Origin: Sediminibacterium sp. KACHI17
GTDB taxonomy: Bacteria > Bacteroidota > Bacteroidia > Chitinophagales > Chitinophagaceae
Length of the DNA stretch: 64,000 nt
Reading direction: 5' to 3'
Assembly: GCF_040362915.1 (NCBI RefSeq)
Contig: NZ_AP029612.1
Coordinates: forward strand, 1 to 64,000
In this document: positions 1-64,000 of the stretch, one piece after another
Layout: the number at the start of each line of letters is the position of its first letter
How positions within the stretch are numbered: the stretch's first letter is position 1
Notes under the pieces: model-generated
What the model saw: the letters and a program-made list of their open reading frames with translations, nothing else
Databases searched by the model: none
What the model was told of the DNA's origin: nothing
Position numbers and translations under genes: made by a program

Positions 1-20
1 GTATCTGTTTTTTTTCAACA

Positions 21-37
21 TTTCCACATGTGGGAAA
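21..37. promoter_or_regulatory. Near-palindrome with two DnaA-box-like half sites upstream of dnaA
   Basis: TTTCCACA is followed directly by TGTGGGAAA, so two inverted copies of a sequence close to the DnaA box core (TTATCCACA) lie about 65 bases before the dnaA start. Each departs from the consensus. The site could serve dnaA autoregulation or be the edge of an origin region that lies mostly outside the window. The role is inferred from position and similarity only. Confidence 0.35.
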
Positions 38-100
38 AATAAGATAACTTGAAGGCAAAGACGAATACGTTAACTCATTATAAAATTGTTCATTTTTTGT

Positions 101-1531
101 ATGGCTAAAAATGCTGAATCAGTTTGGAGCAATTGTTTGAAGATCATCAAAGACATTGTAGAATGGCAACATTTTAAAACATGGTTTGAACCGATTAATC
201 CCGTAGAACTGAAAGGAAATGTTTTAATGATTCAGGTGCCCAGTCAATTCTTTTATGAATACCTGGAAGAGCATTATGTGAACCTGTTGGCTAAAACATT
301 GAAACGTGAATTAGGAAAGGATGCGAGATTGGAATATCGCATCATGGTAGACAGTGGCAACAATGGAAGAAATGGTTCCATGGATGTTCCTGCTAGCAAC
401 ATGAAGACTTATAACAACAATGAAATGAATTTTCCACTGGTGATCGATAATCCTGTGAAAAATCCATTCGTTATACCGGGTCTCAAGAAAATGCAGATCG
501 ATCCTCAGTTGAATCATATGTACACATTTGATTCATTTATTGAGGGAGACTGTAACAGGGTAGCCCGTCGCGCCGGAAAAACGGTAGCTGAGAAGCCCGG
601 AGCCAACTCTTTCAACCCTTTGGTGATATATGGAGGGGTCGGATTGGGTAAAACACACCTTGCGCAGGCAATTGGTAATGAAGTAAAGCGTACCCATCCC
701 GGTAAAGTGGTTTTGTATGTAAGCAGTGAGAAATTCATCAACCAATTCCAGGATCATAGTCGCAATAATGCTATTAATGACTTTATTCATTTCTATCAAC
801 TGATCGATGTACTGATCATAGATGATGTTCAGTTCTTCAGTCGTGCAGAAAAAAGTCAGGATGCCTTTTTCGCGATCTTTAATCATCTTCACCAGAGTGG
901 TAAGCAACTCGTATTAACTTCTGATAAACCACCAAAAGATCTGGATGGTATGCAGGAGCGTTTATTGAGTCGTTTCCGTTGGGGATTGAGTGCAGATTTG
1001 CAAGTGCCCGATTATGAAACACGTATTGAGATCCTGGAGCGTAAAATGAAGAACGATGGTTTGGATATGCCGAAGGAAGTCGTAAAATACGTGGCTTATA
1101 ATATCAATACCAATGTTCGCGAATTAGAAGGTGCATTGATCTCTTTATTGGCACAATCGTCACTTAACAAAAAAGACATTGATGTTGAACTGGCTAAGAA
1201 AGTGCTTCGCAATTTCGTGAAGACGAGCAGCAAAGAGATCACCATTGATGCCATCCAGAAAATGGTATGTGAGTATTTTGATGTACCATACGATAAGCTG
1301 TTACAGAAAACACGTAAGCGTGAGATCGTTCAGGCCAGACAGATCACTATGTACTTAGCCAAAGCATTTACCAAGAATTCTTTGAAGACGATCGGAGAGC
1401 ATTTTGGCGGTCGAGACCATACAACCGTGATCCATTCTTGTCAAACTGTAAAAGACTTGATGGATACAGACTCTATTTTTCGGGAAAATGTCATGGAATT
1501 GACCCAGAAAGTACAACTGGCGGCCATGTAA
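101..1531 (+). CDS. dnaA: Chromosomal replication initiator protein DnaA
   Basis: DnaA is the AAA+ ATPase that binds DnaA boxes, opens the chromosomal origin and loads helicase. The 476-residue product has normal family length. Domain I is at about 1-85, then a variable linker, then the AAA+ core with Walker A GGVGLGKTHL near residue 178 and Walker B LIIDDVQFF near 241. The C-terminal helix-turn-helix carries the DnaA signature GGRDHTTVIHS near 436. I chose the ATG at 101 (MAKNAES); the frame stays open upstream to a TTG at 86, which would add five residues untypical of the family. The gene is followed by a strong intrinsic terminator and is monocistronic here: dnaN and recF do not follow. 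Its position at the window start suggests the assembly was rotated to dnaA. Confidence 0.97.
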   Translation: MAKNAESVWSNCLKIIKDIVEWQHFKTWFEPINPVELKGNVLMIQVPSQFFYEYLEEHYVNLLAKTLKRELGKDARLEYRIMVDSGNNGRNGSMDVPASNMKTYNNNEMNFPLVIDNPVKNPFVIPGLKKMQIDPQLNHMYTFDSFIEGDCNRVARRAGKTVAEKPGANSFNPLVIYGGVGLGKTHLAQAIGNEVKRTHPGKVVLYVSSEKFINQFQDHSRNNAINDFIHFYQLIDVLIIDDVQFFSRAEKSQDAFFAIFNHLHQSGKQLVLTSDKPPKDLDGMQERLLSRFRWGLSADLQVPDYETRIEILERKMKNDGLDMPKEVVKYVAYNINTNVRELEGALISLLAQSSLNKKDIDVELAKKVLRNFVKTSSKEITIDAIQKMVCEYFDVPYDKLLQKTRKREIVQARQITMYLAKAFTKNSLKTIGEHFGGRDHTTVIHSCQTVKDLMDTDSIFRENVMELTQKVQLAAM

Positions 1532-1567
1532 AAGCTTACTGCACACAGGAAAAAGAAAATATTTTTA

Positions 1568-1596
1568 AACCTCGCTAATTGCGGGGTTTATTTTTT
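1568..1596 (+). terminator. Intrinsic terminator of dnaA
   Basis: An 8-bp stem (AACCTCGC / GCGGGGTT, one G-U pair) with a TAATT loop is followed directly by a T-rich run. It begins 36 bases after the dnaA stop. Confidence 0.85.
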
Positions 1597-1625
1597 GGCA
1601 GATATCTGTTCAGCACCTATTTTTG
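1594..1625 (+). promoter_or_regulatory. Bacteroidota-type promoter for tRNA-Ser
   Basis: A -33 TTTG at 1594-1597 is separated by 20 bases from TATTTTTG at 1618-1625, an exact match to the TAnnTTTG -7 element of Bacteroidota sigma-ABfr promoters. The expected transcription start is near 1631, about 34 bases before the mature tRNA-Ser 5' end. The -33 box overlaps the T-run of the dnaA terminator. Confidence 0.65.
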
Positions 1626-1664
1626 CAGCCCTCTCCAATAGGAGAGTTTGGCTACAGAAAGCCC

Positions 1665-1755
1665 GGTGAGGTGGATGAGTGGCTGAAATCAACGGTTTGC
1701 TAAACCGTCGTACGTCCTTCAAGATGTACCGAGGGTTCGAATCCCTCCCTCACCG
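1665..1755 (+). tRNA. tRNA-Ser (anticodon GCU)
   Basis: The acceptor stem GGTGAGG pairs with CCTCACC and is followed by discriminator G. The anticodon stem ACGGT/ACCGT holds the loop TTGCTAA, giving anticodon GCU, which reads AGC/AGU. A long variable arm and the T-arm GGTTCGAATCC make this a class II tRNA of 91 nt. CCA is not encoded, as is usual in Bacteroidota. Confidence 0.96.
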
Positions 1756-1760
1756 CTTCA

Positions 1761-1786
1761 TCTGCCGAAGCTTTGGCGAAGGCGGA
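1761..1786. repeat. Short palindromic intergenic repeat between the two tRNAs
   Basis: The core GCCGAAGCTTTGGC at 1764-1777 is a 7+7 inverted repeat (one G-T pair), and TCTGCC/GGCGGA forms a second, offset inverted pair at 1761-1766 and 1781-1786. Read on the minus strand it encodes the peptide SAFAKASADE, which I recall from spurious proteins in many Bacteroidota genomes. It is probably a dispersed non-coding palindromic element; copy number elsewhere cannot be judged from this window. Confidence 0.45.
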
Positions 1787-1838
1787 TAGGAAACTGACAA
1801 AATATAATTCATCTTTGCCTAGGCAATGATGGAGGATC

Positions 1839-1912
1839 CGGGAAGTAGCGCAGGCCGGTAGCGCATCTGGTTTGGGACCAGGGGGTCGCAGGTTCGAATC
1901 CTGTCTTCCCGA
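1839..1912 (+). tRNA. tRNA-Pro (anticodon UGG)
   Basis: The acceptor stem CGGGAAG pairs with CTTCCCG and is followed by discriminator A. The anticodon arm TCTGG-TTTGGGA-CCAGG gives anticodon UGG, reading CCN proline codons. The T-arm GGTTCGAATCC is present. Length is 74 nt without CCA. It lies 83 bases after tRNA-Ser on the same strand and may be co-transcribed with it. Confidence 0.96.
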
Positions 1913-1913
1913 C

Positions 1914-1949
1914 AAAAGAGGTTGAGTAATATCAACCTCTTTTTCTTTT
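1914..1949 (+). terminator. Intrinsic terminator after tRNA-Pro
   Basis: AAAGAGGTTGA and TCAACCTCTTT form an 11-bp stem around a 6-base loop, and the stem runs into a T-rich tract. It starts two bases after the mature tRNA-Pro 3' end. Confidence 0.85.
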
Positions 1950-2217
1950 AGGTCCTATTCAACTACAGTTAGGCAAAACAAAAAATAGGAAATGATCTGT
2001 TCCTATCATCATACCATTCTTTCTATCACCCAAGTGTTACACGTAAAGATCATTTGCAATAGCAGAGCATATCTGGCCTTTAATTATTGAGAGAGTAGTA
2101 AGAAGAAGTTGCTTGAAATAATAAATCTTACTCGATCTAATACATCGTTTTTCAATCATCTGCTACATTATCATGATGTAAAAATGCATACATTAGTTAT
2201 GCCTATAAATCTTACAC
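1950..2217. other. Gene-free stretch before the amidohydrolase
   Basis: AT-rich leader with no RNA fold or conserved ORF that I can support. A 61-residue rightward frame at 2109-2294 overlaps the amidohydrolase start out of frame, starts without a ribosome-binding site and resembles nothing, so it is left out. Confidence 0.5.
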
Positions 2218-3924
2218 ATGAGAAAAACATTACTTCTGCTGGGATTAGCGGTATTGGTTTTATCGTCAATGAAAAAAGAAACAGTCATTATTGATACGGC
2301 TGATCAACTATATATCAATGGACATATTTGGACGGCTGACCCTTCTCAACCTTTTGTTGAAGCAATGGCTGTAAAAGGGGATAAGATACTAGAAGTTGGT
2401 ACAAACGCCGATATCAACAAACTAAAAAAGGCTGGTACAAAAGTGGTCGATCTTAAAGGTAAAATGATAATGCCGGGATTTAATGACGGACATGTTCATT
2501 TTCTGTCCGGCTCACTGGGTTTAACGGTAGTCGACCTTGTTGAAGCCAAAACAATGAAAGAAGCTTTACAGATGATTGCAGACTATGCTTCTAAACATCC
2601 CGAGTTACCTTGGATCACTGGAGGGGGCTGGCAGTATAGTCTGTTTCCGAATGGATTACCCACCAAGCAAATGTTGGATGCGATCGTTCCTGATAGACCT
2701 GTTTATCTGAAAGCATATGATGGTCACAGCGGTTGGGCCAATAGTAAAGCATTATCTATTGCTGGCATTACAAAAGAAACCAATTTTCAAGGCTTTGGTG
2801 AGTTGGTAAAAGATAAAAACGGAGAGCCGACAGGTGCTTTCAAAGAAAGTGCGACCGGTTTGGTGACAAAATTCATTCCTAGTCCAGATAAAAAAGCAAA
2901 ATACAATGCACTACTTACCGGATTAAAGTATGCGGCAAGTTTAGGTATCACAAGTATGCAAAATGCCAGCGGGTCTAAAGAAGAATATGAATTGTATGAT
3001 TCGCTTTTACGGACGGGAAAATTAACAGTCAGAACCTCTATTGCATTCAGTGCTGGAAGAAACCCTAAAGAAGAAGATGTACAACTCTGGAAACAGATTC
3101 GATCTCAAAATAAACAACCTGAATGGTTGAAAACAGATGCTATAAAATTTTTATTGGATGGGGTGATTGAGTCTCATACTGCCGTAATGATTGATCCGTA
3201 TGCCGATCTCTTAAAAGCAGATAGTATTTATAGAGGTAGTTATGCTATTCCACTGGAACAATATGAAAAATGGGTAAAAAGATTGGATCAAGAGGGCTTC
3301 CAACTCTATACGCATGCGATCGGAGATGCTTCTGTGCGTGCTGTGTTGAATGCTTATGAAAAAGCCATGGAGTTGAACGGACAACAAAATAAAAGACATC
3401 GTATCGAACATATTGAAATGACAACGACGATTGATATCGAAAGATTTCATCGTCTTGGCGTATTGCCATCTATGCAACCCATTCATGCTGATCCCGGAAC
3501 CATTGATATATGGAGTAAAGCAGTAGGGGAACAAAGATTGCCTTTGGCTTTTCCATGGGCTTCTTTCTTACAACAAAAAAGTAGATTGGTGTTTGGAAGT
3601 GATTGGCCGGCTTGTATCAGTTTGAATCCTATCCGAGGCATCCATAATGCTGTCAATAGAATGACAACCGATGGTAAACCAACAGGAGGATGGATTCCTG
3701 CACAACGTATCAGTCTACAGGAAGCATTATACGCATACACAGCAGGAGCGGCTTATGGCTCATTTGATGAATCTCAAAAAGGACAACTCAAAAAAGGGTA
3801 TCTGGCAGACTTTATTGTACTCTCACAAGATTTATTTCGTATCAATCCGGAAGACATCCACAAAACAAAAGTACAGTTAACAGTGGTGGGTGGAAAAGAA
3901 GTATATCGCGTAGAAAATTTTTGA
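2218..3924 (+). CDS. Amidohydrolase family 3 (YtcJ-like) protein, exported
   Basis: A metal-dependent hydrolase of the amidohydrolase superfamily, of the kind that removes acyl or amide groups from small molecules; the substrate cannot be told from sequence. The 568 residues start with a short hydrophobic export signal (MRKTLLLLGLAVLVLSS) without a lipobox Cys. The metal-site HVH motif is near residue 92, the later His/Asp signatures are HAIGD near 366 and RIEHIE near 398, and the FGSDWP aspartate is near 462. The C-terminus has the typical GYLADFIVLSQDLF strand. It stands alone between tRNA-Pro and an unrelated propeller gene. Periplasmic location is inferred from the signal. Confidence 0.88.
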   Translation: MRKTLLLLGLAVLVLSSMKKETVIIDTADQLYINGHIWTADPSQPFVEAMAVKGDKILEVGTNADINKLKKAGTKVVDLKGKMIMPGFNDGHVHFLSGSLGLTVVDLVEAKTMKEALQMIADYASKHPELPWITGGGWQYSLFPNGLPTKQMLDAIVPDRPVYLKAYDGHSGWANSKALSIAGITKETNFQGFGELVKDKNGEPTGAFKESATGLVTKFIPSPDKKAKYNALLTGLKYAASLGITSMQNASGSKEEYELYDSLLRTGKLTVRTSIAFSAGRNPKEEDVQLWKQIRSQNKQPEWLKTDAIKFLLDGVIESHTAVMIDPYADLLKADSIYRGSYAIPLEQYEKWVKRLDQEGFQLYTHAIGDASVRAVLNAYEKAMELNGQQNKRHRIEHIEMTTTIDIERFHRLGVLPSMQPIHADPGTIDIWSKAVGEQRLPLAFPWASFLQQKSRLVFGSDWPACISLNPIRGIHNAVNRMTTDGKPTGGWIPAQRISLQEALYAYTAGAAYGSFDESQKGQLKKGYLADFIVLSQDLFRINPEDIHKTKVQLTVVGGKEVYRVENF

Positions 3925-3936
3925 TAAAAAATTAGC

Positions 3937-3986
3937 AGAACAGTCACATCAGTCATTCTATTTTAGATGGCTCATGAGACTGTTCT
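3937..3986 (+). terminator. Hairpin downstream of the amidohydrolase gene
   Basis: AGAACAGTC at 3937-3945 pairs perfectly with GACTGTTCT at 3978-3986 across a 32-base loop that contains an inner CATC/GATG pair. No clean T-run follows, so it may be a weak terminator or a stabilising 3' structure. Confidence 0.4.
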
Positions 3987-4234
3987 TCTTACTACGCATC
4001 CTTCTCTATTTCTAACAGTTCGTAAATAGCTGTATGGTTACAGTTTTGTGTATTTGGTAGAATACATCAAAAACTAAGTCAACCGTATGATATGTTTGAT
4101 GTACAATCACAGATAATCGTGATACGTTCTTTAAATCTTAGTTTCTCTTACGATATTCTTAGTCTTTTGTTTTCATACAACGCACTAAGTAAGCTTACAA
4201 TTTTCTCATGTGTTTTCTAGTAAAATGCATACCG
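3987..4234. other. Gene-free stretch; possible small-RNA locus
   Basis: No convincing ORF is present. TATGTTTG at 4091-4098 matches the TAnnTTTG -7 element exactly, although no TTTG lies at the usual distance upstream. The segment ends in a clean intrinsic terminator at 4235-4260. A transcript from about 4104 to 4260 (roughly 155 nt) is possible but not demonstrated. Confidence 0.3.
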
Positions 4235-4260
4235 ACCTGGATTTCTATCCGGGTTTTTTT
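4235..4260 (+). terminator. Intrinsic terminator without an adjacent upstream gene
   Basis: ACCTGGAT/ATCCGGGT forms an 8-bp stem (one G-U) with a TTCT loop, followed by seven T. The nearest upstream coding stop is over 300 bases away, and the next gene starts 136 bases downstream on the same strand. Confidence 0.75.
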
Positions 4261-4348
4261 ATGCTTGTATGAATGTGGGTATGAAACATCACAATTCTGT
4301 AGTAAGTGTTTTCAGTAGACAGATTCATGTTATTGGTATTTTTTTGCA

Positions 4349-4377
4349 TTTGTTCGCAAGAGACGAAGTTTATTTTG
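4349..4377 (+). promoter_or_regulatory. Probable promoter of the PD40 protein gene
   Basis: TTTG at 4349-4352, an 18-base spacer, then TATTTTG at 4371-4377, one base short of the TAnnTTTG consensus. Transcription would start near 4383, about 14 bases before the ATG. Confidence 0.4.
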
Positions 4378-4396
4378 CCTTTGAAATGCTAATCAT

Positions 4397-5371
4397 ATGA
4401 AACCATTGTTCATCTATTTAAGCAGTTGTATTGTTTTGTTATTTTCAATAACAACAGAGGCCCAAGTAAAAATATCATTTAATGAACCGCCAGTAACTCC
4501 GTCTTTATTTCAACCCGGAATGATCTCGACAGGCTTTGCAGAAAGGGATTTTGCTTTGTCGCCAGATGAGTCAGAAATATTTTATACCCTGCAGTCACCT
4601 CTGGGTTATTTTCAAACCATTGTTTACATGAAGAAAGATGCCAAAGGTTTTTGGAGTAAGCCGGAAATAGCACCTTTTGCAGGAGTATTCACAGATCTTG
4701 AACCAGCTTTTTCTGCGGATGGTAAACGATTATATTTCGCGTCAAACAGACCCATCAGTGGCGATAAGCCCAAAGACTTTGATATCTGGTATGTTGAGAA
4801 GCAAAATGGACAGTGGTCTACTTCCCCCATCAACCTCGGATCCCCGGTAAATACCGCAGGTAATGAATTTTATCCTTCGATTACTAAGTCTGGGAATTTG
4901 TATTATACAGCTACTTACAAAAATGGCGTAGGTAGGGAAGATATATTCATGGCATCCTGGAAAGATGGTAAATACATCGATGCAGTTCCATTAGATACGG
5001 CAGTGAATTCTAAAGTGGATGAATTCAATGCTTTTGTATCCCCGGATGAAGATTTTATTTTGTTTACTTCTTATGGAAGAAAAGATGATATGGGTAGAAG
5101 TGATCTTTATATAAGTCAAAAAGATCCTTCCGGTAAATGGATGCCTGCAAGGAATGTCTCCCTTTTGAACTCTAACCGTATAGATTATTGCCCATTTGTG
5201 AGTTTTGATAAGAAAAAACTCTTCTTCACCAGTGAACGTAATATGTTAAAGCAATCTTACGAAACCAAAATCGGAATTGAAGCATTAAAGAAGATATTCA
5301 GTTCACCACAAAATGGAAGCGGTGATATTTATTGGATCAGTTTTGAGAAGGTATTAGAAAGCATTAAATAA
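4397..5371 (+). CDS. Exported PD40/TolB-type beta-propeller protein
   Basis: A 324-residue exported protein. A signal peptide at about 1-22 ends in TTEAQ. The rest consists of WD40-like (PD40) propeller blades, seen as repeated 'F-S-x-D-G-x-x-L-Y-F-A-S' and 'DIW/DIFMAS/DLYISQ' strands, for example FSADGKRLYFASNRP and GREDIFMAS. Such propellers usually act as binding scaffolds; no catalytic residues are evident. PD40 blades also occur in the two PorE-like proteins of this window, but this one has neither TPR nor OmpA parts. It is flanked by terminators, so it is probably transcribed alone. The specific role is unknown. Confidence 0.8.
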   Translation: MKPLFIYLSSCIVLLFSITTEAQVKISFNEPPVTPSLFQPGMISTGFAERDFALSPDESEIFYTLQSPLGYFQTIVYMKKDAKGFWSKPEIAPFAGVFTDLEPAFSADGKRLYFASNRPISGDKPKDFDIWYVEKQNGQWSTSPINLGSPVNTAGNEFYPSITKSGNLYYTATYKNGVGREDIFMASWKDGKYIDAVPLDTAVNSKVDEFNAFVSPDEDFILFTSYGRKDDMGRSDLYISQKDPSGKWMPARNVSLLNSNRIDYCPFVSFDKKKLFFTSERNMLKQSYETKIGIEALKKIFSSPQNGSGDIYWISFEKVLESIK

Positions 5372-5388
5372 CATAAGCTTTATTCTAA

Positions 5389-5437
5389 AAATTAATGGGG
5401 TTGCTTTTATCTATACTAAAAGCAACCCTATTAATTT
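5389..5437 (+). terminator. Strong hairpin terminator after the PD40 gene
   Basis: AATTAATGGGGTTGCTTTTA and TAAAAGCAACCCTATTAATT pair over about 20 bp with one mismatch, around a 7-base loop. Being AT-rich at the base it can act in both directions, but only the rightward gene needs it. Confidence 0.8.
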
Positions 5438-5673
5438 GATATCTATCAATAGCAGTTTGTACTGTTCTAAATATAATTTCCTTGGTCAACAACAATTTGG
5501 GGCACATTCTATCTTTTTATAGACGATTTCCTGTCGTTTGTTGAATAGATCAAATTTCAAGCAAGAGATATCGAAAATTTACTGTCTTATACATCTGTTC
5601 AGTTAGTTGAACCATTAAATGGATCACTGACTGAATAAATTCAGATCATTTAATCGAAACTAAAATTAACTCT
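5438..5673 (+). promoter_or_regulatory. Leader region of the susC/susD operon with two inverted repeats
   Basis: No ORF. Two short inverted repeats precede susC: GTTCA/TGAAC at 5597-5612 and the perfect palindrome CTGAATAAATTCAG at 5631-5644, which ends 29 bases before the ATG. They are candidate operator or mRNA-leader elements. I could not assign a convincing promoter. No anti-sigma or hybrid sensor gene adjoins. Confidence 0.35.
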
Positions 5674-8600
5674 ATGAGAAAAGGCTTAATGCTCTTATGG
5701 TTTGCCTTGCTTTCGAGCACATTATTGCTCGCGCAAACACGCATAATCAAAGGGAGGGTAATTGATGAAAAAGGTAATCCTATACCAAATGCTTCAATCC
5801 AAGTAAAAGGAACAAAACTTGGCACCACTGCAGATGCAGATGGTAATTTTTCGTTAACAGCTCCCTCTAGTGCAAAAATGCTAGTTGCTTCATCTCTCAA
5901 TTTTTCCAAAAAAGATGTAGCTATTGGTAATGCAAGTATGCTGACAATCACGCTAGCTTCATCTGATTCTAATTTGGAAGAAGTTGTTGTGATGGGATAT
6001 TCAACTCTTCGAAAAGCAAATTTAACAGGTTCAGTTGCTAAAGTAGCTGGTGCTGAAATTGAAAGTAGGCCTAACCTCAGTTTTGATCAGGCACTTACCG
6101 GAAAAGCAGCGGGGGTTCAGGTAAGTACTTCCTCTGGTTTAATCGGAGCTCCTGTTAATATTCGTGTTCGTGGAGCATCTTCTATCTCTTCTGGAAGTCA
6201 GCCATTAATTGTAATGGATGGGGTTCCTTTGATTCAAGGTGATAATGGACAGCTTTATAATCCAACAAACGCTTTAGCAGATATTAATCCGAATGATATT
6301 GAAAGTGTAGAAGTGCTGAAAGACGCTTCTGCAGCTTCTATTTATGGAAGCAGAGCTTCAGGTGGGGTATTACTGATTACAACAAAAAAAGGTAAATCAG
6401 GGGCACCTAAAGTAACCTATAACGCCTATGTTGGATATAGTGAGCCTGCAAGGATGATAAAAGTTTTAGATGGATCTCAATATACTACTGTAATAAATGG
6501 AATGCGAACTAATGCAGGTTTAACACCTTCTGCTTCAAATGGTGACTATAACGGAGACGGTAAAACAGATAATACAAATTGGCAAGATGAAATTTATAGA
6601 AAAGGTCTTACGCATGATCATCAGGTAGGTATCAGTGGTGGATCAGAAAGAACTACTTACTATGCTTCCCTTGGCTTTAATGACTTCGAAAATTATATGA
6701 TTGTGAATAGGCAAAAAAGAGCTGCAGCGCGCTTGAATCTCACAACAAAGGTTACAAACTGGTTTGAGATTGGAATTAAAAGTCAATTTACTAGGACTAC
6801 TTTATATGGTTTGGGTTCAGGAACAGGCGGAGCTTTGAGTGGTGTTCCTTTTGGCCCCTTGACCGCTTATCCTAACGTTCCAGTATATGATGCATCAGGT
6901 GCTTATTATATTGGAAATGGCGGAAATACGGTTGCACAAAATACTCCTAATCCAGTTGCTGTTCAAAATCTTAACTATGATACAAGGGATAATAGACGAT
7001 TTATTAATAGTGTATATGGTGAAATCTCAATTATAAAAGGGCTGAAGTTGAAATCTCAATACAATACTGATATGCAAATCGGTTTTACTGATCAGTATTG
7101 GGATCCTGCAGTAGGAGATGGACAAGGGTTAGCTGGCGTTGCTCAGACGGTGGCTACTGATTCTAGAGTATGGAGTTGGTTCAATACCTTGAATTATAAT
7201 AAAAGAATCGGCGATCATGATCTGGGAGTTTTAGCCGGAGCTGAGTATACTAAAAGCTATGCGACATTTAATTACATCTTCGGGACGGGATTAAATGATC
7301 CTTTAATTCGAATTATCACTCCTGCAAATTTCGCGTCTACCGGAGCTGAAAATGGAATTGATGTTAATAATGGGTTAGCCTCTTATTTCGGTGGGTTGAA
7401 CTATAGTTATAAGAACAAATATTTGGCAAGCTTCAATATGAGAAGCGATGCTTATTCAGGATTCGGTAAAACAAATCGATGGGGTTATTTTCCTTCAGGG
7501 TCAGCAGCCTGGAAGATTTCAGAAGAAGCATTTTGGAAATCTAGATTTGTCAATGAACTTAAGATCAGGGCTAGTTATGGTATAACAGGTAACTCAAATA
7601 TTGGAAACTATCCAAGTCTCGCAACTTTTACTCCTACACAATATGCAAATATTGCATCATTGAATTTAAATAATCCTGGTAATAGTAATCTTCGCTGGGA
7701 ACAGACAGGACAATTCGATATAGGCTTTGATGCAATGATTGGAAAAGGCATTAGTGTTGTTGTAGACTATTACAGGAAAAAAACAAAAGATTTGATTTTA
7801 GATAATCCAATACTGGCAACAGTTGGATTTCCTGGGAATACGATTACCCAAAATATAGGAAGCATTCAATCATCAGGGTTTGAGCTTGCTTTAAGTGTTC
7901 CTGTTATTAATAAAAGAGATTTTAAATGGAACATCAACTTCAATGGGGCTACTAATAAGACAAAGGTGATTTCGACAAATGCATTTAATAATGACATATT
8001 TGGAGGAAACAGCATTGTCAGACCAGGTTACAATATGAGTGCGTTTTATCTAATTCGTTGGGCAGGTGTGAATCCGGCTAATGGATTCCCAACATTCTAT
8101 GATGCAACTGGAACAGTTAAACAATATAATCATTCAGCACCTACTGCAAGTAGATGGACAAGAGTTAGTGATGGTACAGTGACTTCTGCTATCACAGCGG
8201 TAGACCGAGTTGTTTTGAATGATAAAACACCATATCCTAAGTTTTTTGGAGGATTGTCTCAAAACTTTACATATAAGCAGTTAGACCTCTCATTTGACTT
8301 ACAGTATTCATTTGGTGCTTATACTTATAACAACACGCTTCAGAATTTAGTATTGATGACCGGAACACGAAATAAAAGTGTAGAGATTTTAAAGGCTTGG
8401 CAAAAAGCGGGAGATCAAACTGATGTACCTAGATGGTATTTTGGAGAAAATCAGTCTACACTAGCTTCAACTAGATTCTTAGAGAAAGCAGACTTTGTTA
8501 GAATGAGAAATATACAAGTTGGCTATACTTTACCAAAGAAACTATTGGATAAAGCGAAAATTTCGAATTTGAGAATGTACGCGCAAATTCAGAATGCGTT

Positions 8601-8733
8601 TACAATTACTGGTTATAGAGGTATGGATCCCGAGAGTAATGCAAATGGAAATGTGAATATTGGTTTAGGAATAGATGCTTTCAGACCTTATCTGGCTCGA
8701 ACGTTCACATTTGGAATCAACTTAGGTTTATAA
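5674..8733 (+). CDS. SusC/RagA family TonB-linked outer membrane transporter
   Basis: An outer membrane TonB-dependent channel that works with a SusD lipoprotein lid to import oligomers such as glycans or peptides. The 1019 residues begin with a signal peptide (to about 21, ending LLLAQ). A carboxypeptidase-D-like regulatory domain at about 24-95 follows (IKGRVIDEKGNPIPNASIQV), then the linker motif LEEVVVMGY, the plug with SusC signatures (GVQVSTSSG, IRVRG, VEVLKDASAASIYGSRA), and a long beta-barrel ending in aromatic-alternating strands (FTFGINLGL). The partner susD starts 15 bases downstream. No N-terminal STN domain is present, so anti-sigma coupling is unlikely. The substrate is unknown, since no glycoside hydrolase adjoins. 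Confidence 0.95.
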   Translation: MRKGLMLLWFALLSSTLLLAQTRIIKGRVIDEKGNPIPNASIQVKGTKLGTTADADGNFSLTAPSSAKMLVASSLNFSKKDVAIGNASMLTITLASSDSNLEEVVVMGYSTLRKANLTGSVAKVAGAEIESRPNLSFDQALTGKAAGVQVSTSSGLIGAPVNIRVRGASSISSGSQPLIVMDGVPLIQGDNGQLYNPTNALADINPNDIESVEVLKDASAASIYGSRASGGVLLITTKKGKSGAPKVTYNAYVGYSEPARMIKVLDGSQYTTVINGMRTNAGLTPSASNGDYNGDGKTDNTNWQDEIYRKGLTHDHQVGISGGSERTTYYASLGFNDFENYMIVNRQKRAAARLNLTTKVTNWFEIGIKSQFTRTTLYGLGSGTGGALSGVPFGPLTAYPNVPVYDASGAYYIGNGGNTVAQNTPNPVAVQNLNYDTRDNRRFINSVYGEISIIKGLKLKSQYNTDMQIGFTDQYWDPAVGDGQGLAGVAQTVATDSRVWSWFNTLNYNKRIGDHDLGVLAGAEYTKSYATFNYIFGTGLNDPLIRIITPANFASTGAENGIDVNNGLASYFGGLNYSYKNKYLASFNMRSDAYSGFGKTNRWGYFPSGSAAWKISEEAFWKSRFVNELKIRASYGITGNSNIGNYPSLATFTPTQYANIASLNLNNPGNSNLRWEQTGQFDIGFDAMIGKGISVVVDYYRKKTKDLILDNPILATVGFPGNTITQNIGSIQSSGFELALSVPVINKRDFKWNINFNGATNKTKVISTNAFNNDIFGGNSIVRPGYNMSAFYLIRWAGVNPANGFPTFYDATGTVKQYNHSAPTASRWTRVSDGTVTSAITAVDRVVLNDKTPYPKFFGGLSQNFTYKQLDLSFDLQYSFGAYTYNNTLQNLVLMTGTRNKSVEILKAWQKAGDQTDVPRWYFGENQSTLASTRFLEKADFVRMRNIQVGYTLPKKLLDKAKISNLRMYAQIQNAFTITGYRGMDPESNANGNVNIGLGIDAFRPYLARTFTFGINLGL

Positions 8734-8748
8734 TTTAAAAAAAATACA

Positions 8749-10224
8749 ATGAAAAGAGTTATAATTATTTCATTTTTGACAGTAGGAATTATTTTCTCAT
8801 CCTGTCAAAAAGAGGTTACTGAAATTGTACCTCCTGATCGTATATCATCAAGTCTAGCATTTAGCACTGCCACTAAAATGGAGGCCTCTATTATGGGTGC
8901 TTATAATAGTTTGCAAAGTGCTGATTTTTTATCTGGGCGTGCATTAGTATATGTAGATCTTCTTGGGAATGATATTTATGATCGTTCTAACTTCTTCGGA
9001 GATCTTCCTAGGTTCAATTTGTTATCTAATGCAGGGATACCAGGTGGTATTTGGAATGCAGGGTATGCTTCGATCGCAACTGCTAATAGGGCAATTGCTG
9101 GTGTTACAGCAAACCCAGGAGTAGTTAGTGCAGCTAAAGCAAAGGAGTTTATTGCTGAATGTTTATTTGTTCGTGCAATAAGTCATTTTTATTTAGTTAA
9201 CTTCTTTGCACAACCGTATGGTTTCACAGCTGATGGATCTCATATTGGGATTCCATTGATTACTGAAAATTTCACTTCAAATGATCCAGCTGCAAATAAA
9301 CCTCGTTCAACTGTTGCACAAGTATATACTTCTATAATTAGTGATTTGAATGCTGCTTTGGCAGATTTACCTGCTACGTATGGTGCATCATCATCTTATG
9401 CATCAAAAACAAGAGCTACTAAGGCAGCAGCAGCTTCTCTGTTGGCTCGCGTATATTTATATAAAGGAGATTATGCCAATGCTAAATCAATGAGCTTAAA
9501 TGTTATCAATGGTCAATATGGTTCATTTACATTGAATTCTTCTCCCAATGGTGCTTTTGGTCCGGGAAATTATCAAACAGCTGAAACTATCTGGAGTATT
9601 CCCAATAATGCTACTGATAACCCTAATACCAATAATGCACTTCCGCAACATTATTATCCTAGTGGCAGAGGTGATCTCGCTATTTCGTCAAACTTTATTA
9701 ACATAGCAACAAATACTTATTTCGCGTTAGATGATAGAAGAAGAAGTATGATCATTTCAGGCACGACACCAACCACTGCTTCGAGTTTATTTACGAACAA
9801 ATATCCAGACGTGGCTACTAGATCTGATTGGTCTCCAGTAATAAGATATGCTGAAGTGTTGTTAACATATGCTGAGGCATCTGCACAAGTAGCTTCAGTA
9901 GTTGATGCTGATGCTATTGCAAAACTTAATTTGGTTAGAGACCGCGCTAGAGTGAGTGCACCTCAATATACGGTTGCCAGCTTTACTTCTAAATCTGACT
10001 TAATTAATGCAATACTTGGTGAGCGAAGAATTGAACTAGCATTTGAAGGTCATCGCTTTTGGGATATAATGCGTATCAAAGGAACTGTTACCAATAAATT
10101 TGATGGTGATGGTGTAACGGTTTTACCAGCACAGGCATTTGGGGCAAATAAATCTGTTTTTCCTATACCTCAAGGAGAAGTTGATAAAAGTAATGGTGTA
10201 TTAATTCAAAATTCTGGATACTAA
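8749..10224 (+). CDS. SusD/RagB family outer membrane lipoprotein
   Basis: The surface lid/binding subunit that pairs with the SusC channel directly upstream (15-base gap, one operon). The 491-residue protein has a lipoprotein signal with lipobox IFSSC (Cys near 19). TPR-like helices of the SusD fold follow, including 'RAISHFYLVNFFAQPYG' and 'ATKAAAASLLARVYLYKGDY'. The conserved C-terminal block ILGERRIELAFEGHRFWD and the terminal 'F-P-I-P-x-x-E' segment are present. Length is normal. A strong terminator follows, closing the susCD unit. The ligand cannot be inferred. Confidence 0.95.
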   Translation: MKRVIIISFLTVGIIFSSCQKEVTEIVPPDRISSSLAFSTATKMEASIMGAYNSLQSADFLSGRALVYVDLLGNDIYDRSNFFGDLPRFNLLSNAGIPGGIWNAGYASIATANRAIAGVTANPGVVSAAKAKEFIAECLFVRAISHFYLVNFFAQPYGFTADGSHIGIPLITENFTSNDPAANKPRSTVAQVYTSIISDLNAALADLPATYGASSSYASKTRATKAAAASLLARVYLYKGDYANAKSMSLNVINGQYGSFTLNSSPNGAFGPGNYQTAETIWSIPNNATDNPNTNNALPQHYYPSGRGDLAISSNFINIATNTYFALDDRRRSMIISGTTPTTASSLFTNKYPDVATRSDWSPVIRYAEVLLTYAEASAQVASVVDADAIAKLNLVRDRARVSAPQYTVASFTSKSDLINAILGERRIELAFEGHRFWDIMRIKGTVTNKFDGDGVTVLPAQAFGANKSVFPIPQGEVDKSNGVLIQNSGY

Positions 10225-10260
10225 TAGCAAATAGTTATTAGTAATATTTGATTGGTTCTA

Positions 10261-10297
10261 TGGGGGTGACAATCAAATTGTCATCCCCATATTTTCT
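10261..10297 (+). terminator. Terminator of the susCD operon
   Basis: TGGGGGTGACAA and TTGTCATCCCCA pair over 12 bp (one G-U) with a TCAAA loop, followed by ATATTTTC. It starts 36 bases after the susD stop. Confidence 0.85.
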
Positions 10298-10469
10298 ATG
10301 TTCTTCAGAAATAATTCATTAGTAATGATGAGTATTATACACTAAATAATATAGTTGAAATTTCCTCTGATATGATTTACTGAGATAGCGTCATGAGTAA
10401 GTTATTTTATCGTTCTTATAGGCAACAAAACCATTAAAATAAGTATCTGATATTGATTAATTAATTTTT

Positions 10470-10925
10470 ATGATACAGAAACTAATACTGACTGTCGCCA
10501 TTTTTTTTGCTAGTGAATTATTGTTTGCTTCATTTACAATTTCATCTACAGTCGTAGCAAAAAAAGAAGTAACGATTGATGCGATAAGTAAAATGAGCTT
10601 TAGAGAGTTTCGAAAGCATACTATTCATAAGTCTGGATTTAAAAATCGAATGGCTTTTTTGATGTTAAAGAAAGAAATGAAGCAGCAAGCCAGAGAAGGC
10701 AATGGTGCTATTAATATTGCCCCTGTTTTAGATCATATGATGGATGATGCAAGATTTAGATTTAAGTTGATAGGATTTGCAGCAGGCTTGTTTCTTGGTA
10801 TATTCGGAGTTGGACTAACCTATATTTTTTCCAAAGACAGAAATCTTCACAAGTCTGCATGGATTGGATTCGGAGTACTTACTATTGTAGCTGTTATTTC
10901 ACTTTTTTCAATCTTCCCAGGATAA
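10470..10925 (+). CDS. Small exported or membrane protein of unknown function
   Basis: I do not recognise this 151-residue protein. It starts with a hydrophobic signal (about 1-22, ending LLFAS). A charged helical stretch (MSFREFRKHTIH, MLKKEMKQQAREG) occupies about 38-85, and two hydrophobic segments lie at about 96-118 and 126-148, separated by a short basic turn (SKDRNLHKSA). This suggests an inner membrane protein with a polar domain outside. It sits between the susCD terminator and an SGNH-type lipoprotein gene, with gaps of over 170 bases on both sides, so it is probably transcribed alone. Codon use matches the neighbours. Confidence 0.6.
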   Translation: MIQKLILTVAIFFASELLFASFTISSTVVAKKEVTIDAISKMSFREFRKHTIHKSGFKNRMAFLMLKKEMKQQAREGNGAINIAPVLDHMMDDARFRFKLIGFAAGLFLGIFGVGLTYIFSKDRNLHKSAWIGFGVLTIVAVISLFSIFPG

Positions 10926-11022
10926 TAGTAAAGGATTTAGTTTTTTAAACAGTGGAGAAGCTTAATTGAACATACTTTAATGTAGCTAATTGCTATTTAA
11001 CCTCTATTAACATTCAGCATGG

Positions 11023-11030
11023 TAGCTTTG
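11023..11030 (+). promoter_or_regulatory. Probable -7 element for the SGNH lipoprotein gene
   Basis: TAGCTTTG matches TAnnTTTG exactly, 71 bases before the gene start. Upstream only a degenerate TTTA lies at about the right distance, so the -33 element is weak. Confidence 0.4.
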
Positions 11031-11101
11031 TTAAATGGCAGTAAATTTCTCTTTTGGGTTTTAAAGCCAAAGTAGTTTGAGTAGAATGAATTCAGCATTT
11101 T

Positions 11102-11830
11102 ATGAAAAGAAGTTGTCTCTTCATTTTTTTAGCATTAGTGCTAGGATGTACTAAGAATAAAGTAGCTGGTCGTGAAAGAAATATTTTGAATATACTATTT
11201 ATTGGAAATAGTCTTACTTATATCAATGATGTTCCCGCATTGGTAAAAGAACTAGGTAAACTAGATAGTATTTCCATTGATTATAAAACCATATCAGGAC
11301 CAAATTATGGATTGGATGACCATTTAGCAGAAGGGATGGTTCAGCAGGAAATAAAAACAGGGAAATATGATTATGTAGTAGTACAGCAAGGTCCATCAGC
11401 ATTGCCAGAATCTCAAGCTAATTTAATGCATGCAATAGCAAAGTATAAGGCTTTATGTAAAGAGTTCAATACGAAATTAGCTGTTTATATGGTGTGGCCC
11501 TTTCAGTCAAGATTGTTTGATCTTGATAACGTTATTTTTTCTTATAGCAAAGCAGGAAAAACGCATAGTGCTTTGATTTGTGCTGCAGGATTGGCTTGGA
11601 AAATAGCCTGGAGTATTGATTCGTCTTTGTCTTTGTATGGGCCAGATGGATTTCATCCAAATATGAAGGGTAGTTTACTCGCTGCCATGGTAATTTACGG
11701 AACACTTACCGGAAAATACAGTTTTGGGAATAGGCAAATTAACAATGCTTCATGGTCAAAACAAGTTTCCGCAGAAACAATGCGTACGCTTAAACAAGCT
11801 TCAAAAGAAGCAATTGAGACAAAATTTTAG
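11102..11830 (+). CDS. SGNH/GDSL-type hydrolase-like lipoprotein
   Basis: A 242-residue lipoprotein (lipobox LVLGC, Cys near 16) with the fold signature of SGNH esterases/acetylhydrolases. Block I reads LFIGNSLTYINDVP, with the nucleophile-position Ser in GNS. A central VVVQQGPSALP strand follows, and the terminal DGFHPN supplies the Asp-x-x-His catalytic pair. SGNH enzymes of this kind often remove acetyl groups from glycans or esters; the substrate here is unknown. The strong -7 promoter element upstream and isolation on both sides suggest a single-gene unit. Proximity to susCD may be functional but is not proof. Confidence 0.72.
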   Translation: MKRSCLFIFLALVLGCTKNKVAGRERNILNILFIGNSLTYINDVPALVKELGKLDSISIDYKTISGPNYGLDDHLAEGMVQQEIKTGKYDYVVVQQGPSALPESQANLMHAIAKYKALCKEFNTKLAVYMVWPFQSRLFDLDNVIFSYSKAGKTHSALICAAGLAWKIAWSIDSSLSLYGPDGFHPNMKGSLLAAMVIYGTLTGKYSFGNRQINNASWSKQVSAETMRTLKQASKEAIETKF

Positions 11831-11949
11831 CCTCCAACTGCATCGTTTTGATCGATGAAAAGTTTAATGTGAAAATTTCTAGTAGGTGTTTTATTGGCTA
11901 GTAATAAAAAATACTGAATCTATTTTTTCTATCCTTAATACAATCAATT

Positions 11950-13350
11950 ATGAAACAATTCATTTACGCAATGCTACTATTGGGTATTTGTATACCAGAT
12001 GTAGTCCTATCACAATCAGCATGTAGTTGTTTTCTTCTGACCGAACAGAAAGGTAAGTTGGCAGTTGAGAAAGTTACCATTGATAATAATCGTGTAGAAG
12101 TACTAAGTGATCCATCAATAGTAGCACCAGTTTTTAGTATGGGTGAAGGCATGAATGGAGATATGGTAAAAAAAGAAAGAAGGGGTGGTATGATCATTGC
12201 GCAGTGTAAGGACAATCAACTCAAATTGAAATTTAAGACTGCTTCTGGAGAAGAAAAACCTTTACCTGATATGGATATTCGGGTGCTGAGACAAATGAAT
12301 ATTCGTATTAATGTTGTATCCGGAGACGGCACTAAGAAAGCTTTTCTTATTGAAAAATATGATCAGGTTAAAGATGCAGATGGACCGGTTATGGACATGT
12401 TTGGTGGAAAAATTCCTATACAAAATGGAGATTTTATTTTAACTACTGAAACCAGAAAAGCTAGTACAGTATCAACATTGTTGAAAGGAAAAATACCTTT
12501 TCAATTTAAAAATGGTTGGATGATGTTACCTGTGCAGCTGAATAATGGAAATCGACTTGAATTTGTACTAGATATGGCCGCAACCTCTACAGTTATTGAC
12601 GCATCCGTCTTGCCGTCAAATACCGAGATCGTAAAAATGGAAACAATAGCCTACTCTGATAAAGATACTACAAAGTCTAGTGCTAGCATGCAAGGTGCGA
12701 CCGGACAGGTAGACACAGATTTTTTTTTAGGTAAAGCATTGTTACAAAATTTTCGTCTTAATGATCTTTTGATGAATGATGTAAATGCTAGCGTTTTGAA
12801 ATCTTTTCCTGAAAAGCTTAAAAAAGCTGGTGTAGTTGGTATCATTGGTACTGATATCTTAAAAAAGTCGGGAGTTTGTACAATTCAATTTACTTCAGAA
12901 ACAGAAGGAACTATTGTCCTTGGCGAAAGTGAAATTGGAACCAATGTCGCCGCAACACGAATGCCATTCAACATAGCCGGAGGATTATTATTCATTGATG
13001 GTAAAATACAAGGAAAGCCATTGAAATTTGTGATGGATACTGGAGCAAGAGAAAGTATTTTAAGTCAGTCGTTTGTAACCTTGACTAATATCTCTTATAA
13101 AACTATGTCTACTGATAAAATGATTACTGGTATAGATGGAAAACCTCAAAAGAGTAGCATTATTTCTTTAAAAGATGTAGCAGTAGGAAATTATATGATG
13201 AAGGATACAAGAATGATTTTGGGTAATGTAGCTGCATTGAGTTCTTACGGGTTATCTGCTAGCAGTGCTATATTAGGAATGGACTTTTTTCATCAGTTTA
13301 CAAGAATCCAGATTGATTTTTCTAATCAACAACTACTTCTGCAGCATTAA
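11950..13350 (+). CDS. Aspartyl-protease-like protein with one intact and one altered active-site half
   Basis: A 466-residue exported protein (signal to about 21, ending VVLSQ) whose C-terminal two thirds hold two retropepsin-like halves. The first has FVLDMAATSTVIDAS (Asp 208), where the usual D-T-G reads D-M-A. The second has FVMDTGARESILSQ (Asp 363) with the canonical D-T-G-A. Each half has its own downstream hydrophobic-Gly strand (VGIIGTDILKKSG; AILGMDFFHQF), as in bacterial aspartyl proteases of the gag-polyprotein type. A pseudo-dimeric enzyme using Asp 208 and Asp 363 is possible; loss of the T-G in one half may abolish activity. The stop codon overlaps that of the convergent metallopeptidase gene. 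Confidence 0.75.
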   Translation: MKQFIYAMLLLGICIPDVVLSQSACSCFLLTEQKGKLAVEKVTIDNNRVEVLSDPSIVAPVFSMGEGMNGDMVKKERRGGMIIAQCKDNQLKLKFKTASGEEKPLPDMDIRVLRQMNIRINVVSGDGTKKAFLIEKYDQVKDADGPVMDMFGGKIPIQNGDFILTTETRKASTVSTLLKGKIPFQFKNGWMMLPVQLNNGNRLEFVLDMAATSTVIDASVLPSNTEIVKMETIAYSDKDTTKSSASMQGATGQVDTDFFLGKALLQNFRLNDLLMNDVNASVLKSFPEKLKKAGVVGIIGTDILKKSGVCTIQFTSETEGTIVLGESEIGTNVAATRMPFNIAGGLLFIDGKIQGKPLKFVMDTGARESILSQSFVTLTNISYKTMSTDKMITGIDGKPQKSSIISLKDVAVGNYMMKDTRMILGNVAALSSYGLSASSAILGMDFFHQFTRIQIDFSNQQLLLQH

Positions 13351-14456
13351 TTGCTGATATATTTTTTCTCTAATTGAGCAAATAAGATCATTGATTTATC
13401 AGAGAAATGAAATCGGCTTTTAGACTTTTTAGCTGTTTTATTATAAAGTCTGATAAAATCAAATGGATTGTATAAAACCCTTAATAGGCTCTTCCTTCCC
13501 TTTACTTGTAGTATTGTCTTGGCCATGTAATAACCATGCGGATGAGCGCCCAATGGAAATAGACTGCGAATGATAACAGCATTTGTTTTCATGAGAGAGG
13601 GAGTATCAGCAATAGCTATTAAGAGTGTATCTACTTTTTCTAAATTTTTATAAGGGTTATTATAATGTTCTGAGTACAAGTTATACAAAAAACTGTTACT
13701 AGTATTGGGATGTGACAAGAACCATTCTATATTGATGAGATCGGCTATCCCTTCGAGCTGAAGTTGAAAAATAGCATTGAGTAATGGTCCAGCATCGTCT
13801 GTTTCATTCAGGTGTATTTTTTTTCTGAAAGAATAAGTATAAAAATGATGTATTTCATGACCTAATACAGCAATAAGATTGTCTTCATCAACAGACAATA
13901 GATCTATTACTATGGCTTGATCATTTGCATTAGATTGGGGATGAAACAAACCGAATCCAATTGTTGGTTTTATTTCTTGTGATAGTGCAACTTTAGTAAG
14001 ATAAGGACTGGCTTTTTCTTTTGCTTCTTCAAATAAATTTCTCTTTTGCAATTCTCGTGCAAATGAATCAATATGATTTTTTTTTGCTTTAGCCTTTTTC
14101 AAGTGTTCTAATACCTGCTTTTCCCATTTATTTTCTCTTACGAGGCTGTCACAGATATTTTTCCTAGAAGGCATAAACGCTGTCATTATCATTCTCTTCA
14201 TATAGCGTTCTTGCCCCCATTTGGCATAAAATGAATAAAACGGAGCATCAAATAGTTGTTTCCAAGTGGTACTATCCGGAAGCAGATCTTTAGATAATAG
14301 CGCTTCAATTGGCCAAAATAGTTGAACGCCTGTAAAATCAATTTTTACTTGTTGTGCTTGTATTGGCGATTTATTGATTGAAAGGATTAATAGTGCAATG
14401 ATCATCATTTTTGTAAACCGACTTCTCAAGCTGTAATGATATTTAGCAAAGCTCAT
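13347..14456 (-). CDS. Exported HExxH zinc metallopeptidase-like protein
   Basis: A 369-residue protein with a hydrophobic export signal at about 17-35 (ending PIQAQ). The zinc motif VLGHEIHHFY supplies His 200, Glu 201 and His 204, and the downstream EGIAD (Glu 235) resembles the third-ligand helix of gluzincins. It may belong to the family Pfam calls DUF5700, from memory and not checked. The start overlaps the stop of the LytTR regulator by 4 bases, so it is translationally coupled as the third gene of the kinase-regulator-peptidase operon. This makes it a likely output or regulated component of that system. The stop shares a TTAA with the convergent aspartyl-protease-like gene. Confidence 0.75.
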   Translation of the reverse strand: MSFAKYHYSLRSRFTKMMIIALLILSINKSPIQAQQVKIDFTGVQLFWPIEALLSKDLLPDSTTWKQLFDAPFYSFYAKWGQERYMKRMIMTAFMPSRKNICDSLVRENKWEKQVLEHLKKAKAKKNHIDSFARELQKRNLFEEAKEKASPYLTKVALSQEIKPTIGFGLFHPQSNANDQAIVIDLLSVDEDNLIAVLGHEIHHFYTYSFRKKIHLNETDDAGPLLNAIFQLQLEGIADLINIEWFLSHPNTSNSFLYNLYSEHYNNPYKNLEKVDTLLIAIADTPSLMKTNAVIIRSLFPLGAHPHGYYMAKTILQVKGRKSLLRVLYNPFDFIRLYNKTAKKSKSRFHFSDKSMILFAQLEKKYISN

Positions 14457-15172
14457 CGGTTATTAGTTGCTTCCATTAAGCTTTGTATCAATTCCTTGTA
14501 ACCTCTTCCGATTGGAATATTTCTCCCTTGAATTTCTACATCAGCTGCACTATAGGCATCGATCTTATTTTTTGGAACAATAAAAGATCGGTGGATACGT
14601 AAAAAACCGCTCTTGCCTAATTCGTTTTCCAGATGTGAAAGTTGGGTTTTAGTAACGATTGTCTTTCCATTGGTGGTATAGATCTTTACATATTCTTTTA
14701 ATCCTTCAATAAATAAGATATCATCTAGCAATACCCTGATTCTTTTTTTATTGACGTTAAAAAAGATAGACGGTTTCTCATTCGGAAATACAGGCTGATT
14801 GCTTGACGTCATGTTATTTTGATGTGTCAACTTATTTACAGCCATCAAAAATCGATTGAACTCTATTGGTTTTAATAAATAGTCAAGTACGCCTAGTTCA
14901 AAACCTTGTAAGGCATACTCATTATAAGCAGAAGTGATGATGATTTGTGGAGGATTCTTGATCATTTTGATGAATTCCATACCCTTGATCTTTGGCATAT
15001 GTATATCAAGGAACATCAGATCTACTTTTTCCTTCTGTAATATTTCCATTGCATACAAAGCATCCGAGCATATTGCGATGTTTTTCAGAAAGGGTACTTG
15101 AGAAATATAATCACTCAGTATCTCAGCAGCGATGGGTTCGTCTTCTACGATGATGGTGTTATAAAGTTGCAT
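14453..15172 (-). CDS. LytTR-family response regulator
   Basis: A transcription factor receiving phosphate from the adjacent LytS-type kinase. The receiver domain (about 1-120) has the acidic pair in IIVEDEP and phosphoacceptor Asp 56 in LMFLDIHMP. The C-terminal LytTR DNA-binding domain (about 138-235) has the hallmark DDILFIEGLKEYVKIYT and FLRIHRSFIVPKNKI segments. The 239-residue length is standard. Its start overlaps the kinase gene by 14 bases and its stop overlaps the HExxH peptidase by 4 bases, indicating tight coupling of all three. LytTR regulators usually bind direct repeats upstream of targets; I could not identify those repeats here. Confidence 0.93.
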   Translation of the reverse strand: MQLYNTIIVEDEPIAAEILSDYISQVPFLKNIAICSDALYAMEILQKEKVDLMFLDIHMPKIKGMEFIKMIKNPPQIIITSAYNEYALQGFELGVLDYLLKPIEFNRFLMAVNKLTHQNNMTSSNQPVFPNEKPSIFFNVNKKRIRVLLDDILFIEGLKEYVKIYTTNGKTIVTKTQLSHLENELGKSGFLRIHRSFIVPKNKIDAYSAADVEIQGRNIPIGRGYKELIQSLMEATNNR

Positions 15173-16262
15173 TTTTTGAAAGGTTTATGGTTAGGGTTAC
15201 TTTAAACGTCTCAGGGGTTAAATTAATTTTTAGATCATGTTCAGGATATAGTAATTCAAGTTGTCTTTTTACATTTTTCAAGCCAATTCTTTCAGGTGCT
15301 TTTCCTTCATTCTCTGATTTAGAGTTTTCAATCGAAAACAGTAGATGTCCTTTTTTTAAAAATGTATGAATTTTAATATAGGAGTGAAACCTGGTCTCAC
15401 TTAGACCATGTTTAAATGCATTTTCAACGAAGGGAATCAGAATCAGTGGTGTGATCTGTTGTTCAAGATGATCTATGTCCTCTGTATATTCAATATCCAA
15501 GCGAGTTCCGTATCGAAGTTGTTCTAATTCAATATAATCTTTTACCACTTTTAGCTCATCAGCTATGTTGATAGAGGATTGCGCTGTTTCATATAACATA
15601 AAACGAAGCAGTTTGGATAATTTCATCACGACTTCTGCGGTATCATCTGATTTTTTTCGAGCCAGTCCGTATATATTATTTAGCGTATTGAATAAAAAGT
15701 GTGGATTGATCTGCGATTTAAGAAATTGCAACTCTGTTAATAATTTTTTTCGAGCAGTTTCTTCTTCTCTTTTTCGAATTTGAAGATTGATGCGTACCAG
15801 TTTAATTGCCAAAGCTGTACCACAGAGAAATGCCAGCACAAATGCATTGTATAAGATAGATGATATACCAATATCCAATAAATCATCACCGGGTAGTCCG
15901 TAGATATAGGGCAGAACAAAAAGGTCATTAAAAACCGTAAAAAGAAATGTTCCGGCTAATAATAAAATCAAAGAGCAAAAAAATGTTTTAACGACTCCCC
16001 AGTTTTTTGTGTTGAATTGATTAACTATAGCAAATAGAGTATATACCAATGGTACTTTGATGAGCAAAAATGACAGTTGCGCTTTTACAGATGTATTGAA
16101 AATATCTATAAATGGGATTGGGTCCTTGCCTCGTGGATAGGAAGCGATATTGAGGTAGGTTTTATAAGACACATACGCTAGCCAGAATAAGGTATGGTGT
16201 ATGATTCTTTTTTTCACTGAGGTTGTATTAATGACCAGGGGTAGAGCATTTTTAAAATTCAT
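15159..16262 (-). CDS. LytS/YehU-type sensor histidine kinase
   Basis: A membrane sensor kinase of 367 residues. Four hydrophobic segments lie roughly at 22-42, 60-80, 92-112 and 133-156. A short coiled coil leads to the His_kinase motif LKSQINPHFLFNTLNNIYG with phosphoacceptor His 188, and the C-terminal ATPase domain has the N-box LIPFVENAFKHG and G-box RIGLKNVKRQL. All catalytic motifs are intact, unlike the homologue at 49207. I prefer the ATG at 16262 (MNFKNALP); a TTG 42 bases upstream would add an untypical N-terminus. It is the first gene of the three-gene operon with the LytTR regulator and peptidase. The signal sensed is unknown. Confidence 0.9.
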   Translation of the reverse strand: MNFKNALPLVINTTSVKKRIIHHTLFWLAYVSYKTYLNIASYPRGKDPIPFIDIFNTSVKAQLSFLLIKVPLVYTLFAIVNQFNTKNWGVVKTFFCSLILLLAGTFLFTVFNDLFVLPYIYGLPGDDLLDIGISSILYNAFVLAFLCGTALAIKLVRINLQIRKREEETARKKLLTELQFLKSQINPHFLFNTLNNIYGLARKKSDDTAEVVMKLSKLLRFMLYETAQSSINIADELKVVKDYIELEQLRYGTRLDIEYTEDIDHLEQQITPLILIPFVENAFKHGLSETRFHSYIKIHTFLKKGHLLFSIENSKSENEGKAPERIGLKNVKRQLELLYPEHDLKINLTPETFKVTLTINLSKNATL

Positions 16263-16548
16263 ATAAATCAGTGATGAATTCTTACTAAATATACCAAAAA
16301 TCAATAAGTATGTCTAAACAGCAATTTGTGCCGAATCAATGTATTTAATGCGTAAATTATTTCATTTTGTATATCTTAATACGTAATTGGTAGAAATACT
16401 TAAGGATATAAAATATTAGAGACTACTTTCAGAACATACATATGGTTCATTCATTTGGTGATGCTCACTTATTCAAGATGAATCATTGGAGAGATCGCAA
16501 AAATGATAAAATCACCAAATGACTTTAACCTTCATTGAACAACCTATT

Positions 16549-18090
16549 ATGAAGTACCAGCATACAGTGTTTTCAATCCGTATCATTGGCACAATAATCT
16601 TATTCCAGCTATTGCAGCCGCTTTATTTAACCGCTCAGGTCTATTCTCAAGCCTGGCCGGAAAAGAAGTATTTGGACAGTTCGATTCAAGTATTGATGGA
16701 TATTTTGTCTATTCCAAATGATGCGGCATTTCCTGCTGACATCGATCGTAATATTCAATGGATGGATCAGCAATTATCAAAGAGAGGATTTAAAGTCACA
16801 TTACTACCTTCCAAAGCCCGCCCGTTTGTATTTGCTGAATACCATGTAGATGAAAAATTACCTACGGTTTTGTATTATATGCATTTTGACGGACAGCCTG
16901 TTGCAGCAAGTGCATGGAAACAAAAGAATGCATACAAGCCTGTATTCAAAGAGAAAACAGATACGGGATGGAGTATTATTCCAACTCCTCATTCGGGGCA
17001 GCCCTATAACCCTGAATGGCGAGTTTTTGCTCGTTCGGCTTCGGATGATAAAGGTCCTATTGCCATGTTTCTTTTTGCAATGGATATGCTTCGTATCGAA
17101 GGAAAAAAGCCTGCATACAATGTAAAAGTGATATTGGATAGCGAAGAAGAAAAAGGCTCTCCCAATTTACCTGCCATGGTAAAACAACATGCAGGTTTGC
17201 TTCGATCAGATCGATTCGTGATCCTTGATGGTCCAAGACATAATTCCAATCAACCTACATTATTATTTGGCTGCAGAGGTGTGGCCGATATCGCTCTTGA
17301 AGTATTTGGACCACGGTTCGACCAACATAGTGGTCATTATGGAAATTATGCCCCTAATCCGGCATTTGAGCTTTCTAAATTGTTGGTGTCGATGAAAGAT
17401 GAAAAGGGACAAGTGCTGATCCCTGGATTTTACAAGGACATAACGATCCATGATGCGGTTAGAAAAGATCTGCTTGCGGTGCCGGATAAAAAAGAAATCA
17501 TCAATCAGCAGATCGGTATAGCAAAAGAAGTGAATCCCGAGTTGAGTTATCAGGAATCATTACAATATCCATCACTCAATATTTTAAATTTTACATCCGG
17601 AGAACCAGAGATCGGAACTAGAAATATCGTGCCCTCATTCGCAAAAGCGAATGTTGATATCAGGCTTGTGCCTGAAAGTGATCCTAAACATATTGAAGCA
17701 ATCATCAGAAAATTCATACAGGAGAAAGGCTTTCATATCATTGAAAACCGAAAACCAACCGAAGAGGAAAGAATGAAGTACCCAAAGATCATTTCATTTC
17801 TCTTCAGATTATCGTCTTTGGCATTTGTAACAGAGCCGAATACTCCAACCGGATCATGGGTTTCGGGTATTGTTGAGCAAGTATTTGGAGTCAAACCTGT
17901 AAAGATCAGAATGTCCGGGGGAACGGTACCTATCGCACCTTTCATTCGAGAGCTGGCCATTCCCGCAGTATTGGTGCCAACTGTGAATCCGGATAATAGT
18001 CAGCATGCAGCCAATGAAAACCTACGACTGGCAAACTATTTTGAAGGGATTCAACTGACCTATGAAATTTTGAAAACAGGATTTAAATGA
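16549..18090 (+). CDS. Exported M20-family metallopeptidase
   Basis: A di-zinc exopeptidase (M20/M25/M40 clan) that would cleave short peptides or acylated amino acids outside the cytoplasm. The 513 residues start with a signal peptide ending LYLTAQ. The metal ligands appear in order: His and Asp in YYMHFDGQPV (canonical form YGHYDVQP), Asp in SASDDKGPI, the Glu pair in DSEEEKGSPN, Asp in VILDGPR and the final His in NSQHAANENL. The dimerisation domain lies between. I chose the ATG at 16549 because the 10 residues of the upstream extension from 16519 spoil the signal peptide. It stands alone between a divergent kinase operon and the surface island. Confidence 0.9.
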   Translation: MKYQHTVFSIRIIGTIILFQLLQPLYLTAQVYSQAWPEKKYLDSSIQVLMDILSIPNDAAFPADIDRNIQWMDQQLSKRGFKVTLLPSKARPFVFAEYHVDEKLPTVLYYMHFDGQPVAASAWKQKNAYKPVFKEKTDTGWSIIPTPHSGQPYNPEWRVFARSASDDKGPIAMFLFAMDMLRIEGKKPAYNVKVILDSEEEKGSPNLPAMVKQHAGLLRSDRFVILDGPRHNSNQPTLLFGCRGVADIALEVFGPRFDQHSGHYGNYAPNPAFELSKLLVSMKDEKGQVLIPGFYKDITIHDAVRKDLLAVPDKKEIINQQIGIAKEVNPELSYQESLQYPSLNILNFTSGEPEIGTRNIVPSFAKANVDIRLVPESDPKHIEAIIRKFIQEKGFHIIENRKPTEEERMKYPKIISFLFRLSSLAFVTEPNTPTGSWVSGIVEQVFGVKPVKIRMSGGTVPIAPFIRELAIPAVLVPTVNPDNSQHAANENLRLANYFEGIQLTYEILKTGFK

Positions 18091-18590
18091 TCCTCTAGAT
18101 ATTTACCATCTTATCAAATTTTGATTCCTGGGAATCAATAATGTATTCTGCTTGATTTTGCAATTCATGCATTGTTATTTGTATTCTACATTTCGATGAT
18201 TGTCGTTAGTTGAATTTTCACTTTTCGTCTGAACAAACTATATAATTTCAGTATGTTCTTATGATCATCAGTATCAACTATTACAATCATCCGCTATCGT
18301 TTTATTTTTTGTAAAATGTCGGAAAGGTTGCCTCAGTTCTGTTACTGAATCAATATCCGCAATAAGAATGTGCCTGACTTGCCAATGTTGAAGAGTTGAA
18401 GACTGTACTGTTATCAAAATGGTACACAATTGGCATTTATCTAAAACCAATCTGAATTCTGGACATGCATTTTACATGAGAGAAGAGTTGGATCATATCG
18501 TTCAACGAAAATTATTATTGATTGAATGGCACTATGGTTAGTAGTTATAGCAGTGTTAGAATATGTGCAGTCATATTAACCCCATTTGAT
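18091..18590. other. Intergenic stretch before the surface-protein island
   Basis: About 500 bases without a credible gene. The perfect inverted repeat TTGATTCC-TG-GGAATCAA at 18121-18138 lies 30 bases after the peptidase stop and could be a terminator lacking a T-run or an operator. Nothing else stands out, and I could not place a consensus promoter for the island. Confidence 0.45.
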
Positions 18591-20078
18591 ATGCTGAGTC
18601 AAAATATTATACAAAAGATAGTATTCCTTTCTTGTTTCTTACTTTGTTTTACAAGGTCTCATCAGCTATTTGCCCAAGTAAAGATCGGAACGAATCCAAC
18701 CAGCATTGCTAAGTCTTCGATACTTGAATTAGAGAGTACATCTCAAGGATTATTATTACCTCGAATTACGGATACAGCTGCTATTAACACATTAAATCCG
18801 CCTGATGGTACTTTGATTTATCTCGCCAATACTAATCCGGGTTTGTACATCCGTAAAGGAGGGTTCTGGCTCAACGTTTCCAATGGATCAGGTAGGCTGG
18901 GAATCAATTTTCAATCCAATCCGGATGGTAGCTTAACGATCATTTATAGTGACGGAACAACCTTTACTACTCAAAAGTTAGTGGGTGAAACCGGACCAAA
19001 GGGTGACAAGGGCGATAAAGGTGATAAAGGCGAAACAGGGATTGCAGGGAAAGGTGTAAAAGATATTCGGTTGAATGAAGATTCCACATTAACGATCCAT
19101 TACACGGATGATACACAGACCAACATTCCACAGCGCGTCATTGCAAAAGATGGATTGAATGGAATGGGGATCTACTGGAAAGGAATGTTTGATGCGGCTC
19201 CAGCTGAAGCAAAAACCAATTGGGCGTATTATGATTCGGCTCAGCATAAGTCTTTTATCTATGATGGACAAAACTGGCAGATTCTTTCACAAGATGGGAT
19301 CCATTCAAAGGATAGCTCATTAGCATCATTCTATGGGGATAGGCCTATTACAGCGAGTGTATTCAATGGACAAAATCCCGGCACCAATGATTTGGTGAAA
19401 TGGATCGAATATCTTTTTTATCCTTCTCAAGGTCCAACAGCCGGCCTGACAATTACTTATGGCAGTAATACGGGCAATACCATTACAATAGAAAAAATAG
19501 CAGATGGTGCTGATTTAATGGCAACAATGAATTGGGAGGCGGGCAGACAGGCATCAACCAAATTGTTGAGCGCTATCACTGTCGCCGGAGATACAGTTGC
19601 TTTTACACAGCCTCATCAAAATGCATCAGTGACAGGAATAGCGAATGTCTCAGTTCCTCGAAATGTCAATAGCTCTTTTACAATTAGGGCTCTTACTGAA
19701 GACAATAAAGCGGCTACAAGTACTGTCAATTTTCGGTTTCTATGGAAGCGATATTATGGCTTTGTTTCCACTTCCTTGGCTAACGAAGTGATGCTAACAC
19801 CTACCAATAAAGAAATTCTTGATCTATCCAGTGAGTTTGCTTCTGCAAGAGGATTTACCAAAACAGTGAATCCGGGTAGTCCTAAAAGATTAGTGATTGC
19901 TTATCCGCTTTCAATGGATAGTAATGATATGGAAATAAAAATTTCAGGATTCGATCAGAAAGGTGCATTTGATAGACAAGTGATCAAACTGGTCAATGAG
20001 AGTGGAGGCAGCACAGATTATGTGGTATACACAGCAAAAAATAATACCAGTGCCGGAGTAACATTCAGTGTGTTATAA
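18591..20078 (+). CDS. Exported collagen-like surface protein (island paralogue 1)
   Basis: A 495-residue exported protein with no known enzymatic motif. In order: a signal peptide ending HQLFAQ; an N-terminal 'SSILELESTSQGLLLPR' domain common in Bacteroidota surface and fibre proteins; a collagen-like run (GPKGDKGDKGDKGETG) near residue 135; one bead of the type W-x-G ... NWAYYDS ... YDGQNWQILSQDG; and a C-terminal domain beginning GDRPITASVFN and ending 'VVYTAKNNTSAGVTFSVL'. The same C-terminal domain ends the next two proteins. No T9SS sorting domain is seen. The ATG at 18591 is preferred over 18522, because it places the signal peptide at the N-terminus. The next gene starts within a few bases, so the genes form one operon. 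A structural or adhesive role is inferred. Confidence 0.72.
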   Translation: MLSQNIIQKIVFLSCFLLCFTRSHQLFAQVKIGTNPTSIAKSSILELESTSQGLLLPRITDTAAINTLNPPDGTLIYLANTNPGLYIRKGGFWLNVSNGSGRLGINFQSNPDGSLTIIYSDGTTFTTQKLVGETGPKGDKGDKGDKGETGIAGKGVKDIRLNEDSTLTIHYTDDTQTNIPQRVIAKDGLNGMGIYWKGMFDAAPAEAKTNWAYYDSAQHKSFIYDGQNWQILSQDGIHSKDSSLASFYGDRPITASVFNGQNPGTNDLVKWIEYLFYPSQGPTAGLTITYGSNTGNTITIEKIADGADLMATMNWEAGRQASTKLLSAITVAGDTVAFTQPHQNASVTGIANVSVPRNVNSSFTIRALTEDNKAATSTVNFRFLWKRYYGFVSTSLANEVMLTPTNKEILDLSSEFASARGFTKTVNPGSPKRLVIAYPLSMDSNDMEIKISGFDQKGAFDRQVIKLVNESGGSTDYVVYTAKNNTSAGVTFSVL

Positions 20079-20079
20079 A

Positions 20080-21534
20080 ATGTGTAAGATGAAAGTGATC
20101 AGATATCTCATATTATTCCTTACAAGCTTACTGATGTATTACATATCAGATGCCCAAGGCGTGAAAATGATGTCCAATATCACTACCAACTCACCGGATG
20201 ATCTGTATGCAACGCATGTTGATAGTTTGGGAAAAGGAGGCTTTATGGCAGTGCCTACAAAACTGATTCGTGATCAGTTGAGTAACCAGCGCAGAAAAAT
20301 AGGTATGCTGGTATATGTGAGTGAAACAGACAGTGTATATCAATTGATCGGAGGTATTGCCAATACGAATTGGATAGACTTCAAGCTCACAAGTACTCCA
20401 TCTCCCAAAACAATGGGTTGGCAAGGAAGTTTTGCGAATCATCCTTCTAACCCGCAAGTAAATTGGGCATATTACAATACGACCGATTTTAAAAGTTATA
20501 TCTGGACAGGAAGCTCATGGATGGTCATTGCACAAGATGGAAATCCTGGTCCGGCAGGCGTACAAGGACCAGCAGGTATTGGAATCGCATGGAAAGGGAG
20601 TTTACCTATTGCGCCAAGTGCTCCGGAACTTAATTGGGCCTACTATAATTCAACAGATAAAAAAAGTTATATCTGGGATGGAAGCAGTTGGCAAATGATA
20701 TCACAAGATGGTATCAATGGTTCCGGCTCTTCTTTGGGAAGTTTTAATGGAAACAGACCGATTACATTAGGATTAAGTCCTTTTACAAATGTTAATCCAG
20801 GTACCAATGATATCGCCGAGTGGATTCAGAAAGTATTTTATCCTTCTCAAGGTCCGATAGGTACATTGACCATGTCACTGGTACATCCCATTACAAGTGC
20901 TACTATTTCCGGATCCTCTGCCAATTTAGAAATGATGGCATCTGGTGTCAATATTCCTGTGACTTTATCATGGACTGCAGGAAGACAGGCTTCTACAGAA
21001 CCACTTGCATCTGTTACTGTTGGTGGAGTTGCGCAGACATTTACACAGCCTGCTCAAAATGCATCAATAAACGGTAGTGTTATTGTAAGTGTTCCTAGAA
21101 ACACCAATACAAGTTTCTCAAATCAGGTGCTTACAACAGATGGTAAATCAATATCTGGTACACCAAGTGTATCTGTGAATTTTTCATGGAGACGATATTA
21201 TGGTTTTATAGACGCACCGGTTGGTGTTGCAGATGGTACCGGATTTACACCTTCTGCGAGTGATATTCTGGCTTTATCCAATAAAGAGTTTGGATCATCT
21301 AGAGGCGTGAGTTCTCCTACTTTGATACCAACAGCTGGTCAACGATTGGTGATTGCTTATCCCGCAATATGGGATGCAGGAACTACAAAAATCTGGATAG
21401 GAGGATTGGAGAGCTCAGGAAATTTCCAAAGACAGGTAGTCAGTTTTACTAATGCAAGCGGAGCCAGTACCAATTATGTAGTATATGTTTTACTGAATAA
21501 TACATCCGGACAACTTTCATTTATAGTTGAATAG
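20080..21534 (+). CDS. Exported collagen-like surface protein (island paralogue 2)
   Basis: A 484-residue paralogue of its neighbours. The signal peptide ends YYISDAQG. An N-terminal domain follows (YATHVDSLGKGGFMAV ... RRKIGMLVYVSETDSVYQL) that is shared with the next two proteins. Two W-x-G ... NWAYYN ... YIWxGSSW beads are separated by a short Gly-X-Y stretch (GPAGVQGPAGIG), and the C-terminal domain is GNRPITLGLS ... YVVYVLLNNTSGQLSFIVE. The start is either the ATG at 20080, two bases after the previous stop, or the one at 20089; both keep the signal. Function is unknown; a surface fibre or adhesin component is the most natural reading. Confidence 0.7.
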   Translation: MCKMKVIRYLILFLTSLLMYYISDAQGVKMMSNITTNSPDDLYATHVDSLGKGGFMAVPTKLIRDQLSNQRRKIGMLVYVSETDSVYQLIGGIANTNWIDFKLTSTPSPKTMGWQGSFANHPSNPQVNWAYYNTTDFKSYIWTGSSWMVIAQDGNPGPAGVQGPAGIGIAWKGSLPIAPSAPELNWAYYNSTDKKSYIWDGSSWQMISQDGINGSGSSLGSFNGNRPITLGLSPFTNVNPGTNDIAEWIQKVFYPSQGPIGTLTMSLVHPITSATISGSSANLEMMASGVNIPVTLSWTAGRQASTEPLASVTVGGVAQTFTQPAQNASINGSVIVSVPRNTNTSFSNQVLTTDGKSISGTPSVSVNFSWRRYYGFIDAPVGVADGTGFTPSASDILALSNKEFGSSRGVSSPTLIPTAGQRLVIAYPAIWDAGTTKIWIGGLESSGNFQRQVVSFTNASGASTNYVVYVLLNNTSGQLSFIVE

Positions 21535-21537
21535 TAT

Positions 21538-24342
21538 ATGTGCATGAAAAAAAATATTACCATCTTGATACTGTTCCTATTGTTGTACGCACAAATAGTG
21601 GATGCACAGGGTGTAAAAGTGACAGGACCAATTGTGCCTAATTCATCAGCAGATGGATATCCTACACATACAGACATCTATGGAAAAGGTGGGTTTATGT
21701 CAGTCTCTGATATTGCAACAAGAAATGCGATCAATGCATTAAGACGAAAAATCGGGATGTTGGTATACGTAACAGCGGATGATGTGCTGTATCAACTCAA
21801 AGGCGGCGAAACCAATAGTAATTGGGTAGCAATACCATTGGGAACCGTAAGTAACAGCTTTACATGGGGGGGTAGTGGAGTTGCACCTGTTACACCAACA
21901 GTGAATACTGTTTACTATAATACAACTGATCAAAAAACATATATCTGGAATGGAACAGCATGGGAAGTGCTAGCACAAGGTGGAATTGCAGGTCCGCAAG
22001 GTATTCAAGGACCTGCGGGTACGAATGGAGTAAGTCTTAGTTGGCAGGGAAGTTTAGCATCATCACCATCTTCTCCTCAATTGAATTGGGCTTATTACAA
22101 TTCAACGGATAAAAAAAGTTATGTGTGGGATGGAGATAGCTGGGAGATCTTATCGCAAGATGGAAGTACCGGTGCACAAGGTGCTCAGGGTCCACAAGGT
22201 ATTCAAGGACCTGCGGGCACGAATGGAGTGAGTCTCATTTGGCAGGGAAGTTTAGCATCATCGCCGTCTTCTCCTCAATTGAATTGGACTTATTACAATT
22301 CAACGGATAAAAAAAGTTACGTGTGGGATGGAGACAGTTGGGAGATCTTATCGCAAGATGGAAGTACTGGTGCACAAGGTGTTCAGGGTCTACAAGGTAT
22401 TCAAGGCCCTGCGGGCACGAATGGAGTGAGTCTCAGTTGGCAAGGAAGTTTAGCATCATCGCCATCTTCTCCTCAATTGAATTGGGCTTATTACAATTCA
22501 ACGGATAAAAAAAGTTATGTGTGGGATGGAGACAGTTGGGAAATTTTATCACAAGATGGAAGTACCGGTGCACAAGGTGCTCAGGGTCTACAAGGTATTC
22601 AAGGCCCTGCGGGCACGAATGGAGTAAGTCTCAGTTGGCAAGGAAGTTTAGCATCATCGCCTTCTTCTCCTCAATTGAATTGGGCTTATTACAATTCAAC
22701 GGACAAAAAAAGTTACGTGTGGGATGGCGACAGTTGGGAGATCTTATCGCAAGATGGAAGTACCGGTGCACAAGGTGCTCAGGGTCTACAAGGTATTCAA
22801 GGCCCTGCGGGCACGAATGGAGTAAGTCTCAGTTGGCAAGGAAGTTTATCATCATCACCATCTTCTCCTCAATTGAATTGGGCTTATTACAATTCAACGG
22901 ATAAAAAAAGTTATGTGTGGGATGGCGACAGTTGGGAAATTTTATCACAAGATGGAAGTGCCGGTGCACAAGGTGCTCAGGGTCTACAAGGTATCCAAGG
23001 CCCTGCGGGCACGAATGGAGTAAGTCTCAGTTGGCAAGGAAGTTTATCATCATCGCCATCTTCTCCTCAATTGAATTGGGCTTATTACAATTCAACGGAC
23101 AAAAAAAGTTACGTGTGGGATGGAGACAGTTGGGAAATTTTATCACAAGATGGAAGTATCGGTGCACAAGGTATCCAAGGCCCTGCGGGCACGAATGGAG
23201 TGAGTCTCAGTTGGCAGGGAAGTTTATCATCATCACCATCTTCTCCTCAATTGAATTGGGCTTATTACAATTCAACGGACAAAAAAAGTTATGTGTGGGA
23301 TGGCGACAGTTGGGAAATTTTATCACAAGATGGAAGTACCGGTGCACAAGGTGCTCAGGGCCCACAAGGTATTCAAGGACCTGCGGGCACGAATGGAGTA
23401 AGTCTCAGTTGGCAGGGAAGTTTATCATCATCACCATCTTCTCCTCAATTGAATTGGGCTTATTACAATTCAACGGACAAGAAAAGTTATGTGTGGGATG
23501 GTGATAGCTGGGAGATTTTATCACAAGATGGAGTAGATGGTTCGGCCTCATTAATTTTTAATGGGAATCGTCCTATTACGGCCTCGTTATTCACCAATCA
23601 AAACCCAGGTACAAATGATCTGGTACAATGGATAGAAAGACTTTTTTATCCTACACATGCTCCAGATGCCTCATTGACAATGACCTACAATGGTCAAACC
23701 AGTGGTTCTAACTTCACAATAGAACGAATGTCGACCGGATCTTCTTTAGCAGCAACCCTCAATTGGGGAATTCGAAGAGGCCCGACCACTGCTGAGATTA
23801 CAACAGTTACAGTGGGAGGCCAGTCACAAACATTTACACAACCTTCGCAGGGTAGTCCATATGGACCATCGGTCAATGGTACACAAGCTGTTAGTTTTCC
23901 TCGTAATACAACAACTGTTTTTAGCAATATAGTAGTAACAGCAGATGGAAAACAAGCGCAGTCTGATGTGACTGTAAATTTTGCTTTTAGAAAGTACTAT
24001 GGATTTATGACACAGCCCGGCGGTGTAACGGAAGGGCAAGAATTTTCACCTACGGTATCCGATATTCTTGCCTTGACAAATCAACCATTTGCTTCATCAA
24101 GAAATTTAACGGCTACCATTACTCCGAGTGGTGCTCAAAGATTAGTGATTGCCTATCCTGTTTCACTCGACCCAGGTGTTGGTACATCAGCGCAAATTTC
24201 TGTTGGAGGCTTTGCGATCAATACTGATGCATACAGAAGAGAAGTGATAGCATTGACAAATGCAAGTGGTGCTACAGAAAACTATGTTGTGTATACCTGG
24301 AAAACGAATACTAATGGCTCTGTTTCAATAACGGTTCAATAG
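21538..24342 (+). CDS. Exported beaded collagen-like repeat protein (island paralogue 3)
   Basis: The 934-residue protein has a signal peptide ending IVDAQG and the island N-terminal domain (YPTHTDIYGKGGFMSV ... RRKIGMLVYVTADDVLYQL). One divergent bead precedes eight near-identical units of up to 66 residues. In each, collagen-like triplets (GAQGAQGPQGIQGPAGTNG) alternate with a bead ending YVWDGDSWEILSQDG. The C-terminal domain runs GNRPITASLFTNQNPG ... NTNGSVSITVQ. The pattern predicts a thin, possibly trimeric, beads-on-a-string fibre. Collagen-like triplets would need trimerisation, and the C-terminal domain is a candidate trimerisation or tip domain. It lacks a T9SS sorting signal, so how it reaches or stays on the surface is unclear. 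Confidence 0.75.
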   Translation: MCMKKNITILILFLLLYAQIVDAQGVKVTGPIVPNSSADGYPTHTDIYGKGGFMSVSDIATRNAINALRRKIGMLVYVTADDVLYQLKGGETNSNWVAIPLGTVSNSFTWGGSGVAPVTPTVNTVYYNTTDQKTYIWNGTAWEVLAQGGIAGPQGIQGPAGTNGVSLSWQGSLASSPSSPQLNWAYYNSTDKKSYVWDGDSWEILSQDGSTGAQGAQGPQGIQGPAGTNGVSLIWQGSLASSPSSPQLNWTYYNSTDKKSYVWDGDSWEILSQDGSTGAQGVQGLQGIQGPAGTNGVSLSWQGSLASSPSSPQLNWAYYNSTDKKSYVWDGDSWEILSQDGSTGAQGAQGLQGIQGPAGTNGVSLSWQGSLASSPSSPQLNWAYYNSTDKKSYVWDGDSWEILSQDGSTGAQGAQGLQGIQGPAGTNGVSLSWQGSLSSSPSSPQLNWAYYNSTDKKSYVWDGDSWEILSQDGSAGAQGAQGLQGIQGPAGTNGVSLSWQGSLSSSPSSPQLNWAYYNSTDKKSYVWDGDSWEILSQDGSIGAQGIQGPAGTNGVSLSWQGSLSSSPSSPQLNWAYYNSTDKKSYVWDGDSWEILSQDGSTGAQGAQGPQGIQGPAGTNGVSLSWQGSLSSSPSSPQLNWAYYNSTDKKSYVWDGDSWEILSQDGVDGSASLIFNGNRPITASLFTNQNPGTNDLVQWIERLFYPTHAPDASLTMTYNGQTSGSNFTIERMSTGSSLAATLNWGIRRGPTTAEITTVTVGGQSQTFTQPSQGSPYGPSVNGTQAVSFPRNTTTVFSNIVVTADGKQAQSDVTVNFAFRKYYGFMTQPGGVTEGQEFSPTVSDILALTNQPFASSRNLTATITPSGAQRLVIAYPVSLDPGVGTSAQISVGGFAINTDAYRREVIALTNASGATENYVVYTWKTNTNGSVSITVQ
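21991..23532 (+). repeat. Eight tandem 198-bp repeats encoding collagen-triplet plus bead units
   Basis: Full units begin at 21991, 22189, 22387, 22585, 22783 and 22981. At the junction of units 6 and 7 (near 23166-23172) 18 bases are missing, which removes exactly two Gly-X-Y triplets (GAQGLQ). Unit 7 therefore begins near 23170 and unit 8 at 23359. Neighbouring units differ by only a few, mostly synonymous, changes (Ala/Ser in SLASS/SLSSS), pointing to recent duplication and likely length variation. Confidence 0.92.
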
Positions 24343-24348
24343 AAAAGA

Positions 24349-26181
24349 ATGAGAAGAATTAAACCAATACTATTATGTATATGCTTAGCTAGCTTAATAA
24401 GTACAAAAGCACAGGTAAGGGTAATCGCACCAATCAATCCAAGTTCTCCCTTGGACTTATATCCCACGCATATCGATACGCTAGGGCACGGTGGTTTCAT
24501 GGCTGTACGAACAAAAATCATCAGAGATAATATTCCTCCATTACGAAGAAAGGAAGGTATGCTTGTATATGTAGCAGAAACAGATAGTTTGTATCAATTG
24601 AAAGGAGGAATACTCAATAGTTTTTGGACAAAGTATAAGTTATCAGATGCGGGAAGTACAGGTATAGAATGGCAAGGTAGTTTATCTGCTGCGCCAGCCG
24701 ATCCCCTCAAAAATTGGGCTTATTATAATACGCTTGATAAAAGAAGCTACATATGGAATGGTAGTAGCTGGAATATTCTGAGTCAGGATGGTATTGCAGG
24801 AATGCAAGGACCACAAGGAGAAAATAGTATTGTATGGAAAGGGAATCAAACAGTTGCTCCCGTATCACCTATGCAAAACTGGGCTTACTACGATATCATA
24901 AAACGAGTGAGTTTTATATGGAATACCAATACAAACAATTGGGATACGTTAGCTCCCGGAGGAATTGGTTTTTTATTTGTAGGATCTGATTTTGATCCTG
25001 ATTGGGGTACGGTGCCACCTCCTACAAATCCTCCTGCAAATCCCGTTGTTAATACATTGTATAGAGATCCGGATGCAGGGCTGGTATATATTTATGATGG
25101 GTCAGCATGGAAATTATTTATAAAAGACGGTCTCGCAGGTGATGAAGGACCAATGGGACCACAAGGTCCGCCCGGTCCAACGGGGCAAGTGACCAGCGGT
25201 GTAATGATTTGGTTAGGTATGTTCGCAAGTGCTCCAAATGAACACGGTGAACCCATCGCTATCAATTCAGCATATTATGATCAAGTACAACGAAAAAGTT
25301 TTATCTGGGATGGTAGTCAATGGCAAATACTGGCTCAAGATGGACATGTATTGATGTGGTTAGGAGAGCTATCTTATGAGCCAACAGCAACCGCACCTTT
25401 TCAAGCGTATAGAAATACAACCCTGCGTAAAAGTTTTTTCTGGGCGTATAATCCAACTACGCAACAAGTTCAATGGAATATTTTCGCAGAAGATGGCTGG
25501 CGTGGTGATATCATTGAGTTCAAACAAACTTTTTCAGACTCGGTCATCTTTAATAATCCGGGAGACTTTGTTACCTCGAATGGAGAGATGGTAGTAATAG
25601 ATAGTAAAATCAAACTTCCATTTTCTCGCTATGGTACTTGGGATCCCAACCGTTTTGACCTCGATGGAACAGCGCCACCAGTTCGAAGATTTCTTTTGGG
25701 GATGAGTGATAGTAATACACTGGCATTGGTAGAGCCTATGTCTGAGTATGTACGAATGAGTAGAGAGTTTGATCTTAATAAGAGACTAATTCCTGCAAGA
25801 GGATATTTGGATACTTTGATAGGAATGGTTATCCACTGGACCTACCAAGGGGAGTCACAACAACAATTGGCTTTATGGTCAGAGCAAACAGAAATTGCTG
25901 TAGGACCAATAGTGACTATTCCACAAACGATATCAATATTCGATCCCGCGAATGCAGCAGCGATTATTGCTCTTGAAAAGAATGCTTTTCCTGATTTTAT
26001 TCAAGTTTTTTCTGTCAGGGGGTTTCAATTGGGAGTCGCTAAGACAATCAATAACTATTATTTCTATGCTTATATAAGATTTTACAACAACTCAGATACG
26101 GATTATCAATTTGATGTTGGAGAAAGTAGGTTATTGGTATCTGCTATAGGTATGGTCCGACGATTTAATTATTCAAAGTAA
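24349..26181 (+). CDS. Exported collagen-like surface protein (island paralogue 4)
   Basis: The 610-residue protein begins six bases after the previous stop. It has a signal peptide (ending STKAQ) and the shared N-terminal domain (YPTHIDTLGHGGFMAV ... RRKEGMLVYVAETDSLYQL). Several degenerate W-x-G ... NWAYYD/N ... WDGSQW beads follow, broken by short collagen-like triplets (GPMGPQGPPGPTGQ near residue 265). Its C-terminal third (from about 380) differs from the other three paralogues and matches no family I know. It lacks the perfect repeats of paralogue 3. A variant tip or anchor subunit of the same structure is a plausible guess. Confidence 0.68.
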   Translation: MRRIKPILLCICLASLISTKAQVRVIAPINPSSPLDLYPTHIDTLGHGGFMAVRTKIIRDNIPPLRRKEGMLVYVAETDSLYQLKGGILNSFWTKYKLSDAGSTGIEWQGSLSAAPADPLKNWAYYNTLDKRSYIWNGSSWNILSQDGIAGMQGPQGENSIVWKGNQTVAPVSPMQNWAYYDIIKRVSFIWNTNTNNWDTLAPGGIGFLFVGSDFDPDWGTVPPPTNPPANPVVNTLYRDPDAGLVYIYDGSAWKLFIKDGLAGDEGPMGPQGPPGPTGQVTSGVMIWLGMFASAPNEHGEPIAINSAYYDQVQRKSFIWDGSQWQILAQDGHVLMWLGELSYEPTATAPFQAYRNTTLRKSFFWAYNPTTQQVQWNIFAEDGWRGDIIEFKQTFSDSVIFNNPGDFVTSNGEMVVIDSKIKLPFSRYGTWDPNRFDLDGTAPPVRRFLLGMSDSNTLALVEPMSEYVRMSREFDLNKRLIPARGYLDTLIGMVIHWTYQGESQQQLALWSEQTEIAVGPIVTIPQTISIFDPANAAAIIALEKNAFPDFIQVFSVRGFQLGVAKTINNYYFYAYIRFYNNSDTDYQFDVGESRLLVSAIGMVRRFNYSK

Positions 26182-26232
26182 AGGTGGTGTATAAATAAGA
26201 ACTATTGAATAAGCAACTAATCATTCATTAAT

Positions 26233-27576
26233 ATGCTATCTATTTTATATCAAAGATTAATAGGTATTTATATTTTTTTTCTTATCAATACAATGCCTGT
26301 ACCAGCACAACAGGCAACTTTTGTGCATCATGGCTCTGTGTATATAGGCTCAAAAGTGAATATTGGAATCTTCGGTAACCTTATCAATCAATCTGAAATC
26401 ATTACTTCTACGACCGCCAAAGTAAATTTCATGGGTGAACGTTGGATGAATCATCCAGGATCTAAGCTCTTAGACGAAGACGGTCATATGAATTCAGTTA
26501 AGGGCGCCACTATTGAATTTTTGCCTACTCAATTATTCAACAATACTTATAGACGTCAATACATCAATAGTTATTATAGTGCTGCTTCTTTCAATGGTCC
26601 GTCATTTGCCAACTTGATCATTAACAATCCAGATGGTGTACAGTTAGAATCAGATATCAATATCACCTATACACTTGCTTTTCAGTCTGGCCATTTATTC
26701 TTATCAGGTAAAACAGCTGTTTTAGGATCTGATACCTCTGCTGCTTCAGTATTAGGCTATCACCATAAGAGTTTTTTTGTAACAGGAGAAACGCCCGGTG
26801 GCAGTCATCTCATGATACGGAACATGAAAAAAGATCAGGAATATGTTTTTCCAATGGGCGAAAAGGATGATCAGTTTTATTACCATCCGGTCAAGCTTGT
26901 CAGTAAAAATCAACTGGAAGATATATCTGCCAGTGTATTCATAGGCACTTATTCTTCCGCAACTTCAGGATCAGCCTTACGTGACTCTACGGTAAATACG
27001 ACATGGCATTTTGAGAAAAAAAGTATCAACCCCAATCAGTTTGTATTGAGTCTTCAACATAACCTACCCAATGAGGGACCCATATTCGCATCACTAAAAG
27101 CTAATTCTTATGTGGGGATATATGTCAATGGTAGTTGGAAAGCAGTGCCAGTTTCAACACCTGTAAGTATGCCGGGTAATATTACAACCAGTAGTCCTAT
27201 TGGACATGCCGCAGTAAACAATGCATCCTTTGAAGTAAGTGGGCCATCACAATTTTATTTATCTAAATTTTCAGGACTGGCTGCAGGTACTGCCTTGCAG
27301 ATTTTAAAACCAGTCAATGTATTTACTCCTAATGGAGACGGGCAAAATGATTTTTTCGATATAATCAATATAGAACAATTCCCGGATAATGAAGTGATCA
27401 TCTATAATCGTTGGGGTAACGAAGTATTTAAAACCAGTAAATACTCGGCAACAAACAGATTCAAAGGTGTTGGATTGCCTGATGGCACTTATTTCTATAT
27501 CATTAAGATCAATCATTCCAGGAGTCAAAGTGCAGCAACCGAAATTATTAAAGGCTTTATTACCATTCTCCGCTAG
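26233..27576 (+). CDS. T9SS substrate with type B (gliding-motility-associated) C-terminal domain
   Basis: A 447-residue exported protein. The signal peptide ends PVPAQQ; the body is beta-rich and unrecognised (it includes a '[20 protein letters not shown]' segment often seen in such proteins). The last 90 residues form the type B sorting domain: [39 protein letters not shown] and a terminal GFITILR. Type B substrates are exported by T9SS and are usually linked to a dedicated PorP/SprF protein. Such a protein is encoded two bases downstream, so this is the substrate of the first substrate-PorP-PorE cassette. Confidence 0.88.
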
Positions 27577-27578
27577 CA

Positions 27579-28550
27579 ATGCGATATCTCTTGTACACGA
27601 TATTATTCTTTGGATGTATACAAGATGGTTGTGCACAGCAAGAAGTCTTGTATACACAATATATGTTCAATGCATTGGCGCTGAATCCTGGTTATGCCGG
27701 CAATAAAGAATTCAATGTTAATATGACTTATCGGCATCAGTGGACCCAATTACAAGGAGCACCTAAAACAATGTTGTTTACGGTGGAAAAAGGGATACAT
27801 GAAAAAAATCTGGGACTTGGATTTCATATCACCAAAGATGCGATCGGGCTACAAAAAAATATCAGTCCATTTCTTTCCATTGCTTATCGAATCCCTGTTT
27901 CAGAAAGAACGGTTTTGTCATCCGGAATAGCGATAGGTTTTTCTCAATATCAATTAGATGGTACTGGGTTCGTAGCATCATCCAATGCGGATCCGATTTT
28001 ACAAGCAAAACTTAGTAGTACGATACTGATGGATGGAAAATTCGGATTTTACCTGAGTAATGATGATTTCTATGTGGGATTATCTGCTGCTAATCTTTTT
28101 AATAATAATGTGAATTATACTGGGGACAAAAGAAATATTATTGTTCCGCAGAAAAGGCATTTCTTTTTGATGTCAGGTGTCGTTTTACCTATAAGTGATA
28201 AGATCAAGTTATATCCCTCGTTACTTATCAGAGAAAATTTCAATCAACCAACCAATGCAGATATCAATGCGTTTATACTGATCGACGAGAAAATTTGGAT
28301 TGGAGGTTCATATAGAACCAGTTTTAAATTGATCAGTAAAAACTACTTACAAAGTGATCTGACCCAAAGAGCAGCGGCATCTGCAAGTGCACAGATCTAT
28401 CCTATAAAAGGAATGCGATTGGGGTATTCATATGATTTCAGCATAGGAGGTTTGAATAGTTATTTTGGCGGAACACATGAGATATCCATTGGATATGCTT
28501 TAATGCCCCTTCTCACTTCCTTGCGGATCAGCAGTCCCAGATACTTTTAA
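27579..28550 (+). CDS. PorP/SprF family T9SS outer membrane protein (first copy)
   Basis: A 323-residue outer membrane beta-barrel of the PorP/SprF family, with signal peptide ending DGCAQQ. The family signature begins directly afterwards (LYTQYMFNALALNPGYAG) and continues with RHQWTQLQGAPKT, GLGFHITKDAIG and the late GYSYDFSIGGLNSYFGGTHEISIGYAL; the last residues, SPRYF, are shared with the second copy. PorP/SprF proteins bind or anchor type B T9SS substrates at the surface. The gene begins two bases after the stop of such a substrate and is followed by a PorE-like gene. Confidence 0.93.
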   Translation: MRYLLYTILFFGCIQDGCAQQEVLYTQYMFNALALNPGYAGNKEFNVNMTYRHQWTQLQGAPKTMLFTVEKGIHEKNLGLGFHITKDAIGLQKNISPFLSIAYRIPVSERTVLSSGIAIGFSQYQLDGTGFVASSNADPILQAKLSSTILMDGKFGFYLSNDDFYVGLSAANLFNNNVNYTGDKRNIIVPQKRHFFLMSGVVLPISDKIKLYPSLLIRENFNQPTNADINAFILIDEKIWIGGSYRTSFKLISKNYLQSDLTQRAAASASAQIYPIKGMRLGYSYDFSIGGLNSYFGGTHEISIGYALMPLLTSLRISSPRYF

Positions 28551-28566
28551 AATCCGATGGTCAATT

Positions 28567-30231
28567 ATGAAAAGATATTACTTTCTGCTAGCTCTATTGC
28601 TACCAATGATGCAATTACGAAGCCAGTCTTTAATGCAGGAAGCCGCATTTCATTTGCGATCAGCTGAGTATAGTTTGTCTTTAGAAAAAAGCTTACAGGC
28701 TTATCAAAAAGAGTTCACGTCGGAAAAATTCAATATTATCCGAACGATCGCGCGCTCTTATGAGAAAATGGGAAAGAACCAATTGGCCTTACACTGGTAT
28801 GCGCAACTCATTCACCCCAACAATACTTATTTGGATGACCTTTACTACTACGCAATCTGTTTAAAGAATAATGGACTATACGAGAAAGCGATATCGTATT
28901 TTAAAGACTATCAGTTGCGAAATGGATTACTACCAATATCTGGCTTAGTGTCTTCTTGTAAAAACGCCTTGATACAAACTGTAGATAGTTCTGCTTGGGC
29001 GATTCGAAATATGTTAGAAATAAATACAGATGCGTCGGAATTTGGTTGGATAAGATCTGATAGTGGATTTTTTATTACTTCTGACAGACATGTGGATACA
29101 TTGAACAATAGTAAATATAAATGGACAGGGCTGCCGTATCAGAAAATATTCAATGTTCGGATTAATAAAAATAGAGATTCAATAGTGATAGATACATTGC
29201 CGGCATTTATTAACCATAACTATTCCAATGTTGGCGCACTTACACTTTCTCCAAGTGGTGATACCCTTTTTTTTACTTTGACCGATACCGTCAATCAGTC
29301 ACCACAAAAAGTCTATAAGAAAAAAGAGCAGATTGTCGACGTGCGAAATGGCATATTTATTTCCGTACGAAAGAATCATACATGGCAGAAACCTGTTGCT
29401 TTTTTATATAATAACCAGAATAAGTATCAGGTGATGCATCCTGCAATTGATCAAACGGGAAATGTATTGGTTTTTGCCAGTGATCAGCCAGGCGGATACG
29501 GAGGCTTGGATCTTTATTATAGTGTAAAAGAACGTGATAGCTTTTGGTCGCCTCCCTGTAATTTAGGAGCAGTAGTGAATAGTGAAGCAGATGAAGTATT
29601 CCCTGTTTTTGACCAAGATGGGAAACTTCGCTTTTCAAGTAATCGGGTCATGGGAAGAGGGGCTTTGGATATTTATGAACTTTCTACGCTGCTTACAAAA
29701 GACACGGCTGTGGGGCTGTTGATTCATTTACCTTATCCTTTTAATTCATATGCAGACGATTTTTACCTGATTGATGGAGATCCGGGGAATAAATATTTCA
29801 GTTCTAATCGAAGCGGAGGAAAGGGTCTTGATGACATCTATGAAGTAAAACAAGTAAAAAAGCCTGTAGTTAGATTGGATTTCAATTATAAAGACAGTAT
29901 TGATGCGAGAAGTCTAGTATCACAGCCTTTTATAAAAGTGGAAGATGTACGAACAAAAAATGAATCCATACAAATGTTATCTGCTGCAGGATCAATTATT
30001 ATACCCGTGACTGATAGTACGATACAACGAATTGTTTATTATTCTGTGAATGGGAATAAATATAGTATCAATGATACCATTCAATATCATCCATCTTATC
30101 CTTCATATGGGATAATAAAAAAATACCCGATGCCTGTTTATCCGGATGCCGATGAAAAGAATAATAGGGCACAAGAAATATGGATGAATACTATTGATAC
30201 AAGTATCCCAAGAAAGAAAAAACGATTTTGA
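28567..30231 (+). CDS. PorE-like TPR/PD40 protein lacking the OmpA domain
   Basis: A 554-residue exported protein (signal ending QLRSQ) with TPR-like helices at about 20-130 (YEKMGKNQLALHWYAQLIH) and a PD40 propeller at about 150-430 (VLVFASDQPGGYGGLDLYYS, DGKLRFSSNRVMGRGALDIYEL, KYFSSNRSGGKGLDDIYEV). A short beta-rich tail ends in a basic cluster (PRKKKRF). Compared with the PorE-like protein at 40789 it stops before the OmpA peptidoglycan-binding domain. The downstream 555 bases show no remnant of one, so this is probably not a frameshift. It is the third gene of the first cassette. PorE links the T9SS to peptidoglycan; this copy would need another anchor. Confidence 0.82.
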   Translation: MKRYYFLLALLLPMMQLRSQSLMQEAAFHLRSAEYSLSLEKSLQAYQKEFTSEKFNIIRTIARSYEKMGKNQLALHWYAQLIHPNNTYLDDLYYYAICLKNNGLYEKAISYFKDYQLRNGLLPISGLVSSCKNALIQTVDSSAWAIRNMLEINTDASEFGWIRSDSGFFITSDRHVDTLNNSKYKWTGLPYQKIFNVRINKNRDSIVIDTLPAFINHNYSNVGALTLSPSGDTLFFTLTDTVNQSPQKVYKKKEQIVDVRNGIFISVRKNHTWQKPVAFLYNNQNKYQVMHPAIDQTGNVLVFASDQPGGYGGLDLYYSVKERDSFWSPPCNLGAVVNSEADEVFPVFDQDGKLRFSSNRVMGRGALDIYELSTLLTKDTAVGLLIHLPYPFNSYADDFYLIDGDPGNKYFSSNRSGGKGLDDIYEVKQVKKPVVRLDFNYKDSIDARSLVSQPFIKVEDVRTKNESIQMLSAAGSIIIPVTDSTIQRIVYYSVNGNKYSINDTIQYHPSYPSYGIIKKYPMPVYPDADEKNNRAQEIWMNTIDTSIPRKKKRF

Positions 30232-30786
30232 TATTTTCATATCGATACTAAAAGCCGAAAAGTGTTCTTTTGTATTCGAATTTTACAAAAAATCAAAAAA
30301 TATTCTACAAAATACATCATCCTAATTACCAAATACAAGTAAGGTATTTCATAAAGCTATTAAGTCTGTTTGACTGAGATGAGTCTTAAAAAGAAATTAA
30401 AAAATACTGTCAATTAAGACTGTAATAAAAATAGGTTCAAATGCTTTTTATTAAGTACGAAATGCAATAAAAATACTACTATTTAATATCTATCTTTTTT
30501 CTTTGAAATCCTTTACTGGCAATTGTTTTATTAAAATCTGTTCGGTTATTTCTGCAAGAAAAAGGAATCTCTTTAAAGAATATTTTCGTAAGCGAATTCA
30601 TCTTTCGATATCCCTTGTAATACTACACAAATTTTACCGGAAGACTATGTTGAGATAGGATCATTACTCACATGGTAGTCTCATTATTTCCTGTGAAAAT
30701 CATCCAACTTTCCTGATCGACCACGAAATCCAATGTCCTTTTTTAAATGGACGAAACATTGTATTACTTAATCATTGGAGAGATTC
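30232..30786. other. AT-rich intergenic stretch before the giant adhesin gene
   Basis: The longest gap inside the island. It holds a weak inverted repeat TTTTGTA/TACAAAA at 30268-30290 (possible terminator of the first cassette) and long A/T runs, but no ORF and no promoter matching the Bacteroidota consensus well. A long leader or separate promoter for the adhesin gene is likely. Confidence 0.45.
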
Positions 30787-33700
30787 ATGGGTAATCGTAA
30801 TAATATAGTAAAGCGTTTTTTAGGTGTTGTATTTTTTTGTTTTTCTACTGTGATGGTTTTTGGGGAGGGGAGTAAGGATTTGTATCCTAAAACGGGTAGT
30901 ACAGGCTTTCGGGCTTCATTATTAAGCACGCCAACAACAGGACCCAATGCAGTTATTTCCAGTAACTCAGCAGTAGGTATTCGTTTTCCTAATCCAGGTC
31001 GTCAATTTGTTTATGCAAAATTCGGTGAAGTTATTCATGTCGGTTCAAGTGCGCAAGGTGTTGTAGGAGATGGATTTTCATCACAAACAGGAACCATTAA
31101 TCTGGTTGCTCCTAACGGAACAACGTATACAAGCGGGACAAGCACTACTGTTGGGAAAATAAATTTTCAATCTGAAGAAGAAGTTGGTCCAAGTTTGACA
31201 ATAGGAGATGGTGGTTATACTTCTTATAGTAGAACAGTAGGACTTGGCGAAGAAGGCATATGGGTTATTGATTTTGTAGCACCTAATCAGACTGCTATTC
31301 CCGGATCAGATGCAAATTCTGACCTTAATGCGACATCTTTAGCCGTTGCAAATGGATTTACTTCCACCATCCATCAACAAACAAAAAGCAGGTATATTGT
31401 TGCATGGGATGTAACAGTTGTTACTGCAGGAGTTCGTCAAACTGGGCGAGTGTATCAGACTGTTTTTTCTGCTGATCTTGGATTAGGCGCAAACTCTCTT
31501 TGTGATAAGGCGAAATTTTATGTAGTATCAAAAGATGGATATCAATACTTAGTTGAACCTAAAGCTGGATTTCGACCTTTTCAGTTTGCTTTTTTTGCAA
31601 ATAATAAAGGTGTACGATATAATACAGGAGCGAATGCAGGACTATCCGCATACCGTAGTGCTAAAAATACGGATGTCGAAAATGCTTTCAGTGATCCCTC
31701 CAAACCTTACGACTATCATGTTCCTTCCGATGCGGATGATGGGACAAATATTACTTATAAACTTTTTTATAATACTCCGGATAATGTTAATCTACCTGAT
31801 ACAGCTAGTATTGCGAATTCTATATATGGCAGTTCATCTACTTGGCTTTTTCCATCAGCACCCGTTATACCAACATTAACTGATTTGGCTTTAGTTGGGA
31901 AAGAGGGAACACCTGGAAAATTTAGTACTACAGCTCCATTGACGGGAGGATTTATCACTTTTAATTCCAATCAGGCTGGAGCTTACCGCATTTTAATTGA
32001 TGCTAATAATGATGGCGACTATACGGATAATGTTGATTTAACGTTAAGAGGCGATGCTGTAGCCGGAGCAAATTCCATTGCATGGGATGGTAAAGATGGA
32101 CTCGGAAACTTGTTAACAAATACAACAACGATTAAGGTAAACGCTGTGACACTGGCCGGAGAAGTTCACTTTCCTTTGGCGGATGCAGAGAAGAATCTGA
32201 ACGGGATTCAGATTACCAGATTGAATGGCACTGGTTCGCCCAATTATACGGTATACTGGGATGATCAATTTTTGAATTTTACCGGGGATGTCGGAGCCTC
32301 ATCGCCATTAACAAATCTTGATAATGGATCGGGACAATCAAGTATAACGAATGGACACAAATGGGGTACATCCGGTGGTGGCTCTGGTGCAGGTATTTTT
32401 GGAGATCAAGCAGTTATTGATACTTGGACGAATGTATTCAGTGCAGATCAAAATCTAAATGTAACTATAACAAGTCAGGTAGCGGATCTTGAAATTGTGA
32501 GCTTAGTCGGAAACCTCACCAATATTTGTGTAGGCACGGAAGTGACCTACACTTTTATCGCGAGAAATAATGGCCCGAATAATTCGGGAGATGTAACTGT
32601 TAGTTTCGTTGTTCCCACTGAGTTAACCAATTTATCTGTGGTCTCCGCCTCTGTAACTAGTGGCACTGCAACGGGGGTAGGAGGTACATTTAGTGGAACA
32701 ACTTTTACAGATGTTTTAAATATGGATAATGGTGCTGTAGTTACCTACGTGGTAAAGGGAACCATTGGATCGTATCCTTCAGGTGGAAACTTAAATACAT
32801 CAGCGAGAATTTTAAGAGCTGCGGATGTGACAGATCCAGACGCTACGAATGATGATACATCCCCGCCCACAGACCCTACTACGGAATGTAATGGAGCGCC
32901 TTCAGGGGTTGGATGTAATAATATTAAAAACCTCACTACAACTGTCAATGCACTGCCATCCACCGCCGCATTGGTAAGTGCTGCAACATTGACCAATTGT
33001 AACAATAGTAACTTCACTGTTCAAGCAGTAGTACCAACGACAGGAAGCGGTACATGGAGTGTGATCAGTGGTACTGCAACGATTGCTAATTTAACGAATA
33101 CGACAACGAATGTTTCTGGTGTTACAGCGGGTGAAACGGTTGTACTCAGATGGACAGTGAGTAATGGAACTTGTACACCATCAACAGTAGATATCACCTT
33201 AGTGAACAATGCATTGCCATCCACCGCCGCATTGGTAAGCGCTGCAACATTGACCAATTGTAACAATAGCAACTTTACAGTTCAAGCAGTAGTGCCTACG
33301 ACGGGGAGCGGTACTTGGAGTGTGATCAGTGGCACTGCAACGATTGCTAATTTGACAAATACTACAACGAATGTTTCGGGTGTAACGGCTGGACAGACAG
33401 TGGTACTCAGATGGACAGTAAGTAATGGAACTTGTACACCATCAACAGTAGATATCACCTTAGTGAACAATGCATTGCCATCCACCGCCGCATTGGTAAG
33501 CGCTGCAACATTGACCAATTGTAACAATAGCAACTTTACAGTTCAAGCAGTAGTGCCTACGACGGGGAGCGGTACTTGGAGTGTGATTAGTGGCACTGCA
33601 ACGATTGCTAATTTGACAAATACTACAACGAATGTTTCGGGTGTAACGGCTGGACAGACAGTGGTACTCAGATGGACAGTGAGTAATGGAACTTGTACAC

Positions 33701-36700
33701 CATCAACAGTGGATATCACTTTGGTGAATAATGCAGCCCCATCCACAGCTGCATTGGTAAGCGCTGCAACATTGACCAATTGTAACAATAGCAACTTTAC
33801 AGTTCAAGCAGTAGTGCCTACGACAGGGAGCGGTACATGGAGTGTGATTAGTGGCACTGCAACGATCGCAAATTTGACAAGCACGACAACGAATGTTTCT
33901 GGTGTTACAGCGGGTGAAACGGTTGTACTTAGATGGACAGTGAGCAATGGTACCTGCACACCATCAACAGTAGATATCACTTTGGTGAACAATGCATCCC
34001 CATCCACAGCTGCATTGGTAAGCGCTGCAACATTGACCAATTGTAACAATAGCAACTTCACTGTTCAAGCAGTAGTACCAACGACAGGAAGTGGAGCATG
34101 GAGTGTGATTAGTGGCACTGCAACGATTGCTAATTTAACGAATACGACGACGAATGTTTCGGGTGTAACAGCCGGACAGACTGTGGTACTTAGATGGACA
34201 GTAAGCAACGGAACCTGTACACCATCAACAGTAGACATTACCCTAGTCAATAATTTAGGTCCTTCGTCTGCAACTTTAACTACAGCTGCAAGTTTAACGA
34301 ATTGTAATAATGATGTATTTAATATAGGCGCAGTAACACCAACCACAGGAACAGGAGTTTGGACGGTTGTGAGTGGTACTGCTACCATTGCAAATGCAAA
34401 TGCTACAAGTACATCTGTATCCAATGTTACTGCAGGAAATACAGCAGTACTTCGTTGGACGGTGAGCAGTCCGGGTTGTACTTCTAATACTGTTGATGTT
34501 ACTTTAATTAACAATGCATTGCCATCCACAGCAGGATTGATAAGTCCTGCAACATTGACCAATTGTAACAACAGCAACTTTACGGTTCAAGCAGCCGTGC
34601 CTACGACAGGAAGCGGCACATGGAGTGTGATCAGTGGCACTGCATCGATCGCGAATTTGACAAGTACCACAACGAATGTTTCGGGTGTAACAGCGGGTGA
34701 AACGGTTGTACTTAGATGGACAGTGAGTAATGGTACCTGCACACCATCAACAGTAGATATCACTTTGGTGAACAATGCATCCCCATCCACAGCTGCATTG
34801 GTAAGCGCTGCAACATTGACCAATTGTAACAATAGCAACTTTGCAGTTCAAGCAGTAGTGCCTACGACGGGGAGCGGTACATGGAGTGTGATTAGTGGCA
34901 CTGCAACGATCGCAAATTTGACAAGCACGACAACGAATGTTTCTGGTGTTACAGCGGGTGAAACGGTTGTACTTAGATGGACAGTGAGCAATGGTACCTG
35001 CACACCATCAACAGTAGATATCACTTTGGTGAACAATGCATCCCCATCCACAGCAGCATTGGTAAGCGCTGCAACATTGACCAATTGTAACAATAGCAGC
35101 TTTACAGTTCAAGCAGTAGTGCCTACAACAGGAAGCGGTACATGGAGTGTGATTAGTGGCACTGCAACGATCGCTAATTTAACGAATACGACAACGAATG
35201 TTTCGGGTGTAACGGCTGGACAGACAGTGGTACTCAGATGGACAGTAACCAACGGAACCTGTACACCATCAACAGTAGACATTACCCTAGTCAATAATTT
35301 AGGCCCTTCGTCTGCAACCTTAACTACAGCTGCAAGTTTAACGAATTGTAATAATGATGTATTTAATATAGGCGCAGTAACACCAACCGTGGGTACGGGA
35401 GTTTGGACGGTTGTGAGTGGTACTGCTACCATTGCAAATGCAAATGCTACAAGTACATCTGTAACAAATGTTACTGCAGGAAATACAGCAGTACTTCGTT
35501 GGACGGTGACCAGTCCAGGTTGTACTTCTAATACTGTTGATGTTACTTTAATTAACAATGCATTGCCATCCACCGCCGCATTGGTAAGCGCTGCAACATT
35601 GACCAATTGTAACAATAGCAACTTTACGGTTCAAGCAGCCGTGCCTACGACAGGAAGTGGCACATGGAGTGTGATTAGTGGTACAGCAACGATCGCCAAT
35701 TTAACGAATACGACAACGAATATTTCGGGTGTAACGGCCGGACAGACTGTGGTACTCAGATGGACAGTAAGCAACGGAACCTGTACACCATCAACAGTAG
35801 ACATTACCCTAGTCAATAATTTAGGTCCTTCGTCTGCAACTTTAACTACAGCTGCAAGTTTAACGAATTGTAATAATGATGTATTTAATATAGGCGCAGT
35901 AACACCAACCGCAGGAACGGGAGTCTGGACGGTTGTGAGTGGTACAGCAACTATTACAAATGCAAATGCTACAAGTACATCTGTATCCAATGTTACTGCA
36001 GGAAATACAGCAGTACTTCGTTGGACGGTGAGCAGTCCAGGTTGTACTTCTAATACTGTTGATGTTACTTTAATTAACAATGCATCACCATCCACAGCTG
36101 CATTGATAAGTCCTGCAACATTGACCAATTGTAACAATAGCAACTTTACAGTTCAGGCAGCCGTGCCTACGACAGGAAGTGGCACATGGAGTGTGATCAG
36201 CGGTACTGCAACGATCGCCAATTTAACGAATACGACAACGAATGTTTCGAGTGTAACAGCGGGTGAAACGGTTGTACTTAGATGGGCAGTGAGTAATGGA
36301 ACTTGTACACCATCAACAGTGGATATCACTTTGGTGAATAATGCAGCCCCATCCACAGCTGCATTGGTAAGCGCTGCAACACTGACCAATTGTAACAATA
36401 GCAACTTTACGGTTCAAGCAGCCGTACCTACAACAGGAAGTGGAACTTGGAGTGTGATCAGTGGTACAGCAACGATCGCCAATTTAACGAATACGACAAC
36501 GAATGTTTCTGGTGTAGCTTCAGGTGAAACAGTGGTACTTAGATGGACAGTGAGTAATGGAACTTGTACACCATCAATAGTGGATATTACCTTGGTGAAC
36601 AATGCATTGCCATCTACAGCAGCATTGATAAGTCCTGCAACATTGACCAATTGTAATAATAGCAACTTTACAGTTCAAGCAGCAGTACCTACGACAGGAA

Positions 36701-39700
36701 GCGGTACATGGAGTGTGATCAGTGGCACTGCAACGATCGCTAATTTAACGAATACTACAACGAATGTTTCGGGTGTTACAGCGGGTGAAACGGTTGTACT
36801 TAGATGGACAGTGAGTAATGGAACTTGTACACCATCAACAGTGGACATCACTTTGGTGAACAATGCAACGCCATCCACCGCCGCATTGATAAGTCCTGCA
36901 ACCATAACCAATTGTAATAATGGAAATTTTGCAGTTCAAGCAGTAGTGCCTACGACAGGAAGCGGTACATGGAGTGTGATTAGTGGCACTGCAACGATTG
37001 CTAATTTGACAAGCACCACAACGAATGTTTCTGGTGTAAAAGCGGGTGAAACGGTTGTACTTAGATGGACAGTAAGCAATGGTACCTGCACACCATCAAC
37101 AGTAGATATCACTTTGGTGAACAATGCATTGCCATCTACAGCAGCATTGATAAGTCCTGCAACATTGACCAATTGTAACAATAGCAACTTCACTGTTCAA
37201 GCAGTAGTACCAACGACAGGAAGTGGAGCATGGAGTGTGATCAGTGGCACTGTAACGATTGCTAATTTGACGAATACTACAACGAATGTTTCGGGTGTAG
37301 CTTCAGGTGAAACGGTTGTACTTAGATGGACAGTGAGCAATGGTACCTGTACACCATCAACAGTGGACATAACTTTGGTGAACAATGCATCACCATCCAC
37401 AGCAGCATTGGTAAGCGCTGCAACATTGACCAATTGTAACAACAGCAACTTTACGGTTCAAGCAGCCGTGCCTACAACAGGAAGCGGTACATGGAGTGTG
37501 ATCAGTGGTACAGCAACGATTGCTAATTTAACGAATACGACAACAAATGTTTCGGGTGTAACGGCCGGACAGATAGTGGTACTCAGATGGACAGTAAGCA
37601 ACGGAACCTGCACACCATCAACAGTTGATATCACTTTGATCAACAACGCTGCTCCATCTGTTGCCAATGCAGGTACTAATCAGGTCAATTGTAATAATGG
37701 TTCTTTTACCATGGCAGCTTTAACTCCTACTGTGGGTACAGGTAGTTGGAGTATCATAAGTGGATTAGCCACTATTATAAGCTCAAATCTTACTAATACA
37801 TTAATTACAAGTATTCCTGTAGGAACCAGCACTACCTTACGGTGGTCTGTGAACAATGGACTTTGTCCGGCTTCAGTCGCTGACATTATTTTAACCAATG
37901 CTGAATCCGTAAATGCAGGATCGAATATTATTATTAACTGCGTTACTACTGCTAAACTTTCTCCTGCATTAAGTGGACAAGTTTGGACAACATCAATTTC
38001 AAATCCTTCTGCAGCCTCGATCAATAGTAATGGTGAAATAATCGGTCTGATTAAAAAAGGTATTTACCAGTTTACATTGGCCAATGCCAATTGTTCCGCA
38101 ACTATTACTGTGACAAAAAATAATTGTCCTCCTGTTGCTTTGAATGATACACAAACAGTTAGAAATGATCAAATACTTACCGGAACCTTAAAGCCAAAAG
38201 TATCTGATCCGGATAGTGATGTTTTAACACTTTCATTAATTGTTTCACCCACTAGAGGAACAATTGTATTCAATACTGATGGTACATACACTTATACACC
38301 AACAACCGATTATGTTGGAACTGATTCTATTACTTATCGTGTATGTGATACTGACGGTCTTTGTGCTGAAGCTAAATTATATATCAACGTTACTGGCACG
38401 CCGAAACCTCCAGTAGCCATTAATGATTCACTGATCACTACCAAGAATACTCCCGTCAATGGAAACGTTTTGACCAACGATTATAATTTTGGAACAAATA
38501 CGAATACAGGATTAACAGTTACAACGACACCTGTATTACCTCCTGCAAACGGAACAGTTTTATTGAATGCTGATGGTACATTCACTTATACACCTGCCCA
38601 TAATTTTACCGGTCTTGATTCATTTAAATATGTAATCTGTAATGCCATTGCTTTATGTGATACTGCCACAGTATACATCAGTATCAATGAGCCCCCTTCA
38701 CTTCAGCCAAAATTAGAAATTGAAAAAAGGATCGATCCTTCGAAGATTCAATATGGAACTGGGGAAACTGTTACTTACACTGTTGTTGCAAAGAGTACGG
38801 GTAATACAGCGGTTCATAATATCTCGGTACTGGATATACTTCCGGTAGCTACAAAAATTACCAACGTAAAAATCAATAATGGTAGTCCAACTGCTGGAAC
38901 TGCATCTTATGAATCCATTACTAACATAATATTCTGGTCAATTCCGCTTTTGGGTGTAGGTGACTCAGCTATATTAAAGTATACATTGGTACTCGCAGAT
39001 TCAGGGGTCTTGAAAAATGTAGCTACGATCTCATCTCCAATGATCCCAGGCATAAGTGATACAGCTTCATTATCTATTCTGGTTGTCAATCAGGCGGATA
39101 TCAAGATATCCAAATTCCTTAGAGCACCTGCAGTCATTAGTGTGAATGATGAGATCGGATTTACAATGATTGCAGAAAATTTTGGTCCTGCTATCGGTAC
39201 TGAAGTAGTAGTACAAGATAGCTTATATGCCAATCTAAGTGATCCAAGAAGTATGACGGTGAATATTGGGAAAGTGAGTTACGATCCGGTTACTCGAAAA
39301 ATAACCTGGCGTATCGATACACTATTGGTTGGACAAAAAGATAGTCTAGTGATTCGTGTAAAAGTGCTATCGGGTGGACAAATCAAGAATGGCGCTACCG
39401 TTCGTGCTAAACAGTCGGATCCTGTTTCCGGCAATAATGGATCAGTAGTTTCAAATATTACAGGTGGACAAGTCTTAGTAGAAGGAAAAGAGTTTTTTAT
39501 TCCTTCAGTCTTTACTCCAAATGGAGATGGTAAGAATGATAAGTTCGTCATCCTGGGGCTTAACCGCTTTCCAGGATCTGAATTAATCATATATAACAGA
39601 TGGGGCAATGTAGTGTATCAATCAAAAGATTATAAAAATGATTGGACAGGGAATGGATTGAATGAAGCTACTTATTACTATACCCTGAACCTTAAAACAA

Positions 39701-39747
39701 CATCTGGTATTCAAAAGATGGCTGGATGGGTTCAGATATTGAGATGA
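30787..39747 (+). CDS. Giant T9SS-secreted repeat adhesin with type B sorting domain
   Basis: A surface protein of about 2986 residues. A signal peptide (VVFFCFSTVMVFG) leads into a unique N-terminal region of about 580 residues and a DUF11-like domain (VCVGTEVTYTF-like, NNGPNNSGDVTVSF). Then come 18 exact-length 87-residue repeats, one degenerate repeat, two VCBS/cadherin-like modules (PPVALNDTQTVRND; DGTYTYTPTTDYVGTDSITY), two DUF11 modules and the type B sorting domain ([28 protein letters not shown], ending GWVQILR). It is the substrate of the second PorP-PorE cassette, with PorP starting 20 bases downstream. I chose the ATG at 30787, preceded by TTGGAGAGA, over a TTG at 30775. Adhesion, gliding or matrix binding is inferred from SprB-like architecture. 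Confidence 0.9.
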   Translation: MGNRNNIVKRFLGVVFFCFSTVMVFGEGSKDLYPKTGSTGFRASLLSTPTTGPNAVISSNSAVGIRFPNPGRQFVYAKFGEVIHVGSSAQGVVGDGFSSQTGTINLVAPNGTTYTSGTSTTVGKINFQSEEEVGPSLTIGDGGYTSYSRTVGLGEEGIWVIDFVAPNQTAIPGSDANSDLNATSLAVANGFTSTIHQQTKSRYIVAWDVTVVTAGVRQTGRVYQTVFSADLGLGANSLCDKAKFYVVSKDGYQYLVEPKAGFRPFQFAFFANNKGVRYNTGANAGLSAYRSAKNTDVENAFSDPSKPYDYHVPSDADDGTNITYKLFYNTPDNVNLPDTASIANSIYGSSSTWLFPSAPVIPTLTDLALVGKEGTPGKFSTTAPLTGGFITFNSNQAGAYRILIDANNDGDYTDNVDLTLRGDAVAGANSIAWDGKDGLGNLLTNTTTIKVNAVTLAGEVHFPLADAEKNLNGIQITRLNGTGSPNYTVYWDDQFLNFTGDVGASSPLTNLDNGSGQSSITNGHKWGTSGGGSGAGIFGDQAVIDTWTNVFSADQNLNVTITSQVADLEIVSLVGNLTNICVGTEVTYTFIARNNGPNNSGDVTVSFVVPTELTNLSVVSASVTSGTATGVGGTFSGTTFTDVLNMDNGAVVTYVVKGTIGSYPSGGNLNTSARILRAADVTDPDATNDDTSPPTDPTTECNGAPSGVGCNNIKNLTTTVNALPSTAALVSAATLTNCNNSNFTVQAVVPTTGSGTWSVISGTATIANLTNTTTNVSGVTAGETVVLRWTVSNGTCTPSTVDITLVNNALPSTAALVSAATLTNCNNSNFTVQAVVPTTGSGTWSVISGTATIANLTNTTTNVSGVTAGQTVVLRWTVSNGTCTPSTVDITLVNNALPSTAALVSAATLTNCNNSNFTVQAVVPTTGSGTWSVISGTATIANLTNTTTNVSGVTAGQTVVLRWTVSNGTCTPSTVDITLVNNAAPSTAALVSAATLTNCNNSNFTVQAVVPTTGSGTWSVISGTATIANLTSTTTNVSGVTAGETVVLRWTVSNGTCTPSTVDITLVNNASPSTAALVSAATLTNCNNSNFTVQAVVPTTGSGAWSVISGTATIANLTNTTTNVSGVTAGQTVVLRWTVSNGTCTPSTVDITLVNNLGPSSATLTTAASLTNCNNDVFNIGAVTPTTGTGVWTVVSGTATIANANATSTSVSNVTAGNTAVLRWTVSSPGCTSNTVDVTLINNALPSTAGLISPATLTNCNNSNFTVQAAVPTTGSGTWSVISGTASIANLTSTTTNVSGVTAGETVVLRWTVSNGTCTPSTVDITLVNNASPSTAALVSAATLTNCNNSNFAVQAVVPTTGSGTWSVISGTATIANLTSTTTNVSGVTAGETVVLRWTVSNGTCTPSTVDITLVNNASPSTAALVSAATLTNCNNSSFTVQAVVPTTGSGTWSVISGTATIANLTNTTTNVSGVTAGQTVVLRWTVTNGTCTPSTVDITLVNNLGPSSATLTTAASLTNCNNDVFNIGAVTPTVGTGVWTVVSGTATIANANATSTSVTNVTAGNTAVLRWTVTSPGCTSNTVDVTLINNALPSTAALVSAATLTNCNNSNFTVQAAVPTTGSGTWSVISGTATIANLTNTTTNISGVTAGQTVVLRWTVSNGTCTPSTVDITLVNNLGPSSATLTTAASLTNCNNDVFNIGAVTPTAGTGVWTVVSGTATITNANATSTSVSNVTAGNTAVLRWTVSSPGCTSNTVDVTLINNASPSTAALISPATLTNCNNSNFTVQAAVPTTGSGTWSVISGTATIANLTNTTTNVSSVTAGETVVLRWAVSNGTCTPSTVDITLVNNAAPSTAALVSAATLTNCNNSNFTVQAAVPTTGSGTWSVISGTATIANLTNTTTNVSGVASGETVVLRWTVSNGTCTPSIVDITLVNNALPSTAALISPATLTNCNNSNFTVQAAVPTTGSGTWSVISGTATIANLTNTTTNVSGVTAGETVVLRWTVSNGTCTPSTVDITLVNNATPSTAALISPATITNCNNGNFAVQAVVPTTGSGTWSVISGTATIANLTSTTTNVSGVKAGETVVLRWTVSNGTCTPSTVDITLVNNALPSTAALISPATLTNCNNSNFTVQAVVPTTGSGAWSVISGTVTIANLTNTTTNVSGVASGETVVLRWTVSNGTCTPSTVDITLVNNASPSTAALVSAATLTNCNNSNFTVQAAVPTTGSGTWSVISGTATIANLTNTTTNVSGVTAGQIVVLRWTVSNGTCTPSTVDITLINNAAPSVANAGTNQVNCNNGSFTMAALTPTVGTGSWSIISGLATIISSNLTNTLITSIPVGTSTTLRWSVNNGLCPASVADIILTNAESVNAGSNIIINCVTTAKLSPALSGQVWTTSISNPSAASINSNGEIIGLIKKGIYQFTLANANCSATITVTKNNCPPVALNDTQTVRNDQILTGTLKPKVSDPDSDVLTLSLIVSPTRGTIVFNTDGTYTYTPTTDYVGTDSITYRVCDTDGLCAEAKLYINVTGTPKPPVAINDSLITTKNTPVNGNVLTNDYNFGTNTNTGLTVTTTPVLPPANGTVLLNADGTFTYTPAHNFTGLDSFKYVICNAIALCDTATVYISINEPPSLQPKLEIEKRIDPSKIQYGTGETVTYTVVAKSTGNTAVHNISVLDILPVATKITNVKINNGSPTAGTASYESITNIIFWSIPLLGVGDSAILKYTLVLADSGVLKNVATISSPMIPGISDTASLSILVVNQADIKISKFLRAPAVISVNDEIGFTMIAENFGPAIGTEVVVQDSLYANLSDPRSMTVNIGKVSYDPVTRKITWRIDTLLVGQKDSLVIRVKVLSGGQIKNGATVRAKQSDPVSGNNGSVVSNITGGQVLVEGKEFFIPSVFTPNGDGKNDKFVILGLNRFPGSELIIYNRWGNVVYQSKDYKNDWTGNGLNEATYYYTLNLKTTSGIQKMAGWVQILR
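32947..37644 (+). repeat. 18 tandem 261-bp repeats in the giant adhesin
   Basis: The units keep a strict 261-bp period from 32947 without a single indel. Fifteen are type A (NNA.PSTAAL ... WSVISGTATIANLT ... SNGTCTPSTVDITLV). Three are type B (NNLGPSSATL ... WTVVSGTATIANANATS), at 34252-34512, 35296-35556 and 35818-36078. Each unit has two Cys (TNCNN and GTC or GCT) placed for one internal disulfide, and an Ig-like beta-sandwich is likely. Units 2 and 3 are almost identical at the DNA level. Confidence 0.95.
37645..37905 (+). repeat. Degenerate nineteenth repeat unit of the adhesin
   Basis: It keeps the same length class and landmarks (NCNNGSFTMAALTPTVGTGSW, SIISGLATI, LRWSVNNGLCPASVADI) but with many substitutions, so it is an old edge copy flanking the homogenised array. 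Confidence 0.8.
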
Positions 39748-39767
39748 TGTTTATGGTAACTATTGAT

Positions 39768-40775
39768 ATGAAAGTGATGAAAAGGTGTTTGTTGATTGCA
39801 TATCTAGTAATGGTATGCATAATTCAGAAAGTGAATGCGCAGCAACAGATTCAGTTCAGTCAGTATGTATTTAATCCACTGACAGTGAATCCTGCTTATG
39901 CTGGCTACAGAGGAGATGTATACCTCAGTGCTGTTTTTAGAAAACAATGGGTCAACATTCCGGGTGCTCCTGAAAGTGGAGCAGTATCAGTTGATGGACT
40001 TCGTTTAAAAAACAATGAATCTGTTGGATGGGGCTTTCAGATCGCAACAGATAAGCTAGGTCCTCAGGAAGCTACAAATCTATACGCGAACTATGCCTAC
40101 CGTATTCAACTTGATCATGAAGATACCAGAAGATTTTGCTTGGGATTAGGCTTTGGTGCAACCCAATATCGTATTGATGGAAGTGCATTAAAGTTCGTGG
40201 ATGATAATGATCAGGCCATACCCATTCAAAGCCATACACGTATTGTTCCTGACGCCAATTTTGGCATCTTTTATTATACACCTAAATCTTATATCGGGAT
40301 ATCAGTAATGGATTTGCTGAGTCGATATAATGTTGATTTCGGTTATAGCTTCAATAATAACAGATATGCAACAATGACCAGATCACAGCATATTTATCTG
40401 AATGCAGGGACCATGTTTACTTTATCAGATCAGGTAAAACTCAAACCTTCTTTTATGTGGAAAGAAGATTTTAAAGGACCTAGCAATTTTGACTTTACCG
40501 TTTTTGCTTTACTTGATGAGAAACTCTGGCTCGGGGGGTCTTACAGAACAGGAATATCTATCTGGGATAAAAAATATTTAGCCAGAGATCTTGATAAACG
40601 TGATGCGTTTAGCTTGATCGCAGAAATATTCCTGACAGATAAATTACGGGTAGGCTATTCATATGATCAGATGCTGAATGGGTTGAATAATTACCAAAAC
40701 GGTTCTCATGAACTTAGTATTGGTATTCGATTTACCAAACCTCAGGGAAGAACAATTAGTCCAAGATATTTTTAA
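39768..40775 (+). CDS. PorP/SprF family T9SS outer membrane protein (second copy)
   Basis: A 335-residue PorP/SprF barrel: signal peptide ending QKVNAQ, then the family start QFSQYVFNPLTVNPAYAGY, RKQWVNIPGAPES, GWGFQIATDKLGPQEATN and the closing GYSYDQMLNGLNNYQNGSHELSIGIRF, with terminal SPRYF as in the first copy. The ATG at 39768 follows the adhesin stop by 20 bases; the frame is open to 39726 but that would overlap the adhesin and spoil the signal. It probably assists surface attachment of the 2986-residue adhesin encoded directly upstream. Confidence 0.93.
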   Translation: MKVMKRCLLIAYLVMVCIIQKVNAQQQIQFSQYVFNPLTVNPAYAGYRGDVYLSAVFRKQWVNIPGAPESGAVSVDGLRLKNNESVGWGFQIATDKLGPQEATNLYANYAYRIQLDHEDTRRFCLGLGFGATQYRIDGSALKFVDDNDQAIPIQSHTRIVPDANFGIFYYTPKSYIGISVMDLLSRYNVDFGYSFNNNRYATMTRSQHIYLNAGTMFTLSDQVKLKPSFMWKEDFKGPSNFDFTVFALLDEKLWLGGSYRTGISIWDKKYLARDLDKRDAFSLIAEIFLTDKLRVGYSYDQMLNGLNNYQNGSHELSIGIRFTKPQGRTISPRYF

Positions 40776-40788
40776 TGCTGCTTATTCT

Positions 40789-42831
40789 ATGAAGTACTCT
40801 CTTTTTTTGTTGATCTTCATTTCTTACACCCTCAGCGCTCAGGAACAACCTTCCTTAGATAAAATAGCTGACAGACATTTTATAAAATATGAATACGCAT
40901 TAGCAGTGCCTCTCTACGAAAGACTGCTTGATCAACGAAAAATTAAAAATGACTGGTTGTTCAAGGCTGCATTTTGCTATGAATCTATGCTGCAATATGA
41001 AAGAGCAGTTTATTGGTACCAACAGCTGTTACAAAAAGATACTATAGTAGAACCAGATCTTATTTTACATGCAGCCGACCTGATGAAAACCTTACAGAAA
41101 GCTGATACTGCTATATACTGGTACCAACAATATTTATTAAAAAGTGGTGATTCGATAAGAGCCTTGCAAAGAATACAAGGAACTGTAAAGGGTATCGAAT
41201 GGATGAATCATCCTACCCGGCATGAAATCATGAATAAGATCGATATTAATACAAACTTATCTGATTGGGGAAGCTCTTTATATAAAGATGAGTTGATCTA
41301 TGTTTCAGAACAAAAAAGAAAGATCAATGGAGCCTATGCAAACAATAATAGGATCTATAGCTGGAATGATAACCCTTATCTCAGTTTGCAAGTCACCAAT
41401 CGATTGAAGCAAGGTGCGCTGATTCATGAGATCATTCAAAAAATGAATGATTATGATTATCATGTCGGACCTGTTGCATTCACAAAAAATCTCGACACAC
41501 TTTATTACACAAGAACATATAGAAAAGCAAATGATCATTTTCAAAAACCATTTAAGAGATTCAGGATAGCAACAAGACACCTTGAAATATTATACATTTT
41601 CAAAACAGGCGTAAATACCTGGAGTAAACCCAAAGAATTGATCAGTGGTAAAGGGACACAGTTTAGTATAGGTCATGCCACTTTATCACAAAATGGAGAC
41701 GTATTATATTTTGCTTCTGATATGCCGGGTGGATACGGGAAAACAGATATTTGGTATTGTGAAAAAGAAGCGAATGGTAATTGGAGTGCTCCTAAAAATT
41801 GTGGCGCCTTGATCAATACGCCAGACGAAGAAGCTTTTCCTGTCATTGATCCAAATTCCGGGGACATTTACTTTGCCAGCACGGGTCATATAGGAATGGG
41901 GGGGTATGATATATTTCAATCCTCTGGTTCTCGTAGCACATGGAGTCATTCCGAAAATCTTCTTTATCCGATCAATAGCACATATGATGATTTCTATTTC
42001 GTAGTAAAGAATCAGTATGAGATGTACTTGTCTTCCAACAGACCGGATGGCAAGGGATCAGACGATATTTATGCCGTTCTGCTTCCAATACCCAAACAAG
42101 ATAAGCAGGCAATATTACCTAAACCCACAACACTCGTTATCAGAACTAAAGTATTGAATCGACAAACCCAAGAACCAATTTCATCATCACTGGTGCAAAT
42201 GACGAATTTGCTGGAAAATAGCAAGGTAGATCATGAAACAAATGAAGACGGACTGACATATCATGTTGTGCCTTGTAATAGTCACTATCGCGTAAAGGCC
42301 AGTAAAACTTTTTATGAATCTGATAGTTCCGGATTGATTTTTCCGGATTGCTCGAAAATAGATACCATGGATGTTCTTCTTTATCTCAATCCTTTTACTC
42401 CAAAAATTGATACACCTAAAATTGTAGGTCCTGCTAAAAGAGTATCCAGGTTTAAAGTAGGGGATACATTCGTATTAAATGATCTGTATTATGATCTGGA
42501 TAAGTACAATATCAGAGCTGACGCGGCTAAAATATTGGATAGTTTAGTTACGATTCTCAATACTTATCCTGAGATTGATATTGAATTATCTTCTCATACA
42601 GACAGTAGGGCCAGTGATGCATACAATGATAAATTATCCCAGAATAGAGCTATTTCTGCAGTTAATTATCTCATTAAACATGGTATTGACAAAAAACGAT
42701 TACAGGCACGTGGTTATGGCGAAAAAAGACTTAGAAACCATTGCGCAGATGGTGTTAAATGTTCTGAAGCCTTACACCAATTGAACAGAAGAACTGAGGT
42801 GCGGGTGACAAATGTGAGGGCGCTTGACTAA
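40789..42831 (+). CDS. PorE-like TPR / PD40 / OmpA protein
   Basis: A 680-residue exported protein (signal ending YTLSAQ) with the full PorE domain order. TPR helices are at about 20-130 (AFCYESMLQYERAVYWYQQLL). A PD40 propeller lies at about 150-440 (VLYFASDMPGGYGKTDIWY, YLSSNRPDGKGSDDIYAV), then a carboxypeptidase-regulatory-like domain (about 450-540). An OmpA-type peptidoglycan-binding domain closes the protein (DLYYDLDKYNIRADAAKIL, SSHTDSRASDAYNDKLSQNR, ARGYGEKRL). In Porphyromonas, PorE of this architecture tethers the T9SS to peptidoglycan. The ATG at 40789 is 13 bases after the PorP stop. It is the last gene of the second cassette and of the island. Confidence 0.9.
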   Translation: MKYSLFLLIFISYTLSAQEQPSLDKIADRHFIKYEYALAVPLYERLLDQRKIKNDWLFKAAFCYESMLQYERAVYWYQQLLQKDTIVEPDLILHAADLMKTLQKADTAIYWYQQYLLKSGDSIRALQRIQGTVKGIEWMNHPTRHEIMNKIDINTNLSDWGSSLYKDELIYVSEQKRKINGAYANNNRIYSWNDNPYLSLQVTNRLKQGALIHEIIQKMNDYDYHVGPVAFTKNLDTLYYTRTYRKANDHFQKPFKRFRIATRHLEILYIFKTGVNTWSKPKELISGKGTQFSIGHATLSQNGDVLYFASDMPGGYGKTDIWYCEKEANGNWSAPKNCGALINTPDEEAFPVIDPNSGDIYFASTGHIGMGGYDIFQSSGSRSTWSHSENLLYPINSTYDDFYFVVKNQYEMYLSSNRPDGKGSDDIYAVLLPIPKQDKQAILPKPTTLVIRTKVLNRQTQEPISSSLVQMTNLLENSKVDHETNEDGLTYHVVPCNSHYRVKASKTFYESDSSGLIFPDCSKIDTMDVLLYLNPFTPKIDTPKIVGPAKRVSRFKVGDTFVLNDLYYDLDKYNIRADAAKILDSLVTILNTYPEIDIELSSHTDSRASDAYNDKLSQNRAISAVNYLIKHGIDKKRLQARGYGEKRLRNHCADGVKCSEALHQLNRRTEVRVTNVRALD

Positions 42832-42868
42832 AATGACCTTTTATATATTTCATTTGTATTCTCTAATT

Positions 42869-42888
42869 CCCCTTAGTAATTTAAGGGG
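42869..42888 (+). terminator. Hairpin after the PorE-like gene
   Basis: CCCCTTA/TAAGGGG forms a 7-bp stem with a 6-base loop 37 bases after the stop, but without a clear T-run. It may be a weak terminator or a leader hairpin for the protease gene that starts at 42923. Confidence 0.4.
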
Positions 42889-42922
42889 CTATTCACCAAT
42901 TGCTTATCAGAAAACAAACCAT

Positions 42923-45900
42923 ATGAAAAACAAGAGTTCGGGTATCCATAAGATACTCTCATTATTCGTGCTCTTATGCACAGGAAGTACCTTATTGGCT
43001 CAGGGAACGATGTTACTACGTCAACCCAATGCCAGTAAAGATCATATCGTCTTTGTTCATGCAGATGATATTTGGGTTGCCAATATTAACGGTGGTGATG
43101 CCCGTAGATTAACATCTGCTATTGGAACAGAATTAAATCCCAAAATTAGTCCCGATGGTAAATGGGTGGCCTTTACAGGTCAGTATGATGGAAACTTTGA
43201 TGTTTATGTTGTATCCATTGATGGTGGTGAACCCAAAAGAATGACATGGCACCCCGGTGCTGATGTAGTTCATGGTTGGTTACCTGATGGAAGTGGCATT
43301 TATTTTACTTCAGGAAGGGAAGGATACCCAACGGTGAATACAAAATTCTTTATTGTCAATATCAAAGGAGGTACACCTACTGCAATGCCTTTGCCTTTTG
43401 GCTTTTCCGGAACTCTGTCTCCCGATGGCCAGACCATGGCATTCTTACCTTATAGCTTATGGGATCCTGAATGGAGAAATTATCGTGGTGGACAGGCGCA
43501 GCCTATCTGGTTATTCAATATGAAAACCTTTGAAACCATTAAAACCAAACAAGGTGATAAAGAAAGACATAGCAGTCCCACCTGGAACAATGGTATTTTA
43601 TATTTCTTATCTGAACAAGACTATATTAATAATGTATGGTCTTATGATCCAAAGACAAAAGTGCAAAAGCAAATCACGTTCCATAAAGATTTTGATATCA
43701 AGAATGTTTCAGCCGCTAATAACAAATTGATCTATGAGCAGGGAGGTTATTTGCATAGCTACGATATCACTACACAAAAAACACAAAAGCTGGAAATACA
43801 TGTCAAAGGTGATTTGAATTGGGGACGTGCACGTTGGAATAACCTGACCGGTGCTAATTTGATCAACGCTAGTTTATCTCCAACAGGAAAACGTGCATTA
43901 TTTGAAAGTAGGGGTGAGATATTCACTGTTCCGAAGGAAAATGGCGATTGGAGAAATATCACAAACTCAACAGGAGCTGCAGACAGAGCTCCAGTTTGGT
44001 CGCCTGATGGACAAAAGATCGCGTGGTTTTCTGATGCAAGTGGTGAATATCAGTTAATGGTAAAAGATCAATTTGGGTTACAGGAGGCGCAAGCTTTTCC
44101 TATTCCTAATAAGAAGTTTTATTTCACACCAGCTTGGTCGCCGGATAGTAAATACATCGCATTTACAGATACGGATTATAATATCTGGTATATGGATGTG
44201 AAAACAGGTGCCATCAAAAAAGTGGATACAGATCGTTATGCGCATCCCAATAGAACCATGAAACCTGTTTGGTCGCCGGATAGTAAATGGATTGCTTATG
44301 TACAAATACAAAACAATCAGTTCAAAGCTGTGAAAGTGTATAATCTGGAAACGGGTGTTAGTAAGCAAATCACAAATGGATTATCCGATGCTATTGATCC
44401 GCAGTGGGATGAAAGCGGAAAATATTTATACTTTTTGGCTAGCACAGATTTTGGTTTAGCAACCGGTTGGTTGGATATGAGTAATTATAACTATCCTGTT
44501 ACACGCGCACTGTATATCGCAGTACTTAGTAAAGATGTGCCATCTCCATTCGAACCAAAAAGTGATGATGAGCCCGTTAAGAATCCTGCCGATACTGCTG
44601 CCAAGCAAACCAAACCTGCTACTGCATCAAAAGGGGTACAGGTTAAAATTGATTTTGAAGGCTTAGATCAACGCATCATCGCAGCGAACATACCGATGCG
44701 TGATTATACCGGATTGATTGCAGGCCCGGATGGTACCGTTTTCTATTTGGAAAGTGTTCCTAATCAGCCGGGTCTTGTTTTGAACCGATACAGTACTAAA
44801 GATCAGAAAACAACCGAGTTCGCAAGATCTGTCAATGCTGCAACGACGAGTGAAGACCGCAAAAATTTATTGTATCGCTCAGGACCAGGTTGGTATATCG
44901 TTGGTACCGCTGTAGCACCTCGTCCGGGGGAAGGTCGCTTAGCAACAGATGGAATGAAAGTGTATGTAGATCCGGGTAAAGAAGCTGAGCAGATCTACAA
45001 AGAGGGCTGGCGTTTACAAAGAGACTTTCTCTACGTGGATAACGTACATGGTGCTCCATGGGATAAGATCTATGATTGGTACAAACCTTGGGTAAAACAT
45101 GTGAAACACAGATCAGATTTGAATTATATCATTGATATCATCAGTGGAGAAGTCGCTGTCGGACATTCTTATGTGAATGGTGGAGACTTCCCCGATGTAC
45201 CTACAATTCCGGGTGGATTATTAGGAGCGGATTATCAAGTCGAAAATGGCTATTTCAAAATCAAGAAAATATATACCGGTGAAAATTGGAACCCTGAATT
45301 AAGATCACCATTAAGTGGTCCGGGGATCAATGTAAAAGCAGGAGATTATTTATTGGAAGTGAATGGACAAAAACTAGATGCGTCCATGAATCTGTATAGC
45401 TTGTTTGAGGGTACGGCAAATAGACAAATCAAGATTCGAGTGAACAGTAAACCTACTTGGGAAGGCTCACAATTGATTACAGTAGTTCCTATAGCCAATG
45501 AAGGTGCACTTCGCTCGAGAGATTGGGTAGAGGGAAATCGTAGAAAAGTGGATGAGCTTTCAGGTGGAAAATTGGCTTATGTATATGTACCCAATACAGG
45601 TGATCCTGGATATACTTCATTCAATCGTTATTATTTTTCACAACAAGATAAACAAGGTGCGATCATTGATGAAAGAAACAACGGAGGTGGATCTGCAGCT
45701 GACTATATGATCGATGTGATGAGTAGAAAGTTGCAAGGATATTTCAATAATAGGGTAGAAGGACATCGCGTGTCTACAACTCCGATGGCTGGTATCTGGG
45801 GACCTAAAGTGATGATCATTAATGAGAATGCTGGTTCAGGCGGTGACCTGTTACCTTATATGTTCAGAAAAATGAAATTAGGACCATTAGTGGGTACAAG

Positions 45901-46189
45901 AACATGGGGAGGATTGGTTGGTACTTGGGATACGCCACCATTTATTGATGGAGGAAGAATGGTAGCACCCAGAGGTGGCTTTTTTGATACTGATGGGAAA
46001 TGGGCCGTGGAAGCTGAAGGAGTAGCCCCGGATATTGAAGTATTCCATGATCCAAAAGCGATCATTGAAGGTCGTGATCCGCAACTGGAGCGAGCTGTAC
46101 AAGAAGCTTTACGTTTGATGCCTACACAAGGAATTGAACTAAAGAAAGAACCATCTCCACCCATTCGATCATTCCGTCCGAAGAATTAG
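42923..46189 (+). CDS. Tricorn-like S41-type serine protease with PDZ domain, exported
   Basis: A 1088-residue peptidase resembling the tricorn protease. The signal peptide ends STLLAQG. An N-terminal pair of WD40-like propellers covers about 30-550 (ISPDGKWVAFTGQYDGNFDVYVVS, WSPDGQKIAWFSD, PVWSPDSKWIAYVQ). A linker and PDZ domain follow (ISPL.GPGINVKAGDYLLEVNGQ-type), then the C-terminal catalytic domain. That domain contains the nucleophile segment NENAGSGGDLLPY and the Glu of AVEAEGVAPDIEV. Tricorn-type enzymes trim short peptides; with the signal peptide this one acts in the periplasm or at the surface. The ATG at 42923 is preferred because the 33-residue upstream extension covers a hairpin and precedes the signal. 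Confidence 0.9.
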   Translation: MKNKSSGIHKILSLFVLLCTGSTLLAQGTMLLRQPNASKDHIVFVHADDIWVANINGGDARRLTSAIGTELNPKISPDGKWVAFTGQYDGNFDVYVVSIDGGEPKRMTWHPGADVVHGWLPDGSGIYFTSGREGYPTVNTKFFIVNIKGGTPTAMPLPFGFSGTLSPDGQTMAFLPYSLWDPEWRNYRGGQAQPIWLFNMKTFETIKTKQGDKERHSSPTWNNGILYFLSEQDYINNVWSYDPKTKVQKQITFHKDFDIKNVSAANNKLIYEQGGYLHSYDITTQKTQKLEIHVKGDLNWGRARWNNLTGANLINASLSPTGKRALFESRGEIFTVPKENGDWRNITNSTGAADRAPVWSPDGQKIAWFSDASGEYQLMVKDQFGLQEAQAFPIPNKKFYFTPAWSPDSKYIAFTDTDYNIWYMDVKTGAIKKVDTDRYAHPNRTMKPVWSPDSKWIAYVQIQNNQFKAVKVYNLETGVSKQITNGLSDAIDPQWDESGKYLYFLASTDFGLATGWLDMSNYNYPVTRALYIAVLSKDVPSPFEPKSDDEPVKNPADTAAKQTKPATASKGVQVKIDFEGLDQRIIAANIPMRDYTGLIAGPDGTVFYLESVPNQPGLVLNRYSTKDQKTTEFARSVNAATTSEDRKNLLYRSGPGWYIVGTAVAPRPGEGRLATDGMKVYVDPGKEAEQIYKEGWRLQRDFLYVDNVHGAPWDKIYDWYKPWVKHVKHRSDLNYIIDIISGEVAVGHSYVNGGDFPDVPTIPGGLLGADYQVENGYFKIKKIYTGENWNPELRSPLSGPGINVKAGDYLLEVNGQKLDASMNLYSLFEGTANRQIKIRVNSKPTWEGSQLITVVPIANEGALRSRDWVEGNRRKVDELSGGKLAYVYVPNTGDPGYTSFNRYYFSQQDKQGAIIDERNNGGGSAADYMIDVMSRKLQGYFNNRVEGHRVSTTPMAGIWGPKVMIINENAGSGGDLLPYMFRKMKLGPLVGTRTWGGLVGTWDTPPFIDGGRMVAPRGGFFDTDGKWAVEAEGVAPDIEVFHDPKAIIEGRDPQLERAVQEALRLMPTQGIELKKEPSPPIRSFRPKN

Positions 46190-46214
46190 ATATCGTTATT
46201 AATATCATTCATAC

Positions 46215-46247
46215 ATCGCCTGTTCAACAAGAACAGGCGATTTTTTT
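46215..46247 (+). terminator. Intrinsic terminator of the tricorn-like protease gene
   Basis: ATCGCCTGTTC and GAACAGGCGAT form a perfect 11-bp stem with loop AACAA, followed by seven T. Confidence 0.92.
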
Positions 46248-46298
46248 AAACAACGGTAGTGTATTTATATGTGTCGATATTGGTTATTGATTTAATAG

Positions 46299-46358
46299 TT
46301 GAAGTGACAGTATGATGGACGGATAACTTTGTTCATAGGTTTTTACAGATGCATCTGT
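46299..46358 (+). promoter_or_regulatory. Promoter and palindrome upstream of the small Cys-rich gene
   Basis: TAACTTTG at 46324-46331 is an exact TAnnTTTG -7 element; a partial -33 (TTG at 46299-46301) sits 22 bases upstream. The expected start is near 46337. Just after it lies the perfect 14-base palindrome ACAGATGCATCTGT (46345-46358), a possible repressor site. Confidence 0.5.
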
Positions 46359-46455
46359 GTATATAAAGAATGTAGTATGCGATTCGATTTACTTTACCAG
46401 ATTCATGATCAAAATCTTTCCTGATGATACTTACTTAAGCTTAAAATTGAATAAC

Positions 46456-46707
46456 ATGCAATCAGATCAGGTATTCACCAAGCGTCAGCTTCAGACTATC
46501 AATAGACACGCCACTGAACTCTTACAGGCATTTGATCAACTGATGAAAGAGCATGGATTATCAGATTTTGTGATCACGAGTATCCATCTTACTACAAGAG
46601 AAAACCCGACCGGTGATCAGATTTTGCCTTTTTGTAGTATCGGCGAGGAACCGGCCGCTGTTTGTGACCAATGGGGCACTTGTTCCGTTACTTGTATTAA
46701 ACCCTGA
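46456..46707 (+). CDS. Small protein with a Cys-rich C-terminus, function unknown
   Basis: I do not recognise this 83-residue protein. A predicted helical first part (KRQLQTINRHATELLQAF) leads to a C-terminal tail with four Cys at about 60, 70, 76 and 80 (FCSIGEEP, VCDQWGTCSVTCIKP). There is no signal peptide or membrane segment. The frame is open upstream to 46357, but that start lies beside the probable promoter palindrome and adds an unlikely sequence, so the ATG at 46456 is preferred. The helical leader plus Cys/Ser/Thr-rich tail resembles a ribosomal peptide precursor, but no maturase is encoded nearby. A metal- or disulfide-containing small protein is equally possible. Confidence 0.55.
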   Translation: MQSDQVFTKRQLQTINRHATELLQAFDQLMKEHGLSDFVITSIHLTTRENPTGDQILPFCSIGEEPAAVCDQWGTCSVTCIKP

Positions 46708-46779
46708 TAGGTATTCTCATCCTTTAGCGTAGTATTTTTATTTTTATCCCTTACATTGCGGTTGCCAAAAACGACTGCC

Positions 46780-48135
46780 ATGTTAAGAAGAAAATTTATT
46801 GCACAGACCGGATTAACGGCTGCTGCCATGACTGCATTTCCCTCTATTGCGATACAGGCCACAACGCCCGCAGAAAAAGTTCGCCTTGCTATTATTGGTA
46901 CAGGTTTGCGTGGACAGAATCACCTCGATTTGATTTTACGCAGGGCAGATACAGATCTTGTTGCTATCTGCGATATCAATGATAAAATGTTAGAGTCAGC
47001 AAAGTCAATGATCTCAAAGAGTGGAAAGCCAATGCCTAAAATATTTACAGGAGATGCTTATGCATGGCAGAAAATGATCACAACACATCAGCTCGATGGA
47101 ATCATTATTGCTACCCCTTGGGAATGGCATAAAGAAATGATCATTGGTTCGATACAGGCAGGTATTAAGTATATCGGTTCTGAAGTAATGATCGGGATCA
47201 GTTTAGAAGATCACTGGGAAGTTGTGCGTGCAGCTGAATCTGCGAAAGCAAATGTTATGATGCTGGAAAATGTTTGCTATAGAAGAGATGTTATGGCGGT
47301 ACTGAATATGGTACGACAAAATTTATTCGGTGAGTTGATCCATTTACAAGGAGGCTATCAGCATGATCTTCGTGAAGTGAAATTCAATGACGGGGTTCAT
47401 CCTTATGGTCATGGTGTAGAATTTGGGGAGAAAGGATTTTCTGAAGCTGTATGGCGTACAGCACATTCAGTGAATAGAAATGGAGATCTATATCCAACCC
47501 ATGGTATCGGTCCGGTTGCACATTATATCAATATCAATCGCGGGAATCGCTTCATTTCTTTGTCTTCTTTTGCTTCTAAAGCGAGAGGGTTACATAATCA
47601 TATCGTAAAAAATGGCGGTGAGAATCATCCAAACGCAAAAGTGAAATTTAAGTTGGGAGATGTGGTTACCACCAATATTCTTTGTGCCAATGGCGAAACC
47701 ATATTATTACAACATGATACAAACTTGCCCAGACCCTATTCTTTAGGATTTCGGGTGCAGGGAACAGAAGGTATTTGGATGGATGTTAACAAAGGCATTT
47801 ATCTGGAAGGAAAATCTGCTAAAGCACACCAATGGGATAATAGCAAAGAGTGGCTCGATAAATACGATCATCCGTTATGGAAAAGATGGAGTAAAGAAAC
47901 AGATGGTGCCGGACATGGCGGTATGGATTTTTTTGTGATCCACTCATTTGTTGAGTCGATCAAAAGAAAACAACCAACTCCTATGGATGTCTATGATGCA
48001 GCCTCTTGGAGCGCTATTACACCATTAAGCGAACAGTCGATCGATTTGGGTAACCAAACCATTCCTTTTCCGGACTTCACAGGTGGACAATGGATGTATC
48101 GTAAACCTGTATTTGCTTTGAATGATGAATTCTGA
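46780..48135 (+). CDS. GH109-type glycosidase (NAD-dependent alpha-N-acetylgalactosaminidase family)
   Basis: A 451-residue Gfo/Idh/MocA-fold enzyme. A twin-arginine signal (LRRKFIAQTGLTAAAM) is followed by a Rossmann NAD site (LAIIGTGLRGQ). Segments match my memory of the characterised Elizabethkingia GH109 enzyme closely: ATPWEWHKEM, LENVCYRRDVMAVLNMVR, GGYQHDLRE, GVEFGEKGFSEAVWRT and the catalytic region NRNGDLYPTHGIGP with its Tyr and His. GH109 enzymes release terminal alpha-GalNAc from glycans by an NAD-dependent redox mechanism. Export through Tat in the folded, NAD-loaded state fits. A NahK-like kinase gene starts 9 bases downstream. The ATG at 46780 places the twin arginines correctly. 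Other GH109 members act on other sugars, so specificity is not certain. Confidence 0.9.
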   Translation: MLRRKFIAQTGLTAAAMTAFPSIAIQATTPAEKVRLAIIGTGLRGQNHLDLILRRADTDLVAICDINDKMLESAKSMISKSGKPMPKIFTGDAYAWQKMITTHQLDGIIIATPWEWHKEMIIGSIQAGIKYIGSEVMIGISLEDHWEVVRAAESAKANVMMLENVCYRRDVMAVLNMVRQNLFGELIHLQGGYQHDLREVKFNDGVHPYGHGVEFGEKGFSEAVWRTAHSVNRNGDLYPTHGIGPVAHYININRGNRFISLSSFASKARGLHNHIVKNGGENHPNAKVKFKLGDVVTTNILCANGETILLQHDTNLPRPYSLGFRVQGTEGIWMDVNKGIYLEGKSAKAHQWDNSKEWLDKYDHPLWKRWSKETDGAGHGGMDFFVIHSFVESIKRKQPTPMDVYDAASWSAITPLSEQSIDLGNQTIPFPDFTGGQWMYRKPVFALNDEF

Positions 48136-48144
48136 TGAAAGATC

Positions 48145-49194
48145 ATGACAAATATTGCACCTCCCATATCGGTTTTAGAAGCATATGGTTTACATGAAAA
48201 ACCTGTTGATATCATCACTATCAGTAATGGGTTGATCAATCATACCTGGAAACTAAGTCTCGGCGATCGTGCATGGATCCTTCAAAGAATCAATACTGCT
48301 GTTTTTAAAACGCCTCAGTTCATTCAGCAAAATATAGAGCGATTAGGTGCTTTTATCCAGTCTGTTCATCCTCAGTACCTATTCACAATGCCGCTACCGG
48401 CAAAGGGTGGTACTACCATGGTGCAGATAAAAGAAGAGTTTTATCGATTGTTTTCCTATATACCTGATTCAAAAACAATCACAGTAGTTGAAACGGCCCG
48501 GCAAGCAGAAGCTGCGGCATTTCAGTTTGGTAACTTTACCCGACAATTCGCGGATTTTGATTGTTCAAACCTTTATATAACCATTAAGGGATTTCATGAT
48601 CTTTCTTTTCGATATGAACAATTTCAACAGTCGCTTCAACATGGATTAGCTGATCGTATCGTGCAAGCTGGTGCATGGATCACTCAATTACAATCATTGT
48701 CATCCATTGAGCAGACCTATAAGAATATGCTCAGTGATACAGACTATAAGATCAGGGTCACACATCATGATACCAAGATCAGTAATATTTTATTTGATCT
48801 TACAGATAATGGTCTATGTGTAATTGATTTGGATACCGTTATGCCTGGTTATTTTTTCAGTGATCTGGGTGATATGTTCAGAACCTATCTTTCTCCCGTA
48901 AATGAAGAAGAACAAGACTTGAGTTTGATTCAGGTGCGTAGCGATATATATAAAGCCATTGTAAATGGATATGCAAAAGGCATGGGAGATATACTTACAG
49001 AAAAAGAGCGGCACTCTTTTTTTGATGCAGGTGCTATCATGATCTACATGCAGGCACTACGATTTATGACAGACTTCTTAAACGGCGATCTTTATTATCA
49101 GATACAATACCCTGCACACAATTTCGAGCGTGCCAAGAATCAGATAACTTTATTGCAAGACTATTTGCAGAAGAAAGATGAATTACAACCCTAG
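48145..49194 (+). CDS. N-acetylhexosamine 1-kinase-like phosphotransferase (NahK-like)
   Basis: A 349-residue cytoplasmic kinase of the aminoglycoside-phosphotransferase fold. Its motifs follow bifidobacterial NahK as I remember it: INHTWKL, WILQRINTAVF, catalytic VTHHDTKISNILFD, metal-binding CVIDLDTVMPG and the C-terminal FLNGDLYYQIQYPAHNFERAKNQI-type helix. NahK phosphorylates GlcNAc or GalNAc at C1, opening the salvage route to UDP-sugars or catabolism. It lies 9 bases after the GH109 gene in one operon, so the likely job is trapping the GalNAc released by that enzyme. It could instead be a related homoserine- or choline-type kinase, but the NahK motifs make that less likely. Confidence 0.85.
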   Translation: MTNIAPPISVLEAYGLHEKPVDIITISNGLINHTWKLSLGDRAWILQRINTAVFKTPQFIQQNIERLGAFIQSVHPQYLFTMPLPAKGGTTMVQIKEEFYRLFSYIPDSKTITVVETARQAEAAAFQFGNFTRQFADFDCSNLYITIKGFHDLSFRYEQFQQSLQHGLADRIVQAGAWITQLQSLSSIEQTYKNMLSDTDYKIRVTHHDTKISNILFDLTDNGLCVIDLDTVMPGYFFSDLGDMFRTYLSPVNEEEQDLSLIQVRSDIYKAIVNGYAKGMGDILTEKERHSFFDAGAIMIYMQALRFMTDFLNGDLYYQIQYPAHNFERAKNQITLLQDYLQKKDELQP

Positions 49195-49206
49195 CATCAG
49201 TTTTTT

Positions 49207-50247
49207 TTATAAGGGTATACAAACCGCTGCCTTGATCATGCCAGCTTCAGGAGTATCTACCAGAATACGGGCTTTTTGTCCATATACACTGTAGATGCGT
49301 TTTCTGATCTCACTCAGATGCTCATTTTCCATTTCCAGATAGTTGGATAAATTTCCTGAGCTGATAACGCCAAAACAATGCAGGTCCTCTTTGTATTCAG
49401 AATAAATATCAATACTACCTGTCTTGATCTGATCATCAAAACCATGCCGGATCGCTTTTTCTACAAGGTTTTGGATCACCATGGCAGGCACAGGCTGGTC
49501 TAATGTATCTTCTTCAATATCGTATTGAACAAATAATTGATCTGCAAACCGAATCTGCTCCAATGCGATATAGTCTTTGATGATCGATAATTCTTTTTCG
49601 AATAGCGTTTTTTCTGCTTTGTCTACCTGAATGCTATTACGTAGAATATTACTCAACATCGTGATGGCCTTTCTAGCTCTCACCGGATCATCTGTAACAA
49701 GTGAACGGATACTATTCAAACTGTTGAATAAAAATTCAGGATTGATATGCGATTTTAAAGTAGTGATCTCCAGTTCACTTAATAGGTTTTCGAGTTTAGC
49801 CTGTTCAATATTCTGTTCTCTGGTTTTTTGTACATAGTGATAAGTGAAGTATAAAAGATTCCAGATCAGCACAAAGTGGAAATATGAAAAAGCAAATCGG
49901 ATCGCTATATTTAAAAATGAGAATCCTGAGAGATTAAACGATTGAATATCCAGCCATGATTCTGTAGCTACAATACAGACGCCGATAAAAAATGAAAATA
50001 CTAGGGAAAGAACGGTTAGCGAAAATATCTGTTTTTGTAAACTGAGTTTTAGGATCCTCAATCGCTGAATCACCATGCGCATGATATGCGTGAGCCAAAA
50101 CCCGATAAAAACATGTGTAAGTAATTGTTCAAAAAAATAGGGTTGAGGAGCAGCGCGTATGGATAAATAAAAGAAAATATAGATCAAGCAGTAGAGTGAC
50201 CAGCCTGCTGTTTGGAAGATCCAATAAGTTCTTTGATGTTTATTCAT
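49207..50247 (-). CDS. LytS-type histidine kinase homologue with degenerate catalytic motifs
   Basis: A 346-residue membrane protein with about four hydrophobic segments in the first 150 residues and a His_kinase/HATPase C-terminal half. The catalytic signatures are altered. The phosphoacceptor motif reads LKSHINPEFLFN instead of LKSQINPHFLFN, with Glu (GAA at 49735-49737) in place of His. The N-box reads NLVEKAIRHG, with Lys in place of the metal-binding Asn. No G-x-G-L G-box is found. No response regulator lies beside it. It is therefore probably a pseudokinase that senses or scaffolds without phosphotransfer. It is transcribed divergently from an M28 peptidase gene and converges with the NahK-like gene. 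Confidence 0.85.
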   Translation of the reverse strand: MNKHQRTYWIFQTAGWSLYCLIYIFFYLSIRAAPQPYFFEQLLTHVFIGFWLTHIMRMVIQRLRILKLSLQKQIFSLTVLSLVFSFFIGVCIVATESWLDIQSFNLSGFSFLNIAIRFAFSYFHFVLIWNLLYFTYHYVQKTREQNIEQAKLENLLSELEITTLKSHINPEFLFNSLNSIRSLVTDDPVRARKAITMLSNILRNSIQVDKAEKTLFEKELSIIKDYIALEQIRFADQLFVQYDIEEDTLDQPVPAMVIQNLVEKAIRHGFDDQIKTGSIDIYSEYKEDLHCFGVISSGNLSNYLEMENEHLSEIRKRIYSVYGQKARILVDTPEAGMIKAAVCIPL

Positions 50248-50337
50248 ATGGGACTAAGATATTAAATATGTGCATATTCACTCAGGTTATATAGATGTTC
50301 GGACCAATACCGGTTAAATCGGGTAAATGATCTATTC

Positions 50338-50372
50338 ATAGATTATTCTCCTCATCTTCAGTAATAATCTAT
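50338..50372. promoter_or_regulatory. Inverted repeat in the divergent kinase/peptidase promoter region
   Basis: ATAGATTATT at 50338-50347 and AATAATCTAT at 50363-50372 form a perfect 10-bp inverted repeat with a 15-base spacer, ending 26 bases before the M28 peptidase start. It could be an operator or a leader hairpin. Confidence 0.4.
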
Positions 50373-50398
50373 AAATTCCACGTTCATAAATACCTGTT

Positions 50399-51868
50399 AT
50401 GATCAAAAAAATCACTACCGGATTAACAGCTATACTGTTAATCAATACTGTTGTCATTGCACAGGCAAAACAAGAGTGGAATACAATTTTCAAAGCCATT
50501 AATGATGAAGTACAACAAAGTTCAAAAGCATATAGTACTTTAAAAGAAGCTACCGAAACCATCGGGCATCGTCTTACAGGCTCCAAAAATGGAGAGAAAG
50601 CCGAGGCATATGCATATAACCTACTGAAATCATATGGTTTTAAAGATGTGAAGTATCAGCCTTTTGAAGTAGAAAGCTGGAGTAGAGGAACCCTATCTAT
50701 TCAGATCGGTACGGATCGATCTTCTTTAAAAGAAGTAAAATCTGTTTCCTTGGCTCATTCACCCGTAGCAGCCGATGTTACGCTGGAAGTAGCTGATATG
50801 GGCAATGGATTAGAAGAAGATTATTTGGCAAATCCCGGTAAAGTAACGGGAAAGATCGCGCTTGTTTATTTAGGTGTGTTGCCAGGCTCTAAACAAGGTA
50901 CCAGAAGTTTGCATCGCTCTGAAAAAACAGCATTGGCTACCAAATATGGTGCGAAAGGAATCATCATCATCAATACCGCTGATGGGGGAATTCTGTTAAC
51001 GGGTACAGCATCTGTTACAGGTAAATTGATTCCTATTCCGGCAGTTTGTATTGGTAAAGAGGATGGAATGGCTTTCAAAGCTGAAGTAGCAAAAGCGACG
51101 CATTATGCTCATATCAAAATGACCAATTTCTCGGGCATGATCAAAGCCAGGAATGTGATCGCTACCATAAAAGGTAAAACACTCCCTAATGAAAAGATCG
51201 TAGTTGGTGGGCACTTAGATAGCTGGGATCTGGCAACAGGTGCTATCGATAACGGTATCGGATCTTTCTCTGTATTAGACATGGCTCGCACCTTCAAAGT
51301 GCTAAAACTACAACCACAAAGAACCATTGAGTTCGTTATGTTCATGGGAGAAGAAGAAGGATTATTAGGATCAAAAGCTTATGTAGAACAAGCCATTAAG
51401 AACAAAACGATCGATCAGTTGCGTTATATGCTGAATTATGATATGACCAATGACCCTAAGGGATATTCAACCACTGCAGAAGAAAGCAAAGAATTGTTTC
51501 AGTCGATCGGTGCCATTGCAAAAAGTATTGATACCAGTTTTACCAATTTATTCAGAAGTGGTGCTGGACTACACAGCGATCATCAGCCGTTCATGTTACA
51601 TGGAGTACCTACAGGCGGAGCGGCAGGGGGCAGGTTACCCAATAATGCCGGACCTTGTTATCACGCAGATTGTGATGACTTTAAATTAGTAGATCCACAA
51701 GGAATGAAAAACACAGTACGATTCAATGCCATGTTATTATATGGTATTGCAGATGCTGATATCATTAAAGCCAAACATTTCACTGACGCCGAAACCAGAG
51801 AATTTCTATTAAAGAATAATCTGAAAGAACCACTGAAAATTGCGGGTGAATGGCGTTGGGAGGACTAA
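50399..51868 (+). CDS. Exported M28-family metallopeptidase (carboxypeptidase Q-like)
   Basis: A 489-residue di-zinc exopeptidase with a signal peptide ending VVIAQA. A protease-associated (PA) insert occupies about 120-250. The M28 metal ligands appear in order: VGGHLDSWDLATGAIDNG (His, Asp, Asp), FMGEEEGLLGSKAY (Glu pair), MLNYDMTND (Asp) and the final His in CYHADCDDF. The order and the PA insert resemble plasma glutamate carboxypeptidase. It is one of two M28 enzymes here, the other being at 61856. It is transcribed away from the degenerate LytS homologue and ends at a shared convergent terminator. Confidence 0.92.
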   Translation: MIKKITTGLTAILLINTVVIAQAKQEWNTIFKAINDEVQQSSKAYSTLKEATETIGHRLTGSKNGEKAEAYAYNLLKSYGFKDVKYQPFEVESWSRGTLSIQIGTDRSSLKEVKSVSLAHSPVAADVTLEVADMGNGLEEDYLANPGKVTGKIALVYLGVLPGSKQGTRSLHRSEKTALATKYGAKGIIIINTADGGILLTGTASVTGKLIPIPAVCIGKEDGMAFKAEVAKATHYAHIKMTNFSGMIKARNVIATIKGKTLPNEKIVVGGHLDSWDLATGAIDNGIGSFSVLDMARTFKVLKLQPQRTIEFVMFMGEEEGLLGSKAYVEQAIKNKTIDQLRYMLNYDMTNDPKGYSTTAEESKELFQSIGAIAKSIDTSFTNLFRSGAGLHSDHQPFMLHGVPTGGAAGGRLPNNAGPCYHADCDDFKLVDPQGMKNTVRFNAMLLYGIADADIIKAKHFTDAETREFLLKNNLKEPLKIAGEWRWED

Positions 51869-51880
51869 AGAATATTGAAT

Positions 51881-51946
51881 AATCAATGATGAATGATCAA
51901 TGTGAAATCAAGCCAACATTGATCATTCATTATTTAGTATTGATTA
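51881..51946. terminator. Bidirectional terminator between convergent M28 and ENPP genes
   Basis: GAATGATCAATGT (51891-51903) pairs perfectly with ACATTGATCATTC (51916-51928), with a further AATCAAT/ATTGATT pair outside. The structure includes the ENPP stop codon at 51930-51932 and can work for both strands. Confidence 0.65.
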
Positions 51947-53189
51947 TTTTCTTCAGCGTTTCCAGTTTTCCATCAATTTTAGTTGCGTCATACTGTAGTC
52001 CGAGTATCTCTGCGATCAATGGATATACATGGATATTTTCAAATCCTTGTATTTGTAAACCTTTTTTAAATGCTGGCCCCCAAGCCTGAAAACTTGCACG
52101 CATATCCGGATAATGAGGATCAAAGCCATGTTTACCCGGACCGGTAGGTCGTCCACCCCGATTAAAAACTTTGGGTAATCGTGCTAAAAGAATGATGTCG
52201 CCAATTCTGTTATAGCGATCATCATCCGTGCTATAATGCAAACTGGCAGGCATTGTGCTTTTTAGGTACACATCATAATCTACCGCATTCTTTTTTAAGT
52301 TCTCATAAAAAGGTAGGATCGAATTTTTGTCTTTCGCATACAATTGTAATACCGCACTCCCTGAATTGATCGTAAACAATGCAGTATCGATGGTAGGATA
52401 AGGAATGGTATTTTGCTGATCTACTTTAGCCATACCATGATCTGCCACAAAAACAAAATTCACAGGTAGTCCGGATGCTGCTGCAACTTTCTGAAGTTTG
52501 CCAATACTTTCATCTACAAACTGAACAGCTTCTGCTGTTTCTTTACTATCCGGCCCAAAGCTATGCGCCGCATGATCTACTTCGGGGAAATAGAAACTAA
52601 TAAAATGAGGTCTTTTATCTCTTGGTAAAGCAAGCCACTCTTTTACTGTTTCAATTCTTTGATCAATACTGATCTTTTCATTATAGAAATAATGGTAGGT
52701 GGGTGGTAATTGTTGAATCGGGGCTTCAGAAGCAACCCAATAAAAGCTGGCAGCGATCATTTGTTGTTGCTCAGCCAAAACCCATAATGGTGTTCCGCCA
52801 TACCAATAGGGGTCAGCTACCATTTTCTTATCCTGCATGCCATAAGTCTGTTGACGCTTGCGGTCATAAAAACTATTATCTACAAGACCATGATGTGCGG
52901 GATATAAGCCTGTTACGATCGTATAATGGTTGGGAAATGTAAGAGAGGGAAATGAAGGCTGCATATAATCAGCAACAACTCCTTGTTCACCTAAAGCAAT
53001 CAGATTTTTTGCCTGATACTTTTTTGCAAAATCACTTCTGAAACCATCTGCAGAGATCAGGATCACATATGGTTTGTCTTGTTGGTGAATGGCATTTTGT
53101 CGGCCCGGCATGATTTGCTGTGTCGTATCCTGAGAGAAAGATCGTATCACGCAAAGCATTAACAGAAGAGAGATTGTCTTTTTCATCAT
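51930..53189 (-). CDS. ENPP-type phosphodiesterase / nucleotide pyrophosphatase, exported
   Basis: A 419-residue alkaline-phosphatase-fold enzyme of the type I phosphodiesterase/ENPP family, with a signal peptide ending RSFSQ. The metal and nucleophile motifs are in order: VILISADGFRSDF (Asp), the nucleophile Thr in PSFPSLTFPNHYTIVTGLYP, PEVDHAAHSFGPDS, VFVADHGMAKVD and the late GKHGFDPHYPDMR. Members hydrolyse phosphodiester or pyrophosphate bonds in nucleotides or lipids; the substrate here is not resolved. It lies 60 bases downstream of the PAP2 gene on the same strand and may be transcribed with it. Confidence 0.92.
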   Translation of the reverse strand: MMKKTISLLLMLCVIRSFSQDTTQQIMPGRQNAIHQQDKPYVILISADGFRSDFAKKYQAKNLIALGEQGVVADYMQPSFPSLTFPNHYTIVTGLYPAHHGLVDNSFYDRKRQQTYGMQDKKMVADPYWYGGTPLWVLAEQQQMIAASFYWVASEAPIQQLPPTYHYFYNEKISIDQRIETVKEWLALPRDKRPHFISFYFPEVDHAAHSFGPDSKETAEAVQFVDESIGKLQKVAAASGLPVNFVFVADHGMAKVDQQNTIPYPTIDTALFTINSGSAVLQLYAKDKNSILPFYENLKKNAVDYDVYLKSTMPASLHYSTDDDRYNRIGDIILLARLPKVFNRGGRPTGPGKHGFDPHYPDMRASFQAWGPAFKKGLQIQGFENIHVYPLIAEILGLQYDATKIDGKLETLKKIINTK

Positions 53190-53249
53190 GTCTGAAGGTT
53201 GAACGACAAAGCTAATCAGATAATGGGTAAAGTCTGTGTGACTTTACTG

Positions 53250-53852
53250 TCAATTCTTAGCCCATTTATTTTGTACAAATATTGATATACAGATCGTTAA
53301 GATCGCAGCAATGATCCCGCCTGCTACATCTATCGGAAAATGTTGTGCCAGATAAATACGAGAGTAGCCCGCCAGTATCGCATAGCACAGCCCTACAGGC
53401 AAGATCCATTTTCTAGGAATCAATACAGTGGCCAGTAAAAATATGGTGAAGGCGGTAGTGGTATGTCCGGATGGAAAACTATTCAAACTGTGTAGTTCCA
53501 CCCCGTTGACACTATGGAATAATGAATGATCTGAGATAGCCAAAGAGGGGCGAGGGCTTCCTTTGAAAAAAATATTTTTACTCAATTGCGAAAAAAGAGT
53601 CGAAAAAACAATGGAACTGAGTACGAGTAAAAATTGGTCTCTTTTAAAGAAAATAATCAGTAAAGTGATCGGTACCCATACAGCGCCATCAGCTGTATGA
53701 GTCCAGTACCTGAAAAAATGATCTGCAATAGTCCCAAGATCATTGTTCAGCAATAAAAAAGCGTTTTCCTTTCCTAGCTGATATGAAAGCACAAAAAGTA
53801 CGATCCCTAAAACAAGTGAAATCAAGATAGCTCTCTTTGTTAATTGCGTCAT
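53250..53852 (-). CDS. PAP2-family membrane phosphatase
   Basis: A 200-residue integral membrane phosphatase with about five or six hydrophobic helices. The tripartite active site is complete: K-N-I-F-F-K-G-S-P-R-P (KxxxxxxRP), FPSGHT (PSGH) and YSRIYLAQHFPIDV (SRxxxxxHxxxD). Family members remove phosphate from lipids such as undecaprenyl pyrophosphate or phosphatidic acid. It lies 44 bases after homoserine dehydrogenase; whether it is in the methionine operon or has its own promoter is not clear. Pairing with the ENPP-type gene downstream suggests a phosphate-ester theme rather than methionine metabolism. Confidence 0.92.
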   Translation of the reverse strand: MTQLTKRAILISLVLGIVLFVLSYQLGKENAFLLLNNDLGTIADHFFRYWTHTADGAVWVPITLLIIFFKRDQFLLVLSSIVFSTLFSQLSKNIFFKGSPRPSLAISDHSLFHSVNGVELHSLNSFPSGHTTTAFTIFLLATVLIPRKWILPVGLCYAILAGYSRIYLAQHFPIDVAGGIIAAILTICISIFVQNKWAKN

Positions 53853-53896
53853 AGATCAAAGCTAAGAAAAGGAAAACGCTTTTGCATCAACGCGGA

Positions 53897-55153
53897 TCAG
53901 ACAATTCCTGCCAATTCGAGACTTTTCCTTTTGAGTTTGATGATATCCAAATTGTCTATGATAGGATCGGTAGATAAAATGAGTGAAGTATTATTTTCCT
54001 TCCACCAGCTATTTTCGGTGAGTTTGCTGACATGTAATACGCCAACAAGATATTTTCGTTCAGCATCAGCATGCCATTCTTCGATCCATTCAAAATCTTC
54101 TTTGGGAATATACTTCCAGTCATCAAAACTTACATACACTTTTAAGTAATACTCATTTGTTAATGTATGTGGTTGATGATGGTATAGTTTTTTGTATTCA
54201 TATCTGTAATTGTATCTCAGTGCAGAAATATCACTCAATACTGCAGAAGCTGTTGGGAAGCTACCTGCACCTTTGCCATAAAAAAATTGTTTATCAGCAA
54301 ATCCGCTTTCGATAACGACTCCATTGTATTCATTTTTTACAAAGGATAATGGATCATCTTGTCTTACAAACTGGGGCAATACAAAAGCAGCCACTGAGCC
54401 ATTTTTCAGTTTTTTTGCCTGTGCAATTAATTTAATATCATAGTGTTTCTCTTTTGCAACCAATGCATCACTTAACTGAATATTCTGGATACCACTAAAA
54501 AGCAATTCTTCCGGAGAGGTTATGATACCATAGGCATGGTTCAATAGGATGACCCATTTATTCAAAGCATCATATCCCTCAACATCCAATTTGGGATTGC
54601 TCTCTGCAAACCCAAGTTGCTGAGCCAATAACAAAGCCGATTGAAAATCGAGTTTGTCTTCAAACATTTTAGTAAGGATGAAATTGGTGGATCCATTAAC
54701 GATCGCTTTAATAGAATGCAGCAGGTCGTTATCATAATATTCTTCAAGATTTCTGATCACAGGAATCGATGCGCAGGCTGAGGATTCATATAAAAATGGT
54801 AATCCGGTTGCTTCCTGTAATTGTAATAAGGCAGAAAGATTCTCTGCAATCATTTTCTTACTAGCACTCACCACCGCTTTTCCATTCGTAAGGGCTGTTG
54901 AAACGATTTCAAATGCTGCAACTGCGTCATCGATCACTTCTACGATCACATTGATCTCAGGATCATTTAACAATACTGTGCGATCAGTTGTAAAAAGAGA
55001 AGATGGAGCATCTCTCTTTTTTTCAGGATTGCGGATACATACTTTTTTAATTGATGCTTTTAATGATGGAGTTTTTTGTAAAACCTTATAAAGACCTTCG
55101 CCTACTACACCAAATCCAAATAATCCAATCGTTAATTGCTTGTGAGCTTCCAT
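53897..55153 (-). CDS. hom: Homoserine dehydrogenase
   Basis: It reduces aspartate semialdehyde to homoserine, the branch point to methionine and threonine. The 418-residue protein has the N-terminal NAD(P) site (IGLFGFGVVGEG), the semialdehyde-binding region (SSACASIPVIRNLEEYY) and the family motif NGSTNFILTKMFE followed by GFAESNPKLDVEGYDALNKW. A C-terminal stretch of about 80 residues lies where some family members carry an ACT domain; I cannot confirm that fold. It starts 6 bases after the stop of the trans-sulfuration enzyme, so the two form an operon under the upstream SAM-I riboswitch. This points to a methionine-dedicated homoserine supply, not the fused aspartokinase form. Confidence 0.93.
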   Translation of the reverse strand: MEAHKQLTIGLFGFGVVGEGLYKVLQKTPSLKASIKKVCIRNPEKKRDAPSSLFTTDRTVLLNDPEINVIVEVIDDAVAAFEIVSTALTNGKAVVSASKKMIAENLSALLQLQEATGLPFLYESSACASIPVIRNLEEYYDNDLLHSIKAIVNGSTNFILTKMFEDKLDFQSALLLAQQLGFAESNPKLDVEGYDALNKWVILLNHAYGIITSPEELLFSGIQNIQLSDALVAKEKHYDIKLIAQAKKLKNGSVAAFVLPQFVRQDDPLSFVKNEYNGVVIESGFADKQFFYGKGAGSFPTASAVLSDISALRYNYRYEYKKLYHHQPHTLTNEYYLKVYVSFDDWKYIPKEDFEWIEEWHADAERKYLVGVLHVSKLTENSWWKENNTSLILSTDPIIDNLDIIKLKRKSLELAGIV

Positions 55154-55159
55154 AGTTTA

Positions 55160-56341
55160 TTATGCTGTTAATGTGAATGAGAATTTATGATTGCGTGATA
55201 TTATTTTTTGAAAAGTTTGATCCAGGTCCTGAATCAGATCTTCTGTTTCTTCTAAACCGATCGACAAACGAATCAAACTGTCGGATACTCCCGCAGCCCT
55301 TCTTTTATCAGCAGGTATTGACTTGTGGGTCATATTGGCGGGATGTGAAATGAGACTTTTAATACCCCCAAGGCTTTCTGCTAACTTGAATAATTGTGTT
55401 TGTGTTACAAAATCAATAGCGGCTTGTTCAGTATCCTCTTTCAATGAAAATGAAACGATGCCACCAAAACCTTTTGCTTGCTTTTTTGCAACGTCATGAT
55501 TCGGATGGGAGGTTAATCCGGGATAATACACTTTGTCTACCGCAGGATGTTGTTCCAAAAATTTTGCTACTTCTAATGCTGAGGCACAATGCTGGCGGAT
55601 GCGTAAATGCAAGGTTTCAATGCCACGGATCACCAGCCAGCTATCAAAAGGGCCCAAGACCGCACCACAAGCATTTTGAAGGTATTTCAATTTGTCGCCG
55701 ATCAGTTTATCCTTTGCTACCACAATACCGGCGATCAGATCGCTATGCCCCCCAAGATATTTGGTAGCGCTATGTATTACAATATCAGCTCCCAATGAAA
55801 GAGGCTGTTGTAAGGCGGGTGAAGCAAAAGTATTATCCACGCAAAGTAAACAGGCATTGGCTTTTGCGATTTGTGCTATGGCAGCAATATCAGATATTTT
55901 AAGAGTTGGATTGGTAGGGGTTTCCAACCAGATCAGTTTAGTCTTAGGCGTAATAGCATCCACTACTTTCGCAATATCTGTGGTATCAACATAATGAACC
56001 TTGATTCCAAACTGTTCGTACACATTGTTGAACAAACGAAATGCACCACCATAGATATCATCTACTGCTACTATTTCATCACCTGTTTTAAGCAATTTGA
56101 TCACAGTATCAATGGCTGCTAATCCGCTGGCAAAAGCCAATCCGGTCTGTCCATTTTCAAGTGTAGCGATCAACGATTCTAAAGTCGCACGTGTTGGATT
56201 TCCACTTCTTGCATAATCATATCCTTTGTTGACACCAGGTGCATCCTGCACAAAAGTGGAAGTTTGATAAATCGGTACTGAGATGGCGCCGGTTTGCGGG
56301 TCAACAGGAATGCTGTGAATGAGTTGTGTTGCGTTGCTCAT
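55160..56341 (-). CDS. Cystathionine gamma-synthase-type PLP enzyme
   Basis: A 393-residue PLP enzyme of the Cys/Met metabolism family, of normal length. Visible signatures are PIYQTSTFVQDAPG, YDYARSGNPTRATLE, the cofactor-binding FASGLAAIDTV and VDDIYGG, and the PLP lysine in HSATKYLGGHSD. The C-terminal substrate region is ESLGGIKSLISHPANMTH. Sequence alone does not separate cystathionine gamma-synthase (metB) from cystathionine lyases or O-acylhomoserine sulfhydrylases. The SAM-I riboswitch and the following homoserine dehydrogenase favour a biosynthetic, methionine-forming role. It is the first gene of the riboswitch operon, starting about 100 bases after the riboswitch terminator. Confidence 0.92.
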   Translation of the reverse strand: MSNATQLIHSIPVDPQTGAISVPIYQTSTFVQDAPGVNKGYDYARSGNPTRATLESLIATLENGQTGLAFASGLAAIDTVIKLLKTGDEIVAVDDIYGGAFRLFNNVYEQFGIKVHYVDTTDIAKVVDAITPKTKLIWLETPTNPTLKISDIAAIAQIAKANACLLCVDNTFASPALQQPLSLGADIVIHSATKYLGGHSDLIAGIVVAKDKLIGDKLKYLQNACGAVLGPFDSWLVIRGIETLHLRIRQHCASALEVAKFLEQHPAVDKVYYPGLTSHPNHDVAKKQAKGFGGIVSFSLKEDTEQAAIDFVTQTQLFKLAESLGGIKSLISHPANMTHKSIPADKRRAAGVSDSLIRLSIGLEETEDLIQDLDQTFQKIISRNHKFSFTLTA

Positions 56342-56441
56342 GTTAAACAGTTTTGTTCCTTTCTTTCGAAAGGGTGAATGATGTTGTTAAAAATGTCTTT
56401 GTGCAACTGATCGAGAAGGAGTGGACTTAACAGCGGAGCAA

Positions 56442-56474
56442 TAAAAAAGCTCATCTGTTAAGTCAGATGAGCTT
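56442..56474 (-). terminator. Riboswitch-controlled terminator
   Basis: On the minus strand AGCTCATCTG and CAGATGAGCT form a perfect 10-bp stem with loop ACTTAA, followed by six T. The segment 56459-56467 (minus TCTGACTTA), covering the loop and the start of the 5' arm, is exactly complementary to the 3' side of riboswitch helix P1 (56516-56524), so P1 and terminator folding are linked. Confidence 0.9.
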
Positions 56475-56485
56475 GAAATATGTAG

Positions 56486-56499
56486 AACGGCGAACCGTT
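56486..56499 (-). other. UUCG hairpin between aptamer and terminator
   Basis: On the minus strand AACGG-TTCG-CCGTT makes a 5-bp stem with a UUCG tetraloop. It lies between the riboswitch aptamer and its terminator and probably acts as a stable spacer in the expression platform. Confidence 0.7.
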
Positions 56500-56519
56500 A
56501 TGAATCAAACTTTACTCTG

Positions 56520-56635
56520 ACTTATCTTCTTCCGTTGTACCAACGGAATCGGATTTGGCACCTTCATATCAACGAGTGGTGATATGGGTTGCCAAGGCTT
56601 CATCGGGCCAATTCCCTCTGCCTTTCTTGATAAGT
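56520..56635 (-). ncRNA. SAM-I riboswitch (S-box)
   Basis: Minus-strand leader of the methionine genes. Helix P1 is ACTTATC (56629-56635) with GATAAGT (56520-56526). Inside are the S-box landmarks AGAGGGA, GGCCCGATGAAGCC, TTGGCAACC and GGTGCCAAATCC with their hairpins, in the canonical order of the SAM-I class. When SAM is bound, P1 is stable and the terminator at 56442-56474 can form, shutting off the cystathionine gamma-synthase-type and homoserine dehydrogenase genes. Without SAM, the P1 3' strand can pair with the terminator instead. Confidence 0.95.
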
Positions 56636-56655
56636 TGTTGTTTAAAGAACTAATG

Positions 56656-56688
56656 CAAATGTATAAGCAGCTTTGTCAAATTACCAAA
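56656..56688 (-). promoter_or_regulatory. Promoter of the SAM riboswitch operon
   Basis: On the minus strand TTTG (56685-56688) is followed after 21 bases by TACATTTG (56656-56663), an exact TAnnTTTG -7 element. The predicted start is near 56650, about 15 bases before the riboswitch P1 helix. Confidence 0.7.
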
Positions 56689-56782
56689 TTCTGATTCGAA
56701 AAAAAATATTAAATCGCCAGAACCCTTTACAGCAAAGGGTTTTAATTTTAAAAATTTTCCCTAACAACTGTTCGGTTTCAAC

Positions 56783-56812
56783 TTTATGGCTCATCAGATG
56801 TTCTTATCTTTA
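56783..56812 (+). promoter_or_regulatory. Possible uvrA promoter
   Basis: TTTA at 56783-56786, an 18-base spacer, then TATCTTTA at 56805-56812 (one mismatch to TAnnTTTG). It would give a very short leader before the ATG at 56822, so it is a weak call. Confidence 0.3.
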
Positions 56813-56821
56813 CTTATCATC

Positions 56822-59719
56822 ATGGCAAAAAAGATCAGTAAGGAAGCAGTCGTTGAATCTGTTCAACACCAGGAAGAAACCATCTCCGTTTTCGGAGCAC
56901 GCGAACATAATTTAAAGAATATCGATATCACCATTCCTAAAAACAAATTGGTTGTTTTTACGGGAGTCAGTGGTAGTGGTAAGTCTTCTCTCGCATTTGA
57001 TACCATCTACAATGAAGGCCAACGCAGGTACATGGAAAGCTTTAGCGCCTATGCACGTCAATTCATGGGTGATATGGAGCGGCCGGATGTAGATAAGATC
57101 ACCGGATTATCACCGGTAATATCTATTGAACAAAAAACCACTAATAAGAATCCAAGATCTACTGTTGGTACCGTTACTGAAGTGTATGACTTTTTGCGAC
57201 TTTTATTTGCAAGAATTGGTGAAGCGTATAGTTATAATACCGGTAAGAAGATGGTCAAATTCAGCGAAGAAGAGATCGTCGAAAATATCTTTCAAAAATA
57301 CAAACAGAAAAAAATCACATTGCTTGCACCACTCATTCGTGGACGCAAAGGGCATTACCGTGAACTCTTTGAAGATATTCGGAAAAAAGGATTCCTGAAA
57401 GTTCGGGTAGATGGTGAGATCATTGATCTTACACCGAAACTGCAAGTTGATCGATATAAGATACATGATATTGAAGTGGTAATAGACCGGTTACAGGTAA
57501 CACCCGATATGAAAGTTAGGTTGAGCCAGAGTGTTCAGCAGACTTTGCGTATGGGTAAGGATCTGATGTTCTTATTGGTGAATGATACACAAAAGACCGT
57601 TCAGTATTCTAAGCAACTGATGTGTGAAGAAACAGGTATCAGTTATGAAGAGCCTTCGCCCAATGCATTCTCTTTTAACTCACCGTACGGTGCATGCCCT
57701 GTGTGCAAAGGACTAGGTAATGTATATTCTGTCAGCATGGAAGCGGTATTGCCTGATCGTTCACTCTCCATCAAGGAAGGAGGTATAGCACCCTTGGGGG
57801 AACAACGTGATGCTTATATGTTTCGGAATGTAGAAACCCTTGCTAAAAAAAATAAGATCAGCTTAGATAAACCGATCAAAGACCTTCCTGAAAAATCGCT
57901 CAATATTTTATTGTTTGGTAATCCTGATGGGATCACGGAAGAGATCATAGATATGGATGAGGTGTCGACCGGAATGCCTTATGACGGAGTATTTGAAGGG
58001 ATCATACCCATGTTGAAGCGATGGTTTACCGGAACCAGTAGTAGCGAAGCCTTACGAGAATGGGTAGAGCAATTCATGGAATTGAAAACCTGTAATGAAT
58101 GTAATGGTGCCCGTTTGAAAAAAGAGAGTCTTTGGTTCAAGGTCAATGAGAAGAATATCGCAGAACTCAGTCATCTTAACTTGGATAAACTCTATCAGTG
58201 GTTTACAGATATTGAAAAGCGATTGGATGCCAAACAAAATGTAATCGCAAAAGATATTCTGAAAGAGATCAGAGAAAGACTTCAGTTCTTACTGGATGTA
58301 GGACTCACTTATCTGTCACTGAATCGTCCATCCAGAACATTGAGTGGTGGCGAATCTCAGCGAATTCGCTTGGCTACACAGATTGGTTCTCAGTTACAGG
58401 GTATTACTTATATATTGGATGAGCCTTCAATTGGATTACACCAACGAGATAATCATCAATTGATCAAAGCACTTCAAAATTTGAGGGATATCGGTAATAC
58501 CGTTTTGGTGGTAGAACATGATAAAGATATTATGTTGGCTGCTGATCATTTGGTAGATATTGGTCCACGAGCCGGTAGTTATGGCGGACAAATTGTTGCT
58601 GCCGGTACTCCTCACGAAGTATTAAAAAGTGCTTCCGAAACCGCTTTATACTTAAATGGTAAAAAAAGTATTGAAGTGCCTTTGGAAAGAAGAGCAGGAA
58701 ACGGAAAAATATTGGAGTTGAAAGGTGCTTCAGGTAATAATCTGAAACAAGTAAGCGTAAAATTCCCATTGGGTAAACTCATTGTCGTGAGTGGTGTAAG
58801 TGGAAGTGGGAAGTCTACGCTTATTAATGAGACTTTATATCCATTGCTGTCTAAGCATTGTTACAATAGCAGGGTAACTCCTATGGAGTTTAAAAGCATC
58901 AAAGGTTTAGAACATATTGATAAAGTCATTGAGATCGATCAATCACCCATTGGAAGAACGCCAAGGAGTAATCCTGCCACTTATTGTGGATTTTTTACTG
59001 AGATCAGAACACTCTTTGCTTCAGTTCCGGAAGCAAAGATCAGGGGATATAATGCAGGCCGTTTCTCTTTCAATGTAAAGGGAGGTCGCTGTGATATGTG
59101 TGAAGGTGGAGGTATGCGTGTGATCGAAATGAATTTTTTACCCGATGTTTATGTCCATTGTGAAAAATGTAATGGGAAAAGATACAATAGAGAAACTCTA
59201 GAGATTCGATACAAAGGAAAATCAATCAGTGATGTATTGAATATGACGGTTGATGAAGCCTGTGATTTCTTTCAACCCGTTCATTATTTGTATCGAAAAA
59301 TAAAAGTATTACAAGATGTAGGCTTAGGTTATATCACACTCGGACAATCAGCTGTGACATTAAGTGGCGGAGAGGCACAACGTGTAAAACTGGCTACTGA
59401 GTTAGGAAAAAAAGATACCGGTAAGACCTTTTATATATTGGATGAACCTACTACCGGACTACATTTTCAAGACATCAGGCATTTACTGGATGTATTGAAT
59501 AAACTAGTAGACAGAGGTAATACGGTATTGGTGATAGAACACAATCTGGATGTAATAAAAGTGGCAGACCATATTATTGATCTTGGACCAGAAGGAGGTG
59601 ATGGGGGTGGATTGATCTTATTTGAAGGCACACCTGAAGAGATGATCCATAATAAACAGAGTCATACAGCCAGGTTTGTAAAGGATGAATTGAATTCTAA
59701 GCCACAAGGAAGAAAATAA
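56822..59719 (+). CDS. uvrA: Excinuclease ABC subunit A
   Basis: UvrA is the damage-recognition ATPase of nucleotide excision repair. The 965-residue protein has both ABC modules: Walker A FTGVSGSGKSSLAF near residue 47 and VSGVSGSGKSTLIN near 660, with signatures LSGGESQRIRLATQ and LSGGEAQRVKLATE and Walker B ILDEPSIGLH and ILDEPTTGLH. Zinc-binding Cys pairs are visible in CPVCKGLGN, CNECNGARL and CDMCEGGG/CEKCNGKRY. I chose the ATG at 56822 (MAKKISK); the frame is open to 56786, but the extra hydrophobic residues overlap the probable promoter. It is divergent from the methionine operon, and the intergenic region holds the promoters of both. Confidence 0.97.
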   Translation: MAKKISKEAVVESVQHQEETISVFGAREHNLKNIDITIPKNKLVVFTGVSGSGKSSLAFDTIYNEGQRRYMESFSAYARQFMGDMERPDVDKITGLSPVISIEQKTTNKNPRSTVGTVTEVYDFLRLLFARIGEAYSYNTGKKMVKFSEEEIVENIFQKYKQKKITLLAPLIRGRKGHYRELFEDIRKKGFLKVRVDGEIIDLTPKLQVDRYKIHDIEVVIDRLQVTPDMKVRLSQSVQQTLRMGKDLMFLLVNDTQKTVQYSKQLMCEETGISYEEPSPNAFSFNSPYGACPVCKGLGNVYSVSMEAVLPDRSLSIKEGGIAPLGEQRDAYMFRNVETLAKKNKISLDKPIKDLPEKSLNILLFGNPDGITEEIIDMDEVSTGMPYDGVFEGIIPMLKRWFTGTSSSEALREWVEQFMELKTCNECNGARLKKESLWFKVNEKNIAELSHLNLDKLYQWFTDIEKRLDAKQNVIAKDILKEIRERLQFLLDVGLTYLSLNRPSRTLSGGESQRIRLATQIGSQLQGITYILDEPSIGLHQRDNHQLIKALQNLRDIGNTVLVVEHDKDIMLAADHLVDIGPRAGSYGGQIVAAGTPHEVLKSASETALYLNGKKSIEVPLERRAGNGKILELKGASGNNLKQVSVKFPLGKLIVVSGVSGSGKSTLINETLYPLLSKHCYNSRVTPMEFKSIKGLEHIDKVIEIDQSPIGRTPRSNPATYCGFFTEIRTLFASVPEAKIRGYNAGRFSFNVKGGRCDMCEGGGMRVIEMNFLPDVYVHCEKCNGKRYNRETLEIRYKGKSISDVLNMTVDEACDFFQPVHYLYRKIKVLQDVGLGYITLGQSAVTLSGGEAQRVKLATELGKKDTGKTFYILDEPTTGLHFQDIRHLLDVLNKLVDRGNTVLVIEHNLDVIKVADHIIDLGPEGGDGGGLILFEGTPEEMIHNKQSHTARFVKDELNSKPQGRK

Positions 59720-59740
59720 TCGAATACTTTTTCTTTCTTG

Positions 59741-60205
59741 TTATTTCTCGCTTGATACTTCTCTTATCATTTCAATATGTGGAATATCATCTTCGAGATA
59801 CATTTCACTTACTTGGACAAAGCCAAGTGACTCATAAAATTTCTGTAGGTATAACTGAGCTCCAATTCGGATTGGCTGCTCTCCAAAAAGATCTTTACAG
59901 GTTTTTATAGCGGTTGTCATCAATTCTTTACCTGCGCCTTTTCCTCTGTATGCAGGAGAGCTTACGACCCTCCCGATGGAAACTTCGGTGAATGCAAGTC
60001 CGGCAGGTAATAAGCGCGCGTAAGCAACCAATTTATTTCCATCCCAGCCCATTAAATGCCATGAGGATAGGTCTTTTCCGTCAGGATCAAGGTATGGACA
60101 GTTCTGTTCTACCACAAATACCTCACTCCTAAGGTGCATGATCGCATACAATTCATGGGGTGTTAATTCCTTAAAGACCTTATAATACCAGTTATATTGG
60201 CTCAT
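59741..60205 (-). CDS. ElaA-family GNAT acetyltransferase
   Basis: A 154-residue GNAT protein matching the ElaA family. It has the N-terminal W-Y-Y-K-x-F-x-E-L-T-x-x-E-L-Y pattern, LRSEVFVVEQNCPY-DPDGKD, a central RLLP strand and the acetyl-CoA loop GRVVSSPAYRGKGAGKELM. The C-terminal YESLGFVQVSEMYLEDDIPHIEM is present. The physiological acceptor of ElaA proteins is not established. The gene converges on uvrA with a 21-base gap and diverges from the FAD oxidoreductase gene. Confidence 0.92.
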   Translation of the reverse strand: MSQYNWYYKVFKELTPHELYAIMHLRSEVFVVEQNCPYLDPDGKDLSSWHLMGWDGNKLVAYARLLPAGLAFTEVSIGRVVSSPAYRGKGAGKELMTTAIKTCKDLFGEQPIRIGAQLYLQKFYESLGFVQVSEMYLEDDIPHIEMIREVSSEK

Positions 60206-60302
60206 GGATATGATTAAATGATGATGGAGGGCAAAAATAATGGTAGTCCCACATTTATTTCACAACTTTGACGCGCAACAGGAAAATTATCCTGTTTTTT
60301 AC

Positions 60303-61784
60303 ATGAATATGAAAAAAAGAATAGCCATCATTGGCGCAGGACCTGCGGGATTGACCGCAGCTTATTTGTTGGCAAAAAACGGACAACAAGTGACCGTATT
60401 TGAAAAAGATCCGCAATATGTAGGTGGTATTTCCAGAACTGAGTCTTATAAAGGATATCATTTTGATATTGGCGGACATCGCTTTTTCTCAAAATCAAAA
60501 GAAGTAGAAGATTTCTGGACAGAGATCTTAGGCGACGAAATGCTTGAGAGACCCAGAAGCTCCAGAATTTATTACAATCATAAATTCTTTTCTTATCCAT
60601 TAGTTGCTTTTGAGGCATTGAATAAACTTGGCATCATTGAAAGTGGTTTATGTGTGTTGAGCTATCTAAAAGCGAAAGCTTTCCCAATAAAAAATCCAAC
60701 CAATTTTGAAGACTGGGTAACGAATCAATTTGGGAAAAGACTATTCAATATTTTCTTCAAAACATATACTGAGAAGGTTTGGGGCATTCCTTGTAAAGAG
60801 ATCAGCGCTGATTGGGCAGCACAGCGTATCAAAGGACTTTCATTAAGCAGTGCTATTTGGAATGCTTTATTCAAGCCATCCAAAAAAGCAGGCGATAAAG
60901 ATAAAGTGATCAAAACCCTGATCGATTCATTCCGTTATCCCAAGCAGGGGCCGGGTATGATGTGGGAAGTATGTGCTGAGAAAGCAAAAGCCAATGGGAT
61001 GGTATTAGAAATGAATTGTGGCGTTCAGCAGATCGAATACATCAATCAGCAATGGACGATCCATACTTCATCAAAAGGTGCAATAGACGGGTTTGATTTT
61101 GTGCTTTCATCTGCACCAATGAGAGAGCTGATCGCAAGTGTACGACCTGCATTCCCCAAGCCTGTATTAGAAGCAGGTGCTGCTTTGTCTTATCGCGATT
61201 TTCTTACAGTGGTATTGATCTGTAAAGATGAAGATGCTTTTAGCGATAACTGGATCTATATTCATGACCCGAGTGTAAAAGTGGGTCGTGTGCAAAATTT
61301 CAAATCATGGAGTCCATATATGGTTCCCGATCCTGCTATGTCATGTTATGGGTTGGAGTACTTCTGTTTTGAAGGAGATGGATTATGGACCAGTAGTGAT
61401 GAAGATTTGATCAATCTGGGTAAAAAAGAAATTGAAAAGATCGGTTTGACAAAAGGAACTTCTGTGGTAGATGGTTATGTGGTACGTCAGCCGAAAGCAT
61501 ATCCTGTATATGATCAAGACTATAAAGAGCGAGTGGCACTGGTTCGTGAAGGGATCAAAGCATATCCCGGGTTGTATTTAGTGGGTAGGAATGGAATGCA
61601 TAAGTACAATAATCAGGACCATAGCATGATGACTGCAATGTTAGCAGCAAAAAATATCATTGCCGGTAATGAATTATTTGATGTTTGGGAAGTCAATGAA
61701 GATGCAGAATACCATGAAGGAGGAAATCGCGGAGCAGAAGATAAAGTGGCAGGGAGAATGATTCCGACAAAAGTGGGTTCTTAG
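60303..61784 (+). CDS. FAD-dependent oxidoreductase (protoporphyrinogen-oxidase / UDP-galactopyranose-mutase-like)
   Basis: A 493-residue flavoprotein. The dinucleotide-binding motif [18 protein letters not shown] and the FEKD segment lie at the N-terminus, followed by [24 protein letters not shown], a signature of the amine-oxidase/NAD(P)-binding-8 group. The C-terminal FAD segment is [19 protein letters not shown]. Related proteins are often annotated as protoporphyrinogen oxidase or UDP-galactopyranose mutase relatives; the reaction cannot be decided here. No heme or cell-wall gene adjoins. Two in-frame ATGs (60303, 60309) suit the N-terminus; the open frame from 60240 adds residues lying in the divergent promoter region. 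Confidence 0.85.
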
Positions 61785-61798
61785 TAGTATTTTATTTT

Positions 61799-61854
61799 TA
61801 GCCACAGATTCACAGATTGATTAACAAAATCTGTGAATCTGTGGCTATTTTATT
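61799..61854 (+). terminator. Long perfect hairpin with CACAGATT repeats, terminator of the FAD oxidoreductase gene
   Basis: AGCCACAGATTCACAGATT (61800-61818) pairs perfectly with AATCTGTGAATCTGTGGCT (61828-61846), with one more T-A pair outside, around a 9-base loop; TTTTATTT follows. Each arm contains CACAGATT twice in tandem. It also lies just past the stop of the convergent M28 gene. Confidence 0.8.
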
Positions 61855-61855
61855 T

Positions 61856-63217
61856 CTACCTACCGGGAGTCGGCACTACAGGTAAACTTTCATTTCCTGA
61901 TTCATTCACAGATTGTACAGCAAAGAAATAGTTGTCTTTTGAGTAGGGTAGTTGATAACTTATATCAGTCGTGAATATTTTCTTCTGCCAAACTGCACTT
62001 GTTGTTTCACGCATCAGGATATAATAACCTTTTACTTTTCCTGTTTTCGGCGCAGCCCAGGTCAATAAGCTATAATTGGTTAGTCGTCTGGTTTCGATCT
62101 TCACATCTTCCGGCATAGCTGGTGCTTTCGCAAGGTTAGCCAGATTGCTTAAATTCATAGCGGTATTCTTTCGCAGATATTCGAAATCCATGAACTCAGG
62201 TAAATCACCATATTGGATACCATTCTCAACGCGTACATTCTGATGTTGATGATAATAGTTCTCATTCATTTCTGTAAAACGAACAGCTGCATATCCTTGC
62301 TCTACAAATGAAGTATGATCACCACCACGTAGAAAACGATCATTACGATAGATCATTACTACTTCCAGATTATCTACATAACGTTCGCCAACCTCTTTTA
62401 CATAACGTGCCAATTGTCTTGCCTTACCATCATTCTCTAAACCAAGCTGACGAATATTTCTGGCAGCTTTCTCGGTTTCATAAGCAGGAAGCCCTTCACT
62501 GAAAACACGGATTCGAGTATTGTCAATGATATTGGTTTCACTGGTATTATTACTTCCCATGATATCATTATTCAAAACCGCTTCAATATTCCAACCCTGA
62601 CTTTTAGCCTTGGTAGCCATAAATTTTGCACCGAGTAATCCTTGCTCTTCACCACTTACAGTAACAAAAATGATGGTGGCAGGAAAACCTTTTTGCGTCA
62701 TGATGCGAGCGCATTCAATGACTGCAGCACAACCACTGGCATCATCATTGGCACCGGGAGCATCACCAATACTGTCTCTGACATTGGTGCGCATATTGTC
62801 AAGGTGACCACTGATCACAAATATTCTTTTGTCTGCGGTATCCGTTCCCTTGAGGATACCTACAACGTTACCAAGTACGACCGTACGTTCAACCCTGCTT
62901 CCAGCTACTGGCTGAAGTGTAGTGGTATCGATAAAAGCAGAGAACCTGCCATTCGATTTTTTAGCAAACTCATTGAATTTCTGTAACACCCAATTACGTG
63001 CTGCTCCGATTCCACGATTGGGGTCAGATTGCGTACTCAATGTATTTCGGGTACCATAGCTGACCATTTTCAGGATGTATGATTTCAGTGAATCAGCATT
63101 CACTTCTTTGACCATTTTTTCAATTTCAGGATCTCGCTGAATTGTTGTTTGTGCGAAAGAGGAAAGTCCGGAAGTAATGAGTACTACCGCGATCAATAAC
63201 CGTTTTGTGATTTTCAT
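61856..63217 (-). CDS. Exported M28-family metallopeptidase with C-terminal fibronectin-like domain
   Basis: A 453-residue di-zinc aminopeptidase-type protein with a signal peptide ending SSFAQ. The metal-ligand motifs are in order: VISGHLDNM (His, Asp), GANDDASGCAA (Asp), VSGEEQGLLGA (Glu pair), LNNDIMGSNN (Asp) and the late His in GGDHTSFVEQG. The last ~90 residues (MPEDVKIETRRLTNYSLLTW-type start) look like a fibronectin type III domain. This differs from the M28 enzyme at 50399, which has a PA insert and no such tail. A role in extracytoplasmic peptide degradation is likely. Confidence 0.92.
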   Translation of the reverse strand: MKITKRLLIAVVLITSGLSSFAQTTIQRDPEIEKMVKEVNADSLKSYILKMVSYGTRNTLSTQSDPNRGIGAARNWVLQKFNEFAKKSNGRFSAFIDTTTLQPVAGSRVERTVVLGNVVGILKGTDTADKRIFVISGHLDNMRTNVRDSIGDAPGANDDASGCAAVIECARIMTQKGFPATIIFVTVSGEEQGLLGAKFMATKAKSQGWNIEAVLNNDIMGSNNTSETNIIDNTRIRVFSEGLPAYETEKAARNIRQLGLENDGKARQLARYVKEVGERYVDNLEVVMIYRNDRFLRGGDHTSFVEQGYAAVRFTEMNENYYHQHQNVRVENGIQYGDLPEFMDFEYLRKNTAMNLSNLANLAKAPAMPEDVKIETRRLTNYSLLTWAAPKTGKVKGYYILMRETTSAVWQKKIFTTDISYQLPYSKDNYFFAVQSVNESGNESLPVVPTPGR

Positions 63218-63315
63218 AATATTAGCATTGGGTCTTAAAACTACGTATAAGCGCTTTTTCAGCAGAGGGTTCTTTTAATAAGTCGGTAAAAGCCTGCCGG
63301 TGAGGGGTGAATTAC

Positions 63316-64000
63316 TTAATAATTGTATTTATCCTTCCAGCGATCTTTTAAAAACTTCCGAAGCTCAAGTTCACGGGCATTATTGCCAGGTTCATAAAAT
63401 TTTGTGCCTGCGATTTTTTCGGGTAGATATTCTTGTGGGATAAAATTGCCCTCACCCATGTGCGAGTACTGATATCCTTTTCCATAATCCATATTCTTCA
63501 TCAATTGTGTTGGCGCATTCCTGATATGCATAGGCACCGGAAGATCTCCATGCTTACTAACCGCAGCCAAGGCTTCATTAATGGCAACATAAGCAGCATT
63601 GCTCTTTGCAGAAGATGCAAGATAGGTAGCACATTGTGATAAGATGATTCTGCTTTCAGGATAGCCTATCTTATTCACTGCATCAAAAGTAGTATTGGCT
63701 AATAACAATGCATTTGGATTGGCATTACCGATATCTTCACTCGCGAAAATGACCATTCTGCGTGCGATGAATTTCACATCTTCACCACCTTCGATCATTC
63801 TTGCTAACCAATAGACAGCTCCATTGGGATCGCTGCCTCGCATACTTTTAATGAAAGCAGAGATGATGTCGTAATGCTGTTCACCCTGTTTGTCATACAA
63901 GGCTATTTTCTTTTGAGCCACTTGCATGACAAGTGCATCAGTAATCACGATTTTTTTCTGAGGTACACGACTGGCTTCTGTGCTGATGACCAATTCAAAT
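63316..64000 (-). CDS. rarA: Replication-associated recombination protein RarA/MgsA, C-terminal part
   Basis: Partial: the frame runs off the right edge, so only about the last 228 residues are present and the AAA+ ATPase core lies outside. The visible part has the RarA C-terminal signatures: KKIALYDKQGEQHYDIISAF, SMRGSDPNGAVYWLARMIEGGED, ARRMVIFASEDIGNANP, the tetramerisation region, and PVPMHIRNAPTQLMKNMDYGKGYQYSH followed by YLPEKIAGTKFYEPG. RarA acts at stalled replication forks and single-strand gaps. A TTG near 63991-63993 is not the start; the frame continues in sense beyond it. Confidence 0.93.
   Translation of the reverse strand, partial: FELVISTEASRVPQKKIVITDALVMQVAQKKIALYDKQGEQHYDIISAFIKSMRGSDPNGAVYWLARMIEGGEDVKFIARRMVIFASEDIGNANPNALLLANTTFDAVNKIGYPESRIILSQCATYLASSAKSNAAYVAINEALAAVSKHGDLPVPMHIRNAPTQLMKNMDYGKGYQYSHMGEGNFIPQEYLPEKIAGTKFYEPGNNARELELRKFLKDRWKDKYNY

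Follow-up and report, generated by a model that had tools for sequence, protein, structure and literature searches.

What does a histidine kinase homologue do once it has lost the residues required for catalysis, in a gene that selection nevertheless keeps? This question is raised by a LytS-type protein encoded in a 64,000-nucleotide stretch of DNA, hereafter the window, from the 3.14-Mb, single-contig genome of a freshwater Sediminibacterium (G000 in what follows; its genus relatives are likewise Sediminibacterium). To our knowledge, natural pseudo-histidine kinases are few and come mostly from single model systems. We also found no report of a LytS-type protein without the acceptor His, or of the Sediminibacterium system, in the open-access literature, which is by itself weak evidence of absence. 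The original prediction for this gene, made from the DNA of the window, was that of a maintained pseudokinase, perhaps sensing for or titrating another LytS/LytTR pair.

Results

The protein is a clear member of the PF06580 family, scoring 78.7 bits against a curated cut-off of 25.2, and it shares with the LytS/YehU(BtsS)-type kinases the membrane sensor, the NPxFLFN helix and the order of the DHp and CA domains (Table 1). It differs from them in that the features of an active kinase, that is, the acceptor His, the N-box Asn, the GxG(L/I) motif of the lid and an adjacent LytTR regulator, are all missing. In particular, the acceptor-site motif reads LKSHINPEFLFN, with Glu171 encoded by GAA at 49735-49737 on the minus strand (a strand that the original prediction of this replacement had not given), the N-box reads VEKAIRHG, with Lys264 encoded by AAA at 49456-49458, and the lid region, NLSNYLEMENEHLSEI, is devoid of GxG. 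These three losses had been predicted, as had the lack of an adjacent response regulator, and indeed none adjoins the gene within the 64-kb window. With its catalytic residues gone from a conserved and selected gene, the protein is, as far as its sequence goes, like the pseudo-histidine kinases of the class that includes DivL, RocA and FasC.

Table 1. Features of the pseudokinase locus and of the LytS/LytTR pair in the window
Feature	Position	Strand	Remarks
LytS-type (PF06580) pseudokinase gene	49207..50247	-	346 aa, ATG start; 11 orthologues in genus
N-terminal membrane sensor module	49798..50247	-	Residues 1-150, with predicted membrane helices; family type A (sensor tree, AU tests, AF2 helices)
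DHp-like domain	49528..49797	-	Residues 151-240; most conserved part; 66% identity to core LytS of own genome
Codon 171	49735..49737	-	GAA, Glu replacing phosphoacceptor His
CA-like domain	49210..49527	-	Residues 241-346; least conserved part, frame intact
Codon 264	49456..49458	-	AAA, Lys replacing N-box Asn
ATP-lid region	49306..49353	-	Residues 299-314, without GxG; predicted within single continuous helix 300-322
M28 peptidase (PA + M28)	50399..51868	+	Divergent neighbour; found in 109 of 147 genus genomes
LytS kinase, partner in original prediction	15159..16304	-	Intact: NPHFLFN, VENAFKHG, IGLKN
LytTR response regulator	14453..15172	-	Paired with the 15159 LytS

The loss of these motifs is more than would be expected by chance, since His and Asn, together with the second Gly of the lid, are present in all 93 comparison kinases, which are active homologues from the genus and the family (the family kinases were first chosen by their likeness to the pseudokinase, with 40 lower-ranking loci added as a correction), and since the other seven of the eight PF06580 proteins in the same genome all retain the acceptor His, the N-box Asn and a lid of GxG or IGL type. 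What is more, each of these seven has one of the genome's ten LytTR matches about 1 kb away, and the pseudokinase alone has none. A strict DNA pattern covering Gln and Glu at the acceptor position (NP[QE]F.FN) matched 12 times in 396 family genomes, twice in LytS-type frames: in the pseudokinase itself and in one protein of G701. The latter (L198) carries Gln in place of the acceptor His (NPQFLFN), its N-box and GLGN lid being intact. As for a substitute acceptor, the original prediction had considered the His two residues before the Asn-Pro. This residue, His167, is an ordinary one, found in 84 of the 93 active kinases and sometimes replaced by Gln, and it therefore gives no sign of such a role.

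Of 147 Sediminibacterium genomes, 11, the source genome included, have an orthologue of the pseudokinase (more than 50% identity), and these orthologues form one branch in the tree (100/100). Their identity to the window protein is 93-94% in G090 and G094, 93% in G096 (where the gene is split across two contig ends), 72-73% in G105, G064 and G079 (the last with a short assembly gap within the DHp), 57% in G089, 56% in G061, 52% in G010 and 51% in G065. The lid motif is missing from all 11, and only its second Gly is retained in G010 and G065. At the acceptor position, G061, G010 and G065 have His, in the form NPHFIFN, and keep the Asn; G089, G105, G064 and G079 have Gln (NPQF); and G000, G090, G094 and G096 have Glu (NPEF), the N-box Lys being confined to this last group. 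One of the Gln orthologues (L064) is that of S. goheungense DSM 28323. Conservation of the Glu and the Lys among orthologues, on which the original prediction had placed weight, is thus limited to four of the 11, four others having Gln and three His. The simplest reading of this distribution is that the lid was lost first, that His then gave way to Gln and on to Glu, and that Asn was replaced by Lys last. Orthologues with intact His and Asn had been held to be the mark of a recent decay in one strain; they do exist, in three genomes, but, as they are only 51-56% identical and already without the lid, they point to an old, stepwise loss. Recent decay is ruled out by the 11 orthologues and by the low omega values given below.

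Since NG86 dN/dS values are saturated in many pairs, we used the YN00 values of near pairs. For the window gene, omega is 0.044 against G090 and 0.049 against G094, and for G105 against G079 it is 0.057, compared with 0.022-0.025 for the core LytS kinase of the genus (see below) in the same pairs. In other words, the pseudokinase is under strongly purifying selection, with an omega of about 0.04-0.06. Between the pseudokinases of G010 and G065 the value is 0.14, at low divergence. These dN/dS estimates, a check foreseen in the original prediction, together with 11 orthologues at one locus and an ordered loss of motifs, bear out its view of the gene as a maintained pseudokinase. A decaying pseudogene is hardly credible in this light: while the catalytic motifs are lost and the CA domain diverges fast, every complete copy has an open reading frame of the same length, the locus is conserved and, at an omega of about 0.05, the selection test contradicts decay.

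Selection does not act on all domains equally. Over ten genomes, the pseudokinase has a mean identity of 65% for the sensor, 78% for the DHp and 49% for the CA domain, compared with 77%, 96% and 84%, respectively, for the core kinase of the same genomes. The CA domain is thus the fastest domain of the pseudokinase, and the order of sensor and CA (DHp > sensor > CA) is the reverse of that in the active kinase (DHp > CA > sensor). Between G000 and G090, the pseudokinase DHp is 99% identical. Of the columns in which active kinases never vary, the pseudokinases retain 12 of 12 in the sensor, 31 of 48 in the DHp, 9 of 31 in the CA domain and none of the five in the lid. The acidic residues Asp185 and Glu197, invariant in active kinases, are altered in every pseudokinase read there, and Asn175, four residues past the acceptor position, is retained in all. 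The CA domain, too, is under purifying selection in near pairs, and so has some function that would be left unexplained if the protein served purely as a DHp partner.

An AF2 model of the pseudokinase (36 sequences, mean pLDDT of 80, pTM of 0.50) has its best PDB match in the kinase domain of GanS (6swk/6swj, E 3e-8, probability 1.00). In place of the lid, it has a single helix spanning residues 300-322 (pLDDT above 80), as opposed to a disordered lid at about residues 301-311 in the model of the core kinase (pLDDT below 50 at 306-310). These predictions support a kinase fold that is retained and a flexible lid that is lost. The earlier statement that the fold and the membrane part are kept is supported as well.

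With which system could such a protein interact? The original prediction proposed the LytS at 15159 and stated, correctly, that it retains all three motifs. As a partner, this kinase fares poorly: its orthologue is found in one other genus genome, G105, and the kinase is missing from the two closest relatives and absent in nine of the 11 pseudokinase carriers. The match to it in G064, at 37% identity, is not orthologous. Its DHp shares 33% identity with that of the pseudokinase, as against 66% for the core LytS at approximately 2.849-2.850 Mb in the same genome and 23-33% for the six LytS proteins other than the core one. Within each of the five genomes compared, the pseudokinase and the core kinase are 66-77% identical in the DHp and only 17-25% in the sensor. 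The core locus, consisting of LytS, LytTR and an M28 peptidase beside a gene that we take from its sequence to be dxs, is shared by the genus genomes that were read and by most of the other family genera examined. Because the DHp of a histidine kinase bears both its dimer and its regulator-docking surfaces, the high DHp identity makes the core LytS/LytTR the best-supported candidate for the target, and this genus-wide system at 2.85 Mb appears to be a better candidate for the partner than the 15159 pair. Co-occurrence is unable to single out the core kinase, as the latter is nearly universal in the genus. The common M28 neighbourhood is suggestive at most, for the two neighbouring peptidases belong to different subfamilies (24% local identity), and a segmental duplication common to this and the core locus was rejected; the genome holds nine strong M28 genes.

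The M28 peptidase is the divergent neighbour of the pseudokinase at all 11 orthologous loci, beyond which most of them share PAP2 and the block downstream, and in those genomes without the pseudokinase that were examined the M28 neighbourhood is retained with different genes upstream. No response regulator of its own lies beside the pseudokinase at the 11 loci. The G105 orthologue of the 15159/14453 LytS/LytTR pair is found directly downstream of the pseudokinase, and in G104 (L127), which has no pseudokinase, a LytS/LytTR pair is found directly upstream of the same M28 peptidase. Within the divergent intergenic stretch of 151 bp (50248-50398), CTAAGATATTAAATATG by the pseudokinase start is conserved across seven near species; no LytTR site was identified in this stretch.

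The core kinases of the family carry sensors of two types, B in Sediminibacterium and several other genera, and A in many other genera sampled. The sensor of the pseudokinase is of type A, as on the core kinases of other genera and unlike that of its own genome. AU tests on the sensor module reject its grouping with all type B sensors (p-AU 0.0035) and with the core kinase sensors of its own genus (p-AU 3e-72), although these tests are not fully independent of the sensor tree, from which the A/B labels themselves were drawn. In DHp and CA, the two types are not separated and B as one clade is rejected (p-AU 0.0065), which suggests that the sensor module was probably exchanged among core kinases. 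In other words, the core LytS of the family probably swaps its sensor module, A or B, at a fixed locus, with DHp and CA unchanged. The clearest exchange is that within one genus between G459 (type A) and G385 and G435 (type B), whose sensors are 29% and DHp domains 94-96% identical; sensor-exchange loci in one genus are L131, L146, L160 and L161. Grouping of the pseudokinase with the core kinases of its genus is not rejected, either at full length (p-AU 0.197) or for DHp and CA (p-AU 0.183), and therefore both duplication within the genus and transfer from another genus are candidates for its origin.

Discussion

The reading that we favour, and to which we would give about half of our confidence, is that the protein is a maintained, catalytically dead receptor subunit that acts through its DHp on the core LytS or its LytTR. 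The sequence shows that the lid motif, the acceptor His and the N-box Asn are gone and that strong purifying selection keeps the sensor and above all the DHp. Through its DHp, the protein would pair with the core LytS or dock onto the core LytTR of the same cell, deliver input through a type of sensor that is missing from the genus's own core kinase, and so tip that kinase towards its kinase or its phosphatase state. Those orthologues that branch off deepest, without the lid but with His and Asn, could be FasC-like, having a dead CA domain and a His that is phosphorylated in trans by an active partner, and the later loss of this His would have left a purely allosteric subunit. Several points speak against this reading: the pseudokinase is absent from most of the genus while the core system stays, which makes it an optional part; the DHp identity in part reflects common ancestry; Asp185 and Glu197 are changed; and selection still acts on the CA domain. 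One can go a step further and suppose, if only tentatively, that a single LytS pathway has its sensing and its catalysis divided between two proteins, with the type B core kinase providing catalysis, the type A sensor residing on its dead relative, and two inputs converging on one LytTR.

RocA, RetS and ChrS are not LytS-type proteins. RocA with CovS (PMC7028121) and RetS with GacS (PMC12189002) are pairs in which a kinase-like membrane sensor modulates an active kinase, the predicted acceptor His of RocA, H246, being kept but dispensable; a ChrS pseudokinase variant, which arose by frameshift in laboratory evolution, likewise modulates the active kinase HrrS (PMC9491836). FasC of group A Streptococcus is proposed to be a pseudokinase that pairs through its DHp with the active kinase FasB, and in the FasBC heterodimer its sensor and DHp suffice, the kinase domain being dispensable and His246 needed (PMC12675982). 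It differs from the protein studied here in this need for His246 and in being encoded with its partners, whereas the pseudokinase has lost the His and its gene stands alone. DivL of Caulobacter, a pseudo-histidine kinase found in nature, acts in regulator sensing (PMC4211667), but it is a PAS-domain cell-cycle protein and not LytS-type. By analogy, the pseudokinase may work like these proteins. Among LytS-type kinases, AlgZ/FimS of Pseudomonas aeruginosa has no identifiable G1, F and G2 boxes (PMC4064291) and in this resembles the G010 and G061 orthologues; however, it has an acceptor His (RPHFLFNSL) and a partner, AlgR, while the window protein has lost His and Asn as well. The AlgZ-like state, with His kept and the lid lost, is that of the orthologues in G010, G065 and G061. 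Lid loss alone is consequently no proof of inactivity in the LytS-type family, and the missing acceptor His carries more weight as an argument.

Could the protein nevertheless be a kinase, by way of unusual ATP binding and another His? The missing lid boxes of AlgZ and the fact that autophosphorylation of BtsS could not be observed (PMC5431176) lend this idea what appeal it has, but with His, Asn and lid all lost, and with His167 being ordinary in active members and sometimes Gln, we give it almost no credence. Action on the LytS/LytTR pair at 14453-16304 is very improbable as well, even though the pair shares the window with the pseudokinase and its orthologue is the downstream neighbour in G105, given that the pair occurs in only G000 and G105 of 147 genomes and that the DHp identity is so low.

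More serious are two readings in which the protein acts on a regulator. In one, which we regard as unlikely, it binds the core LytTR itself, either as a sink for the regulator or as a protein with phosphatase activity only, with no kinase pairing. No domain of the protein is better conserved than its DHp, which is also similar to the DHp of the core kinase, and in HisKA kinases it is the residue at His+4 that serves phosphatase activity, the position at which Asn175 is retained. That said, a simple sink needs no selected sensor, no phosphatase residue has been established for LytS-type kinases, and Asp185 and Glu197 are lost. In the other, which strikes us as rather improbable, the protein would serve a different LytTR output or read regulator phosphorylation in the manner of DivL. 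A stand-alone LytTR response regulator of the same genome (L097:2033-2809, at about 789 kb) is an example of such an output. It is present in nine of the 11 pseudokinase genomes compared with 17 among the 50 other large genomes of the genus (Fisher p 0.006, without correction for relatedness), but it was not found in the carriers G061 and G089, and it occurs in 19 genomes without the pseudokinase.

On the favoured reading of a dead receptor subunit, the locus would illustrate one way in which a two-component pathway may gain an input in bacteria, namely through a sensor that is retained on a catalytically dead kinase. The living species of one genus display a plausible order of loss, from the ATP-lid motif to the acceptor His and the N-box Asn, with the intermediates preserved. 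Such a stepwise series, in which the sensor and the dimerisation domain remain selected, allows direct testing of which loss alters the mode of action.

Two further observations concern the remainder of the window. In the near species G090 and G094, the homologues of window positions 2218-3924 and 42824-46189 adjoin, and the stretch 3924-42824, including the LytS/LytTR pair at 14453-16304, is mostly absent from that place. Finally, positions 30775-39747 hold an ORF of 2990 aa along with three equal antisense ORFs of 170 aa (at 34065, 35109 and 35631), which suggests long internal repeats.
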